Assembly: GCA_036924285.1 (NCBI GenBank)
Contig: JAYKYS010000011.1
Span: 186,001 to 250,000 of the forward strand
Length of the DNA stretch: 64,000 nucleotides
Direction of reading: 5' to 3'
Origin: Asterella californica
Taxonomy: Eukaryota; Streptophyta; Marchantiopsida; Marchantiales; Aytoniaceae
In this document: in pieces, positions 1-64,000 of the stretch
Layout: each line of letters begins with the position of its first letter
Numbering within the stretch: position 1 is the first letter of the stretch
Program-made: the position numbers and the translations under genes
The notes under the pieces: model-generated
What the model saw: only the letters and a program-made list of their open reading frames with translations
What the model was told of the DNA's origin: nothing
Databases searched by the model: none

Positions 1-185
1 TAGCTTGTAGCTTCAATAGCTACAACTGCATGTGCTACAACATAATTATCCATCAACTTCTTCATCCCTCTTTTACCAATGTTGGTTTGAAGGAGAGTAC
101 TTGTACTTCTGAACCCAACATTTTCATCCTCCCAAGAAAACACGAGGTTCATAGCTGTGGAGATGTAATGTGCTATCTGAGAACT
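1..185 (-). pseudogene. gag 3' relic of the long-LTR gag-only family
   Basis: Read on the minus strand this matches the 3' part of the gag frame at about 49.69-49.87 kb (the stretch coding QANVGKGGMKKLVDDYLAAH there), with many substitutions. It is truncated by the window edge and by a junction near 180-195, where LTR sequence follows directly, so the copy is rearranged or internally deleted. No intact frame remains. Confidence 0.75.
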
Positions 186-194
186 TTCTCCTTT

Positions 195-1395
195 CAAGAT
201 ATCGCTGATTTTTGGTCGTAGGTGGCCGAACTTGCAAAACTTCTCCCTATGGCTTAAGACCGCACACACCGTCCAAACGGATCGCTTGATTTGATATTCG
301 TCTTTTCTAGTAGATAGATCTAGCTATCCTAAACCCAACAAGACTCCAAACAAGCCGTTTGGAGTTCCCCTTGCAAAACCACGCAAGAAATTTTATCGCA
401 GGTTGCAAAAAACTGACGTAAATTGACTCTATGCGACTCAAACTCGCTCACCACATCCAAACCAACAATCCAATCCACACACGGTCGTCTCCTGTGCGTA
501 AGTGAAGACTCTCTGATCGCATAGACATCAAGAACGAAGAGCTTGACTCACCGATCGCGAAGAACAACCCAATCTCAGATCGCAGACGATGAAAAACTGA
601 CGTAAGCGCTTCCTTGCGAGCCAATTTTCTTCACATCTCTCAAATTGTCTGATGAAACTTCGTATCGTCTTCAATTTCTTGAAGAACTCGGTGGTCTCAT
701 CTCGATGGATCCAAGGACATCAAGTTTGGACTCCGAAACCGTCCGAACGGTCCAACTCTCCTTCACAGATCACTGAAGCACACCAAAAAACTCTCTTGCA
801 TCTCAATTTCTCCTAGAACACACTCCCAGTCTGTCTCTTCATGAATCGTCTTAACCAGTGCGTAGCCTGCATAGATCTGAACCCAATGTCGTCTTGCGTG
901 TTTGCATTGGACCTCCAAATCTCCCGAACCGTATGCTAATAACCGTAATAGGTTGTAGGTGCAAGCTAATCTCTTAAGCTGCCCTCTTACATCAGTCGCA
1001 GTACGTACAAGTTTTCTCAGATAATGAGCTAGCAGGCCCCTTGCATCCTTAGTATAGCGCCAGGAGCTGCAAATACCCAATCAGCAATAGTAAACTAGGG
1101 CCATGCTTGATTTTCCCTTCTTTCGAGTCTCGTAACTTCTCCACTAGGCGTCCAAATGAAGTAGACGAAGTGTCCATGGAAAGCTGACAATGAGCTCTAC
1201 CCATCAATGTAATAAAAGTGAAGATCCAAAGTTGTGCCAAAAGTTCATAAGCTGAGGCCTAGCTTGTTTTTCCCATCTTTCGAATCTCGTAACTTCTCCA
1301 CTAGACATCCAAATGAAGTAAACAAAGTGCCTATGAAAGCTAACAATGAGCTTTACCCATCGATGTAATGAAAGTGAAGATCCTAAGTTGTTGTG
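195..1395 (-). mobile_element. Diverged LTR relic of the long-LTR gag-only family
   Basis: The reverse complement follows the interior of the 1873-bp LTRs at 46.68-48.56 and 50.98-52.86 kb (for example the stretch around the CGTGGTTTTGCAAGGGGAAC block at about 47.8 kb). It includes the internal tandem unit that occurs twice in those LTRs, here at about 1100-1260 and 1262-1395. The LTR start is missing: similarity stops near 1395. Divergence is far greater than between the two LTRs at 47-53 kb, so this is an older insertion. Confidence 0.75.
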
Positions 1396-2395
1396 TTGTC
1401 CACAATTTACAAGATTCACGAATTTTTGAAATTTTTAAGATTAATAACTTGTTTATATAACTGAAGAAGCTTTGTTACTTAAGATTACGGTTTCCTTAGA
1501 GGGAAGATGATATTACGATCTTTTTCGTAATAAGAAGTTGACTTCTTCGGAAGACGGCCGTCTTCCAGGAAGCGTCATCCAAGTTGTATCTTCCGAAGAC
1601 GGAAGACGGAAGACACGTATCTTCCGGAAGACAGCAACCGTAGAAGCCTAACCGCGTATTCCTCAGTAAAAAAGTAGGTGTACCTACCATGTAGCACCAG
1701 GAAGATCAGGTAGGTCATGAAGGTCAGGTAAGTCGAGAATCCCTAAACTGCGTGAGAAGATGTGAAGGAAGTGCATTAGTGTAGGAACACTACCGCTTCC
1801 CGCATCGAGGTCGTTTGTGTCTAGAAGATCGAATTGAGAGGTGATCGAGTTGAGTGAGGGCCAGCAGAGTGAAATTTAGTAGAGCCGAGATCGATTCGCA
1901 GCTAGAAAGAAGGTGAGGACGAATTGCTGAGGATAGGAAGCACATCGAGTTGAAGGAGTCTTCTGAAGACTCCCGGAAGCAGTCATTGAAGGACGACTGA
2001 GAAGCATCGGAGGTGGAGTCTTGTTCGATTGAGGAGTGATAAGACATTGACGGCAGCAGTAGCTTTGTGGAGTCGCATTAGAGCTGAGGTCGGAGCCGGA
2101 AGCACGCAGAAGACTGAAGACACTATGGAAGCAGACAGAAGATTGTTTGAGGTTCTTCCCATGTTCTCTTCTCTTCCACCTTGCTTCTCGCCTCTTGTTT
2201 GGTATCCCTTGTGCTTCCCCGGTTGTTTGCAGACAAACCGATCGATCGATTCTCCATCTCATATTTTTCCTTCTATGAAATTGAGCGTGGAGCGCTGCCC
2301 AATTTTTGACAGTCATCTTCTAGCTTCTTCCCGAGCTGCAATCGAGCTTCCCTGTCCATCGTTCTCAAATTTGAAGCCGCTGCTCTTCTCAAGCC
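1396..2395 (+). mobile_element. GAAGAC-rich retroelement fragment, left part
   Basis: Almost every line carries GAAGAC, CTTCC or GTCTTC words, as in the 55-64 kb element. I find no domain here. Open frames in this part are short and interrupted. It lies immediately upstream (same strand) of the accessory-frame relic at 2.4-3.1 kb, so it is probably part of the same element. Confidence 0.5.
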
Positions 2396-2396
2396 A

Positions 2397-2448
2397 CTGC
2401 TTCCCGCTGCGTCTTCTCGGCTTCTCGAGAAGACGCAGCGGGAAGCAG
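2397..2448. repeat. Perfect 23-bp inverted repeat with 6-nt loop
   Basis: Arms 2397-2419 and 2426-2448 are exactly complementary and separated by six bases. The loop region also contains the 12-bp palindrome CTTCTCGAGAAG at 2421-2432. The right arm lies in the accessory-frame relic and encodes EKTQREAA. Confidence 0.9.
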
Positions 2449-3090
2449 CGGAAGCTCGTGCGCAAGGGATGCTAGCTCAGACGGTGGAAGCGCTTCGGAA
2501 GAAGTTTAACTTCACCGCAGGTAGGAAGCTTCTTACCTTAGCTAGAGAATGGGACGACGAGTCCAGAGCGATGTTGGTAGAGTGCAAGGAGAGCATGTTC
2601 CGGTACTTGAATCGGCAGATAGAGGGATTGAAGACATTCTATGGTCTTCTCTTGATTTCATCACCCGTAACTGCATCTTCCCAAGCTCCAAGCCCCAGCA
2701 CCATCAACCGGATCAGACTTGGAGAAGGAGGAGTTCGACCTCGCTGTCCACTTGATAGTGACAGCGTTGGAAGCCGAGAAGACTCCGGAAGAAGCCCCGG
2801 AAGACAAGATGTCTTCCCAGGTATTCCGAAGGGAGGAAGCGACTTCTCCAGACCTCTATGAGATCTCATGGCTCCCAATGTCGAACTAGTGCCTCAGAAG
2901 AGCAAGGAAGCACAAGTCGACCCAGCTTCCCAGAAGACGCTTCTGTCTTCCAAAGCAAAAGCAGAAGCAGAAGCAACAACAGCAGAGCCACCGACGAATG
3001 TTGAGGAGGAAGCCACCTCAGTGACACCCGAGGTAATTGCAGGGCTTCCCAGCTTATCAGAAGCCGAGTTAGGAGTTCAGGTAGGATAGG
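2420..3090 (+). pseudogene. Accessory coiled-coil frame of GAAGAC-rich element (broken)
   Basis: Two frames together match an accessory frame of the minus-strand element at 56.9-58.3 kb. First block, about 2427-2660: Glu/Ala/Arg-rich helix followed by FRYLNRQIEGLKTFYGL, matching FRYLDRQIESMKTLYGL near 57.13-57.20 kb. Second block, about 2706-2825, in another frame: EKEEFDLAVHLIVTALE, matching DKEEFDLAVHLVVTTLE near 57.0-57.07 kb. A frameshift lies between the blocks near 2665-2705. After that the frame is Gln/Lys-rich and decays. No catalytic motif is recognisable. Conservation in two copies argues that this was a real protein of the element, perhaps a structural coiled-coil factor; the function is unknown. 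Confidence 0.6.
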
Positions 3091-3149
3091 ATCGAATGGA
3101 CATTGCATCCGAGCAATTAGAGTAGGCAGCAAAGTGCAGAAGACAAGTT

Positions 3150-4190
3150 GGAGTTAAACATGCTATCTTAGGAGGTGGCAGTTTAGTGTAATATTAGATA
3201 AATGACCATGTGGCAGAGTAGGCAGCGTAGGAGTAGTAAGGTCAATGGCTAATTAGGAAGGAGAACCGCTTGCATGTGGGGTGGCAGCCTTCTGACGACG
3301 CCCACCTCTCCCTGGTTGTAGTCGAGGATTGGAGGGGATTCCTTCTGCGCCTCAATGGAGATGCATAAGTAGGATCAAAGAGTAAGATTTCATACACATT
3401 AGACACATATGCTTCACTATGAGTAGGAGTATTTCATACACACAGCACATGAGACGCATTTGTGCACACACTACTGTGTGCACACACACTATACCTGATG
3501 TTAGAGACATACGAATAGATTGGGATTACACCGGAGGGGTCTGCATTCTCGTTGCCAGCAGTGGTTCGAAGATGTAGATGGAGGTAGTGGACAGTTTAGG
3601 AGCAGAGAACGGCATCCTTGTGTTTGTTGGCTAGACTGGTGTGTCGAGGAGTAGGAGCAGAAAGTAAAGAGAGTGAGCTTCTCAACACCAATGTGCCTTC
3701 TTCTCGGAGAATGGATTACTGATTTGAGTGCAGAAGCTTTGTCTGTGTCTTCTGGGTGGGGGATATTCTTATCTTGTTTCTCTCTCGGGATTTTTCCTTC
3801 TTCCCGCTCTTCTCCCATCTTCCCCATCTTCTTACCTTCTTCTAGTGAGCTTCCGAGACTTCTATTGAGCTTCCGTGAAGGTGAATGTCGTTGTAGTGCT
3901 GCAGGAAGACCGTTTCCGTAGGTAGAAGCCTGGGAAGGCTACAGGGGGCATACACCCTGTGATTAATCTAACCCGTTGGAATGTGGGAGAGTAAGGTGTA
4001 ACCATCGTTGCTAGTCGACTTCTACGAAGCAAGAGTAGTCTTCTGGAGGTGTGAGAAGCCGAGTTGAACCTCGAGAAGCCGAGAATTGCTTCAGGAAGAC
4101 GGTACTGAGAAGACCGGAAGAAGTGAATTGGAAGCAGGAAGCGTCTTCCCAAGCTTCTCTGTAGATAGTTGTGTGATATTTTAGTTAGTA
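3150..4190 (+). mobile_element. Probable LTR of the GAAGAC-rich element
   Basis: This non-coding block follows the accessory-frame relic, has short alternating CA/TG palindromic stretches at 3425-3490, and a C/T-rich run at about 3770-3865 resembling the reverse complement of 55.51-55.60 kb in the second element. I could not place TG/CA ends or a target duplication, so the LTR call is inferred from position and partial similarity. Confidence 0.4.
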
Positions 4191-4235
4191 GTTGTTTGTT
4201 TAGGTCCAGAGCACCTTCTGAAAGGTCTAGAAGCC

Positions 4236-4730
4236 GTGTGGTTTTGTGAGAAGACGGGATTTCTAAACAAAATTATAGAGGCTCAACAGAAACTAAAAGA
4301 GGTCCGCCTCAAGAACAAGGACAGGTTTGACAAGACCCATAGGCTCCGACCGAAGCCAATACATGCTAGAGACTGGGTTTTGATGTATGACAGTACGTTA
4401 GAGAATCAACACTCTACGGTTCGGAAATTTTCTAGGAGGTGGTTTGGCCCGTATGTTGTCTTAGAAGTGCATCAGAATGCTACTTACTCTTTACGAGAGC
4501 TCGACGGTACACCTCTAAGACTTCCTATTGCTGGTAAACGTATCAAGTTGTTTAGAAGAAGGGGAGAATCCATTGAGCTAGATGAATTTTTGGAGTCAGA
4601 TCAGATGATGAATGCAGATGCAGATCTGGTATCAGAAGGAGACGTAGAGGACGATGGTAATTTAGAGAACCATGGGGACTTGTGGAAAAGTTGGCACATA
4701 CCGGAGGATGTGCAGGTTTGGAGGGGATGA
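4236..4730 (+). pseudogene. Ty3/gypsy integrase C-terminal fragment
   Basis: The 164-residue open frame starts inside the protein. It has the typical gypsy integrase tail: a basic helix with NKDRFDKTHRLRP, then DWVLMYDSTLENQH and KFSRRWFGPYVV, the beta-barrel-like DNA-binding module, then LRELDGTPLRLPIAGKRIKL. After about residue 115 it becomes acidic (Glu/Asp-rich) and ends at TGA near 4730. No catalytic core precedes it; the upstream sequence is the GAAGAC-rich block, so this is a 5'-truncated fragment of a different gypsy family from the 55-64 kb element, whose tail reads RWMGPYKIPEVFDNDSF. Confidence 0.85.
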
Positions 4731-5214
4731 CTGTCGTAGTGCATGACATTTCACATGATGAAACGGAACTTCAGAAGACACTCAACCAGCATTTGTTCGG
4801 GAAGCTGCACCCTAGCTTATCAAGCTGGGCAGGAGCTAAGCTGGGGCCATGCTTGACAAGCTGCCCCCTAGCTTAGACTGAAATATCACCCTGAAAGAGG
4901 TCGAAGGACATCAGAATGTAGAGCTCGACGAGGAGAGCGACTTCATGCTTCCAGTCTCGACAGAAAGTGTTTTAAGTAATAGTTAGCACGAGTTTTAGAT
5001 TGAGAAATATGTGAAAGAGGGAAATCCGTCGATTCTAGCTCGTGACTCGAACTCAGAATCTGATAGCGTGAGCGTGTAGGTGTTCACAAATACTATAGTT
5101 TTGACTCCTTGTTCATTAAAAATGGAGTTGTATAAAGAAGTTAGTGTAGGAAAGGTTAGTAAAGAATTTACAAGAAAATTTCTTCAGGAAAACATATGTA
5201 CAGAAAATTTTACC
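4731..5214. other. Non-coding tail after integrase fragment
   Basis: About 480 bases with no supported gene. Around 4800-4880 the words AGCTTAGC, AAGCTGGG and AAGCTGCC recur in both orientations and could fold. Similar words recur at 5750-5840, so both may be parts of one LTR/leader family. Confidence 0.4.
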
Positions 5215-5600
5215 TTCTTGAACGGAACCAAAGGTCATCCCAGTGATAGGGCGCCTGCCTAGGAGGAAAGTGGTCTCAAGATCAATCCCCTTGGCCTCTG
5301 GTTCCTATTCCGGCATGTTGGCCTCCTGGAAGGGAGTCTATGTTGGATATGTAGCCACGTCCTGCATATCTAGGGGCGGGAGACTGGTATCTCTCTTAAT
5401 CGTAGGCTTCCTGACCTAATCCTCCGCATGCCATCCTGAATATACTATGGGAGATACCGAGTGCGCATATGGGGGGCTGTAAGCCTTGTGGCGCAGCCTC
5501 ATAAGTGTTGGGACTTCGGCCTACATTGAATGGCTTGTAGTATATTCAGGGTGGCATCAAGATGGCATCAAGAGCACAGGAAACTTTTGCTAATTAGTTA
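5215..5600 (+). mobile_element. Candidate tRNA-derived SINE
   Basis: The head at about 5231-5296 resembles a tRNA gene. An A-box-like CAGTGATAGGGCGCC is followed about 35 bases later by a B-box-like GGTCTCAAGATCAATCCC, and a 5' GGTCA can pair with 3' TGGCC as a short acceptor stem. A body of about 300 bases follows and carries an 18-bp imperfect inverted repeat (5430-5447 with 5538-5555). No poly-A end or target duplication was located, so a degenerate tRNA pseudogene is the alternative. Confidence 0.5.
5430..5555. repeat. Imperfect inverted repeat, 17 of 18 bp paired
   Basis: The left arm 5430-5447 and right arm 5538-5555 share a TAGTATATTCAGG core when one is reverse-complemented. They flank a 90-base loop in the body of the SINE candidate. 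Confidence 0.75.
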
Positions 5601-6239
5601 AATAACCATTGAGTCGACTTGCGAGAGGAATGAGGCTATGAGAACCTTTATTAGTGAAGGAGTAGAGTTTGTGGAGACAACTGTGAAACTTGTATTAAAA
5701 AGGGGCCAACTTTGTAAATAAAGCTCTGTACGCATAAGGACAGCAAGGGGACAGCTTAGCTAGGGCCCTGCTTCTGATAAGTGACTGCGCTTATAAGGAC
5801 AGCAGGGGGGCAGCTTAAGCTGGGGCCTTAACTTTTAGGTTAAATACATGCGGCGGCTTGGGATCGGGGACAGTTTGCAAAAGATTTTTCTGAGAGAGCT
5901 GAAGCGGAAGGAGGAGGATTAGGGATTGGGGGTTGAGGACACGCAAGAGAAGCTAGGAGGCTGGGGGGAAGATCAAATTGCTGACATATTGAATTGAGAG
6001 ATCATCGTAGAGAGAGAGGCAGGAGTTTTAAGCTTGGACGTTGTCTAATAAACTGTTATGAGGAGAAATTACTCTCAGGAGGCAGTTTTATTGAGAGAGA
6101 TCGTTTGAAAATCTACAGAGTACTTTTGATCGACGTTGGATCAAATTTCTGAGAGTTTCAGTTAGGGCAAAGAGAGGAATAAGATTAAGGGACCTGAATT
6201 TCACTATTAGGTTTGGATTGAGACGTACTTGGTAGACTT
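5601..6239. other. Non-coding purine-rich leader-like DNA
   Basis: No gene is supported. The stretch 5880-6010 is rich in GGAG/GAGG and leads into the duplicated block at 6240-7040. It could be the LTR/leader of the element whose start codon lies in that block. Confidence 0.35.
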
Positions 6240-7040
6240 TTGGTTGAGAACTGATTGACGGGAGAGAGAGGCACGCAGGAGAAGAAGAGAGAGATTTCCT
6301 TTACAGTTGAGGAGATTGATGGTGCAACGACACTGAAATAAAGTTATTTGAATCTTGAGAGACCTATCTGTGTACCCAAGGTGTGTTGGAGTGCTTGTTT
6401 TTTGTAATCGGTGGAAGTAAGAAGCAGGATTTTGGAGATCTCATCGTTAGCGTCAGCGAGTATCAATTTTTCTCTTCTGGTTGTTTTTCTGATCGATCAC
6501 AGTCAGGAGGTATGTCCTCCCCAAGAAAGACTCTCTCCACGACAACGGCCCTCTAACATGAGTACTCCAGAAGGTAACACCTCACGCACTCGTAAAATAG
6601 TGCTGCGGTCACGTCCAATGTCGTGAGAGAGGAGAGGAAGAGAGAAGAGATTTCCTTTATAGTTGAAGAGAGAGGGAGAGAGAGACACGCATGAGAGAAA
6701 GAGAGAGAGATTTCCTTTACAATTGAAGAGATTGATGGTGCAGCGACACTGAAATAAAGTTATTTGAATCTTGAGAGACCTATCTGTGTACCTAATGTGT
6801 GTTGGAGTGCTTGTTTTTGTAATCGGTGGACGTAAGAAGCAGGATTTTGGAGATCTCATCGTCAACGTCAGCGACTATCTATTTTTCTCTTCTGGTTGTT
6901 TATCTGATCGATCACAGTCAGGAGGTCCGTCCTCCCCAAGAAAGACTCTCCCCACGACAATGGCCCTCTAACATGAGTACTCCAGAAGGTAACACCTCAC
7001 GCACTCGTAAATAGTGTTGCGGTCACGTCCAATGTCGTCA
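6240..7040 (+). repeat. Tandem duplication, period about 416 bp
   Basis: The block 6240-6632 recurs at about 6655-7040 with few changes. Each copy contains a GA-rich run, the TTTCCTTTACA word (6295 and 6711), and an ATG followed by MSTPEGNTSRTRK (ATG near 6557 and 6972). The short frame ends soon after in each copy. The ATG context suggests duplicated leader plus gag start of a retroelement. It abuts the reverse-oriented integrase relic at about 7000-7040. Confidence 0.75.
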
Positions 7041-8385
7041 GTGCAGTCTGCTGTAGATAGATATAGTCGCCAGGATGAAACCTGCGAATCGACGGTTGAT
7101 AACCTCCTCCTCGGATAGTCGCATATCGCAACGTGTCTCTATGCTGAGCAATCGCTAGGTTCTCAAAAGCCATAAGCATAACTCTCCGAAATGTCTCTGC
7201 TCTTTGAGAACATGCTCTCACCTACATATCCGAGTCCAGCACCTGAGCAGAATCACGACAAATGGCCGAAGGTAGATCTGGATCTCGGCCATACAACAAA
7301 AAATACGGTGAGAAGGAAGCCAAAGACGCTTGTCGGCTGAAACGATAGCCCATAGCCAACCATGGTAACTGCACATCCCAGTATCCCAAGTGGTCCTTCT
7401 ACAAGCCATACTTGCGCAATCCTCTCTTCACTGTCTGAACTACCCTCTCCGTCAAACCATCCGCCTCAGGATGATCTCGAGATGTAGTCCGATGATCAAT
7501 CAGCGCCTGATCACACAAGACCTGAAACTCACCAAGGAACTCTGTACCTTGGTCTGTCAGCACTTCAGCTGGTGCTCCAAAACGACTCAGCACTCGATCC
7601 AAGAACGCGTACGCCGTCCCTTCACTCGCCTTGTCTGGTAATGCCACCAACTCAATCAACTTGGAGAAGTGCTCCATCATCATCAACACATACCGGTGGT
7701 GACGAACGGTTAATGATAAGGGTCCCGCAAAATCTAAACTCCAACGGTAACCCAACCCTATAATCGGTAAGGGGTGTAATTGTGGAGTAGGAGCATTAAA
7801 CGATGCTCGTACTCAATCACAAACCACACATCGTGCGACAAACTGTTGCACATCGACGTGCATATCATGCCACCAATACTGTCCTTGGAGTAAGCTATGC
7901 GTACGCTTCACTCCAAAATGTCCCAACCCCTCATGGGCATGTCGTACTAACTGTGTCCTTGGGATGGATGTGGCACTATCTGTACCCTCCCATCACCCCA
8001 CACTCGAAGTACATGTCGTCCTTCTCGTCGAAATCTCTTCGCTCGTTGAAAGACACGATCTCGCTCCTTAGCACTTACTATGCCTACTACCACACCAATA
8101 CGTAGATACTCCATCATGATCACATCATCATGGATATCTCGCTGGTCTGGAACACCATCTCCACCCTCAAGATACGAAGACTCATCATCTACTCTCTGAT
8201 CAGAGAAAGATACGACTTGGCCCTCTATACTAGAGTTCATGACCAACACACAAAAAAAGATAGATGCATGCCACCTTGACACTATCTCCTCATCAACCTC
8301 GTCATGCTATCGAGCCCCAGTCTGATCCTGCTGACTCATGCACGGTGTCGCGGTACTTGGCGGCTACATGCTTGACTTCTACTCC
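6997..8385 (-). pseudogene. Ty3/gypsy integrase (methyltransferase-bearing element)
   Basis: Read on the minus strand. The zinc-binding (HHCC) domain at about 7960-7795 reads HAHEGLGHFGVKRTHSL and ends with CVVCD. The catalytic core at 7755-7399 has DFAGPLS, LTDQGTEF (second Asp) and DHPEADGLTERVV (region of the catalytic Glu). Further on LLYGRDPDLPSAICRD (about 7310-7240) and a C-terminal RRFHPGDYIYLQQ near 7060 follow in other frames. Several stops and frameshifts separate the pieces, so it is inactive. The lower end runs into the duplicated block at 6240-7040, and the upper end stops near 8385 where non-coding DNA replaces the expected RNase H. Confidence 0.85.
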
Positions 8386-9225
8386 GACGCTTGAGTTTAG
8401 TAGTTCTAGAAGTTAGCTCAGATTACTTCTAGTCCTTTATACATATGTTTGACACCTTTGCATACGGTGTTGACACTATTGTGTTATATATTTTGAGTCT
8501 TAGTAGGTTGATAGTATGTTATCTATCTTGTTCAAGCACTCCTGCGCTTGTGCAAATGATATCATACTTATCTATGTTCTGAAAGTACATAACTTAAGGT
8601 TTCCATGCTGATAGAGTTTAAGCTCATGGGTTGTACTTACTTGTGGCCCATGCACGCTTTCTAGATTGGTTAAGTTGTCTTTTAGGATTACGTGTTATTT
8701 TACATGCCTTCGCGTGAAGTTTAAGATTTACGCTGGCACTTTAGGGGCTGACGTGGTAGCCTTTGAGTGAAGTTGAGTTACCACGTGGATTAGAGCACTA
8801 AAGGACAACCAAGTGGAGATATGGAGCTCCCATTGGTCTGTTTTTGTCTTTAGTTTAACTCTAAATTTAGAAACGGAGCTCTAAAGGAGAGTTCAAGCAT
8901 TTGGTGAGTGGACTTGGAAATCTAAGGACACAGGAGGGTAGAGCTCGTCATGCCAAGCACTTCCAGTGAAATTTTCGATCGATTTGATTCAATAAAGACG
9001 AAGTTATGACCAATTGAAGTTCGAATTGTGCCAGAATTGAATCACTTTTGTTGGATTTAGGGTTTTCAGTGTCACTTGCAGCAGATTTGAGGAAATTGCT
9101 TCAAAACTTCGAGGTTGTGTTCTCTGCCAGAAGGGCTACGATTTCCCAAAAAGTTTCGCATAGATCGAGTGACTGAGTAATTCAGGGCAGCCGCTGAAGT
9201 AGAGGGGGTCTGAAAAGCTCTTAAT
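8386..9225. other. Non-coding insert replacing RT/RNase H
   Basis: About 840 bases without a supported frame lie between the RT N-terminal relic and the integrase, where a gypsy element should carry about 1.3 kb of RT plus RNase H. The composition is LTR-like with many TTAG/CTTG words. It may be a solo LTR or an insertion accompanied by deletion. I could not define its ends. Confidence 0.4.
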
Positions 9226-9560
9226 CTAGAGCAGCGACTTCAGAGGAGGAGATCTGGAGTTTTGTGTACAGTCAGGAGTCCCAACTTCACAGGGGTGTTC
9301 AGCATCCTGCGACATCTCCACCAACCCAGCCTCCAACAAGTCTTGAGTCCTACTCTGGATCAAGGTTCTCCATGTCACTGTATATGTAAGGACGTCGAAT
9401 GATTCACGTGTCATTAGCCAAGTCGATCCGTATACCAGGTCCCTTCAAGGTACCAAAATCCTTCATACTGAAGGCAAAACAATTCCTGTAGCTCTTCAGA
9501 AGTCTTTGAACTCTTCGTCTCTCCTCTCTTATAAGCTTGGGTCCAATCTCTGGCTCCCAA
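9226..9560 (-). pseudogene. Start of gypsy reverse transcriptase, truncated
   Basis: On the minus strand about 9525-9360 reads RLLKSYRNCFAFSMKDFG, LKGPGIRIDL and IIRRPYIYSDM, which is the lead-in to a gypsy RT. It continues as LLEAGLVEMSQ near 9330 in another frame and then loses similarity. Fingers, palm and the YxDD box are absent. It follows the methyltransferase domain directly, so the methyltransferase sits between protease and RT. Confidence 0.75.
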
Positions 9561-9599
9561 GTATCCTCTGTTACCATGTTAGAGGTAGAAGACGAAGTC

Positions 9600-10955
9600 G
9601 TTGACTGCTATCTTGCAGCCTCTGGAGCAGTTTCCTTCTGCTCACCACCAACAACCTCCACCGTTATTGTGCAAAAAACTTCTGCAGTTCTAGCTGCAAG
9701 CTCCACACTCTCTCCTACGACATCCCATGATGTCCAAGGATGACAAACTCCACGTGCCTCGCCCCCAACCTTTGCCTCCACCGACCCAGTAGACAAAGAG
9801 CTCAAGAGTGCTCGAGCAATAACACCCGTCGATCGCATCTGACGATGCTCAAGCAATCCAAGGCTAACAATCCATGTCAAGCAATTCAAGTCAATTGTTT
9901 GATCCAATACTTGACGACGTGAAACCTCCGACACCGAAGCTATGGCCGTCGTACCCGTAACGAAACCCATCGCTCGCTCTCTCTCATCGGCATTGAGCTA
10001 CACCAACTGCCGTAATTGAGCATCCCACACAAGCCCAGGTCCTCCATCTCTGTAAGCATGTGACGTTGGAAAGTTTACCAAAGTTGGTAACGCTATCATG
10101 AGCCGTCTCACTAGGTTCACCACTGCCATGGGTGACCTATCGACGACTCTCACTACTTGAGATCGTCGTCCTGCATCCAAGATGCTATCAACCGTGAGAT
10201 GCGCTGGTTGTCTCACTCCATCGTGTGCGCGCTTAAGCACCTCTCTCAGTAACAAGTTTGTCCACCACAACAGTGGATGATGTGCACGAGATCCTACTCT
10301 CGCTACATCCAACAACACTGCTGGTCCAACCCAAGATCGCACTTGGTGCACACTCGTCATCTTCTGTGTACGAGCATCACCCAACAAAGGAACGTTCTCC
10401 AAGATGTACGCTGGAGAATCCATCTGATGCGTCTGGAGATGTCGTAAGATTCGTAACATCTCCTAGAACATCCTAGATCGCGTGTCATGTACACCCTGAC
10501 CTCTGCCAGCATGCGTGTGACCTTGACATGGCCATCCGGCTATCACCAAGTGAATGATGCCAACAAATGTAAGATCCTGCACCCTCAACAGCGAAATATC
10601 TGACGGTAATACTTGCTGGTATCCTCTAACAACTGATATGGGCAACAACTCAAACGTGCACCAAACGTGCCACATGTCCTAATGAAACGCGTCTCGCAAT
10701 CTCATCTCTCTCCACATACAAGTATCGCTGTACTTGTATGCCTGCCTGCAATACCGTAGCCAAACTTGTGTTGATCTCTCCAAACAGCTCCAACACACAC
10801 ACACCCTCCTCTGGATACTGCCATACAATGGGAGTCGTATCCAACGGTGATAAGGTCACATGGCCAATAGCAAGAACAACCATTTGTTCCTGTACTGGTG
10901 GTACAAAGGCTTCACTCCAAGCCTGCTGCACCAACTGATCAGCATACTGCTGCAA
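9600..10955 (-). pseudogene. Retroelement-borne C5 cytosine DNA methyltransferase domain
   Basis: A DNA cytosine-5 methyltransferase transfers methyl from SAM to cytosine C5. Motifs run in order on the minus strand: motif I as VLELFGEINTS (10768-10796), motif II-like YLYVERDE, motif IV IAGWPCQGHTHAGRGQG with the catalytic Cys (PCQ codons 10523-10531), motif VI ENVPLLGD (ENV codons 10391-10399), motif VIII-like VGSRAHHPLLWWTNL (10253-10297), then a short variable part and a motif IX/X-like RRQVLDQTIDLNCLTW (9872-9919). Motif I normally reads FxGxG; here Glu and Asn replace two glycines, so SAM binding is probably lost. There is one frameshift near 10650-10675 and in-frame TAG codons at 10463-10465 and 9998-10000. 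Upstream (minus) is a protease, downstream the RT start: the domain lies inside a gypsy polyprotein. Family assignment is firm; activity of this copy is unlikely. Confidence 0.85.
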
Positions 10956-11979
10956 CTCTCCACTCGAACTCTAGAGTGGAACATCCAAGGCAGATGATAC
11001 TAACGTAGACATGCTAGACATGTCCTCCACCTCCTCAAAGACCGGAGTATCCTCCGCATGGGCATTGCCCTCCAACAACTCGTCCGACCAAGTGATGATC
11101 GAACTGAATTGCAACGGATGCCATCGTCCCTGGTGTAGGCTATGTCGTCCCAACTCTAGCACTGAACCGCACTGATAAGCGGCTCACTCGTCCCTCACCG
11201 GACTGCCAACCTGGTCTGTAAGATGCTGTCTCCGTCCAATAGTCGATCACGAACCTCATATGGTACAACACCGCACCTCCAACCAATACATCATAAGACT
11301 TTGCGGCTGTAATGATGGCCTTGGCCTTCATCATAAAGCCATCTGTGGGATGATCTGACCGAACTCTCACCGTCAACATCTCACGTGTCATGTGTAGAGC
11401 CGTACCTCTTGATCTCGTTAGAGATGTCTGCAACTGGAATGGACATCTCTCCACCTCGGACTTCTTTAGACCCAAACCAATACACGCCGCCTTTCTCAAC
11501 ATCAATGATCGGGCTCCAGAGTCTAACAAGACCTTCTGGGGTCGATACACTTTCCCTGAAGGTGCCACTAAACAGAAGATATCACTTCTGTTGTCCAACA
11601 ACACCACACCTGGTGCCAAACCAGCACGGTCAATCGCCAGTCTAGCTGGTAACTCATCTAACCTAGCAGCCGCCGCTTGCCAAGTACCACTGGTAGCTGT
11701 CATGATCCTCGACTCCATGGACACGTCTACCACCTCTCGCTGAACTACATCAGCACTAGAGGTAATTACATCCTCGCTCACACTGAGCGTGGCCGCCAAT
11801 TGGAACACTGGAGCCAAGTTGACTCCCAATGCCCTCATATCCGTGGCTGAGAATAGTAGGGCTCGCAAAACTGATGTAGTCGCTCCCAACATCGAGTTCG
11901 ACGTCGCATCCACAGACGTCGAGGGTGGACGCACATCACACCCACTCCTGGATGTCGATGCCTCCAACTCTACTATCAT
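10956..11979 (-). pseudogene. Retropepsin-like aspartic protease region of gypsy polyprotein
   Basis: The 279-residue frame 11979-11140 contains a retropepsin-type stretch VLLDSGARSLMLRKAACIGL (active-site DSG) at about 11550-11490 and the later conserved YDVLVGGAVLYHM near 11300-11250. It cleaves the Gag-Pol polyprotein in active elements. The frame ends in TAG (11140-11142). The polyprotein appears to resume in another frame at 11162-10971, is cut by another TAG (10971-10973), and continues in that frame into the methyltransferase motif I region. Confidence 0.8.
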
Positions 11980-12262
11980 CAGTAGGCCGTTTAGGAACCA
12001 TAGATGTGGTTCTCAACGTCTCCGATAACGTGAACCACTGGGGAAGCCTGGTCTGTCTACCAGCCTCCCCGGGTTGTGGATCCAACTCCACTAACGCACC
12101 TCGTGTCTTGGAGGCACGTATTGCACCTCTAGTCACTGTCGCAGATGTCTCAATCTGCGCCACGCCAGCCATGAAGTCGAAGTCACCTCCTTATCCTCTA
12201 TAAGACGTGAAAGCCTCTATTCCACCTGATCTCCGCTGAGCCATAGCCATACTAGCTATCCT

Positions 12263-13632
12263 CTACTCCAACTGCTCAATCCGAGCAGTTATATCAGCTT
12301 CTGACGTCGTAGCAGACGGTGGACCAACCGGTCCTCTCCCAGGTGCTGGACCTCTACCTCCAGCTCGACCACCACGGCCTTCTTGAGCTCCTTCGCCTCG
12401 TCCACGATCAGCCTTCTCTTGCCAACTCGAGATGGAGATCAAAACAACGGTCACTACTGTGATCAGGTCGTCCGCAATGCTCACATTGCCTAGGTACTGC
12501 TTGAGACGTCCCTGACGTCTCATAACCTCTTCTCTGTGGATAGTCCTTCTGTTGATGAGGACCATCACACGTCCAACAAGGATCCGCTTGCTGCTGGCTA
12601 GAGAAGGACGGTATGGGCTTCTGCCCACCAGATCCTCCAACACCTCCTTGAGATCGTGACTGCTCTGCATGATCCTTACCACCACCACCACCACGCTGTT
12701 GCGTAACCTGTGATCCTCGAGAAGAGGTGGTCGCTCCATGTGATGTCTCCTTGCCGAACCCGACAACCACCACCCTCTCCTCCACCATGTTGAGCTCAAT
12801 CCGCTCAGCCAGACCAAAGACAACCGCCAACGTCGGAGTGGTATCTCTAAGGAGAGTAGCATCTCTAACTCTCATACGCAGCTCCCGGTCTAGTATCCCA
12901 TACCAGAACTGGACTGCCTATGCTTCCGTCACCCCTTGGGTAACGTTGATCAACCGCCTCATGCGAGTAAACGTCTCGCGTAGACTCTCTCTAGTCTTCC
13001 GCTGGAACTCCTGCAGACTAGTAGACTCCTCAACTTGTCGGTCCGCACACCCTGATAGTTCTTCCTCAAACATTGGAAGAACTGAACCACAGGATTAAAC
13101 CCTGGTGGTATCCCACTCACACTATCACATGCTCCACTACTTGTGGACGCACCGCTGGTAGTAGGTACTCCGCCACTTGTAGATGTACCATTGCTATCGG
13201 CACCCGAACTCGCAGGTGTTACGCCTCTCGAAATTACGACAATAGTGATAGAAACGTAGTTGGGAGACCAATGTTGTCTCCACAACTCGATCTCAACACT
13301 GTAAGCTCGCTTGAACTCATGATAATCGTCCATCGGCGGTCCCTCCAAGTGTTGGAACAAACCCTTCCATGCCATGAAGGGTGTAAACAGTTGTGGGTTC
13401 CGCATCTGCTATAGGTCGCACCAACTGTCAACTCCTGGATGAAGTCATCCAGCTCAATGGTACCAACTGTATCCGAGTAACGTCGAGGTCCCTTCGTGGC
13501 TCCATAGATCTCGTCCATGTCCCACAACAACGGTGTGACGACACTAGACTCACCATCAGAAAACGCGTTGTCTGCGTCTGACTCGTCCTCTGGAACAACT
13601 GACGGCAATGGTGTAGGTAGTCGGTACCTCAT
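12263..13632 (-). pseudogene. gag of methyltransferase-bearing gypsy element
   Basis: The capsid-like part spans 13632-12880 in several frames (FQHLEGPPMDDYHEFKRAY, and LINVTQGVTEAQAVQFWYG near 12950). The nucleocapsid part in 12875-12408 has a Gly-rich linker, a degenerate knuckle CWTCDGPHQQKDY (last Cys replaced by Tyr) and an intact CX2CX4HX4C knuckle CEHCGRPDHSSDRC. A further frame reads a Gly/Pro/Arg-rich tail to 12263. Frameshifts break it repeatedly. It is the 5' gene of the minus-strand element, upstream of the protease. Confidence 0.8.
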
Positions 13633-14152
13633 CCCACTCCGTGTATACCCATTGTCCGAGAAGTCCTCACCAAAACCTCTTGAGAACTCAGTGATGAGAG
13701 AATCCCGCTAACACACTCCCCAATCGGAATGTCGCAATCTCCGTCACCACCGTAACCACCACTTGCCTAACCCCGCTCCTACTGAGCTCACCTATTTCCT
13801 ACTAGGACAGTCAAGGTAAAGACAACCTGTACCTGCCATCACCACAGGCAGGCTCTCAAGGTCTGTTGGTCGTCACTCCAACCGCACCGTGAGAGAGACA
13901 AAGATAGTCTAATTGGTCCGCAACTCTAGCTTCACTACCGACAGCACACTGGAGTGAACTCACTCCGGAAATCAAGCGCCAACACAAGCAAACGCGGCGC
14001 ACAAACAGGAAGCAGAATATGGAGGGGTTCCAACCACAAGAAGTCCAAATGATAACTCTCCACACTCAAACATTCACATAAAAGAAAACCCAGTCCCACC
14101 TGGACTGACGACTCTTTATCGGTGACCACATGCACAATATATGGTCACCAAC
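13633..14152 (-). other. 5' leader of the minus-strand gypsy element
   Basis: No coding sequence is supported. Read on the minus strand it lies between a possible LTR end (GTTACGACA near 14153-14161) with a following TGGTGACC stretch that could act as primer-binding site, and the gag start. The primer tRNA could not be identified. Confidence 0.4.
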
Positions 14153-14406
14153 TGTCGTAACTGATACTTGAGATCACTAACTAGATGTCTACACCTCTAG
14201 TAGCTCCAAAAATATCCACGTGGTAGCTCTACTAGCTCACCTAAGACAATTGCCTCCATATGCATCTCTACGGTATAAGCAAACACTACCACAACTATAG
14301 CTTCCCTCTAATACTGTGGGGTCGTCTTACCACTCCTCTAGGGACGTGCGAGAAGGTCTCTTACTACCTTATACAAGTCCATAAGTACTTGCACGCATCC
14401 TTGTAG

Positions 14407-14510
14407 GACACCAAGAGCTATTGGTCTAGTGGTAAAGCCAAAGCTAAGACTACAGAGTTAAGAGTCCAGGTCCAGAAATAGTGTTGAGATGGGTGACCAA
14501 CTGGTTTTAC
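14407..14510 (+). ncRNA. 5S rRNA-like pseudo-sequence (candidate Pol III head)
   Basis: AGTTAAG (14456-14462) is followed 32 bases after its start by GATGGGTGACC, the same words and spacing as in the plant 5S rRNA internal promoter region. Upstream bases (CACCAAGAGCTATT, then AAGACTACAGAG) align loosely with the first half of 5S. The sequence between is diverged, so it is not a functional 5S gene. It could be a 5S-derived SINE head or a 5S segment captured in an LTR, as in Cassandra-type elements. A tRNA-like A box (TGGTCTAGTGGTAAAGCC) overlaps and is the alternative reading. Confidence 0.55.
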
Positions 14511-14619
14511 ACTTCTCACATAACTCGAATTTGGATATCTCTCTCACGCACGCTAGCAAGTTGGCTTGCGACGGGCTCGGGCTCAGGCTTAGGCTCCGCT
14601 CCGCCTCTGCACTTTCGCA

Positions 14620-14684
14620 CTCCGCTCTCACGCCTCCGCACTCACGCACCTCTGCTCCGCTCTCACGCCTCCGCACTCACGCAC
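14620..14684 (+). repeat. Two identical 30-nt C/T-rich units, period 35
   Basis: Bases 14620-14649 and 14655-14684 are identical (CTCCGCTCTCACGCC then TCCGCACTCACGCAC). They lie within a wider CTCCGC/CACGCA-rich stretch, 14570-14710. Confidence 0.9.
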
Positions 14685-15782
14685 ACTCCCGCTCACTCTC
14701 CGCTCCGCTCCGCTTGCAGTAGAGTACAACGGGCACAACACACCAAAAGAGACTCGACTCCACCTCGAATTGCAGAAGATTGCACCAAAAGAGGTTCCAA
14801 AACAGCAAAAACAGCTTGCGAGTGCACACCTAAAATAGCAAGAACACCCAAAGCCAACCCGAACACCACTACAACAAATTCGCAAATGCATCATACACAC
14901 TTCGCGAATGCACACACACACACACAAGAAAACTCCTAAACTCGAGTTTCCACATGAAATTGCACCAAAATCTGACGTAACTAGCCTTTTTGCACTTTCG
15001 GGTGACACGGCAGCGAACTTCGACATGCCATAACTTCTTCGATCCTTGGCCAAACTCCACGAAACTTAGTGCACTAGAATCGTCTCTCCAATGCGCTTCC
15101 AAAGAGCCCACTCCGACCTGACATTGACAAGTACTTCGACTGCCACGTCCAAACGCGCACTCCGGCTCCAACAAGTCACTTCAAAAACATTCCGTAAAAT
15201 TTTTGCAGCGCTTCCGCATGACAAAAAATCTCCACTCGATCTCACAACAGCAATCGATCTGCAACCAGCAATGTAGCATGCGCCCACACACCTTGATCAC
15301 AACTCCAAACAATCAAGCACGAACGACAACGCCCAAAGATACCAGCGGACGATTTCAAATCAGCGGGTTCTTACTGAACTCCATCTCGACTTGCACTCAG
15401 TTCTTCGAGTAATCTGAACAGAGAAATTATTATCTCAAACACTACAACAAAGATTACTCACAAACGGTCAAGCCAAACCCACTCTAAGCACGAAGAGAAT
15501 CCGAGTTACATTCAACTAGACTATCCACCATAGCTTGGAGCTTGAAGGCTCAACTCGAAGAACTAAGGCCTCCAAGCCCTACCTGCGAAGTATACCCCTA
15601 GTGAGCTCTCCCACCAACTCGCCCTAGCGGCACTAACGGTCTTACCGAGATGCGCCACTTCGCACTCGATCAACCTAGCCGAGGTGCCAAACTGACGTGA
15701 CACCTCAGTATGTTCTGCTTGGCTTGATGCAAGATGTATGAGCGTTGTCCTTAGAACTCGATGACGTCCAAGAGACTCTCTC

Positions 15783-17160
15783 TTATGATGTGCTCGAACT
15801 CAAGAGTTTGCAAGCCAAGACAACAAGTGACAACAATATTTTGTTTCCCCGGTACACTAGTTCAAAAAGTTTGTATTCGGTTATGGTGTGGATAGAGTCG
15901 TTGTAGGCGAACTCTATCAGATCTAGGTGTTCCATCCAATCACTTTGATCTCTAAAGATGTAGTTCATAATCCCTTGTTCAGTTACTTGGTTTATTTTCT
16001 CACTTTGGCTCTCCGTTTGTGGATGGTACGTTGTTCTGAACTTCAACGGAGTTCTCATTTGCACGAAAAATGAAGTCCAAAACTCGTTGGAGAATCTTAT
16101 ATCATTATCTGATATAATCTCCTTTGATATTTGAACACATACTTGAAGAATAGTTTGGCTACTTCCGAGACAAAGATGATGATTGTGCATGATATGAAAT
16201 ACGTCATTTTGCTTAGATGATCCATCATTGTTAGGATACAGTCATAACCTTCTTTGATGAAGTCCATGGTTATACTCTCCCAGAAATTTTTGAGTACGAG
16301 AATGGGTTGTAGCAAACCACGAGTCTTTGATGCTCTCGACAGAGTGTCAACATGTGCATTCTTTTTATCTTTGTGATATTTGCACGTCAAGTTGTAACGA
16401 GATAGCTCCAGCTGTCAACGTTGTCGTTTCAACGATAGTTTGGGTTTCGTAGTGAAATAGGCGTTGCTAATGTTGTCAGTGACTATGGTGACTTCACTCT
16501 GCAAGAGATAGTGCTCTCATCGTTTCAAACATCATATTACTGCTAGCATTTCCTGCTCGTGAATCTCCCACTGTGTTGCTTGCTCACTGAATCTATGAGA
16601 CTTGAAAGCTACGAGATGGTCGTTTGCATGAATATCTCATCGATAGCTAATTGTGAAGCATCGGTGTGGATCTCGAACGGCTCCTTTAACTTAAGCAATA
16701 CCAGCATTGGCGCTTCTATGAGTGCTTCGAATGTCTTTTGTTGGAGTAGGTTCCAATGGAATGACTTTTTAGCATCTCTGAAGAGATCAAAGATGGACGA
16801 AGCTATATGCCCAAACTTTCGGATAAACTTCCGAAAATAGGAAATTAAACCCAAGAACGATCTTATCTCTGCTACGGTTTTGAGAACTGACCACTGTTGG
16901 ATGGACTGTATCTTCTTTTTGTTGATGTATAAGCTTTCTTTGTCTATCAAACAACCCAAGAATATAACGCTTTCTTGGTCGAATGAGCACTTAGATGCTT
17001 CAGTACTAATTTCTCTCTTTCTAACTTCTTCAACACCTCTTCTACGTCCTTCAAGTGTTGGGATCAGGTCGAGGAGTAGATTATGATGTCGTCCGAGTAC
17101 ATCATCATTAAATCGTCCAATTGGTCCTTTAAGATGTCATTCATCAATCTACTCTCTTAT
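15783..17160 (-). pseudogene. Second Ty3/gypsy pol relic (RT-RNase H-integrase)
   Basis: On the minus strand: the RT YxDD box as YSDDIIIYSST near 17100-17068; RT thumb/RNase H junction at 16959-16609 with AEIRSFLGLISYFRKFI and PFEIHTDAS (RNase H first Asp); the linker HVDTLSRA; the integrase region with ITMDFIKEGYD near 16270, then SDNDIRFSNEFW and YHPQTESQSEKINQV in 16190-15783. Frameshifts and stops separate the blocks, and the RNase H end and HHCC region are mostly lost. The 5' side (high coordinate) is cut at about 17160, inside RT, so gag and protease are absent. Confidence 0.85.
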
Positions 17161-17874
17161 CTTACCGCATAACCCAAGAAGAGAGGAGGCAAGTAGCGAA
17201 GTACAGCACATGCAAGTCGTCATGGGACTTCGCAACCAATGAGAAGGGACCAAACCTAACCACTATCCTCTCACGACCTAACCTACCGCCGCGTGGAGGC
17301 TCGGGATTGAGCGACGTTCGAGTTCTCATCTTGAAGGAGCCAAAGTCCTCGAAGTCCGCAACGGTCACACAACAGAGTGATAGGAGAAAGACAAGAGGGG
17401 AAGATAGACGAGGTCGAGATACGAGGGCATTATTGGGATGCGAGCTACGAGGGCAAGACCACAAAGTGCTGCAGAGAGAGCGTGAGGTGCGAGTAGAATG
17501 TGTGTGTGTGTGTGTGTGTGTGTAAGTTAGTGATAGTTTTGTGTGTATATATTTATCTTTCCTCATGGAAACATCGAGGGACCAGTGACAATAGTTGTGC
17601 GATTGACAATTCATGTGCGCTTGACAGTCGGGCGTAGTTGACAATGTTCGAGCGAATTTTGATAGCAGTATGAGACATTTGGGGACGTGTTTGCAGGTTG
17701 GGTTCCGTGACAGACTTAAGACTTAGTGTCGTAGCCAATGCAAGACCAATGTAAGCACATTTGTGCCTCGGGACCTGTCTGAACTATATGAGTCGTGTGA
17801 TCTTTTGATCTTAACAACGTGGTTTGTCAGTCGTCGAGTGAAATGTGTGATCAGTCGTCGAATGAAATGTATAC

Positions 17875-17878
<4 letters not shown>
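17161..17878. other. Non-coding spacer with TG microsatellite
   Basis: No gene is supported. A (TG)n tract occupies about 17501-17522. The long minus-strand frame across 17162-17644 is low-complexity (Thr-His runs from the TG tract) and is not taken as coding. Confidence 0.5.

Positions 17879-17947
<69 letters not shown>
17879..17947 (+). repeat. (AG)n microsatellite, about 69 bp
   Basis: An uninterrupted AG dinucleotide run extends from the end of line 17821 to about 17946 and then GGGG. It lies about 0.5 kb upstream of the first coding-like exon of the RecQ gene. Confidence 0.98.
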
Positions 17948-17948
<1 letters not shown>

Positions 17949-18447
17949 TAACTGTCGAGCGTGGTCTCTAGACAGTGAGTTAGTCAAGAAGTGTGCAGAA
18001 AAAAGTTTGATTTTTGACCCGCGATCTTTTGTCCCGACCTGAGGAACACGACAGTGAAAAATAATTATAAATACAAAAAATATGACTGAAAATCAACTTT
18101 TGATGCGAAACCTCGAGTTTATTTCCAATTTAATATCAAGAAACCACATGTTAGATGCCTCTTCAGAAACAAGTGTTTTTTGTTAAACAAACCTTAAAAA
18201 GCTACGTGCGGTTATGGTATAACTATGGGGCGGAATGAACGGTTCGATTGAACTGGAAGGAAAATGATTTCTTTTCGGAAGAACTGCGATGCGACTGTAA
18301 CACTGCACAATTTGAAAGTGGAGTAACATATTCACAGGTCCACAGTGGATTGGGAAAAGAACGACTGCCCAAGGCGCTCGTCGAGGAGAAACAACCTTAT
18401 GTTCCCGAGAGGCCTCACATCTCCTGCTGCTATTACATAACATCGTC
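17948..18447 (+). promoter_or_regulatory. 5' flank of the RecQ gene
   Basis: About 500 bases without coding signals precede the first ATG candidate at 18448. It should hold the promoter and 5' UTR. No TATA box or other element can be assigned with confidence. Confidence 0.3.
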
Positions 18448-18650
18448 ATGAAGAGGGCGGCTTCCGAGTCTGAACCGCAACGCTTGTCCTCCTCAGTTAG
18501 CAATGCACTTCCGGTGCTCAAGGATAAAAGGTAGAAAATTTCTGAGTTCGGTTTGTTCACCGAAGGTGCGAAGCATCCGAATGATGTGTTGCGTATGCCG
18601 CAATTGAGGTCTCTAATGCCCACTCCTTGTAAAGAAACCGTGAAGCGCCG
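18448..18650 (+). other. Candidate N-terminal exon(s) of the RecQ gene, with in-frame TAG
   Basis: From ATG 18448 a coding-like frame reads MKRAASESEPQRLSSS and reaches TAG at 18532-18534. The same frame continues afterwards as FGLFTEGAKHPNDVLRMPQL to about 18650. The TAG lies directly after AAAAG|GTAGAA, a possible donor, but no acceptor restores the frame into the firm exon at 18678. It could be a real first exon with a small unresolved intron, or a nonsense change. Confidence 0.4.
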
Positions 18651-18677
18651 TAGGTGTTTCGATACAATTTTTCTTAG

Positions 18678-23223
<4,546 letters not shown>

Positions 23224-25700
23224 GTACTGTTCACACAAATGGCAGCTTTTACATGGAATTTGAGATCAAGCCCTGAACGCACTGAAGTACAGAACTAGGA
23301 AAGGATTATATGATGAACATATGCGAGATTCTCAGTTTCTTAGCAATGCAGGGAGTTCAGGGTGGTGGGAATGTAGTGAAATGAGACATCTCCTCCGATT
23401 TCAGCAGAGTTCTGCACCAGCTGCACTCTCTGTGGATACTCCCATTTCTCCTTTTAAGCAAGAAGTTCTCAAAACTCTTTCTCAGAGCACTAAACATTTA
23501 GGTTGCTCACATTTCCTTCTGAACACTCGTCCGAGCCTGCAGAATGCTGTGTGGTTCTGTATCACTTTAAGTTTATAAATTTATAGCTTTCGAAATATAA
23601 GAAGGAAATTAGGGTTTGCGACCACAACTAATTTATCTCTCCTTAGTTAGTGTTTAGGAGCGTACGTATCTCTAGTTGACGACGTAACTACCAGCTAAAT
23701 TGACATTACGCTTGCCACTTGTTCCCACTTATTGAGTGTAGCATAATTCCCATATCAGTACTTAGCTGGACTAATTGCGTGATACCCCGATACTAGAGAG
23801 TGGTCCTTGAGCATATCTGCCATTCTCGACGTATGAAGATAATTCCCATATCAGTAGCACATTTCGGATGTTGGTTCCTGTAGACTGTTTTCGTGAGTTA
23901 TCGCTTAGGTGGGCAGTATGTTAACTGGACAACCTTCTCTTCTTCGTTCTCTTGAACAATCTTTTATCTGACATCGATGTGCTTTTAGTGGATGATACAC
24001 CACAGCACCAGAGAGGACCTATTGCACGAATCAGGGAGTAAAGCACAGCACATCACCAACCTTGTACTACATACGGTGATGTGCTGTGCTCTACTTTGCT
24101 TCACGATGTGACTCCAACATACTCTTTACAATATTCCGAGTTCACCTTGTTTCTAATTACGTCTCTCATATTCATCAGTCTTTGTTTCTTAAGATACATT
24201 GGACAATGATTTCTTTGGACCATCCAGATAATTTATATACGTAACATAGAGTGTACCCGTACGAGAACTTCGGACAGGAAGGTGGTTTGGCTGATTTCCT
24301 GTCTACGGACCCAGCTGATCTTTTTGCGGTGCCACTGGCTCAGAACAGCATCAGACGGGACGGAATGTTAAGAGTTTCAAAATAGTTCAATGAATGGGTG
24401 TTCTGGACTTACCCCAACCTTAGTCGGCTGAGTACACGAGTTCACTGCTGTACACGAGTAGCTCACTGCAGTACACAGTCGGCTGAGTACACGAGTTCCT
24501 TGAACTAGGTTACAGGTCCACGTTCTTATGTACAAGTCTGATAGGTGTCACTGGTTGCACGTATGAGCCTAAGATCATGTTGGGTTGTCAAACTTACAAT
24601 CTTCAACGCTTTTGTTTTGCCGATCTGCAGATCTAACGTGCAAACCGCCCCAGATAGGTCCAAACATTCTCAGGAAGACGGTAAAGAGATCTACGGCAAT
24701 ACCCTGTATAACATTTAAGGTCACCCGGGATAACAAGAGGAGTAGACAATTCTTGGAAGAGGGTTTCCGCTCTAAAGCGATAAGCTGTGGCTTTCTTCAG
24801 TTACGTATGTTTATTGGTTGCAGAGACCCAAGACATCCCTGAATTACAAGATGGAAACCAGGTAGAAGCATTTCCAAATTTCTCCTCGTTTTTATGAGAG
24901 GACAAAGTTCCCCTAGTAGAACTGTATAGTTGGAGCACCTGGTTTTGCATGGTCCATTTTGTGCGGTATCAATCTGTGCATCTTGCACCTCCTCCAGTGG
25001 GTTCTAAGCTGCTGGAAAATCGATCCAGGTTGCGGCGCCTCCGAGGATAATCGCCCAAAGAGTTCCCTCATTTAAAGACCTGGATAACAACATGCCATAC
25101 CTGCTACCATTCACTTATGTAAGTCCTTCCTTTATGCTGTACTTCTTTGGTTTTGACGCTTAGGCTTGCACCAAAGGTTGGTTATTTCTAGTACTCAAGT
25201 TGAAACTGTTGAACACGCACGGAGAACCAAAGTAGTTACCTCCTCCCGGTGGGCAATCTTCGGCAAAATATTCATATTTAAAGTGACTTGTTTAAGTTCT
25301 AGGCTGAAAGTTAGAGGAGGCAAAGTTGCGATTTGTCTTGGGATTTGTCTTTGCATTTTGTTCAGTTTTCATAAAACCTAGTATAATTTGCATACCATAG
25401 ACTAGCATATAACTTGCAGGAAGTTCCAAAGATCAGGCTTGTGAATGGACCACGGAAGAGTTGTGGGGACTGGTCTAGCAGCGACAGGCGTATGGACCAA
25501 GTTAGATGCCTGTTCCGTCAGGGAAAATTATGAGTTAACATGGTGATGCGACGCATTCTGTGTGTTGACAGGAAGGAGGCATTGATCTACGGCCAATTCT
25601 GTCTGCTTTGACACCTGTCTCCCAGGTATTGCGTCTGTTCGCTGCTTGCTGCTCTGCCAAACTTCCTATAGAAGATATACTTAGTGTATGATCGCGATGA
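23224..25700 (+). other. Unresolved 3' part of the RecQ gene
   Basis: Exon-like pieces with good splice borders occur after the RQC domain. One follows ATTTCAG at 23405 and reads QSSAPAALSVDTPISPFKQE. Another follows TGCAG at about 24631 and reads SNVQTAPDRSKHSQED. A third follows TTGCAG at 25420 and reads EVPKIRLVNGPRKSCG. A fourth follows GACAG at about 25571 and reads EGGIDLRPILSALTPVSQ. They look like a low-complexity nuclear tail. No convincing HRDC domain, which the plant RECQ4 proteins normally carry, can be seen. The true stop codon cannot be chosen. Confidence 0.45.
24042..24090. repeat. Foldback, 16-bp perfect arms
   Basis: AGCACAGCACATCACC at 24042-24057 is the exact reverse complement of 24075-24090, with a 17-nt loop. 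Weaker pairing continues outward for about ten bases. It lies in the 3' part of the RecQ region and may be a small MITE. Confidence 0.85.
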
Positions 25701-26159
25701 TTCTTGATGCCATGATTTACACGGTAATGCGCACTTCTGCTGGACCTAACGTCCTTCCCCACGGCCTTGTACATCGAAAACTTACCTTGTACTGTGTGTA
25801 CCTTATGTGTTTCAGTGTACACCTATTCATTGTTACAGCTGTGTTCGTGACCTTTGTTGGGAGAATTTCTTATAACCTCTACCTTCTTCATGGTTGACAA
25901 TCTGGTGTTGTAAATGTTGGCTCGATTATTCTCGAATGCCTTCTGTTATGTTTTGCTTCTCCTGTGGATGTATTTTGTGTTTCTTATGTTTATGTATGTC
26001 ATTTTCTAGATAACTTGCCCTTCATGTTCTCTGTTCTTCGACTTATCGCTCTATATTACAGTTATAGCTACTCTCTCGCACAGATCGTTAGGCATCGCAA
26101 TTTGTACTTGTCTTCTGTCTTACAGCTACCTGGGGGTACCATTTTGGAAATGTGCTTTC

Positions 26160-26350
26160 TCTACACGTTTCCCTTAGCCCGACCTAGGTTATATGCATTC
26201 GCTGACTTCTCAAACCAAGTTAGCATACATGTTCTACTCTTTGTTACTCACTTTGTACCTGCATGGGTTCAAAACTATTTGGGGGTTACCTAAGTGTGCG
26301 GGCGAAGTTACTGTTTCCTCTGAAAGCTACTTTACCGTGTATCAGTGTAT
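26160..26350 (+). repeat. Dispersed repeat, inverted copy in PIG-A intron
   Basis: This segment matches the reverse complement of about 44340-44530 with many substitutions; the shared word TGCATGGGTTCAAAACT is exact. The translated similarity (LHGFKTIWGLPKC against [13 protein letters not shown] in another frame) is weak, so it is more likely a non-coding element or LTR fragment than a gene. Confidence 0.7.
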
Positions 26351-26539
26351 ACTTACCTTGTACTGGTTGACCGCCTCCTCCTTCAAAACATTTCGATGGA
26401 GAGTTTAGGGGATTGCTATTGTTATTTTTTTCCCATATAGTAAAGAGGGTAGGGTGTACTGAAAGTCAACTTCTTGTTCGACCCTGAGGTTTCCAAGGGA
26501 TCCAGCAGTAGTTCACTTAAATGGTATTCTTATTACAGC

Positions 26540-28980
26540 TAGGGATTACGGGGCTTAGCCTCGATTTTTTCTTCACTTGCTGGGTGTTGGGTGCTTGGCA
26601 CTTTGGGTCCCTTTTTCTTTCTTGTTCGGCCCTTTCTCTCCTGATGGGCTTGATGGGCTCTTCCGATCCGTTTGTTATTCATCGCATAGCCATTCTTGTT
26701 GTAATTGGAGTTATGGATTTTCAGTTTATGGGATCCGTTATAGGTGAAAAAATTACTTCCCTTATTGAATATGCTACGAAGACTACCATTAATTATAGTA
26801 TGTTGGCATCTATTGGATTATTAAGTGGAGAATTTTCTTTTTCCAAGTTTGGCGGTTAGGTCTTAATCTATTGTTATCTCTTGAGATCCATGAACTTGAA
26901 CACATTCGTGTTTCTGCAAGTCGGAAGGTTATTGGTTTACCAAGAAATATGGAAATTGACTTACTCAGTGAATTCAAAAGTTCACAATAATATAAATGTA
27001 TGTTATCATAAGTATATATTATTTGGATTATATGATTATATAGAGCTCACCATAATATAAAATATTATATTATAAGTAAATATATTTAGTAACATTGCTA
27101 TAGAGAAACAAAAAAATGGAGTAATTCTTTGTGCTATATATTTGAATCTTTCATCAAAAGAATTGGTAGATTTTTCCTGCGGCGCACCTTCTTTCTCAGC
27201 CAATCCACATTTATTTAATTTGTAGAAGCAAATGTCAAACAAAAGTAGATTATGTAGATTGCCTCCCCGAACCTAAAAACTTTCCAGTATTTACCCGCAG
27301 GGCCCTAAAGGGGACTTATTTTGTCTGACAAAGAAGGGTCTGAGGCCGGAGCCTATAATTACATTTTCCAGGGAACGCTGTTTTTGGATGCCCGCCCTCA
27401 ACCATCCACGAAGGTTTAGCTGCGCCCTAACGTTCAGCTATTGCAAGTTGAGTCACGAAGTTATGATAGTAGAGGAAAGTTCTCTTCATTACTTATGGTC
27501 ATCCGTCTTCATGCTATTCTAAGAGACTACCATGAGAGACGTCAAGGGTATCATTTTACTTTTGTTTGCATTAAGTTCTTTAGACAGTGAGTTCTCATTG
27601 TTCTGCAGAGAGTTTTAGCAGGCACAGTTCACAGGAGAACACTTGCAGTAAACGATGCTACTTCTTGTGTTCTAACGTCGCCTATCGTCCCTAAAATATC
27701 ACACACCAAACACCAGTTTGGATATTTTAGGAGCGATAGGCGACTTTAGAACTACAGATAGCGGGGTTTAGTCTCGATGTTCTTCGTCCCTTCGGGGCGC
27801 TTGCTGCTTGGCCCTTCGAGTCCCTCTTTCCCTTGTACGGCTTGATGCGGTCTTTCCATCCATTGGCTAGTCATTGCGTCGCGTTGTTCCCTCCTATTCT
27901 AAGATCATTTATCGTACGTTGCGCCTTCATAGCACAACTTGTGTGGCAACCATTATGTCTGACCTACGGCTTACCACCTAGCAGGGATAATTAAAGCAGC
28001 CAGCTTTCTCCGGAGATCACTGTCTTGACCTCTCAAAGGCCCGATTAAGCGTCTCTATTCTCGTTCTTGTGTTTCTTTCTCCGCACACTCGTCGAATTAT
28101 GGTTTCTTCTCGGATAACGACCAACTACTTGCTTCGTTCAGTCTCTTTTTAACATTTTGTATTTTCCTTTTCATCTTCTATTATTGTCTTTACTCCTTGT
28201 GAGTACGCGGTACTCCATAATCAGTACTTTAAACTTTAACGTGGTTTTCGTTGCTTGAACCGTGTAGATTAAGTTGTTGTTCTTCCTGTTCGGTTCGATT
28301 TCGGGTCTGGAGACGGGGAAACTCGTAAGCAAAGCTGTTGTGGTTGCCTATATGTGTGTTCTTCCATGTACGATGGCCGCAAACTTTCGGCCAAGTTCAC
28401 TGGTCTATCAACTACAGAAAAACATCTATGGGTTCCACCGAAAAATGTTCGTAACGATATAGATACCCTTGGCCGACCAGGACCTGCTGAGCTTGGAATG
28501 TGTTTAACTTCACTTTTCCTTTTCATTTATAGTTTGAGTGCATATCTACTCAGTAACTACGACGGAGTCAGAGTGAATTGGTAGCTAATTTTATGTCATA
28601 ATAACTACTTACTTAGTCTTGTAGGTTGGGAGAAAATATGAGATACCGCTTCCTACTTGTACTACACTTGCTTGCTTGTTCATGTTTGACACTTTAATGC
28701 GCACTTCTGCTGGACCGTTAAGTATATTCTGCTTACCATCTACAGTACATGCTGCTCTGTTACGTTCTCTTCACTACTAGATGGTCACCTGTGTTCGCTG
28801 CATCATTTCTTCACGGTATCCTGACACCATTTTGCTTATTATGTCTTCAAATTGACAGCTTTTATGGCAACATTTATGTCAGCACGGGACTAAACAAGAC
28901 CCAGTGCTTACCGCCTAGTGGGGATAGTTAACAGCCAGCCAGTTTTCCTGTCATCATAGTCTTCGACCTCGGGTGATTAT
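26540..28980 (+). repeat. Cluster of diverged direct repeats
   Basis: 26545-26700 and 27772-27900 share the order GGGGCTTAGCCTCGAT, GCTTGGC, TCCCTTT, CTTGATG. 27950-28060 and 28868-28980 share GCAAC-TTATGTC, GCTTACC-CCTAG, CAGCCAG and a GACCTC end. The similarity is old and partial. This is probably one repeat family inserted or duplicated several times. Confidence 0.5.
27669..27752. repeat. Foldback with about 32-bp arms
   Basis: Arms 27669-27700 and 27721-27752 are complementary at all but about three positions, with a 20-nt loop. The stem includes TCGCCTATCG and CTAAAATATC. The size would fit a MITE end pair or a small-RNA precursor. Confidence 0.85.
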
Positions 28981-31900
28981 AAGCATGCTTGGCGTGCATG
29001 TGGTGATTAGGATTTGAGTGCACACCTACTCGTAATCTACAGAGATGTCGATGAGTATTGAGCTAAAGGTTGAGCTACTGGTTTCTGTTGCATGGACCTT
29101 TGCTCATTGCTTGCTCTGCGCTCTTATAACGCAGATGCGCACCCCATCCTCTCTTCTTAGTCATTGTTCAGGTTCTGACTTTTATTGATTCATTATTCAG
29201 TTCCCTTCATTCGCTGATTGTAGCAGCACTTTCTCGTTTGACTTAATTTTTTCTGTCTTGATATGTTATTAGCTCTCAAACATCATGGAATCACGGAATA
29301 GGTAAATTCGGTCCCTTCCATTCTAGCTACTCCAACAGACGATTTACCTTCTGTTAGTGAACGTATGCTTCGTCCTAGATCCCCGTTTTTCTGATGGCAT
29401 TACAAGGATAATACGCATAGATCAGTTTCCATACATATACTACTGGTTCTTACATTGCGCTGCTATCGACATAGACCGAAATATAATTTGTTGCGATCCT
29501 GAACTTTTTGAAACGGCGTCGTACAAGGACGTGCTTACTACTCTGATAAGCATTTCTGAGCTAATGCAGTGACTCAGACGTGTTGGAAAAGATGTGTACT
29601 TCGTCAAGTAACTGGTTTGATCAATGGCTTCCTAAATTTTTTTCCTAACTTTTGTTGTAGTAGACCTAGCGGTACAGATCCAGTAGTAACAGCTTTTCCC
29701 GCAGGTGGCTGAAGAGGATACACATTGGGAGCCCAACAGTCTACTTGCCGAGGTAAAGTACCTTCCGAACACCTGTCTCCTTTGTGGAGGATGAATTAGT
29801 GGGTATAATAGAGAACTCTTGCCTCATTTGAGTGCGAAAACTTGACTATTTGTACAAGACTTCTTAGCCTATCCTGACGGACAGGGTATTTTCAGCTTGT
29901 ACCCTCTGCCTAGCAGATCTGGCGTTGGTAGTTCATATCCGTTCTAGTTCTCTATCATAATATTTCAGATCTAGTTCAAGTTTGTTTGGTAATTCCATGG
30001 CAACCGGAAAACCATTTTAAAACTGTGGGAGGAATCCTAATAGGGGTTTCAAACCTTACCCCGCAAATGTATACGTACATTCCTGTAACCCCATGGTACA
30101 GGAATGGTCGTAGGAGGAGCGGGTACATGTGGAGCAAGCCCGCAGCTGTGGCATAGTTACAACTTTCCTCATAGCACTCGTAGTCCATTGTAATTTCAGA
30201 CTTTTCTTATTTTCTTAGCCGATTCGTTTTGAAATTCTCAATCCTTGGAGACGAAGAATGTCACATACAGATACATGCACTTCATCGACAATTTAAAAAC
30301 TGGATTATATTTCATTTTATATATAATATATTTTTAAGAAACTATAATCTAAAAACTCGTAACTACTAATTATGAGACTCGTTAAAATATAGATTGCTTT
30401 TCTATACATTTCACCCTTGGATTAGGTACAGGTAGAAACCTTTATCCTGTTCCCTACTTGAACGAGATAAGGTTTGAAACCTCCTATGAAATTTATTTCC
30501 GGTGAACCAAGGGGGTTATGACAGTTATAGGCGGCCTTTTATGGACTTCCTTGTTTCGGTATGATGCAAAGACGATTCTAAGTATACAGTCAAATCACTT
30601 CTGATATTTAAAAATACGATAAAACCAGACTTCAGGAGCCGATTTTTGTTTTGTAAAACTCGTTTGTTATAGTCACTCACTGTTTTTATTCAGATATTTG
30701 AGTCGCCAAATATAAAAGATGTGACTATATACCTAACTATGGTTAAGAGCAAAAAGTGACTGATTGCTGGATTGCATCTCTATTTTTTCGATTAAATCTA
30801 TGTCTCCATCATGTGAGAATGGAAACTGTCAAGAGGAGCGCATTAACCAACTTGGAGAAACAACGAATTTCTAAGATTATACTCGAGGCTTGCAAAGAAA
30901 GTGAAGCAAGAAAAGATTGTTAACAGTCATATTCTTTCACTACAACCACGGAGTATGAGATGATATAGTCACAAATTTGTTGGAAACTATTTTGTACATG
31001 TGGTATTGTGTGTTTAGTCACAAACACATACCGTCAACAACAAAGTGAGGAACAAATCGTGACTACTGTGTTTCTGTAGGGTCACTCCTGACAGTAACTT
31101 GTCTTAATATATGTCGTATTTTACAGTTTCTCCTTCTGTTTTTTATTGCAGATGACATTTAGGATGAACGAGAATAAGGAGGTACACACTTGTCTACCTA
31201 ACTGCTGATGTCAAAACTTCAGAGTGAAGGTTGATGTAACAAGTAATTGACATCCCGTTAAGGATTTAGGACAGTGCACTGATTTTCTTCACCAGCTTGA
31301 AACTCGGTTTCCGCCCATTGTTGTCAGGTCCTGAAGTATGGTATCTAGTTTCTTCAGCACAGTTTCTGTCATGTGGCATTCACGGGTCCATATAATGCGT
31401 AGAAAAGCATTCTTTGGCGATGTTGAAGTTGAAAGTAATTGACCTTTGAGCTGCTAAAGTCGACCCAAGTGGCCCCGCCGTCGCTTCAAAGATATGAGCT
31501 GGAGGGCGCAATCGCAGAGGTTGAAAGATCATCGGTACAGCTTTTTATTGAGTCGAGCTGCGACCTCGCATTCTTGTTAGCTTAGGGATTTTCCACATTC
31601 TCCACATGAAATAGAACTTGTTTTGTCAAATTACTGTCATTCTGTCTGTTTGTGATCCTGGCCCTGGGCCTGTTATACCTTGTTTTCTTATCAGTAAAAC
31701 TTCATGCCTACCCTCGCCTTTAGAGAAGGTAGAATGAACTACAATCTCCCTCATCATCGCGATAAATCTCCATAAAACAGGATGAAGGTGCGATATCTTG
31801 CTTCTTGTCATGTGTTGTCTTTACTCACTCATTACACCGGTTACTTGAACTAGAGTACGTGATACTAATTTAGAGAGAATTTTCAAGTCTCTCTACACGT

Positions 31901-32785
31901 AAAGTGGGTTGAAAACTACGGGTATGAGAAGTTTACAGTTATTTACTTGCTTCATCTTTATCAAGAATGATGAAATTGATCCATCCTTCCTTAGTGAATA
32001 CTTGCCTGATAGACCCGTTGATCCACATCAGCCAGCATTTTAGGTTCTTGTGCTATGTCAAATGTTTACATTGCATGATGGACAAGTTGCGAACTGATTC
32101 AGAGATTCACGATATTCTTTTCGAATCATGGTAAATTATAACAGATCAGTAATCATAGTGATCTAAAGTTGACAAGTACGTTTAAATCCGACTTTGAAAT
32201 GGCGAGTTAACTGGAAGTACTTCTAACTCCAACTCTAAAATGGCGAGGTAACTGGAAAGACTGTCTATTGATGGTGGAAGTTGATGAAACATGTATTCAT
32301 TAAGAAGGGATGAATCAAGTTCATCAGTCCTACCGGTGATTTATTTTCAGAACAACAACATAAACCACCAAAAAATGAGCTTAGATGTGGACTTCATTCA
32401 AGACGTCCACATCATGAGGAAGGTATCTCTGGAATGGTGAGTATACGAAGCCTCACTCGTACAAATGAATCTTTGAGAGACATGGAAGCCAAGATAAAGG
32501 TGAAGCAGGATAGAGGGAGGAAAGTTCAAAGTTTGGGCACCGCGAATAAACGTCCTTGCCCCCACTCACTGCTTCATTAGTGCCGTCCCGTGTTTGTTAA
32601 TAACCCTACTTGCTACCAATCTCATCGCTTGCACAAACAACGACGATAATGCAAGATTGTGATTGTTACACTCTCATGTACATAATAGCTGGTTGGATTC
32701 ATCTATGTAGTTAACGGAAATCTTGTTATAAATTTCTCGAGTTATTTACTTGCTCCAGAGGTTTGGTTCACTGCATGGTGTGCGG

Positions 32786-33024
32786 GTTCAAGATTTTCAA
32801 TCGGTTGAGTTTCTTATAGTAACCAAAGCTGATGCACTTTTGAGCTTCTTGCCGAATCCCACATTCACTAAATCTACATCAGCCGATGATGGTTTGATGA
32901 TCGAGTTCAAGGTTTTCGATCTGTTGAGTTTCTTGTAGTAACCACAACTGATGCGGTTTTGAGCTTCTTGCCAAAACGCACACATTACTAACCTGCATCA
33001 GTCGATGATGGTTTCATGATCAAT
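32786..33024 (+). repeat. Tandem duplication, period 119 bp
   Basis: Copies 32786-32904 and 32905-33024 both start GTTCAAG, contain TTGAGCTTCTTGCC and end GATGATGGTTT followed by ATGATC. Divergence is roughly 15 percent by eye. No coding role is seen. Confidence 0.9.
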
Positions 33025-34807
33025 TCTGTGTTCGATGAGTCAGATTATTTCTACTTTCTGGAAGTGGGATCCTGTGTGCTTTAGGGTTGGACAAGTTCAT
33101 CAGAGAAGACAAAGGATGAGAAAAGTCTTAATCGATCATTTGTAATTGATATCTGTAATGATCATTAGCCTTCACCTTGGAGAACTGATGCCTTCTCTGA
33201 AACTTGCAAAGTCGGCCCTTTGTGTTCAGTGATGAATTTATTCTTATGGAAGTACCGTCGGAGACCAATCATGCAAAGAACTTGTGCTGCTTTTCTGAGG
33301 CCTTGGTAACACTAATTCTGCGGAACATGTTTGATAGTCGTTATGTTAAATTAAGGATTCATTTTTTGGTGTATAAGATAGTGTCAGTTGAATTAATTCT
33401 ACAAAAGTAATATGTAAAAAATTTATTTATATGATACAATAACTCTACAGTAACATTAAATTTTGAACATAGACTAGCAGAAGTAGTAACTCTCAATCCA
33501 AAAAAATATAGATTGTGAAATATATATGCATGTGGATATAGCTATAAAATTTTGCCACATCATGATTGCAGCTCACCCTGTTGTAGTGAGAGCTTTTTTG
33601 AGAAAGAACGTACCTTTTAGCTGTGGTTAGCGGTTGATGCACATCGTAACGACTAGTATCTTATGATTTTCCTCGGACTTCTCATCAATCTAAACACTTT
33701 ATTTTTCTCAGTAAAGGGTCAAGATAATCACACGAAACCGTCAAATGATCATGAGTACGACAAATAAAATAAACGATGACACGATCTCTCGGTAATATTC
33801 CTCTTCGTAATTCCTCATTACTAGTGCTTGGTACATGACTTTAGGTCGGCAAATGTACATTATCTCACACTCAGCGTTACCGGGAGGAGTTGATTTAAAT
33901 CTATTTTTGTTAAATGAAAATAAAAATAATAAGATCTCATTCTTGATCGTAAGTGACAACAGATAAAATCACAGGAATAGGTGAGAGCATAACTTGTGCG
34001 CTAAAGTTATGTCTAAAGAATCCTATTAAAAACTGTTAGAAATGATCTTGCTCAAGGTACATCAGTTTCATTTGAAAAAGATAAAAATCTTGGTGGTAGA
34101 TAGGACTCTTCTTCCAAACAATTTTTTGAGAGAGAATTTATTTGATTTTAGTTCAAATATATGCCAAAGTAAACAAAAAACATTACAGATAATATCCAAG
34201 CCATACCCATGAATTATATAACTCTGGAAATTTGTGCACGTAAATAACTATTTCAATCATGCTTCACTCACAAAGAAACTTGAATACTTTGAAAACATAA
34301 TGCCCATGAGCAAAATATAATAATCGCTTTGATTTATTAAAAATTAGTTTCCGTTTCCAAATAACGAACAATCATATTGATGCTTATATTAATCTACAAC
34401 ATTTTTACAACAATCTACGCATAAGTAAGTAGTGCAGTCCATCTGCAAAACTGGACTTTTCGAACATTCGAGACCTTCTCCAGAATAATCATAAGTGATT
34501 TCAGGCACGACTAATCTGCCCGCCCTAAGCGATATGAGGATACAAGACAGCATGACAATCCAAAATCCAGACTGCGGTTACAGGGTTCGCTTGCTTGACC
34601 CGACTTGATGAACATGTAGAAACTGATAACCCGTACCATAAGGACTGAACTGGAACTTGTACCAGCTCGGAAAATCTACTTGTGTCAGGGATCATGGCTA
34701 TCCAAATGCAGATCTTACTATGTCTGCCACTTTGTCGGCGCACTCTCTTATATGCCACAGGGTCCAGTAAACGATGATCATATCAGAACCACTCCTTCAG
34801 CAATGAA

Positions 34808-37800
34808 CTAATAGCAAAATTGTGGTGGAATTATTTTGCCGGGATTCATAATGTTATCTGGATCCAAGGTTTCCTTGATAGCGCCCATGACTTTCAATGC
34901 TTCGGGCCCCAGTTCCTTCTCCAGGTACTGCATTCCAGAAACAAATGTCAGCCTGCTTCTTCCTCTCGGCCCTATAGCACGGAGTTGCCTCAAAGTCGAG
35001 CTTTTGATTCTGAATATTCCGCTCACGTAATAGCTATAACCAGCATTCTTCGTGTATCTGGAGCTACAACCTTCGGCTATGCACATCGTCCTTATCCATA
35101 CCCGTTCTTTCATTTGTCCTCGCAAAAATCAACAATCAGCCAACGAGTTACGTACCTTCATTTTTCCTATTCCAACACCGTGTTCTCCTGTGCATGTCCC
35201 TGCAGAACGAGTAAAAGTTCATCTCCGTACAAATAAGCAAAGCAGAGTGTCTACCTACGAACAATTCAGTAGTCAGTTGCTATCGTCCCCACTAAGCATG
35301 AAGCGAAGTGAAAGAGCACAGAATTCGAAAGTGTTATTGTGAGAGTTTTATGTAAGAAGACACTTGCCTCCTAAGTCCAGCGCTGTATGGACCATGAGGT
35401 TTGATAATCTTTTTGCTTCGTTCGTTTCCTGTTTATTCTCCGGATCGAACATAATCAAGGTATGGAAGTTCCCGTCCCCAGCATGAGATATAATACCCCT
35501 GCGACAGGACGAGACCAACTAAGAAAGCCCGTACGGTTTTACGGAAACTTAGCTCATACGGCGATCCATATACAAAACCAACATGGACCTGCATTGAGCA
35601 TACACACTCCTGAACTGCAGAAGTTCTTTGATAACAGGAATCTTGCAACAGAATTACAACCACAATGAATAAGCAACGCGTGAAATCTTGATTCCTCTAC
35701 AACTGCATCTGAATCCCGGTGGTGAAGCAAAAAGAAAACCTATACCTTACACCATGAACTCCTCTTCCCTGGCAGCTTTAGTGATACCTACTAAACAATC
35801 TGATAGTGCTATAAATCGTGAAAGCATAAAACACGTTCCCAACGCGGAGAAAGTATTACGTTATCAAGGAAGATGCATCAATTTCCGCTTTCGCCTGCGC
35901 GATGCACTCCGCAAGTTTGGACAAAGGCACACAAACATCCTGCAACATAACGCAGAAACTCCACTGAATGTTATATTGGACACACGAATAATTCTACAAT
36001 AGCACTAGATGGAAAAGCATGTACGGCACTAGGATGCTTCCTCCGCCTCCTTCCAAGCTAGCAGGAAACATACGTTCATTAAGGGACCGTCGATTTTATG
36101 CTACTCCAATTACCGTTGTCATGATTTCAGCTTCGGAATCCAATGTTTGAGCTGCCCAGAAAGCCTCTTTCCTGATCTGTAACACGGCAAAGCGAAGTGA
36201 GATTAAGTTACTGGAACCATTCCTCTGCGTTAGTTGTAACCATTCTAGATCAAACTGCCTCCCTCTTATAACAACGAGAACGAATACATCAACGGCATTT
36301 ACATCCCGAAGTCCTGTTTTTAGCCATCGGGGACAAGATGTCGGACTACAGAAGCAGAGATGATATGCAGAGGTGATGTACCTTCCAAAGCTCCTCCTTC
36401 TCCGCTGCAGTTTCGGCATAGACGAAGTTTGATCCATGGTGCTGTTCTGCGATTTTCTTCACTATTTCTGTTTGTTCAAGAGCATATGCTTCTGTAACCA
36501 TGTTCGTAACAATCGTGTAACAAACGTTAATAAACAACTTTTGTTGTAACTTTTCTGAAACGTTAAAGAACATTCGAAGTAATAATGCAATTATGTATTT
36601 CCTTTCGAAGTAGGACGGAGTCGCTAGGAATGTACAGGTAACAGAAAAGCGTCTGAAACTGCTCCAGGACATGAAGTACTAGAAACCCTTTGTTGAACAC
36701 AGGTCTTCTCACATAATACGGCGCAGTCTGGAGTCTATTAGTAGTTAAACTAAAGGGGAAATGGTGGACCTGTTCCAATGAGCTCGAACATAAGCGTAGG
36801 AGCTTCCTTATAGCTTTTACCATTCGCTAGATTCACGGCTTTGATCATCACTTCATCTAACAGCTCCACCCTTGATGCCTGCACTTGAAATCACATGTTC
36901 CATGTATCTGTGACCTGAAACGAACCAATTTAAATAATGCTTTCTGGCAAGAGTCTACCATGTGATTGTCACGCTCAAACTTTGATACTGAGTTGAAAGC
37001 TGTCCTTGAACTATAAGACTGGCGCAGCCTGCTCATGAAAAGGTATCGTGCTGTTTCTGGTTGGAAGTGAAAGAGATCTACACAATCCCTCCGTTTCACA
37101 GGTATCTTGACGTTTAAAGATAATGTCGGATTTAGAGACCAGTACACAGTTAGGAAACACGACCTGAATACCCGAGTGCATAATGCCGATAGCCACATCC
37201 GCTGCATCTTTTATCGAAGGAAAGCTGCACATCGCAACCTGGAAGCCACAGCGAGATGCTCACATAAGAGCGTAACAAAGAGACATACTGGTCAGTGTTT
37301 CTGGGCTACAGTTCAAGCACAAGATTCATCTGTTATTTGTGGCTTACGGTCGATGCTTGAGGGATTTTCTGCAAGCGAAGTGTAACTTCTGTGATAACAC
37401 CCAGAGTGCCTTCGCTTCCAATCATGAGTCTTGTCAAGTCATATCTGTTCACAGAGAGAAGAGACAGCAACGTGAGGAGAATATCCTTTAAGCTTGAAAG
37501 GATCATTCCTTCTTCGGTGGGGGGATTTGATGATCAACCGAAACAGCAGCAAAATTCGGAGCGGTGAAGCTCATACAGACAATAAACAGTGTTTTGCTAT
37601 GTCCATATCTTTATAACGATATATTCTAAGCAAAAAGAATGTATACTTTTACTAGTTAATGTTGTTGGGAAACTTTAAGCTGAACACACGTATTTCCGTT
37701 CTCGGTACTGAAGTTCAGTCAAACTACCGACCCCGCAGCACTTTTCCGAGCCCGTGATGCTGTCTTCACGACATCCCCGTTAGCCATCACTACCTGATCT

Positions 37801-40389
37801 TCCGACATGTAACGAGACGAATTTAGCCATACGACAACTTTTACCAGACAGAATGAAACGTTCAAGGAAGGTTCATTCATGACTGAATCATGTACAGAAC
37901 GCAGTCCAACTTCTAGCTAACACCGTGCATTGGTACTCTTTGCTGTCTATATGATTTATTTGTATTTTCTTCCGATGTACAACTTTCTCAAGGCACTGTT
38001 AATACTTTGTCAAGGCAAAAGAAATTAGTGTCACTAAACGGCACCTGGAGCGAGAGGACGTTGTCCCGCATTGTCCCATAACTGCATCAATATTTCAGAA
38101 GCAGATAAAAAGAGTGCACTTAGACAAATCCAAAAGAGAGATGACGTTGTCCCGCATTATCTCATAACTGCATCAATATTTCAGAAGCAGATAAAAAGAT
38201 TACATTTAGACAAATCCAAAATCGTAACAGAAAGGAGGTCCAAGCCTTTGTACTTCTGTACTTCTTGAAGGTAATATCTCAATACTACCGGTAGTCTCTA
38301 ACTGGAGGCTTCTATTCAATAAATCAAAAAAGATTAAACGACTAACCGGACGGCAAGAGATCCAGAACAACGGCAAGCACACATGCCTCCAACTGTTGCG
38401 CCTGGGCCTGAACAGATCGAACGCACAGGTTGAACGCGAAAATAACGACAGTGTACAACTTGAAGCTGAAAAAAGACTCTGGAACAAACTAGTCGCTTAA
38501 GTGCTCATACACTGACCGGTAATGTCAATGACCCCTAGCCAGCAGAATCATCAGATCCTCGTCATACCAAGTGACTTCAACCCACTTACCCGGATCAAGG
38601 GGAAAGAAGAGCTCTTGTGGTTTCAGATACTCGTTGAGCTCAACCCATCCCATGCCTGCCTCCACCACGACATCCATATCTTCAACATGAAGCTCCTTAA
38701 TTTTCTGCTATCAGACGGCGTACACCAATAGGTTTAACCAAATGAGATTCTCACAAGGAAATAACGCGTGGAGAATGAGTAAATAACTGGTCCTCTGATA
38801 ATAAGAGACTCGCTTCACTCTTCTTAGGTTTATGAAACCAAACATTACCTTCATCATTGTCATGTCGATGGAAACCCCACCACGCATAGTCAAGGTGTGA
38901 CCTTCTAGAGAAGTTGCAGCTCCATATGGAACAACAGGGACCTGAAAGCCGTCTCCACACCCATCACCTTCCCATTATCAACGTCTAAAGAACTACACAT
39001 ATCAGGTAGTCACAGCCTGGTTGAAAAGACAGCATATGTAGAACGGTATATGTACATCAAATTTCCATGTAAAGAAACAACGTTAAAGCTTTATGTTGTG
39101 GAAATTGAGCTTATGTTTCAGCACTGATATCCTCGAAAGACAGGACGTAGCATAAAGTAATCATTAAAGTAGGTTACTGACCTTGTACTTTTGGCAGAGC
39201 TTCACGATGGCAACGACTTCCTCCGTGGACCTGTATGGTGCATGCATCACCTACTGTGTTTCTCACACCACTGAGAGAATATTCAACTCATGGATGATTT
39301 CAAACATTGCCAGTAACCAGAGAGATACACTGGAATAATTAGTAAACCAAAGTAGCGAGGTCGAAAATTCCTGCGCTTACACTTACAGAGGATATACCAC
39401 CACATCCGGTACGTTATCAATTTTATGGTAGCTGTTCCAGGGCTTTCCATGTGCGTTTCTCTCATCCTTGTCGAAGATCACCCTGTCCTTCTGCCATCCT
39501 CGACGCAGTTGACGACACCGGAGATGTAAGGCACTCAAGAGCAACTTACATAAGCCCTCAGTGAATCATAAGCTGCTTCAAGAAACTGGTTTAAACATAA
39601 AAACTGAGCATCATTTAGAAGGGTTGCATACATTGAGGACCTATTCTCAAGCTAGCACTCTCCGAGATTCAGCTGTTTACTTCTCCGACAGATGAAGGAC
39701 ATAACTGACTTAAGAGTCACATACTTTAATGGCACTTTGCAACTCGTCAATGAAAGACTGAGGAAGTCCAGCAGGAGCGAGCTTTGGTGGCAGCACCAAT
39801 TCTGCGCTGCAAATTGCCACGACACAAATTACTTACTGCTGGACACCTGCAGCTACTTCCATTTATATATACTCGTGTTTAGAAGTCCGCATAAGTTTAA
39901 CAATTCAAGCTTACTTCTAATTTAGTTTGCTTTCTCAGCTAACAATAGTTCCAATATCTCGATCACATCAATTCAGCTGACTAACAGGCAGGCATTATAG
40001 TGAAGAGGAGACCTGATAGTCTCATTGGCCTGGGAAGAAACTGGGTCAACCGGTCCATAGAACTGCTTCAGGAAATAAATCCCGGCAGAAGCAAAGAGAC
40101 CACCGACGACATACTTTCTCCAACTCGAGCTCTTTGCCGGCTCCTGAATCATCTGGTCTGAAGCTGCTGAAAAATTCTGCCTCGACAGGAATTGCGGCAA
40201 AGGGGCTGCGATCGAGCCATAATTTGTGGAAAGCGAATTCACAACCCGAGAGCTGAATCCAAAAGATCGGCTGGAGAGACTCGTACTTCTACCGGATGAG
40301 TACGTGTAGCAAGACGAAGAAAAAGGTGAAGACGAGGAGAAGAAAAGACGAGATGCTGCAGAGCTCGATCTACGACGGGAAGAAGCCAT
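34808..40389 (-). CDS. DLD: D-lactate dehydrogenase (cytochrome), mitochondrial
   Basis: FAD flavoenzyme oxidising D-lactate to pyruvate with cytochrome c as acceptor; the final step of methylglyoxal detoxification in plants. Exons, 5' to 3' on the minus strand: 40389-40013, 39806-39725, 39490-39387, 39230-39182, 38941-38849, 38704-38590, 38407-38347, 38081-38045, 37793-37732, 37444-37348, 37238-37164, 36878-36770, 36491-36382, 36176-36114, 35939-35860, 35498-35368, 35199-35156, 34927-34808. They join in frame to 602 codons plus TAG (Arabidopsis protein about 567). The Ser/Arg-rich N-terminus ([17 protein letters not shown]) is a mitochondrial presequence. It is followed by a hydrophobic stretch, FAD-binding [64 protein letters not shown] and [15 protein letters not shown], ending [13 protein letters not shown]. 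The intron 35200-35367 has a GC donor. No break in the frame; presumably functional. Confidence 0.96.
38045..38222 (-). repeat. 86-bp tandem duplication containing a D-LDH exon
   Basis: Copy A (about 38051-38136) contains nearly all of the 37-nt exon 38081-38045 ([12 protein letters not shown]). Copy B (about 38137-38222) carries the equivalent stretch 38167-38131, reading [12 protein letters not shown]. Both keep the GATGCAG acceptor. Only copy A has a donor (CCAG|GTGCCG); at the matching place copy B has TTTTGGATTTG, so it cannot be spliced the same way. Confidence 0.92.
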
Positions 40390-42217
40390 GAGAGGTAAAA
40401 CCGTAAAGATGCCCCACGCAAATTCTCCACTTTCCGATGTTCGTCAAAAACCACGCGCAATCTCAGAAATGCGTTTCTGCTGGACTGAAGTATAACACGG
40501 AGCTTTTAAGGGTGACAGAGGCGGAAGTGGAATCAGATTGAGTGGAAGAAGTCCGGTTCTGTTCCTGGCCTTGATACAGCCCTGCGATCATGCAGGCATC
40601 GAATCTGCCAATGGATCTACCAGTTCTAAATGAATTCACGTACTCCCGGGCGCTCTCGTTCTTATCCAATACAGGATTAGCAGGACAAAATTCCTCTCTG
40701 TCCAATAACGCAGATCGAGGGTCTCAGAACTACAGAGATTGGCAATAACTACAAGCATGCAGAGCACACAATATTCGAACTGAGGCGCGTCCTTACTCTC
40801 GACGTGGTTACTTCAAACCTCAGTCGCGGTGGTCCGATGCAAATACTTCGCCAATCCTTGACAGCTTGTACGATGTTCTGATGAACCACAATCGGAGACT
40901 CGAAATGATCGCAGCGTCAAGGAAACCTTGTTTTAGACAGCGCCAATTTGTCTGCCCTTACTGGCATCAGCCAACAAGTTCGTCCAAAGTTCTATCTTGC
41001 GTGTCTTCCTTGCATATTTCACCTCTTCCATTTCGGATGGAAGAGGGGAAATATGAGAGACTTCGAGTAGAAAAGCAATTTCGGGAATGGAGTAGTGTTT
41101 CTTCTTAAAGACCACACATTTTTGTAAATCGATGTATTAACAATATGAAAACGATTCAATCGCTTGATGGCGCGTTCAAAGTGAAAGATATTTTTCTGTT
41201 AAAATAGCCAAGTTTCTGGGCGTGTTAGATATAAAACTTGTGGCGTGTAATCATTTCAAGGCGCAAGCATTACCAGTGGAGAACTGATGGTGTTGCCATA
41301 GGTTCTCCATTGCTAATGCTCCTTCTAGTGGTAAAATTGTATATATTTGTCCGCAAGTTCCTCTACGGTTCCTTTCGTCTCCTGCTAAGCTTTTACGTTC
41401 ATTCTCTCGAAAGTTTCCAGGCAGACATCCCGGAAAATACGAAGTTTCACTGCCCAAGACACGACGGGTTCCCCGTACATTGAGGACGAACCACTCTAGT
41501 TACTCGCTGTAAACAGCTTGTTCGCACCTCAGAGGACGGCGATTGAACCGTCTTAAGGTAGAGTCAACGACCGCTTATGGTCGTACAGGAGAAACATGTC
41601 CTGGAAGCTTGTCCTTGGAAGCTTAAGTGATGGGAAACCACGACACTTAGTAGAAGACAGATGCACGGCGAGTGTATTTGCAGATAAAAGATCGTGCTTT
41701 TTGTTAGTAAACAGTGATGGCTCCTGTCATATTCAAGACCAATTGCATCACAGAGTGTTCTGGTAATGTACCAAAGACACTACATTTGAACAATAATATT
41801 TTCTTGACCAGTTGCTACTGGTTAGATGAATGTTCTAGCTGGACAGGCGGAGTGCTGAGAAAAATCACCCTGCCTGTACTCTCCAAAGGGTGGGAAATAT
41901 CCCACCGAAGTAAATCTGTTTCATCTGAAGAAGAGGACTATCCGGGAGAAAAATGGTTTACACGCTAGATCAACCAATTAGAAAGTCCAGCCACAACGCA
42001 TCAGAGTAACTCACGCGGTGCTGCAAGGAGGTTTCTGCTTTCATGGATTTCACATCGTGGCCAAAATGGCCTGATCTTTCGTCGAGGAAACCCGCCCAGT
42101 GAACTTTCAACGTTTATGACCTTGCTTGTTCAGGATAGACCTGGCCATGAAGGGAACTTGAAGGTCGTCAATTTCCTGGTCACGTCAGCTTCGGTTCTGA
42201 AACATTCAACTTTACAC
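40390..42217. other. Intergenic between D-LDH (minus) and PIG-A 3' end
   Basis: It should contain the D-LDH promoter and 5' UTR just above 40389 and the PIG-A 3' UTR just below 42218. No supported gene. A hairpin lies at 41013-41055. Short open frames here lack splice or family support. Confidence 0.5.
41013..41055. repeat. Hairpin, 19-nt arms, 5-nt loop
   Basis: Arms 41013-41031 and 41037-41055 pair at 18 of 19 positions (CATATTTCACCTCTTCCAT against its complement), with loop TTCGG. It lies about 0.65 kb upstream of the D-LDH start codon. It could be a small-RNA precursor or a terminator-like fold; too little evidence to choose. Confidence 0.85.
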
Positions 42218-45200
42218 TCACTCTTCAGAGCTTCCGCTCGTACTTCCAACTTGCGTGCGCTGAAAATCAGGTGCTAAGTCGATCTCCTCTTCTGGCTGTT
42301 TCAAACGAAAAGATTGTACGATATAACTAAAGAGTGATTCAGATGAACGACTTGACAATGTGCATCGCCGTCTAGTTTCTTGTCTCTTCCTGAACACATC
42401 TCTACCCACGAACATTTCGGGTATTGGTAACGTAAATTCATCATACCTGCCACCACTGAAGAATGTGCCACAGTATGTAGTCAATGATTACTACAAGACA
42501 AAACAATTTTCCTGCCCAGGGTCCGCAAGCGTTGTACCTGCAATACACGGCAGAAATGCTTCTCAAACTTTCTGATATCTTTCTCCTTCCTCTGAATTTC
42601 TTGCGGCGTGATTCAGCCTTCTCAAGTTACTTTTAAGCAGAGGTCAAAGAAGCAATTAACGAATGTAAGGCGAAAACATACCACTTCAGGCGCATAGGTT
42701 TCGCCTGGAAAGCTAACAACTACAACTTGGCTGGAGAGATTTTAGCTCGAGTAGACTTCACTTTGTGGGCTTGCAAATAGGCGGAATATTACCTCGAAAG
42801 TCGCTGTAGAAGATCCTCATTTCCAGTGTTCATTGCGTGATTATACACACTTTCTGTTCTTTGTGCCACGTCCGGCCAGCTGTAGAGGGTCCCCATCTGC
42901 AATATAAGCACTTGTGTTATCACAAAGTGCCTGGGCCCCTGCCTCACGCTTTCCACTAGCATCAGCTTTTCAAGGGGAAAAGTACATCTATGAAATAGAT
43001 GCGTATTCAATGTTCCGATTGGCATGATATATTTTCAGTAGGGCTAATTTTGTAAAAGCTGGAAATTTGGACTTCTTTTCCCAGCAGAAATCACTGGATG
43101 GATACTTGGTCACAGGAAACTTCTGTAGTAGAAAGAACTAGGGGAACTAGAACTAGAGAGACTTACGGGATTGCAGGTTAAAAACAACGGGGAGGTTCTT
43201 GAAGTGAAACGAGGATAGTGAACGCCTTCTGAACCTAAGGGGGGATTCAAAAGCACGACTTCACCAGCTAAAAGCACACAGCTCTTGTACCACAAAGCAT
43301 AAGACGACGCTTCATCGAAAGTTGGTAATACTTGGTAGTGTATTTCTAGTCTTAATGCCAGAAATTTGACGATGTGACGGGACGGACCACAAAAGCATCC
43401 GTCGTTGCTTACGCAGTTCCAGTTGCAAGTTCATATTGAAGCTAAAATTTCCTACGTAAAACAGTTACCTGGTCATGCATGGCAAAAGGATCAACGCTTG
43501 GAAGAAGCTCAATCGCTTGAGCTATGGCTGCAACCATTCGTGCAGGTATTGGCTCCGCCAAAACAATGTACTCCGGGGGGAGAACCTGCAGTTCACCGAA
43601 TTATCCATACAAGCTCACTCATCTGCTGTTGAGAAAAACATCTAAGATGGCATACAGAAGTTGCAATCCAGCCATAAGCTTCTCTAGATAAATCGCCAAA
43701 GTTCAACACTAGAGGGTCGTCGAATCCATACATGCCTCTGGAACACCACCAACTCGTGTGCTCACTGTGAGCAGTCCACAGCATGCCGCTTCCAAGATAG
43801 CGATACAGAAAGCCTCAGTTAACGAGCTGAGAAGGATAACAGAAAACCAGTAAGAAGATTCCCTGCGAGATCCTCGCTAAAAGTCTAATTTTCATTTCCT
43901 GTGTGAGTGTACCTCTCCTCGAGCAACTGTATTGTACATTCGGACCATCCCCACAAGGCTAGAAACCGACCTGTTGAGAAATATATGACCGCGTATAAGA
44001 ACGCTACGCACGTTAGCGTGAGCAACTGCGCCGAGCATCTCCACTCGCTCTTGCAGATGATACTTTTCTCTCATTTCTTCCAGGCGAACTCTCTTTGGCC
44101 CATCCCCACCAATTATGAACCGGACCTACGTCCGTCCCAAAAAGCCAAAGAAGCGCAAAGGTTGAGAAACACTAGGCTGAGGAGTAGTGTTTGGTTTTAT
44201 CTGTTCTCTAACTAGTCTCCCCCACACGATCACATCATAAGCAGAATAACCCGACTTAATCAGTGGACTGTATATATCAGCAGAGCTCCTTTCACATCCA
44301 GAACCAAAGCTTAATCCTATACAAAAATTCATAGACTTCGATAACGTATATCTTGATACGCGGAAAGCTATTTCCAGAGAAAAAAACAACTTCTTCCACG
44401 CAGTTAGGTAAGCCCAAAGAGTTTTGAACCCATGCAAGCACAAATTGAGTCACAAAAGAGTGGTGAACATGTATGCTCCCTTGGTTCGAGAAGTTATATT
44501 CATACGTCGAGAAAGGGGAAATGTGTAGGAACTCCATAACGTATAGTTAGTCTCAGATATGCGATGTCACTAGAACCTAAAGCTTAATCCACTTGTAAAC
44601 CTCATAAACCTCGATGACGTAAAATTAGTCTCAGATATATCATCACAGATATGCTGATAATAAAATCATACCTGTGGAAACAATCTGCACACTTCCGGGA
44701 TGACCTCCACGAGCAAATCGGCTCCCTTCCGATACACTAATCTACTGATTATCACAATGACGACCTCGTCTTGGATACGTGAACTTGGATCTGGCTGAAA
44801 CATGGCGGTATCTACAGCGTTTGGAATAACAAAAATCTTCTCAGGAGGTAAACGAGACCGAAGATGTGTATTTTCTTTACTGGTATGAGAAACGCAAATT
44901 GCTTGCTGGACATCAGCAAGAGTAAACTCTAAAACTTTATTCATGTGGATGCTCCCTATATCAGCAAATCCGTAAAGAGAATGGTCTGTGAACACGGTTT
45001 TATATCCCATGGTCCGTGCGTGCATGATAGCCTCGTGACACAAGGTAGAAAAGGCCTGATGTCCATGAACTAGTGTGATTCGCTCCCGTACAATTATCGT
45101 CCGAAAAATCGGAAATGTCCCAAACAGAGTAGGAAATGAAGTTTGAAGATAAAATGGGAGCCACGGAATGTAGTAAACCTTGAGCCCGTTAGTCATGTAC

Positions 45201-45523
45201 CGCACTCCACTCCTCCGCCCATACGCATGCGTTGCCACCACCACCTGAGGTTCAAGGTGAACAACCTCTGCTTTGATTCTTGAACTAAAATCAAACAGAA
45301 ATGTTGTTCTCGAGGTTCTATTTCTCTAACAAAAATTCTATACAGCAGAAAGACCACAATTGCTTACCTTATGACCACGCTGCATGAGGCATTGGGCAAG
45401 GTAGTAGATGTGATTCTCAACGCCTCCGAAGTTCGGATAGAAAAAGTCAGAAACCATCAGCACGCGGTGTCGCCTTGGCGGTTCCTCCATGTTCACTGGC
45501 ACGCGAGGCACAACAATGGGCAT
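42218..45523 (-). CDS. PIGA: PIG-A, GPI-GlcNAc transferase catalytic subunit
   Basis: Transfers GlcNAc from UDP-GlcNAc to phosphatidylinositol at the ER, the first step of GPI-anchor synthesis. Exons on the minus strand: 45523-45368, 45244-44672, 44125-43971, 43826-43736, 43585-43469, 42896-42793, 42537-42447, 42295-42218; they join in frame to 454 codons plus TGA (plant orthologues about 447). Visible: [65 protein letters not shown], the GT4 block [73 protein letters not shown], and a C-terminal membrane segment ([19 protein letters not shown]) before an acidic tail. The intron 43586-43735 has a GC donor. The frame is open upstream of the chosen ATG for at least 70 bases, so an earlier start is possible. 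Confidence 0.96.
44126..44671 (-). repeat. Repeat-laden PIG-A intron 2
   Basis: The 546-bp intron contains the inverted partner of 26160-26350 (at about 44340-44530). It also has internal near-duplications: AGAACC-AAAGCTTAATCC at about 44300 and 44573, ATAACGTATA at about 44341 and 44538, and TTAGTCTCAGATAT at about 44548 and 44626. This suggests a nested or duplicated insertion that splicing tolerates. Confidence 0.65.
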
Positions 45524-46390
45524 GAGCTCTGCAGGAAAGCGGAGATCTTGTCTCCTCCTGGTTGGGTCAAATTGCCCAGTCCGTGAAACCGAGGAATGAT
45601 TTGGGGACCACCAGCGGCTTAGGTTCAGTGTTAGTGCTCAGGACGTCGCAGGAGACGCTCCGGGGGACGATGGCCAGGGCGCGAGCGCGGCGGAGGCGCG
45701 CATCGGCGTTGCGAGTGCGCATCGATCTTTTCGAGGGTTCAGTGAGGTTCAGAGAGTGAGAGTGAGAATTGTGAATAGGGAGTAGAAGTTCCAGAAACGA
45801 AGGAGATTTAGGTAGGAATGGAGACGGGCGCCGGGGGTGTGGATGGGAGAAGAATCAAATGCCAAGACAGGAAGGGGAAGAAATGACAGGCGGAAGACCG
45901 AGGAACGAGAAAGAGCCGGGAAAAAGACGGACGAGTCGACACAGAAATTCAAGAACAAGAAGGTGGGGACAGCTTCGCGGTTGAACCCGAGGGCCGCAGA
46001 GCGCTGTCGAACGACACAGAAAGCTAATGCACTTCTAGTGCGACTCACATCGCGAACTCTACAGTAGTGGCACAGTTTCGCAAATGAATGTGCACTTAAT
46101 TAATGTTCAGCGTGTGACGGGGAGTTTCCAGTGAAAGCTGGAAGCTGGCCCCTATTTCCTAAACCTCGCGGGAAGGCGATTTTTTTCTAAGGCATTGGAC
46201 CATAATTCTGCAGCAGGGGGCCGAACCGTAGTAAATGATAAATGATAAATATTTTAACGGACATTCGAACCGTAGTAAATGATAAATGTTTTATCTTGTC
46301 CGTTTATTCTTTCAAGAGACGTCGACTGTCCTTTGTGGATAATCACAGCGTACTTGGATCAGTTTCACATGACAGTGACTTTGTTGCATC
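45524..46390 (-). promoter_or_regulatory. 5' flank of PIG-A, GC-rich then AT-rich
   Basis: The stretch 45640-45730 is GC-rich (GCGCGAGCGCGGCGGAGGCG) and probably contains the promoter or 5' UTR of PIG-A. Short direct repeats around GAACCGTAGTAAATGATAAAT occur at 46226-46246 and 46267-46287. Open frames here are not supported as genes. Confidence 0.35.
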
Positions 46391-46640
46391 TCCAACCGAG
46401 AGCAAGAAGGTTTGAATCTCAGACCTTTCGTTTAGAGGTCTGAGACTCAACCATCTCAACTATCGATCTTTGGTAGCTCTCCAAGAACCCTAAGACCGCG
46501 GCTTACGGCCGCAACATCAAAATGAACATTGCAAGGATTGAACCTAGGACCTCCCCGTCTTATTCTTGAACTCCCACCACCACACTGCCAAAGGAGGATG
46601 ACAGAATCCTCTCCCGCACTGTAATAAAGTTGTCCCACTC
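46390..46640 (-). mobile_element. Candidate dimeric tRNA-derived SINE
   Basis: On the minus strand two tRNA-like heads follow each other. The first has an A-box-like TGGCAGTGTGGTGG (about 46590-46577) and B box GGTTCAATCC (46544-46535). The second has A-box-like AGTTGAGATGGTTGAG (about 46461-46446), a 9-bp anticodon-type stem CTCAGACCT/AGGTCTGAG, and B box GATTCAAACC. Neither is a full tRNA. Spacing of A to B boxes (about 35-45 bases) fits Pol III promoters. The 3' end was not found. Confidence 0.6.
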
Positions 46641-46683
46641 GATCTCTACATCTCCTGCCCGAATTTCTCCTTTGCCTACCCGG

Positions 46684-48556
46684 TGTCGTGTCGTGGACCG
46701 ACTCTTACATGAAATTCAAACTTCGATGCTTGTCACTCCAAAGACATTCATGAGAAAGACAAGCTAGACCCCAGCTTACGGACTTTTGGCACAACTTCGG
46801 ATCTTCGCTTTCATCGCATCAGTGGATAGAGCTCCTTGTCAGCATTCCATATGCACTTTGTCTACTTCGTTTGGACGCTTAGTGGAGAAGTTACAAGACT
46901 CGAAAGATAGAGAAAACAAGCTAGGCCCCAGCTTACGGGCTTTTGGCGCAACTTCGGATCTTCACTTTCATCACATAGATGGGTAGAGCTCGTTGTCAGT
47001 TTTCCATGGGCATCTTGTTTACTTCGTTTGGACGTCTAGTGAAAAAGTTATGCGACTCGGAAGAAGGAAAAATCAAGCTAGGCCTTAGGTTACTTGCTGA
47101 CTGGATATTTGAGGCTTCAGACGTTATATCAAAGACGCAAGGGACCTGCTTCATTTTATTAATGATTGTTAAGAGAACTTTGTACGTACAGAGACTGACG
47201 CAAGGGAGCTGCTTAAGGGACTTGCTTGTTCCTACGACTTGTCGGTGGACGTTTTGAAGAATTGGGAAGTCCAATACACGCGCGCAAGGTGTCATCGGGT
47301 TCAGATCTGTGCAGGCTACGCACAAGTTAAGACGGTTTGGAAAGAGACGGATCGGGAGTTGTGTTATGAGAGAAATTGAGACGCAGGAAGCAGATTTGAA
47401 GTTTTCAGTTATCTGTGAAGGAGAGTTGGACCGTTCGGACCGTTCCGGAGTCCAAACTTGTTGTCCTTGGATCCATCGAGATCAGAACAACGAGTTCTTC
47501 AGGAAATTGAAGACGATACGAAGTTTCATCGGGCGGTTTGGGAGTTTTGAGTGAAATTGGCTCGCATGGAAGCGCTTACATCATATTTTTGTTCGTCTAC
47601 GACCTGAGATTGGGTTGTTCTTTGCGATCGGTGAGCCAAGCTCTTCGTTCTTGGTGCCTACGTCATCAGGGAGTCTTCATGTACGCATAGGAGAAGACTG
47701 TACATGAATTGGATTGTTGGGTTGGGTGTGGTGAGCAAGTTTGAGCCGCAGAGAGCTTATTTACGTCAGTTTTTTGCAACCTACGACTAAATTTCTTGCG
47801 TGGTTTTGCAAGGGGAACTCCGAACAGCTTATTTAGGGTCTTGTTGGGTTCAGGGTAGCTAGATCTACCTACCAAAGAAGACAGATATCAGTTTAGACGA
47901 TCCGTTTGTGCGTGGTGTGCGATTTTAAGCCGCATGGAGCAGTTTTTGAAGGTTCGGTCACCTGCGATCGAAAATCAGCGATATCTCGACTATCAAGAGT
48001 TGGATCTGAAAGTTTCTTGGGTTAACAGAGTCAGCAGAAGAGACCCTATCGACATCTGAAGTCCGTTCAGCGAAAGGAGGAAGTCCACAGATAGGCTTTT
48101 TTCAATTTCTTCGCTACAGGTTTTGCTCTTTTGAGTTCGTTAGAGTTCAGGTTGGTCATATACAGCTTGTGGTAGCTAGTTTTGGCTAAGAGCTTGTACA
48201 TGGGTGTGGTTTGGACTTGGGTTTGGATTGCGTGATACTGCTGTGGCTCTGGTTGTTAGCAAAAGAAAGTTTCTCTTGCTTTGAGCTACGCTTCGGTGAT
48301 TTTGGGTCAGGTGTGTGATTCAAGGGTTGTTTTTAGGGGCTTTTGAAGCAGGTTACAGACTGCTCTGGTTTGGTTCTTAGTTCTGTGATCTTAAGAGAAA
48401 GAACCGGTAGTGTACATACATTTGGAGTGTATATATCACAGCGTTCGTTTTCGTGGTTGTTTTTCTCTGTCTTGTCTCTGTTTCAGCACACAGCATCTCC
48501 ACAGCCAAGAACCTCGCGTTTTCCTGGACATCCTTCACGTAAAATCCGACACGACA
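46684..48556 (+). repeat. 5' LTR, 1873 bp
   Basis: Matches 50983-52855 along its full length, with about ten differences in the first 180 positions by eye, so the insertion is not very young. It contains an internal tandem duplication of about 157 bp starting at AAGCTAG (46761 and 46918), with a further partial start near 47072. Confidence 0.92.
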
Positions 48557-48560
48557 TCGG

Positions 48561-48578
48561 TGGTGAACTCGACATGAA
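48561..48578 (+). promoter_or_regulatory. Putative primer-binding site
   Basis: TGGTGAACTCGAC follows the 5' LTR after four bases. It begins with TGG, complementary to a tRNA CCA end. The primer tRNA was not identified; it is not the usual initiator-Met type (TGGTATCAGAGC). Confidence 0.5.
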
Positions 48579-48713
48579 GGTCTGGGGTAGAGATATTTGT
48601 GTGTTAGAACTGGACAGAAGAGATTAGCAATCATGAACGAGGATGAGGATGGATACTATTGTTCGGGAGGATGTTGCGGATCTGGGATGATGGATTTGTA
48701 GAGAGTTGGGATC

Positions 48714-49958
48714 ATGGGAGGATGGGAGGATGGGAGGATGGGACGAGCCATGACTATGGACGGGATGGACCGATCAGAGGGTATACCAGAGATGCAGTTG
48801 GATGCAGCAACTGCACGATTGTTTCAAGCCTTCACTTTGTTTATGCGTCAAGAGCAAGAGAACCAACAAAAGGAGGCTTTGGGGAAGAAGGCGCTTGGAA
48901 GGGTGATCGACAAGTTCGATCTTTTTGGTGGGAAAGACATCTCTGAGTACTTGAGATGTTACAAGATGGAGATGGATTTGGATCAGGTACCGGAGAAGGA
49001 GATGATCGAGACGTTCGAACTCGCTGCGGTGCTTGAGATAAGGGAGCATGTGAAGGGTCTAGCAAAGCATTTTGGGAGGAATTGGGATACATTTTCACAT
49101 GCGCTGATGGAGGAGTATTTCTTGGGGAACTCAGATCGAGTAACCAAGAAATCGTTTTTGGAATGGATCAACCGATCCAGCAAAGGTTTACAACCTGCAG
49201 AGCTGTTAAAGGAGTTCGAGAGACAATTTTCTCAACTACCTGGGATGGACAAGCTAACCTTGGAGACCTACAAGATAGAGTTGTTTCTTCAAGCTGTTGA
49301 TGAACCATGGCAAGAGCGATTGGAGCTACTTCTAGAGGACAGAGAGGAAGAAGAAGGGTTGACAAGGAATTGGGAGGTTGTGCATGAAGCGGTTGAGCTT
49401 CTTGTTTGGAGACATACAAGGAAAAAGGTTACAAGATCGACACATGTGTCACTGACTACCACACTAGTTCAGGTAGTATTTGAGATTCAACATCCAATTG
49501 TGGTTGTAGAGGAGAAGGATCCAACCATCGAGGACCTACAGCAAAAGATGCAAGATCTGCAAGCTAAGGTAACTAAGTTGGAGGATAAGGGCTCATCGAT
49601 TGAGATGGTGCTTGTACCCAAATCAGCTTGGGTACATCAGTGTGTGTGGTGTGATGATACTGACCATCAACAAGACGATTGCATAGACTTTGCAGAGTCT
49701 TTGCAACGTGAGGTTATTTCTTGGGAGGATGGAAAGGTTGCATTCACAAGTACGGGTACTCTCCTTCAAGCCAACGTTGGTAAAGGAGGGATGAAGAAGT
49801 TGGTGGATGATTATCTTGCGGCACATGCAGTTGTAGCTATCGAAGTTACAAGTTATGGTGCTAGGGTTGAGGAGATTGAGCATGATCTCCATATGGATGA
49901 TTTGGATGAGCATGAAGATCTAAGCGAGCTCAAGTTGGATACTGCATCCACGATGTAG
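48714..49958 (+). CDS. Gag-like protein with one zinc knuckle
   Basis: A 414-residue frame. The N-terminus is repetitive (GGATGGGA units, giving MGGWEDGRMGR). Residues about 55-225 form a retrotransposon-gag-like helical domain: FDLFGGKDISEYLRCYKMEM, REHVKGLAKHFGRNWDTF, LKEFERQFSQLPGMDKLTLE. Residues about 265-295 are a coiled coil (IEDLQQKMQDLQAKVTKLED). A CX2CX4HX4C knuckle, CVWCDDTDHQQDDC, follows at about 310. The C-terminus is acidic. The frame ends at TAG 49956-49958. It would package element RNA. It is the only clear gene of the element and is intact; the start may be a later ATG (MTMDGMDRSEG). Confidence 0.85.
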   Translation: MGGWEDGRMGRAMTMDGMDRSEGIPEMQLDAATARLFQAFTLFMRQEQENQQKEALGKKALGRVIDKFDLFGGKDISEYLRCYKMEMDLDQVPEKEMIETFELAAVLEIREHVKGLAKHFGRNWDTFSHALMEEYFLGNSDRVTKKSFLEWINRSSKGLQPAELLKEFERQFSQLPGMDKLTLETYKIELFLQAVDEPWQERLELLLEDREEEEGLTRNWEVVHEAVELLVWRHTRKKVTRSTHVSLTTTLVQVVFEIQHPIVVVEEKDPTIEDLQQKMQDLQAKVTKLEDKGSSIEMVLVPKSAWVHQCVWCDDTDHQQDDCIDFAESLQREVISWEDGKVAFTSTGTLLQANVGKGGMKKLVDDYLAAHAVVAIEVTSYGARVEEIEHDLHMDDLDEHEDLSELKLDTASTM

Positions 49959-50222
49959 AGCGAGAAGAAAGAACAAGAAGAGATTTCTTCGGAGAAGCAA
50001 GCCGGAGAGGATAAGGTTCAACAAGAAACTATTCTTCCTGAACTGAAAATGGTGGACGATTCTTCACAAACGGACGAGATGGTTGAGATGCAAAAAGCGG
50101 ACATGGTTGATCTGGTAGTAGATATACAACAACCAGATATAGATACAATGATGGATGTGAAGGGAGGTTGGGAGGAGCGCATTCAAGATGTCAAGGTTGA
50201 ATTCATTTCATGGGAGATCTAG
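49959..50222 (+). other. In-frame acidic extension after gag TAG
   Basis: Directly after the amber stop the same frame stays open for 87 codons (SEKKEQEEISSEKQAGED, then MVDDSSQTDEMVEMQKADMV) to a second TAG at 50220-50222. The composition matches the acidic end of Gag. Either the TAG is a recent mutation or it is read through at low level. Confidence 0.55.
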
Positions 50223-50970
50223 GGTGCAACTTCAAGGGAAGTCCATGATGTCATCATTGACATCATCAAGGACGAACGACTTGCTGAAGATGAGGGAGAG
50301 TGGACAGATGCTCTCGAGACTACGGGTATAGGATGATGGGTAAGGATGGCTTACAGGGGAGAAGCCATTGTTGAAGGTGAATTGGGTTGAGAGAGTGATG
50401 CTTGGGAGGTTGTGAGGATTTTCAGAAGAAGAGATCAAGGAGGATGATGGTTGAGGAGGATATCATTGTACAGCGAGATAATGATGGTTGCGGTTGAGGA
50501 TTTTACTTGCAAGAGTGTGGTTCTTTTTTTTCAGAAAAAAAGGGAGAGGATTAGGTACGATGACATGTACAGACTTGACGTTGAGGGTTACAATCGGGAT
50601 ACGAGTGATGATTGACAAGATGAGGGATGTCTATTACGACACTTGGGTCACAAACCTCGACGATGAGGTTCTACAGGACGGATGGAAGACAATTCTATGG
50701 TATGATGGGTTATTCTTTCTATGTCTTCGCATATTGAAGATGTGTAGATTTAGAGAGGGTGATTGGATGAGAGGTTCGAGGTGAAGGTCGATGAGCATGG
50801 ATCTAGGGAGGATCATGGAAGGGTAGCAACTTCAAGATGACGATCAAGTTGCGGACTTGAGGATGAGGTTGACTGAGATGAGAGAGAGGATGACAAAATG
50901 AGAATGAGTGTGCGTGCCGGTCCACTCCTTGGTTGGTATCTCTGGTGCATACCGGAGCATGCACCGGTTT
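50223..50970 (+). other. Non-coding 3' interior of the gag-only element
   Basis: No continuous frame. The bases are rich in GATGAGG and similar words, and look like decayed continuation of the acidic coding region. No pol motif in any frame. Confidence 0.55.
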
Positions 50971-50982
50971 GGAAGGGGTGGA
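50971..50982 (+). promoter_or_regulatory. Polypurine tract
   Basis: GGAAGGGGTGGA sits directly before the 3' LTR, where plus-strand priming is expected. Confidence 0.7.
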
Positions 50983-52855
50983 TGTCGTGTTGTGGACCGG
51001 CTCCTACATGAAATTCAAACTTCGATGCTTGTCACTCCAAATACACTCATGAGAAAGACAAGCTAGACTCCAGCTTACAGACTTTTGGCACAACTTCGGA
51101 TCTTCGCTTTCATCGCATCAGTACATAGAGCTCCTTGTCAGCATTCCATAGGCACTTTGTCTACTTCGTTTGGACGCTTAGTGGAGAAGTTACAAGACTC
51201 AAAAGATGGAGAAAACAAGCTAGACCCCAGCTTACGAGCTTTTGACGCAACTTCGGATCTTCACTTTCATCACATAGATGGGTAGAGCTCGTTGTCAGTT
51301 TTCCATGGGCATCTTGTTTACTTCATTTGGACGTCTAGTGAAAGAGTTATGCGACCCGAAAGAAAGAAAAATCAAACTAGGCCCTAAGTTACTTGCTGAC
51401 TGGATATTTGAGGCTTCAGGCGTTATATCAAAGACGCAAGGGACCTGCTTCATCTTATTAATGATTGTTAAGAGAACTTTGTACGTATAGAGACTGACAC
51501 AAGGGGGCTGCTTAATGGGCTTGCTTGTTCTTGCGACTTGTCGATGGACGTTTTGGAGAATTGAGAAGTCCAATACACGCGCGCAAGGTGTCATCGGGTT
51601 CAGATCTGTGCAGGCTACGCACAAGTTAAGACGGTTTGGAAAGAGACGGATCGGGAGTTGTGTTCTGAGAGAAATTGAGACGCATGAAGCAGATTTGAGA
51701 TTTTCAGTTATCTATGAAGGAGAGTTGGACCGTTCGGGCTGTTCCAGAGTCCAAACTTGTTGTCCTTGGATCCATCGAGATCAGAACAACGAGTTCTTCA
51801 GGAAATTGAAGACGATACGAAGTTTCATTGGGCGGTTTGGGAGTTTTGAGTGAAATTGGCTCGTAGGGAAGCACTTATATCAGATTTTTGTTCGCATGCG
51901 ACCTGAGATTGGGTTGTTCTTTGCGATCGATGAGCCAAGCTCTTCGTTCTTGGTGCCTACGCGATCATGGAGTCTTCATGTACGCATAGGAGAAGACTGT
52001 ACATGAATTGGATTGTTGGTTTGGGTGTGGTGAGCAAGTTTGAGCCGCATGGAGCTGATTTACGTCAGTTTTTTGCAACCTACGACTAAATTTCTTGCGT
52101 GGTTTTGCAAGGGGAACTCCGAACAGCTTATTTAGGGTCTTGTTGGGTTCAGGGTAGCTAGATCTACCTACCAAAGAAGACGGATATCAGTTTAGACGAT
52201 CCGTTTGTGCGTGATGTGCGGTTTTAAGCCATAGAGAGCAGTTTTTGAAGGTTCGATCACCTACGACCGAAAATCAGCGATATCTCGACTATCAAGAGTC
52301 GGATCTGAAAGTTTCTTGGGTTAACAGAGTCAGCGGAAGAGACCCTATCGACATCTGAAGTCCGTTCAGCGAAAGGAGGAAGTCCACAGATAGGTCTTTT
52401 TCAATTTCTTCGCTACGGGTTTTGCTCTTTTGAGTTCGTTAGAGTTCAGGTTGGTCATATACAGCTTGTGGTAGCTAGTTTTAGCTAAGGGCTTGTACAT
52501 GGGTGTGGTTTGGACTTGGGTTTGGATCGCGTGATACTGCTATGGCTCTGGTTGTTAGCAAAGGGAAGTTTCTCTTGCTTTGAGCTACGCTTCGGTGATT
52601 TTGGGTCAGGGTTGTGATTCAAGGGTTGTTTTTAGGGGCTTTTGAAGCAGGTTACATACTACTCTGGTTTGGTTCTCAGTTCTGTGCTCTTAGGAGAAAG
52701 AACCGGTAGTGTACATACATTTGGAGTGTATATATCGCAGCGTTCGTTTTCGTGGTTGTTTTTCTCTGTCTTGTCTTTGTTTCAGCACACAGCATCTCCA
52801 CAGCCAAGAACCTCGCATTTTCTTGGACATCCTTCACGCAAAATCCGACACGACA
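50983..52855 (+). repeat. 3' LTR, 1873 bp
   Basis: Partner of 46684-48556, same length, starting TGTCGTGT and ending ACACGACA. It carries the same internal 157-bp tandem duplication. Confidence 0.92.
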
Positions 52856-53690
52856 TCGGATTCACGCGTGCTGCAATTAAACTCACACGAGAGACGCTGC
52901 ATTCATTTGCGAAACTGTGACACCACTGTAGGGTCGCACATCGCAGCCAAACGTAGGTCAAGTAGACGAAGTAGACGTACGTTTTGCAGTAAAGACAAAC
53001 AATATTAGCCGGAACAGGAATCCTTTTAGTTTCTCGTGAATTCACTTCAAGCATTATTTTTACTTCATGTTAACTCTACTCCTATTAAAGACGGAATGTA
53101 CTATTCAGATGCAAGAAATATACATGTTCAGCATCTGCCGAACACATAGAAACTGAGATGATGGTTTGTTTCATACCACTGATGATACACGTATTGTAAA
53201 ATACTATATGTACGAGTTTGAAATAAGATAACTTTGCGCTCTAATCATATTTATAGACGAGGTTAGATGGAAAGAATTCTCTGAAAGATGTGTGTGAACT
53301 GAATAGTAGTAATAACAATCAAATATGATTTTCATTTGATAACAAGATCATCTTAAACAGAGTATTTATGAATACAATGATATATTTCTGAGCGTGTTGT
53401 CGAAACTAAATAGAACATCATGTCATCTGGCTTAGCCATCGAACTTTGTATGCAAGAATATCTTTCATTTGGGAGATTTAACAGTTAAGTGTTATCATGG
53501 GATCCGTTCAAACAGGCTTGCATTCCTTGACAAAGATTAGAAAATTTTGTCATTTGTGAAGGACTATCAAATCTTGATTATGAAATAGTGTTTTACATCA
53601 GGAATTCTAGACAATGCAAGCATAATGCAGAAGGTCACTTATTAGATTATAGAAAATACTGATGGATCAACAGACGAAGGCACTAACGAT
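52856..53690. other. AT-rich spacer
   Basis: No gene or repeat recognised between the 3' LTR and the transposase relic. Confidence 0.5.
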
Positions 53691-54810
53691 GTTGTGAATG
53701 TTCTTCTCGCTCAAGCAAAGAAGCCAAAATCAGGAGCTGGAAGTCGTCCAAGAAAGAAAAAATGTTTCAACAATCACCAAAAGCATGGATGTCAATGTCA
53801 TTTCATTGCTCGACGATGGAGTTATGCTGCAGATATTTGTATCTTGACGTACCCTCAGAGGTAAGTGTATTATTTTGAAACGCTGAAAGTCGAGAACAGA
53901 TCTGTCAAACTTATGATATTAATGATGATGGATTGTTATTACATGAAATCGTGCTACTAATGTTGATATATTGTTATTACATACAGAGAGCACGTAAACT
54001 CAGCCGGCAAGTACTATCACGGATTTACACATAAAGAAAAAACATAATGGCCAGAGAAGTTTACAGTTGCACCACGTTTGAGTGTGGAGATGAAGAGTGT
54101 TCTAGAAGATTTGATTAGATCACATTGGTCGGTTGCAGATATGGTCTGTAGAGGATCTGTTGACATATGAGACATATACATGGAAGTGAATGAGCTACTA
54201 TCAAGAGATATGAGAGATGACTCAGCTTCAAAACAAGACATTCGAAACATAAAGCAAAAAATAGATGCCGGAGAATGGAAATGAGATGAGAATGATCAAA
54301 TGAGTGTTCAAAAATGAAAACGCAGGTTTCCAGAAAAAATATTACTTAATTCTCTTTACATGGGTGGTGTTGGTGGTTCAGAATTCATGCTAGCATTGCA
54401 GTCCCCGTGACAACAAACACAAATGTTAAGGTTCAGTCACGAGTGTGTACTAGCAATGGACAACATGAATGCTTATGGAGTACTGAAATCATACTTGCTT
54501 GTTATCTTACAATTGATCATTAATTTTTATTTACCGTATCGATTTTTGAGATAATTTGAAGTTTTTTATTATTTTTATTATTTTTATTATGACAGTTTTC
54601 ATTTTTCACACGGGTGGTATCCGATATGCATCAAATGGGTATATCAGTAGCTAGGTGCATCCAAGAATCTGAAAAGGCTATTCAGATCGAATAGTTTCTT
54701 CGTAAGATGAAACAAAGTGCGTTGAAACCAATGCCAACGTGGAGATCAGTTGCTATCATCATCGATTATGCACAAGCCGAGGTGAAAGCTATCAGGTGCT
54801 TAAGGATAAA
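53691..54810 (+). pseudogene. Decayed MULE/FAR1-like transposase
   Basis: Three blocks in order on the plus strand. About 53755-53862: NNHQKHGCQCHFIARRWSYA, a Cys/His-rich DNA-binding start, then (after an intron-like GTAAGT gap) EHVNSAGKYYHGFTHKEK near 53988. About 54050-54290: FTVAPRLSVEMKSVLEDLIR and QDIRNIKQKIDAGEW, with in-frame stops. About 54605-54800: VVSDMHQMGI, ESEKAIQIE and IIIDYAQAEVKAI, resembling the Asp-containing catalytic core of MULE-type transposases. Stops and AT-rich insertions interrupt the blocks. Family by remembered motif shape, so moderate confidence. Confidence 0.55.
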
Positions 54811-55100
54811 AACTCTTGATTCTTCTGAAATGTCAATGTCTGTTATCACTTTCGCACGCTTTTAGTCAGTGGTAGTTGTATGATCCTTTGAAGTTTATAC
54901 CTATGATGTTGTTGAAGTGTTTTTCCAAAAATGCAAATTATATTTTGTACATGGTATGTACGGAGAGCATGGTGTAGTGTCTCATGATTTCTTTTTTACA
55001 CCATTGTAGCATAAACGATTTCGTTCTCCAAGAAGATTTACACTAGTTACATCGTTCTAAGTTCTAAGATCTGTTCAAACTCACAAACACACTGATTTTG
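54811..55100. other. Short AT-rich spacer
   Basis: No feature seen. Confidence 0.4.
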
Positions 55101-56930
55101 CTCAAAAGTTCTTGTTAACTCAGAAAACCACGCGGCTTCTAGACCCTTCAGAAGGTGCTTTGGATCATAATACACAACTACTACTTAAAATACAACACAA
55201 ATATGCACTGAGAAGACATGGAAGACGATTACTACTCCATGATCCAAGCTTCCAGGCTTCTCATCTCAACTTCCAGAAGCAAATCTTGTCTTCTAGGAGT
55301 TCAACTCGGCTTCTGACACCCTTAGAACACTGCCACTACTCGGTATATGTCAATTACTACTCCACACACAAATTATTCTTACGATATTCTATTGATTAGA
55401 TAATTCACAAGGTGTATATCCCTTGTAGTCTTCTCATGCTTCTGTCTGTTGAAACTGTCTTCTGGCAGCACTACAATGACATTCACATCCACTGATACTC
55501 GCACAAAGCTTCTGTAACCAAATAGAAGATAGAAGGAAGATGGAAAGATGAGAGAAGAGAAGGAAGAAGAGGAAATTAACAAAAGAGGAAAAAAAAACAA
55601 TCTTCTGACATGCTTCTAGTCCGGATCCTGACTAACAAGCCATCCTTACTTGTAGTAAATTGAGGGAGAAGAACAAATATCTACTTATAGTCCAGTTGTC
55701 TTCTTGTTGAGGATGACGTCTTCTGCTGTGGTAAGAAGTAATCCTCGAGCTTCTGTGTACTTTAGGTCTTTCATCTCGAAGCAATCCAAGAGTTAATTAC
55801 CACCCACTGTCCCTTTGATCAAAAGAGCTTTTACAAGAGTTCAGACTTATGCTGACACTCTCATCGTCTAACTCTTAGACTTCCTGCTTGGTACTCAGCC
55901 AACTTCTACAAATACAGCTTATGGATTCTTCTGCTCTTGCTTCGCTGCTCTGTCTCAGGGGACCAATCTCTCATAGATACTCCGTATGTGGATCCAAAGT
56001 GCTCCACTGGATGACACAAACTTGGACACAGAACAGCTTATAACAATCACCGCCACTCAACAAGAAAACTTCTCATGAACAATTGGGTATGAATTCGATG
56101 GAACTCAATCCCTAGAAGACATATACAAAACTTATGTAAACAATATCGTCAATCCAATTCCTGAGAAGAAGTTACATTAGCTTCTGGTAGCTACTCCTTC
56201 AGCTTCCTGTCACTACCCCTCGACACACCAGACTAAACAGGGCTATACGAGGATGTTGTTCTCTGTTTACTCTGTCTACTTTTGTCTACACTCCCACGAT
56301 CCTCTCTTGGATGCGGAGGTGCAGATCTACTATGCGCATGTGTACTATGTGAGTGCGCTCTTGTGTGTCTCATGTGTGAGTGTAAAATTAAACATCAACC
56401 TCAACTTTATACAACTGTCTCTAATCGTAAGAGGGGATTCTCTCGAATCACAACCACAACCTAGAGGATGGAAAGAGCTTATTGTCAGATGATCATCTCC
56501 TCCTGGACTTTGGTTCCTCTCAGTTTTGGAAAGTCTTTCCTATTCCTACTGTAACTAACCTTGCAACATGGACAGTATCTTAAAAATACAAAAGAGTTGC
56601 TAAGCTAAAAATAACTAACTTTGATTCTCTAAAAATCAATGAGGTACAAACAGCTCACTAATGTTCCTACCTATTCTTGGTCACCATGTGTGACATCCAT
56701 GGGGTCCTCACTTATCCGAGTATCTAATTTGACTTCTAGTACCATGTGCTGCTCAGCTAGTACCTCTAGAGCGACTGAGGTGGCATCCGCCTCAGTGGCA
56801 GCCATATGTTCTTCTCTATTTGGCTCGAAGACATAAGACAACCTTGGGAAGCTGTACCCATCTGTGCTTCTAGGCTCTTCTGCAAGGCTTGTTCGTTGCT
56901 AGGAGTTGGGGCGATCTCATGGAGGTCAAA
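55101..56930 (-). mobile_element. Probable 3' LTR/UTR of the 55-64 kb gypsy element
   Basis: Non-coding and rich in CTTC/GAAGAC words, it lies 3' of the accessory frame in the minus-strand element. The purine run at 55510-55600 resembles the complement of 3770-3865. LTR ends were not located and no 5' copy is in the window. Confidence 0.45.
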
Positions 56931-56935
56931 GGCAG

Positions 56936-58278
56936 TCATTCCGTCCACTCTGAATACGTAAGAAGCCGTCTCTTCTTTTGTCTTCCAGAAGATATTTTGG
57001 CTTCTGGAGCTGCTTTGCGTGTCTTCTCTAATTCCAATGTTGTTACCACTAGGTGAACAGCTAGGTCAAACTCCTCCTTATCTGGATCTCCAACATGGGA
57101 AGGTCCAAGAGCATCGGAAGACATGGCTGTAGGGCTGAGAACTCAAGGAAGACCGTAGAGTGTCTTCATACTCTCAATCTGCCGATCCAAGTAGCGGAAC
57201 ATGTTGAACTATTCTTTAGCGTTTTTCCCATCTACGTCATGATCTTCTTGCTTCGGTATTGTGCTTCCACCTGCTGCTTCTTCTCCTCTGCAACCTTGAC
57301 TTCTGCAGCTTCTTGCTGGGCATTCCAAGTCTTCTTCTCGTCCACCAGATTAGTTAGTTTGTCCCTGTTTCTCAAGACTTCCTGCTCCTTCTGCTGAAGT
57401 CGCACTTGCAACTCCTTGTGGGTCTTCCATAGTTGAGTCATTTCCTTAACAGAGCGGAAGCTTCCGTTTTATACTTATTGGCTATCTTCTCAATGGCGCG
57501 GAGGTTAGATTCTAGAGCTTCCATCCTCTTCTTATGCGCTTCTTCCTACTGGATCAAAGTCCGAAGACCAAATCTAGGCTGAAGAGGCTTCTCATGGGCT
57601 CTAGCCCGCTTCTCCACCATCTCCATGGCTGGCTGGATCTCGGCACTGAAGAAGGCACTGAACTCTTCCAGTCTTCTTCGCATAGAAGGCGAGGTTCATG
57701 TTGACATACAGATATGGGGAAGCTTCCCTGTCTTCTTGAGGTACCTGGACCTCTTCCACCATGGTGGCTTTCTCCTTATGTATTCGGGAAGACGCCACTC
57801 GCAATGTCTTCTTTGGTGAGAGATCTCTTCTCACAACAGAGATAGACTTCTTTTCTACATAGTCACTTGTCGCAATCGAAACATGTATGCATGTTCTGTC
57901 TTCTAAAGTCTTCGAAAGACTCCATAAGGTCGTAGGAACTGATTTTCTAGTGGTCCTAGTGGCGAGGATGTCTACTTGAGATTCTGACTACGATCCGGAG
58001 TGGATGGTGGGGTAAGAAGTACTTGTCCCAAGAACACTCTTAGGTCCCATCCTCCTTGATGACGAGGCGTCTTCTATGCCGCTGAAATCATCCGCTTGAC
58101 CGATGATCTTCTTCTGGGTTGTGTCTGGTCCTTCCTTAGGCACTAGAATTGGAGGAGAAGACATGGCACCTGCCCGGCCTTCCTCCTCTAAAGTCTCATC
58201 CTTGACTTCTTCTTGTCTCACTATCTCTCTTCTAGAAGACGTCCATCTTCCGGCTTCGGAAGAAGTTTGCTTCTTCAA
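56936..58278 (-). pseudogene. Accessory coiled-coil frame 3' of pol (broken)
   Basis: Downstream of integrase on the same strand. Pieces: 58278-57988 (MKKQTSSEAGRWTSSRREIV, acidic and Ser-rich), 57834-57601 (SPKKTLRVASSRIHKEKATM), 57441-57232 (heptad-like coiled coil QLWKTHKELQVRLQQKEQEV), about 57200-57130 (FRYLDRQIESMKTLYGLP) and 57124-56936 (DKEEFDLAVHLVVTTLELEK). The last two match the plus-strand relic at 2.6-2.8 kb. Position 3' of pol and a lack of known enzyme motifs set it apart from gag/pol; function unknown. Several stops and frameshifts break this copy. Confidence 0.6.
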
Positions 58279-58459
58279 AAATCTGTCTTAAGTTCATCTT
58301 CCTACTAAGGAGAGTGTAAACTAAAATAACAAGGTTAATTCAATTATATAGACACAACATTAACTTAAAATTTAAAAAATATCTCAAACTTGTAAACTAT
58401 CGACACCACATACGCCCACCCTCACATGTTTGCATCCTCGCAAACATAGAAGTTAATCT

Positions 58460-59629
58460 TCAAGTCCAGTACTTCTTGACACGACATCCATTAACACGAG
58501 TGGTCGTCAAGGTGTCATCTAATTCTGCCAATTGAAAAGAATCATTGTCGAAGACTTCTGGGATTTTGTAAGGGCCCATCCAACGAAGATGAAGCTTCCT
58601 AGAGAACTTTAGATGTATGTTGTCGTATAGGAGAACCATATCTCCATCCTCGACAATCATCTTCTTCAGCTTGCTGTCATAATTAACCTTTCGTTGTGCT
58701 TGTACTTCGTAAGTCTTCTCTAGAGCTGCATTCCTGTCTTCTTCAAACTCCACAAAGTTCAAAAGACATTGCTCCTGACTTTCCTATTCTTTCATGTAAC
58801 GGCCAACATATAGGTGAGAACCTCCAACTCAATGGACCATAAGTTAGACAGAAGGGTGTCTTCTGAGTGATGACCTTAGGCAAAATCCTAAAAGCCTACA
58901 ACACCAAAGGTAACTTCGTGTCTCAATCATAAGCGTGGTTTACAGTTACCTTATTTAAAATATTACATAGAAGATCATTCGACTTCTCTGTTAATCCATT
59001 AGCCTTCGGGTTGTACGGAGTCATCTTTCGATGCTTGATCATGAATACTAGGTCAAGAGAGTAATGATCTCATTCATAAAATGAGTTCCTTTGTCAGACA
59101 CTAGTTCGAGTGGACATAGGTAACGGGTGATGATGTTGTGTCAAAGAAATTTGACAATCACTGTTGCATCGTTCTTTCTAGTAGCCTCGTCTTCTACCCT
59201 TCTCGTGGCATAGTCTGTGGCTACTAGAATGTACCGTGCTCGGGTCCTTCTAGCTGTAGGAGCGATTGGATCAATGAAATCGATTCCTCATTTTTCAAAA
59301 GATGCTTGAGGTAAAATAGAAGTAAGAGATCACCGAGTGGTGGCTGTAGATCTTTTCATTCTCTGACAAGCATCACATCTTTTGATTTCTTGAAAAATGT
59401 CTCTATACGTGATCGGCCACCAGTAGCAAACATCCAACATCTTCTTCACTGGCATCTTTAGTCCATAGTGACCTCCAGCGTCTTCGTAGTGAAGTCTCAT
59501 GATCACCGCCTTTATTTCAGAAGGCTCGAGGCATCTCCTCAGCTTCTCATTGTGTCCACATGATCGATGTGGACACAATGTCTGCATAAGGTACTTCCTT
59601 TTGTAGGAAGACCACCCTCTGCTCAGCAT
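58460..59629 (-). pseudogene. Integrase of the 55-64 kb gypsy element
   Basis: The zinc-binding domain at 59629-59330 has the HHCC pattern (HYEDAGGHYGLKMPVKKML ... CDACQRMK). Core remnants lie around 59330-58900 in mixed frames. The C-terminal domain 58762-58460 reads YDSKLKKMIVEDGDMVLLYD and LRWMGPYKIPEVFDNDSFQL, ending KYWT and stop. Frames are broken in the core, so integration activity is lost in this copy. Confidence 0.8.
59548..59580. repeat. Perfect 14-bp hairpin in integrase relic
   Basis: CATTGTGTCCACAT (59548-59561) pairs with 59567-59580, with loop GATCG. It lies in the integrase zinc-domain coding region (LCPHRSCGHNEK) and may be a chance or local duplication-inversion. Confidence 0.85.
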
Positions 59630-59827
59630 CCAATCCTTCTGGGTAGATCTTCCAAGAACTTTCTAAGGTCCTTGAAAATAGATACCTCCGTGGAAGTTGT
59701 GTAAACAAGGTCATAATACCTTGTTTCGGCTTCTGTAGATGGGCAGTACGCCCCCCTCAGATTGTGACGTATCTAAAGAAACTTGAAACAGCTTCTCTTT
59801 GAAAAACTTGTCTTCCACCTCGTCTTC

Positions 59828-60193
59828 TCAGAGTTTTATCTCAAGTCTGGACAGATAGTCAACATTTACATGTTGTCTTCCAGACATGTACTCAACAGTA
59901 TAAGTGAATTCTCGAAGTAGAAGAATCCATCTAGCAATCTTATCTGACAAATCTGCCTTCTTAACTAAATGCTTCAAAGAAAAATGATCCACATAGAAAA
60001 CAAACGGGTTGGCCAAAAGATAATGCTTAAACTTCGTGCAGGAATAGATCATGCCAAGGCACTCCCTCTCAGTTGTCGAGTACTTCTTCTCGACATCGCT
60101 GAGTTGTCTTCTTGCATAGTAAATAGGATAATCTTTCTTCTTCTCATCTTTCTGGCTCAATATCACCCCTATGGCAAAGACGGAGACATCCAC
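59828..60193 (-). pseudogene. RNase H domain of the 55-64 kb gypsy element
   Basis: Open for 121 residues: MDVSVFAIGVILSQKD, PIYYARRQLSDVEKKYSTTE, ERECLGMIYSCTKFKHYL, FYVDHFSLKHLVKKADLSDK and YMSGRQHVNVDYLSRLE. This is the standard gypsy RNase H with its connection to integrase. In active elements it degrades the RNA strand of the hybrid. Confidence 0.9.
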
Positions 60194-60249
60194 ATAAATG
60201 TAGAAGACCTTTTCTCAATCCGGTGGTCTTAAGACAGGGGATTCTGATA

Positions 60250-61130
60250 GAAGCTTCTTTGTCTCATCGAAAGCTTCTTGCTGCTCAAAAGTCCAAACGT
60301 AAGGTTCATCCTTCTTCAACAGCTTGGTAAGTCTTCCAACCACCTCTGCATATCTGTCAATGAACCTCTTGTAGTATCCTCATTATCCAAGAAGCTTCTC
60401 AACCGGGTCAGCTTAGCAAGTGGTTGAAGTTTCATGATAACTTCCACCTTGGCACATTCGACTTCTATATGCCTTCCAGAAATCCTATGATCCAACAAGA
60501 TTCTCTCTATCAATCCAAAGAAGCACTTCTCATGATGCAAAGCCAAACGATGTTCCTTGCACTTCAAAAAACACTTCCTCAAAAATATCAGATGGTCCAC
60601 CTTGGATCCAAACACACAAAAATCATCTAAAAAGATCTCCATAAAAGTCCGAAGATACTCTTTAAAAATCATAATCATAAGTCTATAGAATGTGACAAGA
60701 GCATTAAACAAACCAAATGAGATTTGGTTATATGCGTAACTTCCTCAATCAGTAGTGAAAGTTATCTTCAACTTGTCTTCCTCTCTTACTGATACTTGGT
60801 TGTATCCAGATACCCGTCCAAGAAGCTGCATAACTCATGTCCTGCTACCTGATCTAACACATAATCTGTAAATGACAAAGGATGCTGGTCCATTTTCGTG
60901 ACCAAGTTCAGCTTCGAGAAATCATGACACACCTTGATCTTACTTGTCTGCTTCTTGAGAATGATGACAATCGGAGCTACCCACTCACTGCTAAGCATTG
61001 GGAAGACAACTCCCGCTTTCAAATACTAGTCAATTTGATCTTTTCCACAAGAACTGAGTACTTGGGGTTGAGTTGATGTTGTCTCTGCCATGCAGGAACA
61101 ACGCCTTCCCGCAAGTCATTTCGATGTTCT
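60250..61130 (-). pseudogene. Reverse transcriptase of the 55-64 kb gypsy element
   Basis: Fingers/palm pieces at 61022-60786: WVAPIVIILKKQTSKIKVCH, DFSKLNLVTKMDQHPLSF, LDQVAGHELCSFLDGY. Palm/thumb at 60711-60316: FMEIFLDDFCVFGSKVDHL carries the catalytic box as FLDD, then LALHHEKCFFGL, LLDHRISGRHIEVECAKVEV and the thumb RLRSFL. A frameshift near 60720-60790 splits the domain. Confidence 0.85.
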
Positions 61131-61139
61131 CGCAATTCT

Positions 61140-62234
61140 CTATGTATGCCTTTCATGTCTTCTATGGTCCACAGAGACATCTTGAAACCCTGTCAGGAGT
61201 TCTCTGAAGTCTTCGAGCTGATGATCATCGATTACCTTTAGAAGCTTCAGCTTCTTCCATGGAGCAATCTGCATCTCATGAAGATCGTCAGGGTTCATCA
61301 TTCCTTCAGGCGGGCTGTATTCACTAACACCAAAATATTTTTGTTTGAGGGCTTTTTCCACATTGACTCAGGTCTGATTGATCAGCTAACTGATCTTCCC
61401 AAGGAAAGACAATACTTCGTCTTCTAGAAGCTATTCTTCCAAAATTTCATAGCACTCAATGTATCCATAATCCACCTCATCATCTTCTTTTGAGGTGTCT
61501 GTATTACACAGATAATTTACCACAAACTCATCTCTTCTTTCATCACTATCAAAAGACTCGGTTGAGTCTTCTGCTATGTTTTCTTTCGTGGTAGAGGGAG
61601 TTTTACCTTGATGTCCAATCTTCATCCAAGAGAGTGAGACTTTGGACTTCTCTCCTTGGTTGGGTGTGGGATTAGAAAATCTCAATCGATGTCTTCGTCA
61701 ATCGGTATTTACATTTACAGCATACAGCCAAGGTCTTCCTATCAAAACCTGATATCCAACCTTAGCTACAGGTCGCAACATAATGTAAGTGAAGTAGAAA
61801 GATATTCCCTCAATTACCGTCAAGATATCTTTCAGTTGTCCCAAAAGTCATCTTCGGGTCTGATCCGTCATTATGAGAATCCTTGAAGTATGCTAGAACT
61901 CAGTGAAACCTAAGGCGTGTGCATTTTTCTCAATCATGATGTTGACTCCGGAGCTCAAATCAGTGAGTATCTTCTTCAGAAGACAACCATGGATCTCCAT
62001 GTCAAGTTCTGGGGCTCTTAAATCTTCATGCTCTATTCTCATGACCGGGGTGCTCTGAGGAAGTTTCACTTTTCTCTCCTTTCTCGATCTTCTAAGAACG
62101 GATTGTAACAGCTTCTGATAACCAGCATTATCATCCGAAAGCTGTTGGAAGGTTACATCCGTCTTTTGATTCCACAAATCTTGCAAGAAGTCATAAGGAG
62201 GTCGCTTCAAAAGAGTGACCGGAGTTTCCAACAT
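61140..62234 (-). pseudogene. Protease region of the 55-64 kb gypsy element
   Basis: At 62234-61893 a frame ends with LDMEIHGCLLKKILTDLSSG followed by VNIMIEKNAHALGF, the retropepsin active-site region (Asp in LTDLSSGVNIM). Below it, 61685-61431 is an acidic linker (DSTESFDSDERRDEF) and 61361-61140 leads into RT. Frames are interrupted. Confidence 0.7.
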
Positions 62235-64000
62235 GGAAGGTTTAGAAGATACTTTCTTAAGTGGAAGACCTTAGTTGGATTTTCTCTTGACTGGGAGCTT
62301 TTCTTTTGGAACAGGGACTGATGTGGTCGATGGAGGAAGCATATGCACTATCTTTTGTCGCTTCTCTAGTTCTTTTTGCATGATCTCTTCTACTTCTTGT
62401 CGGATGTCAAGAGCAAAGTACTTCGGATCTTCTATATCTCAAGTAGGAAAAGAAGGTCATTCCGGAGAGGGTGTTCTCTCCTTGTGCTACTTCTTCTTCT
62501 TAGTATTCTTGCTTCTCTTATGACGAGATCCTGACTTCTCTTTGCTTCTGGTACTCACCTTGGGTACTACGTCATCCATAATTTCCTCTAGAGGCCAACT
62601 ATTTGAATTTGAGCAAGGGCTCCAAGTAGTTTCATCGGTCAGGATAAACGGTGGTGCTTATTCAGGTGGCTTCTTCTTCTAGGTTGCATAAGTCTTCTGC
62701 AGCTGAAGCTCTTTTCCTATGCGTTTCTCAGGATCTGGTTCGTCTTCCTCAATGTGTAGACAACCCATACAATCTCCATTATCTTCTTCTTCTACAGAAA
62801 TATGTTTTATCATTGCTAACTAAAGTTTAGAAGTTGATGCTACTGTAGGAGGTGTGGTATCTACAAACCTTATCATCTGCCGAGGTCGTTGAGTAGAAGA
62901 CAATTCTCAGTGAAGTGTCTTGCTTCCTTACAATTTTCGCACAATGACACTTGCTCAATCTGTCTTCTTGGATGAGGACATGTAGACCACCAATGTCTTG
63001 TTTCTCCAAAATTGTTACATGCTCCAAGAGGAGAGTTTAGAGGTCTCTGTAACGAAGAAGGTTACCATGCGTCTTGATATGTATAGTACCGGCCCTGTCC
63101 CTAAGAGTATAATGATTAAATTGAGTAGGCGGGATAGGAGTAAAAGGTTGTACGTTCTCAATCCTATAGCAGGATTCTCCACTTAGATCGTACAAGTACT
63201 CCTTGTCGTCTTCTTCTCAGTGAGTCCGACTGCTTGACCTTGCGTGCACTGGTCCATGGTGTGTCCAGAAGAGTTGCAGAGATTGCATCAAATGTTTGAC
63301 CAGGAGGTCATGAGTTGCTTCCGCTTGTCCTTCGGGTTCAGAAGATGAACCTTCAAATTTGCAAGCTGCTTGAGCACCTCATCAATCCGAGGATCATGTG
63401 CTGACAGAATAATATGAGTATGTGGGACCTTCTGCACAACTTCTTCCTTGGATCACGACTTCTCCTTCTTCTTCCTTCGTGCCCGCCTATCATGTTCATA
63501 CTCAGATTCTGAAATTTCAGCACTAGATTCCTCATAAGCAAATGACTCTTTTGAAACACTATTATCAGTTTCAGCAGACTTGGATTTCTTGGAAGACTTC
63601 TTCGACTTTATGGACTTCTTCGAGGTCTTCCCTATGTCTCTACTCATATTTCGGATAATGCTTGAGGTTTCATACTGCTCTACGCACTTCTGTACTTCTA
63701 CTAAGTTATCACCTCCTCCTCTTTTACAATACAACTCCATGTCTTGAGACAGTCCTCTTAAGTACCAGTCCACGGCTTGCTGAGCACAGTAACTTGGTCT
63801 ACCTTGGTTTGTGAGATGTGATCCATGAGATCTTGAAACCTCTCAGTGTATTCCCGCAGTGTCTCTTTCTTCTTCTGCTCCAACCTATGAAGTTCTATGA
63901 GGGTCATCTTATCATAGCCCACTCCTCTAAAAAGATGTCTTCATAGTGACCCAAGTGGTCATAACTAAGTCATCATCCAAAGCTTTACTCATCCATTTCC
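62235..64000 (-). pseudogene. gag of the 55-64 kb gypsy element, runs off the window
   Basis: At 63773-63453 a capsid end and basic linker (LSQDMELYCKRGGGDNLVEV, then Ser/Lys-rich SKKSIKSKKSSKKSK). At about 62942-62898 a CX2CX4HX4C knuckle, CENCKEARHFTENC. The sequence above 63780 continues toward the N-terminus in mixed frames and is cut by the window edge. Between knuckle and protease the frame is Ser/Pro-rich with GAAGAC-type codons. Confidence 0.7.

What the first reader, a model, noticed from the sequence alone, without database searches (positions are those of the whole stretch)
9600..10955. Cytosine-5 DNA methyltransferase encoded inside a Ty3/gypsy element
Motifs IV (GWPCQGH), VI (ENVPLLGD), VIII-like, and X-like stand in order between the element's protease and RT, on the same strand. 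An element carrying its own DNA methyltransferase could shape host methylation or mark its own copies. I recall reports of retrotransposon C5-methyltransferases in dinoflagellates and a charophyte alga; a copy in this type of genome, placed between PR and RT, deserves proper classification.
Basis: partly seen in the sequence, partly recalled or inferred. Interest (0 to 1): 0.88.

Follow-up and report, generated by a model that had tools for sequence, protein, structure and literature searches.

The report
Liverwort retrotransposon carrying DNA methyltransferase
The window holds a worn-out copy of an abundant plant jumping element that carries its own DNA-methylating enzyme, and the unusual end repeats of intact sister copies suggest that it inserts by way of a DNA circle.

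Summary
Window 10970-9608 (minus) is a decayed C5-cytosine methyltransferase (MT) between protease and RT of a Ty3/gypsy element (window 15702 to about 6962). This copy is dead, but its genome (517 Mb; probably a liverwort, inferred) holds intact ones: 42 of the 118 best-scoring MT matches lie in a full open ORF1. ORF1 is Gag-PR-MT; RT-RNaseH-INT-PHD follows in frame after UAG CAG UCA, a plant-virus readthrough context. The MT is Dnmt3-like in sequence and fold, keeps catalytic residues and is under purifying selection. It groups with MTs of retroelement proteins from Marchantia, Closterium and chlorophytes, apart from the host's own Dnmt3. Three features go beyond the report: an 11-nt self-primer covarying with its binding site; split repeats A1-ORFs-B1-gc-A2-B2 in a DDE-integrase element with 4-bp TSDs; and a variable A2|B2 joint. 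They imply canonical reverse transcription, joining of the cDNA ends, most simply into a circle, and re-cutting at an internal palindrome. KnitGypsy-Dnmt3 of Klebsormidium (PMC5890265) is the known precedent. Self-methylation of the new DNA is the likeliest role, unproven; the CpG test gave no support.

The parts
15410..15702 (-). Left terminal repeat A1 of the window copy (starts TGTC), 91% identical to A of an intact copy
   Evidence: blastn of A against the window; sequence
15554..15564 (-). Putative RNA 5' end / self-primer AGTTCTTCGAG
   Evidence: exact reverse complement of the 11 nt directly after A1
15399..15409 (-). Primer binding site CTCGAAGAACT, directly after A1
   Evidence: covaries with the self-primer in other copies
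9599..13715 (-). Remains of ORF1 (Gag-PR-MT), 93% DNA identity to an intact 1370-aa ORF1
12408..12917 (-). Gag part with a CCHC-like knuckle (weak Pfam match alone)
   Evidence: PF00098 E 0.22, below cut-off; CCHC-like motifs in an intact ORF1
11140..12012 (-). Protease region, LLDSGA at 11529-11512
   Evidence: PF13975 E 0.16, weak; motif
10650..10970 (-). MT piece 1: degraded motif I (FGEINT)
10463..10678 (-). MT piece 2: motif IV AGWPCQGH with the catalytic Cys codon at 10528-10526
   Evidence: PF00145 E 0.0014; TIGR00675 E 4.8e-5
9998..10462 (-). MT piece 3: motif VI ENVPLLGD, motif VIII-like stretch, target-recognition region
9608..9997 (-). MT piece 4: C-terminal motifs (NADERERAMGF, LNCLTWIVSLG) and the ORF1 stop
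9602..9610 (-). ORF1 stop UAG with CAG UCA (CARYYA readthrough context)
   Evidence: motif definition from PMC5382211
9308..9607 (-). Surviving start of ORF2 (upstream of and into RT); the rest of RT is missing
   Evidence: (10% of RT found)
7399..7812 (-). Integrase core (rve)
   Evidence: PF00665 E 2.2e-12
6962..8345 (-). Remaining ORF2 part matching an intact copy; B1, A2 and B2 not found in the window

Best explanation
It is a decayed member of a large Ty3/gypsy family that carries a Dnmt3-like C5 cytosine methyltransferase as the last domain of its Gag-PR-MT protein. SHOWN by sequence: the domain and its catalytic residues, purifying selection among copies, an in-frame UAG in a readthrough context before RT-RH-INT-PHD, a covarying 11-nt self-primer/PBS pair, and integrated copies of the form A1-ORFs-B1-gc-A2-B2 with TGTC...GACA ends and 4-bp TSDs. 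INFERRED replication: self-primed reverse transcription makes a linear cDNA whose LTR is B-gc-A. Its ends are joined (the A2|B2 joint), most simply into a circle. The DDE integrase then cuts that DNA at one internal GACAgcTGTC palindrome and inserts it. INFERRED role of the MT: made at Gag level and carried in the particle, it methylates the element's own new DNA, most plausibly the circle, before or at integration.
Against: No enzyme activity is shown, and PMC5890265 detected activity in yeast only for SymbioDIRS DNMTs among the retrotransposon ones tested (passage read). CG observed/expected in the three intact copies measured (0.75-0.76, two of them near-identical) is like the rest of the window and three host-gene regions (0.71-0.80), so there is no trace of heavy self-methylation at CG. 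The excess C-to-T in the window copy is strongest at CHG, which fits host methylation equally well or better. The circle is inferred from joints in genomic copies only; a head-to-tail concatemer would give the same product. 30 of 39 A2|B2 joints are one form, so joining is mostly precise. One of the first seven copies examined (C526:31060531) showed none of these repeats in the pieces fetched and was not followed. MT dN/dS is above that of RT (0.058, 0.073).
Confidence: 0.55

Rival explanations
1. The MT acts on host chromatin or on other copies in trans (for example it maintains or spreads silencing, or limits copy number) rather than on the element's own new DNA.
For: It is a Dnmt3-like, de novo type; the integrase protein ends in a PHD finger, a chromatin-reader type (PF00628 E 9.1e-11); the host has its own Dnmt3 and two loci that look like DRM by eye.
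Against: It is fused to Gag-PR upstream of a leaky-type stop, which favours packaging; a self-limiting function is hard to keep under purifying selection in copies that spread.
Confidence: 0.2
2. The MT fold is kept for nucleic-acid binding or polyprotein folding, not for catalysis.
For: Many relatives have ECQ instead of PCQ (72 of the 130 MTs with a readable motif); in yeast only SymbioDIRS domains were active (PMC5890265, passage read).
Against: Motif VI Glu is invariant and motif IV Cys and Gln and motif VIII Arg nearly so across 32 rows; dN/dS is 0.14-0.18; the whole catalytic fold is predicted.
Confidence: 0.2
3. The substrate is RNA (genomic RNA or primer), not DNA.
For: Self-priming would put the RNA 5' end in the particle next to the enzyme (inference).
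Against: The nearest sequences are DNA enzymes of the DNMT3 type, ranked well ahead of DNMT2.
Confidence: 0.1
4. The domain is a host gene fragment that happens to lie in or beside the element.
For: None found.
Against: It is in one ORF with Gag and PR in many copies, under selection; related proteins in Marchantia, Sphagnum, Closterium and chlorophytes also hold the MT with gag or pol domains; the host Dnmt3 lies on the other side of the tree.
Confidence: 0.01

Closest known systems
KnitGypsy-Dnmt3 of Klebsormidium nitens (de Mendoza 2018, PMC5890265)
   Same: Gypsy domain set, Dnmt3-related MT with conserved key residues under purifying selection, repeats arranged as in DIRS elements (A-coding-B-A-B, as the legends say)
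   Different: There the MT is described in the Pol ORF; here it is in the Gag-PR ORF before a UAG. Self-primer, readthrough context, TSDs and joint variation were not met in the passages read. The two sequences were not compared here.
SymbioDIRS-Dnmt3 (PMC5890265) and DIRS/PAT/Ngaro elements (PMC4157794, passages read)
   Same: Split direct repeats A1-B1-A2-B2 (SymbioDIRS, PAT, Ngaro); DIRS types may carry a methyltransferase
   Different: Those use a tyrosine recombinase and lack the integrase; here a DDE integrase, TG...CA ends and 4-bp TSDs. The DIRS MT is Dam-like (adenine) outside SymbioDIRS.
Tf1/sushi and Tcn1 Ty3/gypsy elements (PMC6317226, passages read)
   Same: Self-priming of reverse transcription (the 11-nt length in Tf1 is recalled)
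   Different: They are chromodomain elements; here a PHD finger. RT phylogeny was not tested.
DNMT3A/DNMT3B catalytic domain
   Same: Best sequence and fold match
   Different: About 17-24% identity in the listed structure alignments; GWPCQ in place of SPCN; no PWWP or ADD domain among the Pfam matches of ORF1; the retroelement MTs fall apart from the Dnmt3 rows of the tree

Membership tests
Ty3/gypsy (Metaviridae) | Order PR-RT-RNaseH-INT (RNaseH before INT) | tested here: met
Ty3/gypsy (Metaviridae) | TG...CA ends with a 4-6 bp target duplication | tested here: met
   7 of 10 exact 4-bp TSDs, 3 of 10 with one mismatch
Ty3/gypsy (Metaviridae) | Identical full LTRs at both ends of the integrated copy | tested here: not met
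   left end A only, right end B-gc-A-B; the cDNA is inferred to have normal LTRs, so it is described by its domains as an aberrant gypsy-type element
DIRS/PAT/Ngaro (YR retrotransposons) | Split direct repeats | tested here: met
DIRS/PAT/Ngaro (YR retrotransposons) | Tyrosine recombinase and no DDE integrase | tested here: not met
   rve integrase present, no YR domain in the parts scanned; so not filed here
KnitGypsy-Dnmt3 | Gypsy domains with a Dnmt3-related MT and A-coding-B-A-B repeats | tested here: met
   against passages of PMC5890265
KnitGypsy-Dnmt3 | Common descent of MT and RT with the K. nitens element | not tested
   no K. nitens protein was named among the 40 hits or the 120 listed of 235
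Dnmt3 methyltransferase family | Motifs I, IV, VI, VIII and X in unpermuted order, and fold | tested here: met
Dnmt3 methyltransferase family | Groups with Dnmt3 rather than with DNMT1/CMT/DRM in a tree | tested here: inconclusive
   held no DNMT1, CMT or DRM rows; the retroelement MTs form one side of a branch (100/99)
Tf1/sushi-like self-priming elements | RNA 5' end complementary to the PBS | tested here: met
   32 of 32 testable copies; the RNA start itself was not observed
Tf1/sushi-like self-priming elements | Chromodomain / RT clade | tested here: inconclusive
   PHD found at the integrase C-terminus, no chromodomain listed; no RT tree built

The most novel reading that the evidence does not exclude
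A DDE-integrase retrotransposon that integrates from a circular (2-LTR type) DNA, cut at a palindrome inside its LTR, and whose own Dnmt3-like enzyme acts on that circle. Methyltransferases would then tend to sit in retroelements that pass through a DNA circle (DIRS, SymbioDIRS, KnitGypsy, this family). In the green lineage the gypsy MT would stem from one old capture, since moved between PR-RT and RNaseH-INT positions, rather than from separate captures such as the one inferred for Klebsormidium.
Probability: 0.35. Interest if true: 0.88.

Novelty: new variant of a known kind. Interest (0 to 1): 0.72.

Why it matters
In the papers seen here, DNMT-carrying gypsy elements were described from one charophyte alga. 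Here they appear as a high-copy, recently active family in a bryophyte, with relatives across streptophytes and chlorophytes. The ends give a concrete model that can be tested (self-priming, joined cDNA ends, internal integrase site), which bears on how split-repeat retroelements replicate and on why mobile elements carry methyltransferases. Marchantia, a laboratory plant, has close relatives of the element (71 and 64% identity in the MT for its two best hits), so tests are within reach.

Tried and rejected
Host-gene fragment: rejected. Recent capture of this host's Dnmt3: not supported; the host gene groups with Sphagnum Dnmt3. Tyrosine-recombinase element: rejected, rve integrase and TSDs present. 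Ordinary LTR pair: the first repeat search of window 5000-16000 found none, explained later by the split repeats and by loss of the right end. CG depletion as a sign of self-methylation: not seen. Viral contigs: 74 loci found at 24-55% identity, not examined further; a second scan found no relative. Split repeats in the algal relatives could not be tested: only their proteins were at hand. The host could not be named; a liverwort is inferred from the named hits (15 Marchantia, 1 Sphagnum, 2 Closterium, 22 without an organism name, of 40). No paper on such an element in bryophytes or chlorophytes was seen in the listings (open-licence library only, some lists capped), nor in the passages read of PMC12344493 and PMC6317226; the latter holds the words methyltransferase, PHD and Marchantia zero times.

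Rows left out of counts: one search looked at 46 copies, 40 chosen by me from the hit lists (the second 20 mostly with full ORF1) and 6 of the 7 first examined; the seventh showed no repeats in the pieces fetched. L023, L025 and L026 were not carried over. Of the 46, 7 showed no A2|B2 joint, 8 no B1|A2 gap, 36 not both edges for a TSD, and 14 were not testable for self-primer and PBS. The pattern used for self-primer and PBS fixed 6 of 11 positions; one search repeats the test without it, with the same result. The right ends found with A2-B2 (40 of 2942 candidates scored) favour one joint form by design and were not used for joint variation. One search used 17 loci; subfamily groups were set by my inspection, L008 was in neither group, and two S2 members (L005, L013) have a stop in the MT. 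The 46 rows were chosen by me from 278 MT domains; retroelement rows come from retroelement queries and the others from a Dnmt3 query. Motif orders are by simple patterns: 47 of 155 could not be ordered and 18 show PR-MT without RT in the same protein; in 25 of 155 no motif IV was read and I did not look why.

Full report
WHAT IS IN THE WINDOW. On the minus strand, window 15702 to about 6962 is one decayed copy of a Ty3/gypsy element. Its left repeat A1 (15702-15410) is 91% and its ORF1 remains (13715-9599) 93% identical to an intact copy. RT is mostly missing, and the right-hand repeats were not found in the window. They sit in separate open pieces. Alone they score weakly (one piece, PF00145 E 0.0014, below cut-off), but three pieces align at 78-82% identity to the methyltransferase (MT) of an intact copy.

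INTACT COPIES. The window lies in a 517 Mb genome. PF00145 gave 123 scored matches of 1250 candidates (a few of them host Dnmt genes), the intact MT protein 118 scored of 4283 candidates; both are lower bounds and list the best-scoring only. Of the 118, 42 lie in an open ORF of 1367 aa or more without a stop in the MT (my count, made twice from the list). ORF1 is Gag (two CCHC-like motifs), PR (DSGA) and MT; ORF2 holds RT, RNaseH, integrase (H2C2, rve) and a C-terminal PHD finger. Between them is one in-frame UAG followed by CAG UCA, in 21 loci found by pattern and in the one further locus that holds the site (L007): 22 of 22 loci, 18 distinct copies, window included. PMC5382211 (passages read) gives UAG-CARYYA as the type I readthrough motif of tobamoviruses and others. 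So the MT should be made at Gag level and RT-INT only by readthrough (inference).

RELATIVES. A search with the MT part of ORF1 found 40 proteins: 15 from Marchantia polymorpha, 1 from Sphagnum fallax, 2 from Closterium, 22 without an organism name. A search with a distant relative found 235, 120 listed, among them Haematococcus lacustris, Monoraphidium neglectum and a Chromochloris record. Of 155 such proteins, motif patterns put RT before MT in 85, MT before RT in 5, PR-MT without RT in 18, and 47 could not be ordered. In a tree of 46 MTs the 31 retroelement MTs form one side of a branch (100/99); the host's own Dnmt3 groups with Sphagnum Dnmt3 (100/100) on the other. The tree holds no DNMT1, CMT, DRM or Klebsormidium rows and its two sides come from different queries, so it speaks against recent capture of this host's Dnmt3 but does not settle the deeper origin.

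THE ENDS. Intact copies read A1 (294 bp), ORFs, B1 (108 bp), gc, A2 (294), B2 (108); of seven copies first examined six show this and one shows no repeats in the pieces fetched. Outer ends are TGTC...GACA. Where both edges were seen, the 4-bp TSD is exact in 7 of 10 copies and has one mismatch in 3 of 10. The B1|A2 joint is gc in 38 of 38, and normally makes a perfect GACAgcTGTC palindrome. The A2|B2 joint, seen in 39 of 46 copies, has one common form in 30 and deviates in 9: four with an extra A, two with an extra T, one with CT, one with a 23-nt insert, one with ggcg as found just before B1. Fisher test against the constant joint: p 0.002. A1 and A2 of one copy could be compared in 25 of the 40 later copies: identical over the stretch seen in 9, lowest 95.8%, and identical or nearly so in the six first ones, so many insertions are recent.

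SELF-PRIMING. The 11 nt directly after A1 are the exact reverse complement of 11 nt inside A in 32 of 32 testable copies, tested without a motif pattern (14 of 46 not testable), and in the window copy. Three states covary: TTTGAG/CTCAAA (28), TTCAAG/CTTGAA (3), TTCGAG/CTCGAA (1, and the window). Chance of one such match in A is about 7e-5. This is the arrangement of self-primed Tf1/sushi elements (PMC6317226, passages read; the 11-nt length in Tf1 is recalled).

MODEL. Priming after A and a G-rich tract before B1 would give an ordinary linear cDNA with LTR B-gc-A at both ends. The integrated form A-ORFs-B-gc-A-B arises if the cDNA ends (A end, B start) are joined and the product is cut at one of the two internal palindromes, losing gc. 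The small variation at A2|B2, exactly where cDNA ends lie, fits end joining. A circle is the simplest form; a head-to-tail concatemer would also serve. In PMC5890265 the Klebsormidium gypsy-Dnmt3 is said to have DIRS-like repeats but a gypsy domain set; no mechanism was given in the passages read.

ROLE OF THE MT. Selection and conserved catalytic residues argue for an active enzyme. Fusion to Gag-PR and a DNA intermediate argue that it methylates the element's own DNA. Against this, CG observed/expected of the three intact copies measured (0.75-0.76) is like other stretches (0.71-0.80), and the window copy's C-to-T changes (170 against 43 T-to-C, one intact copy standing in for the older state) are strongest at CHG (13.5%; CG 6.6%, CHH 5.8%), as host methylation would give. 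I hold the identity as near certain, the replication model as likely (about 0.6) and self-methylation as the best of several roles (about 0.4); 0.55 is given for the whole.

NOVELTY. Known kind (DNMT-bearing gypsy, one alga), here as a new variant: MT in the Gag-PR ORF, leaky-type stop, self-priming, a split-repeat DDE element with measured joints, and wide relatives. PMC12344493 (passages read) mentions DNMT3s in streptophyte and dinoflagellate retrotransposons, citing the 2018 paper and naming Copia and DIRS.

Noticed in passing
window 44666-45325, minus: Open piece matching PIGA (GPI-anchor biosynthesis, PF08288 E 1.2e-45), an ordinary host gene exon.
   Followed up: no
window 15786-17136, minus: Pieces that look like another, different Ty3/gypsy pol (RT_RNaseH_2 at 16612-17136, E 1.4e-5, below cut-off; 15786-16241 reads like an integrase by eye, and Pfam there gives only a weak AbiJ_NTD4 match), directly upstream of this element's left end.
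   Followed up: no
window 48702-49955, plus: 418-aa open frame that reads like a Gag of another element by eye; no Pfam match.
   Followed up: no
window 46752-47084 and 51051-51384: Two arrays with a 157-bp period and very similar units flank that frame; possibly terminal repeats of one element.
   Followed up: no
window 6262-7011: Tandem duplication with about 415-bp spacing in the element's 3' part.
   Followed up: no
L014, L015, L016: Host Dnmt3 (GFPCQD motif, not SPCN) and two loci with DRM-like rearranged motif order, by eye.
   Followed up: partly
retroelement MT proteins: Many have ECQ instead of PCQ at the catalytic loop (72 of 130 with a readable motif), Cys kept; Closterium and Haematococcus are among them.
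   Followed up: no
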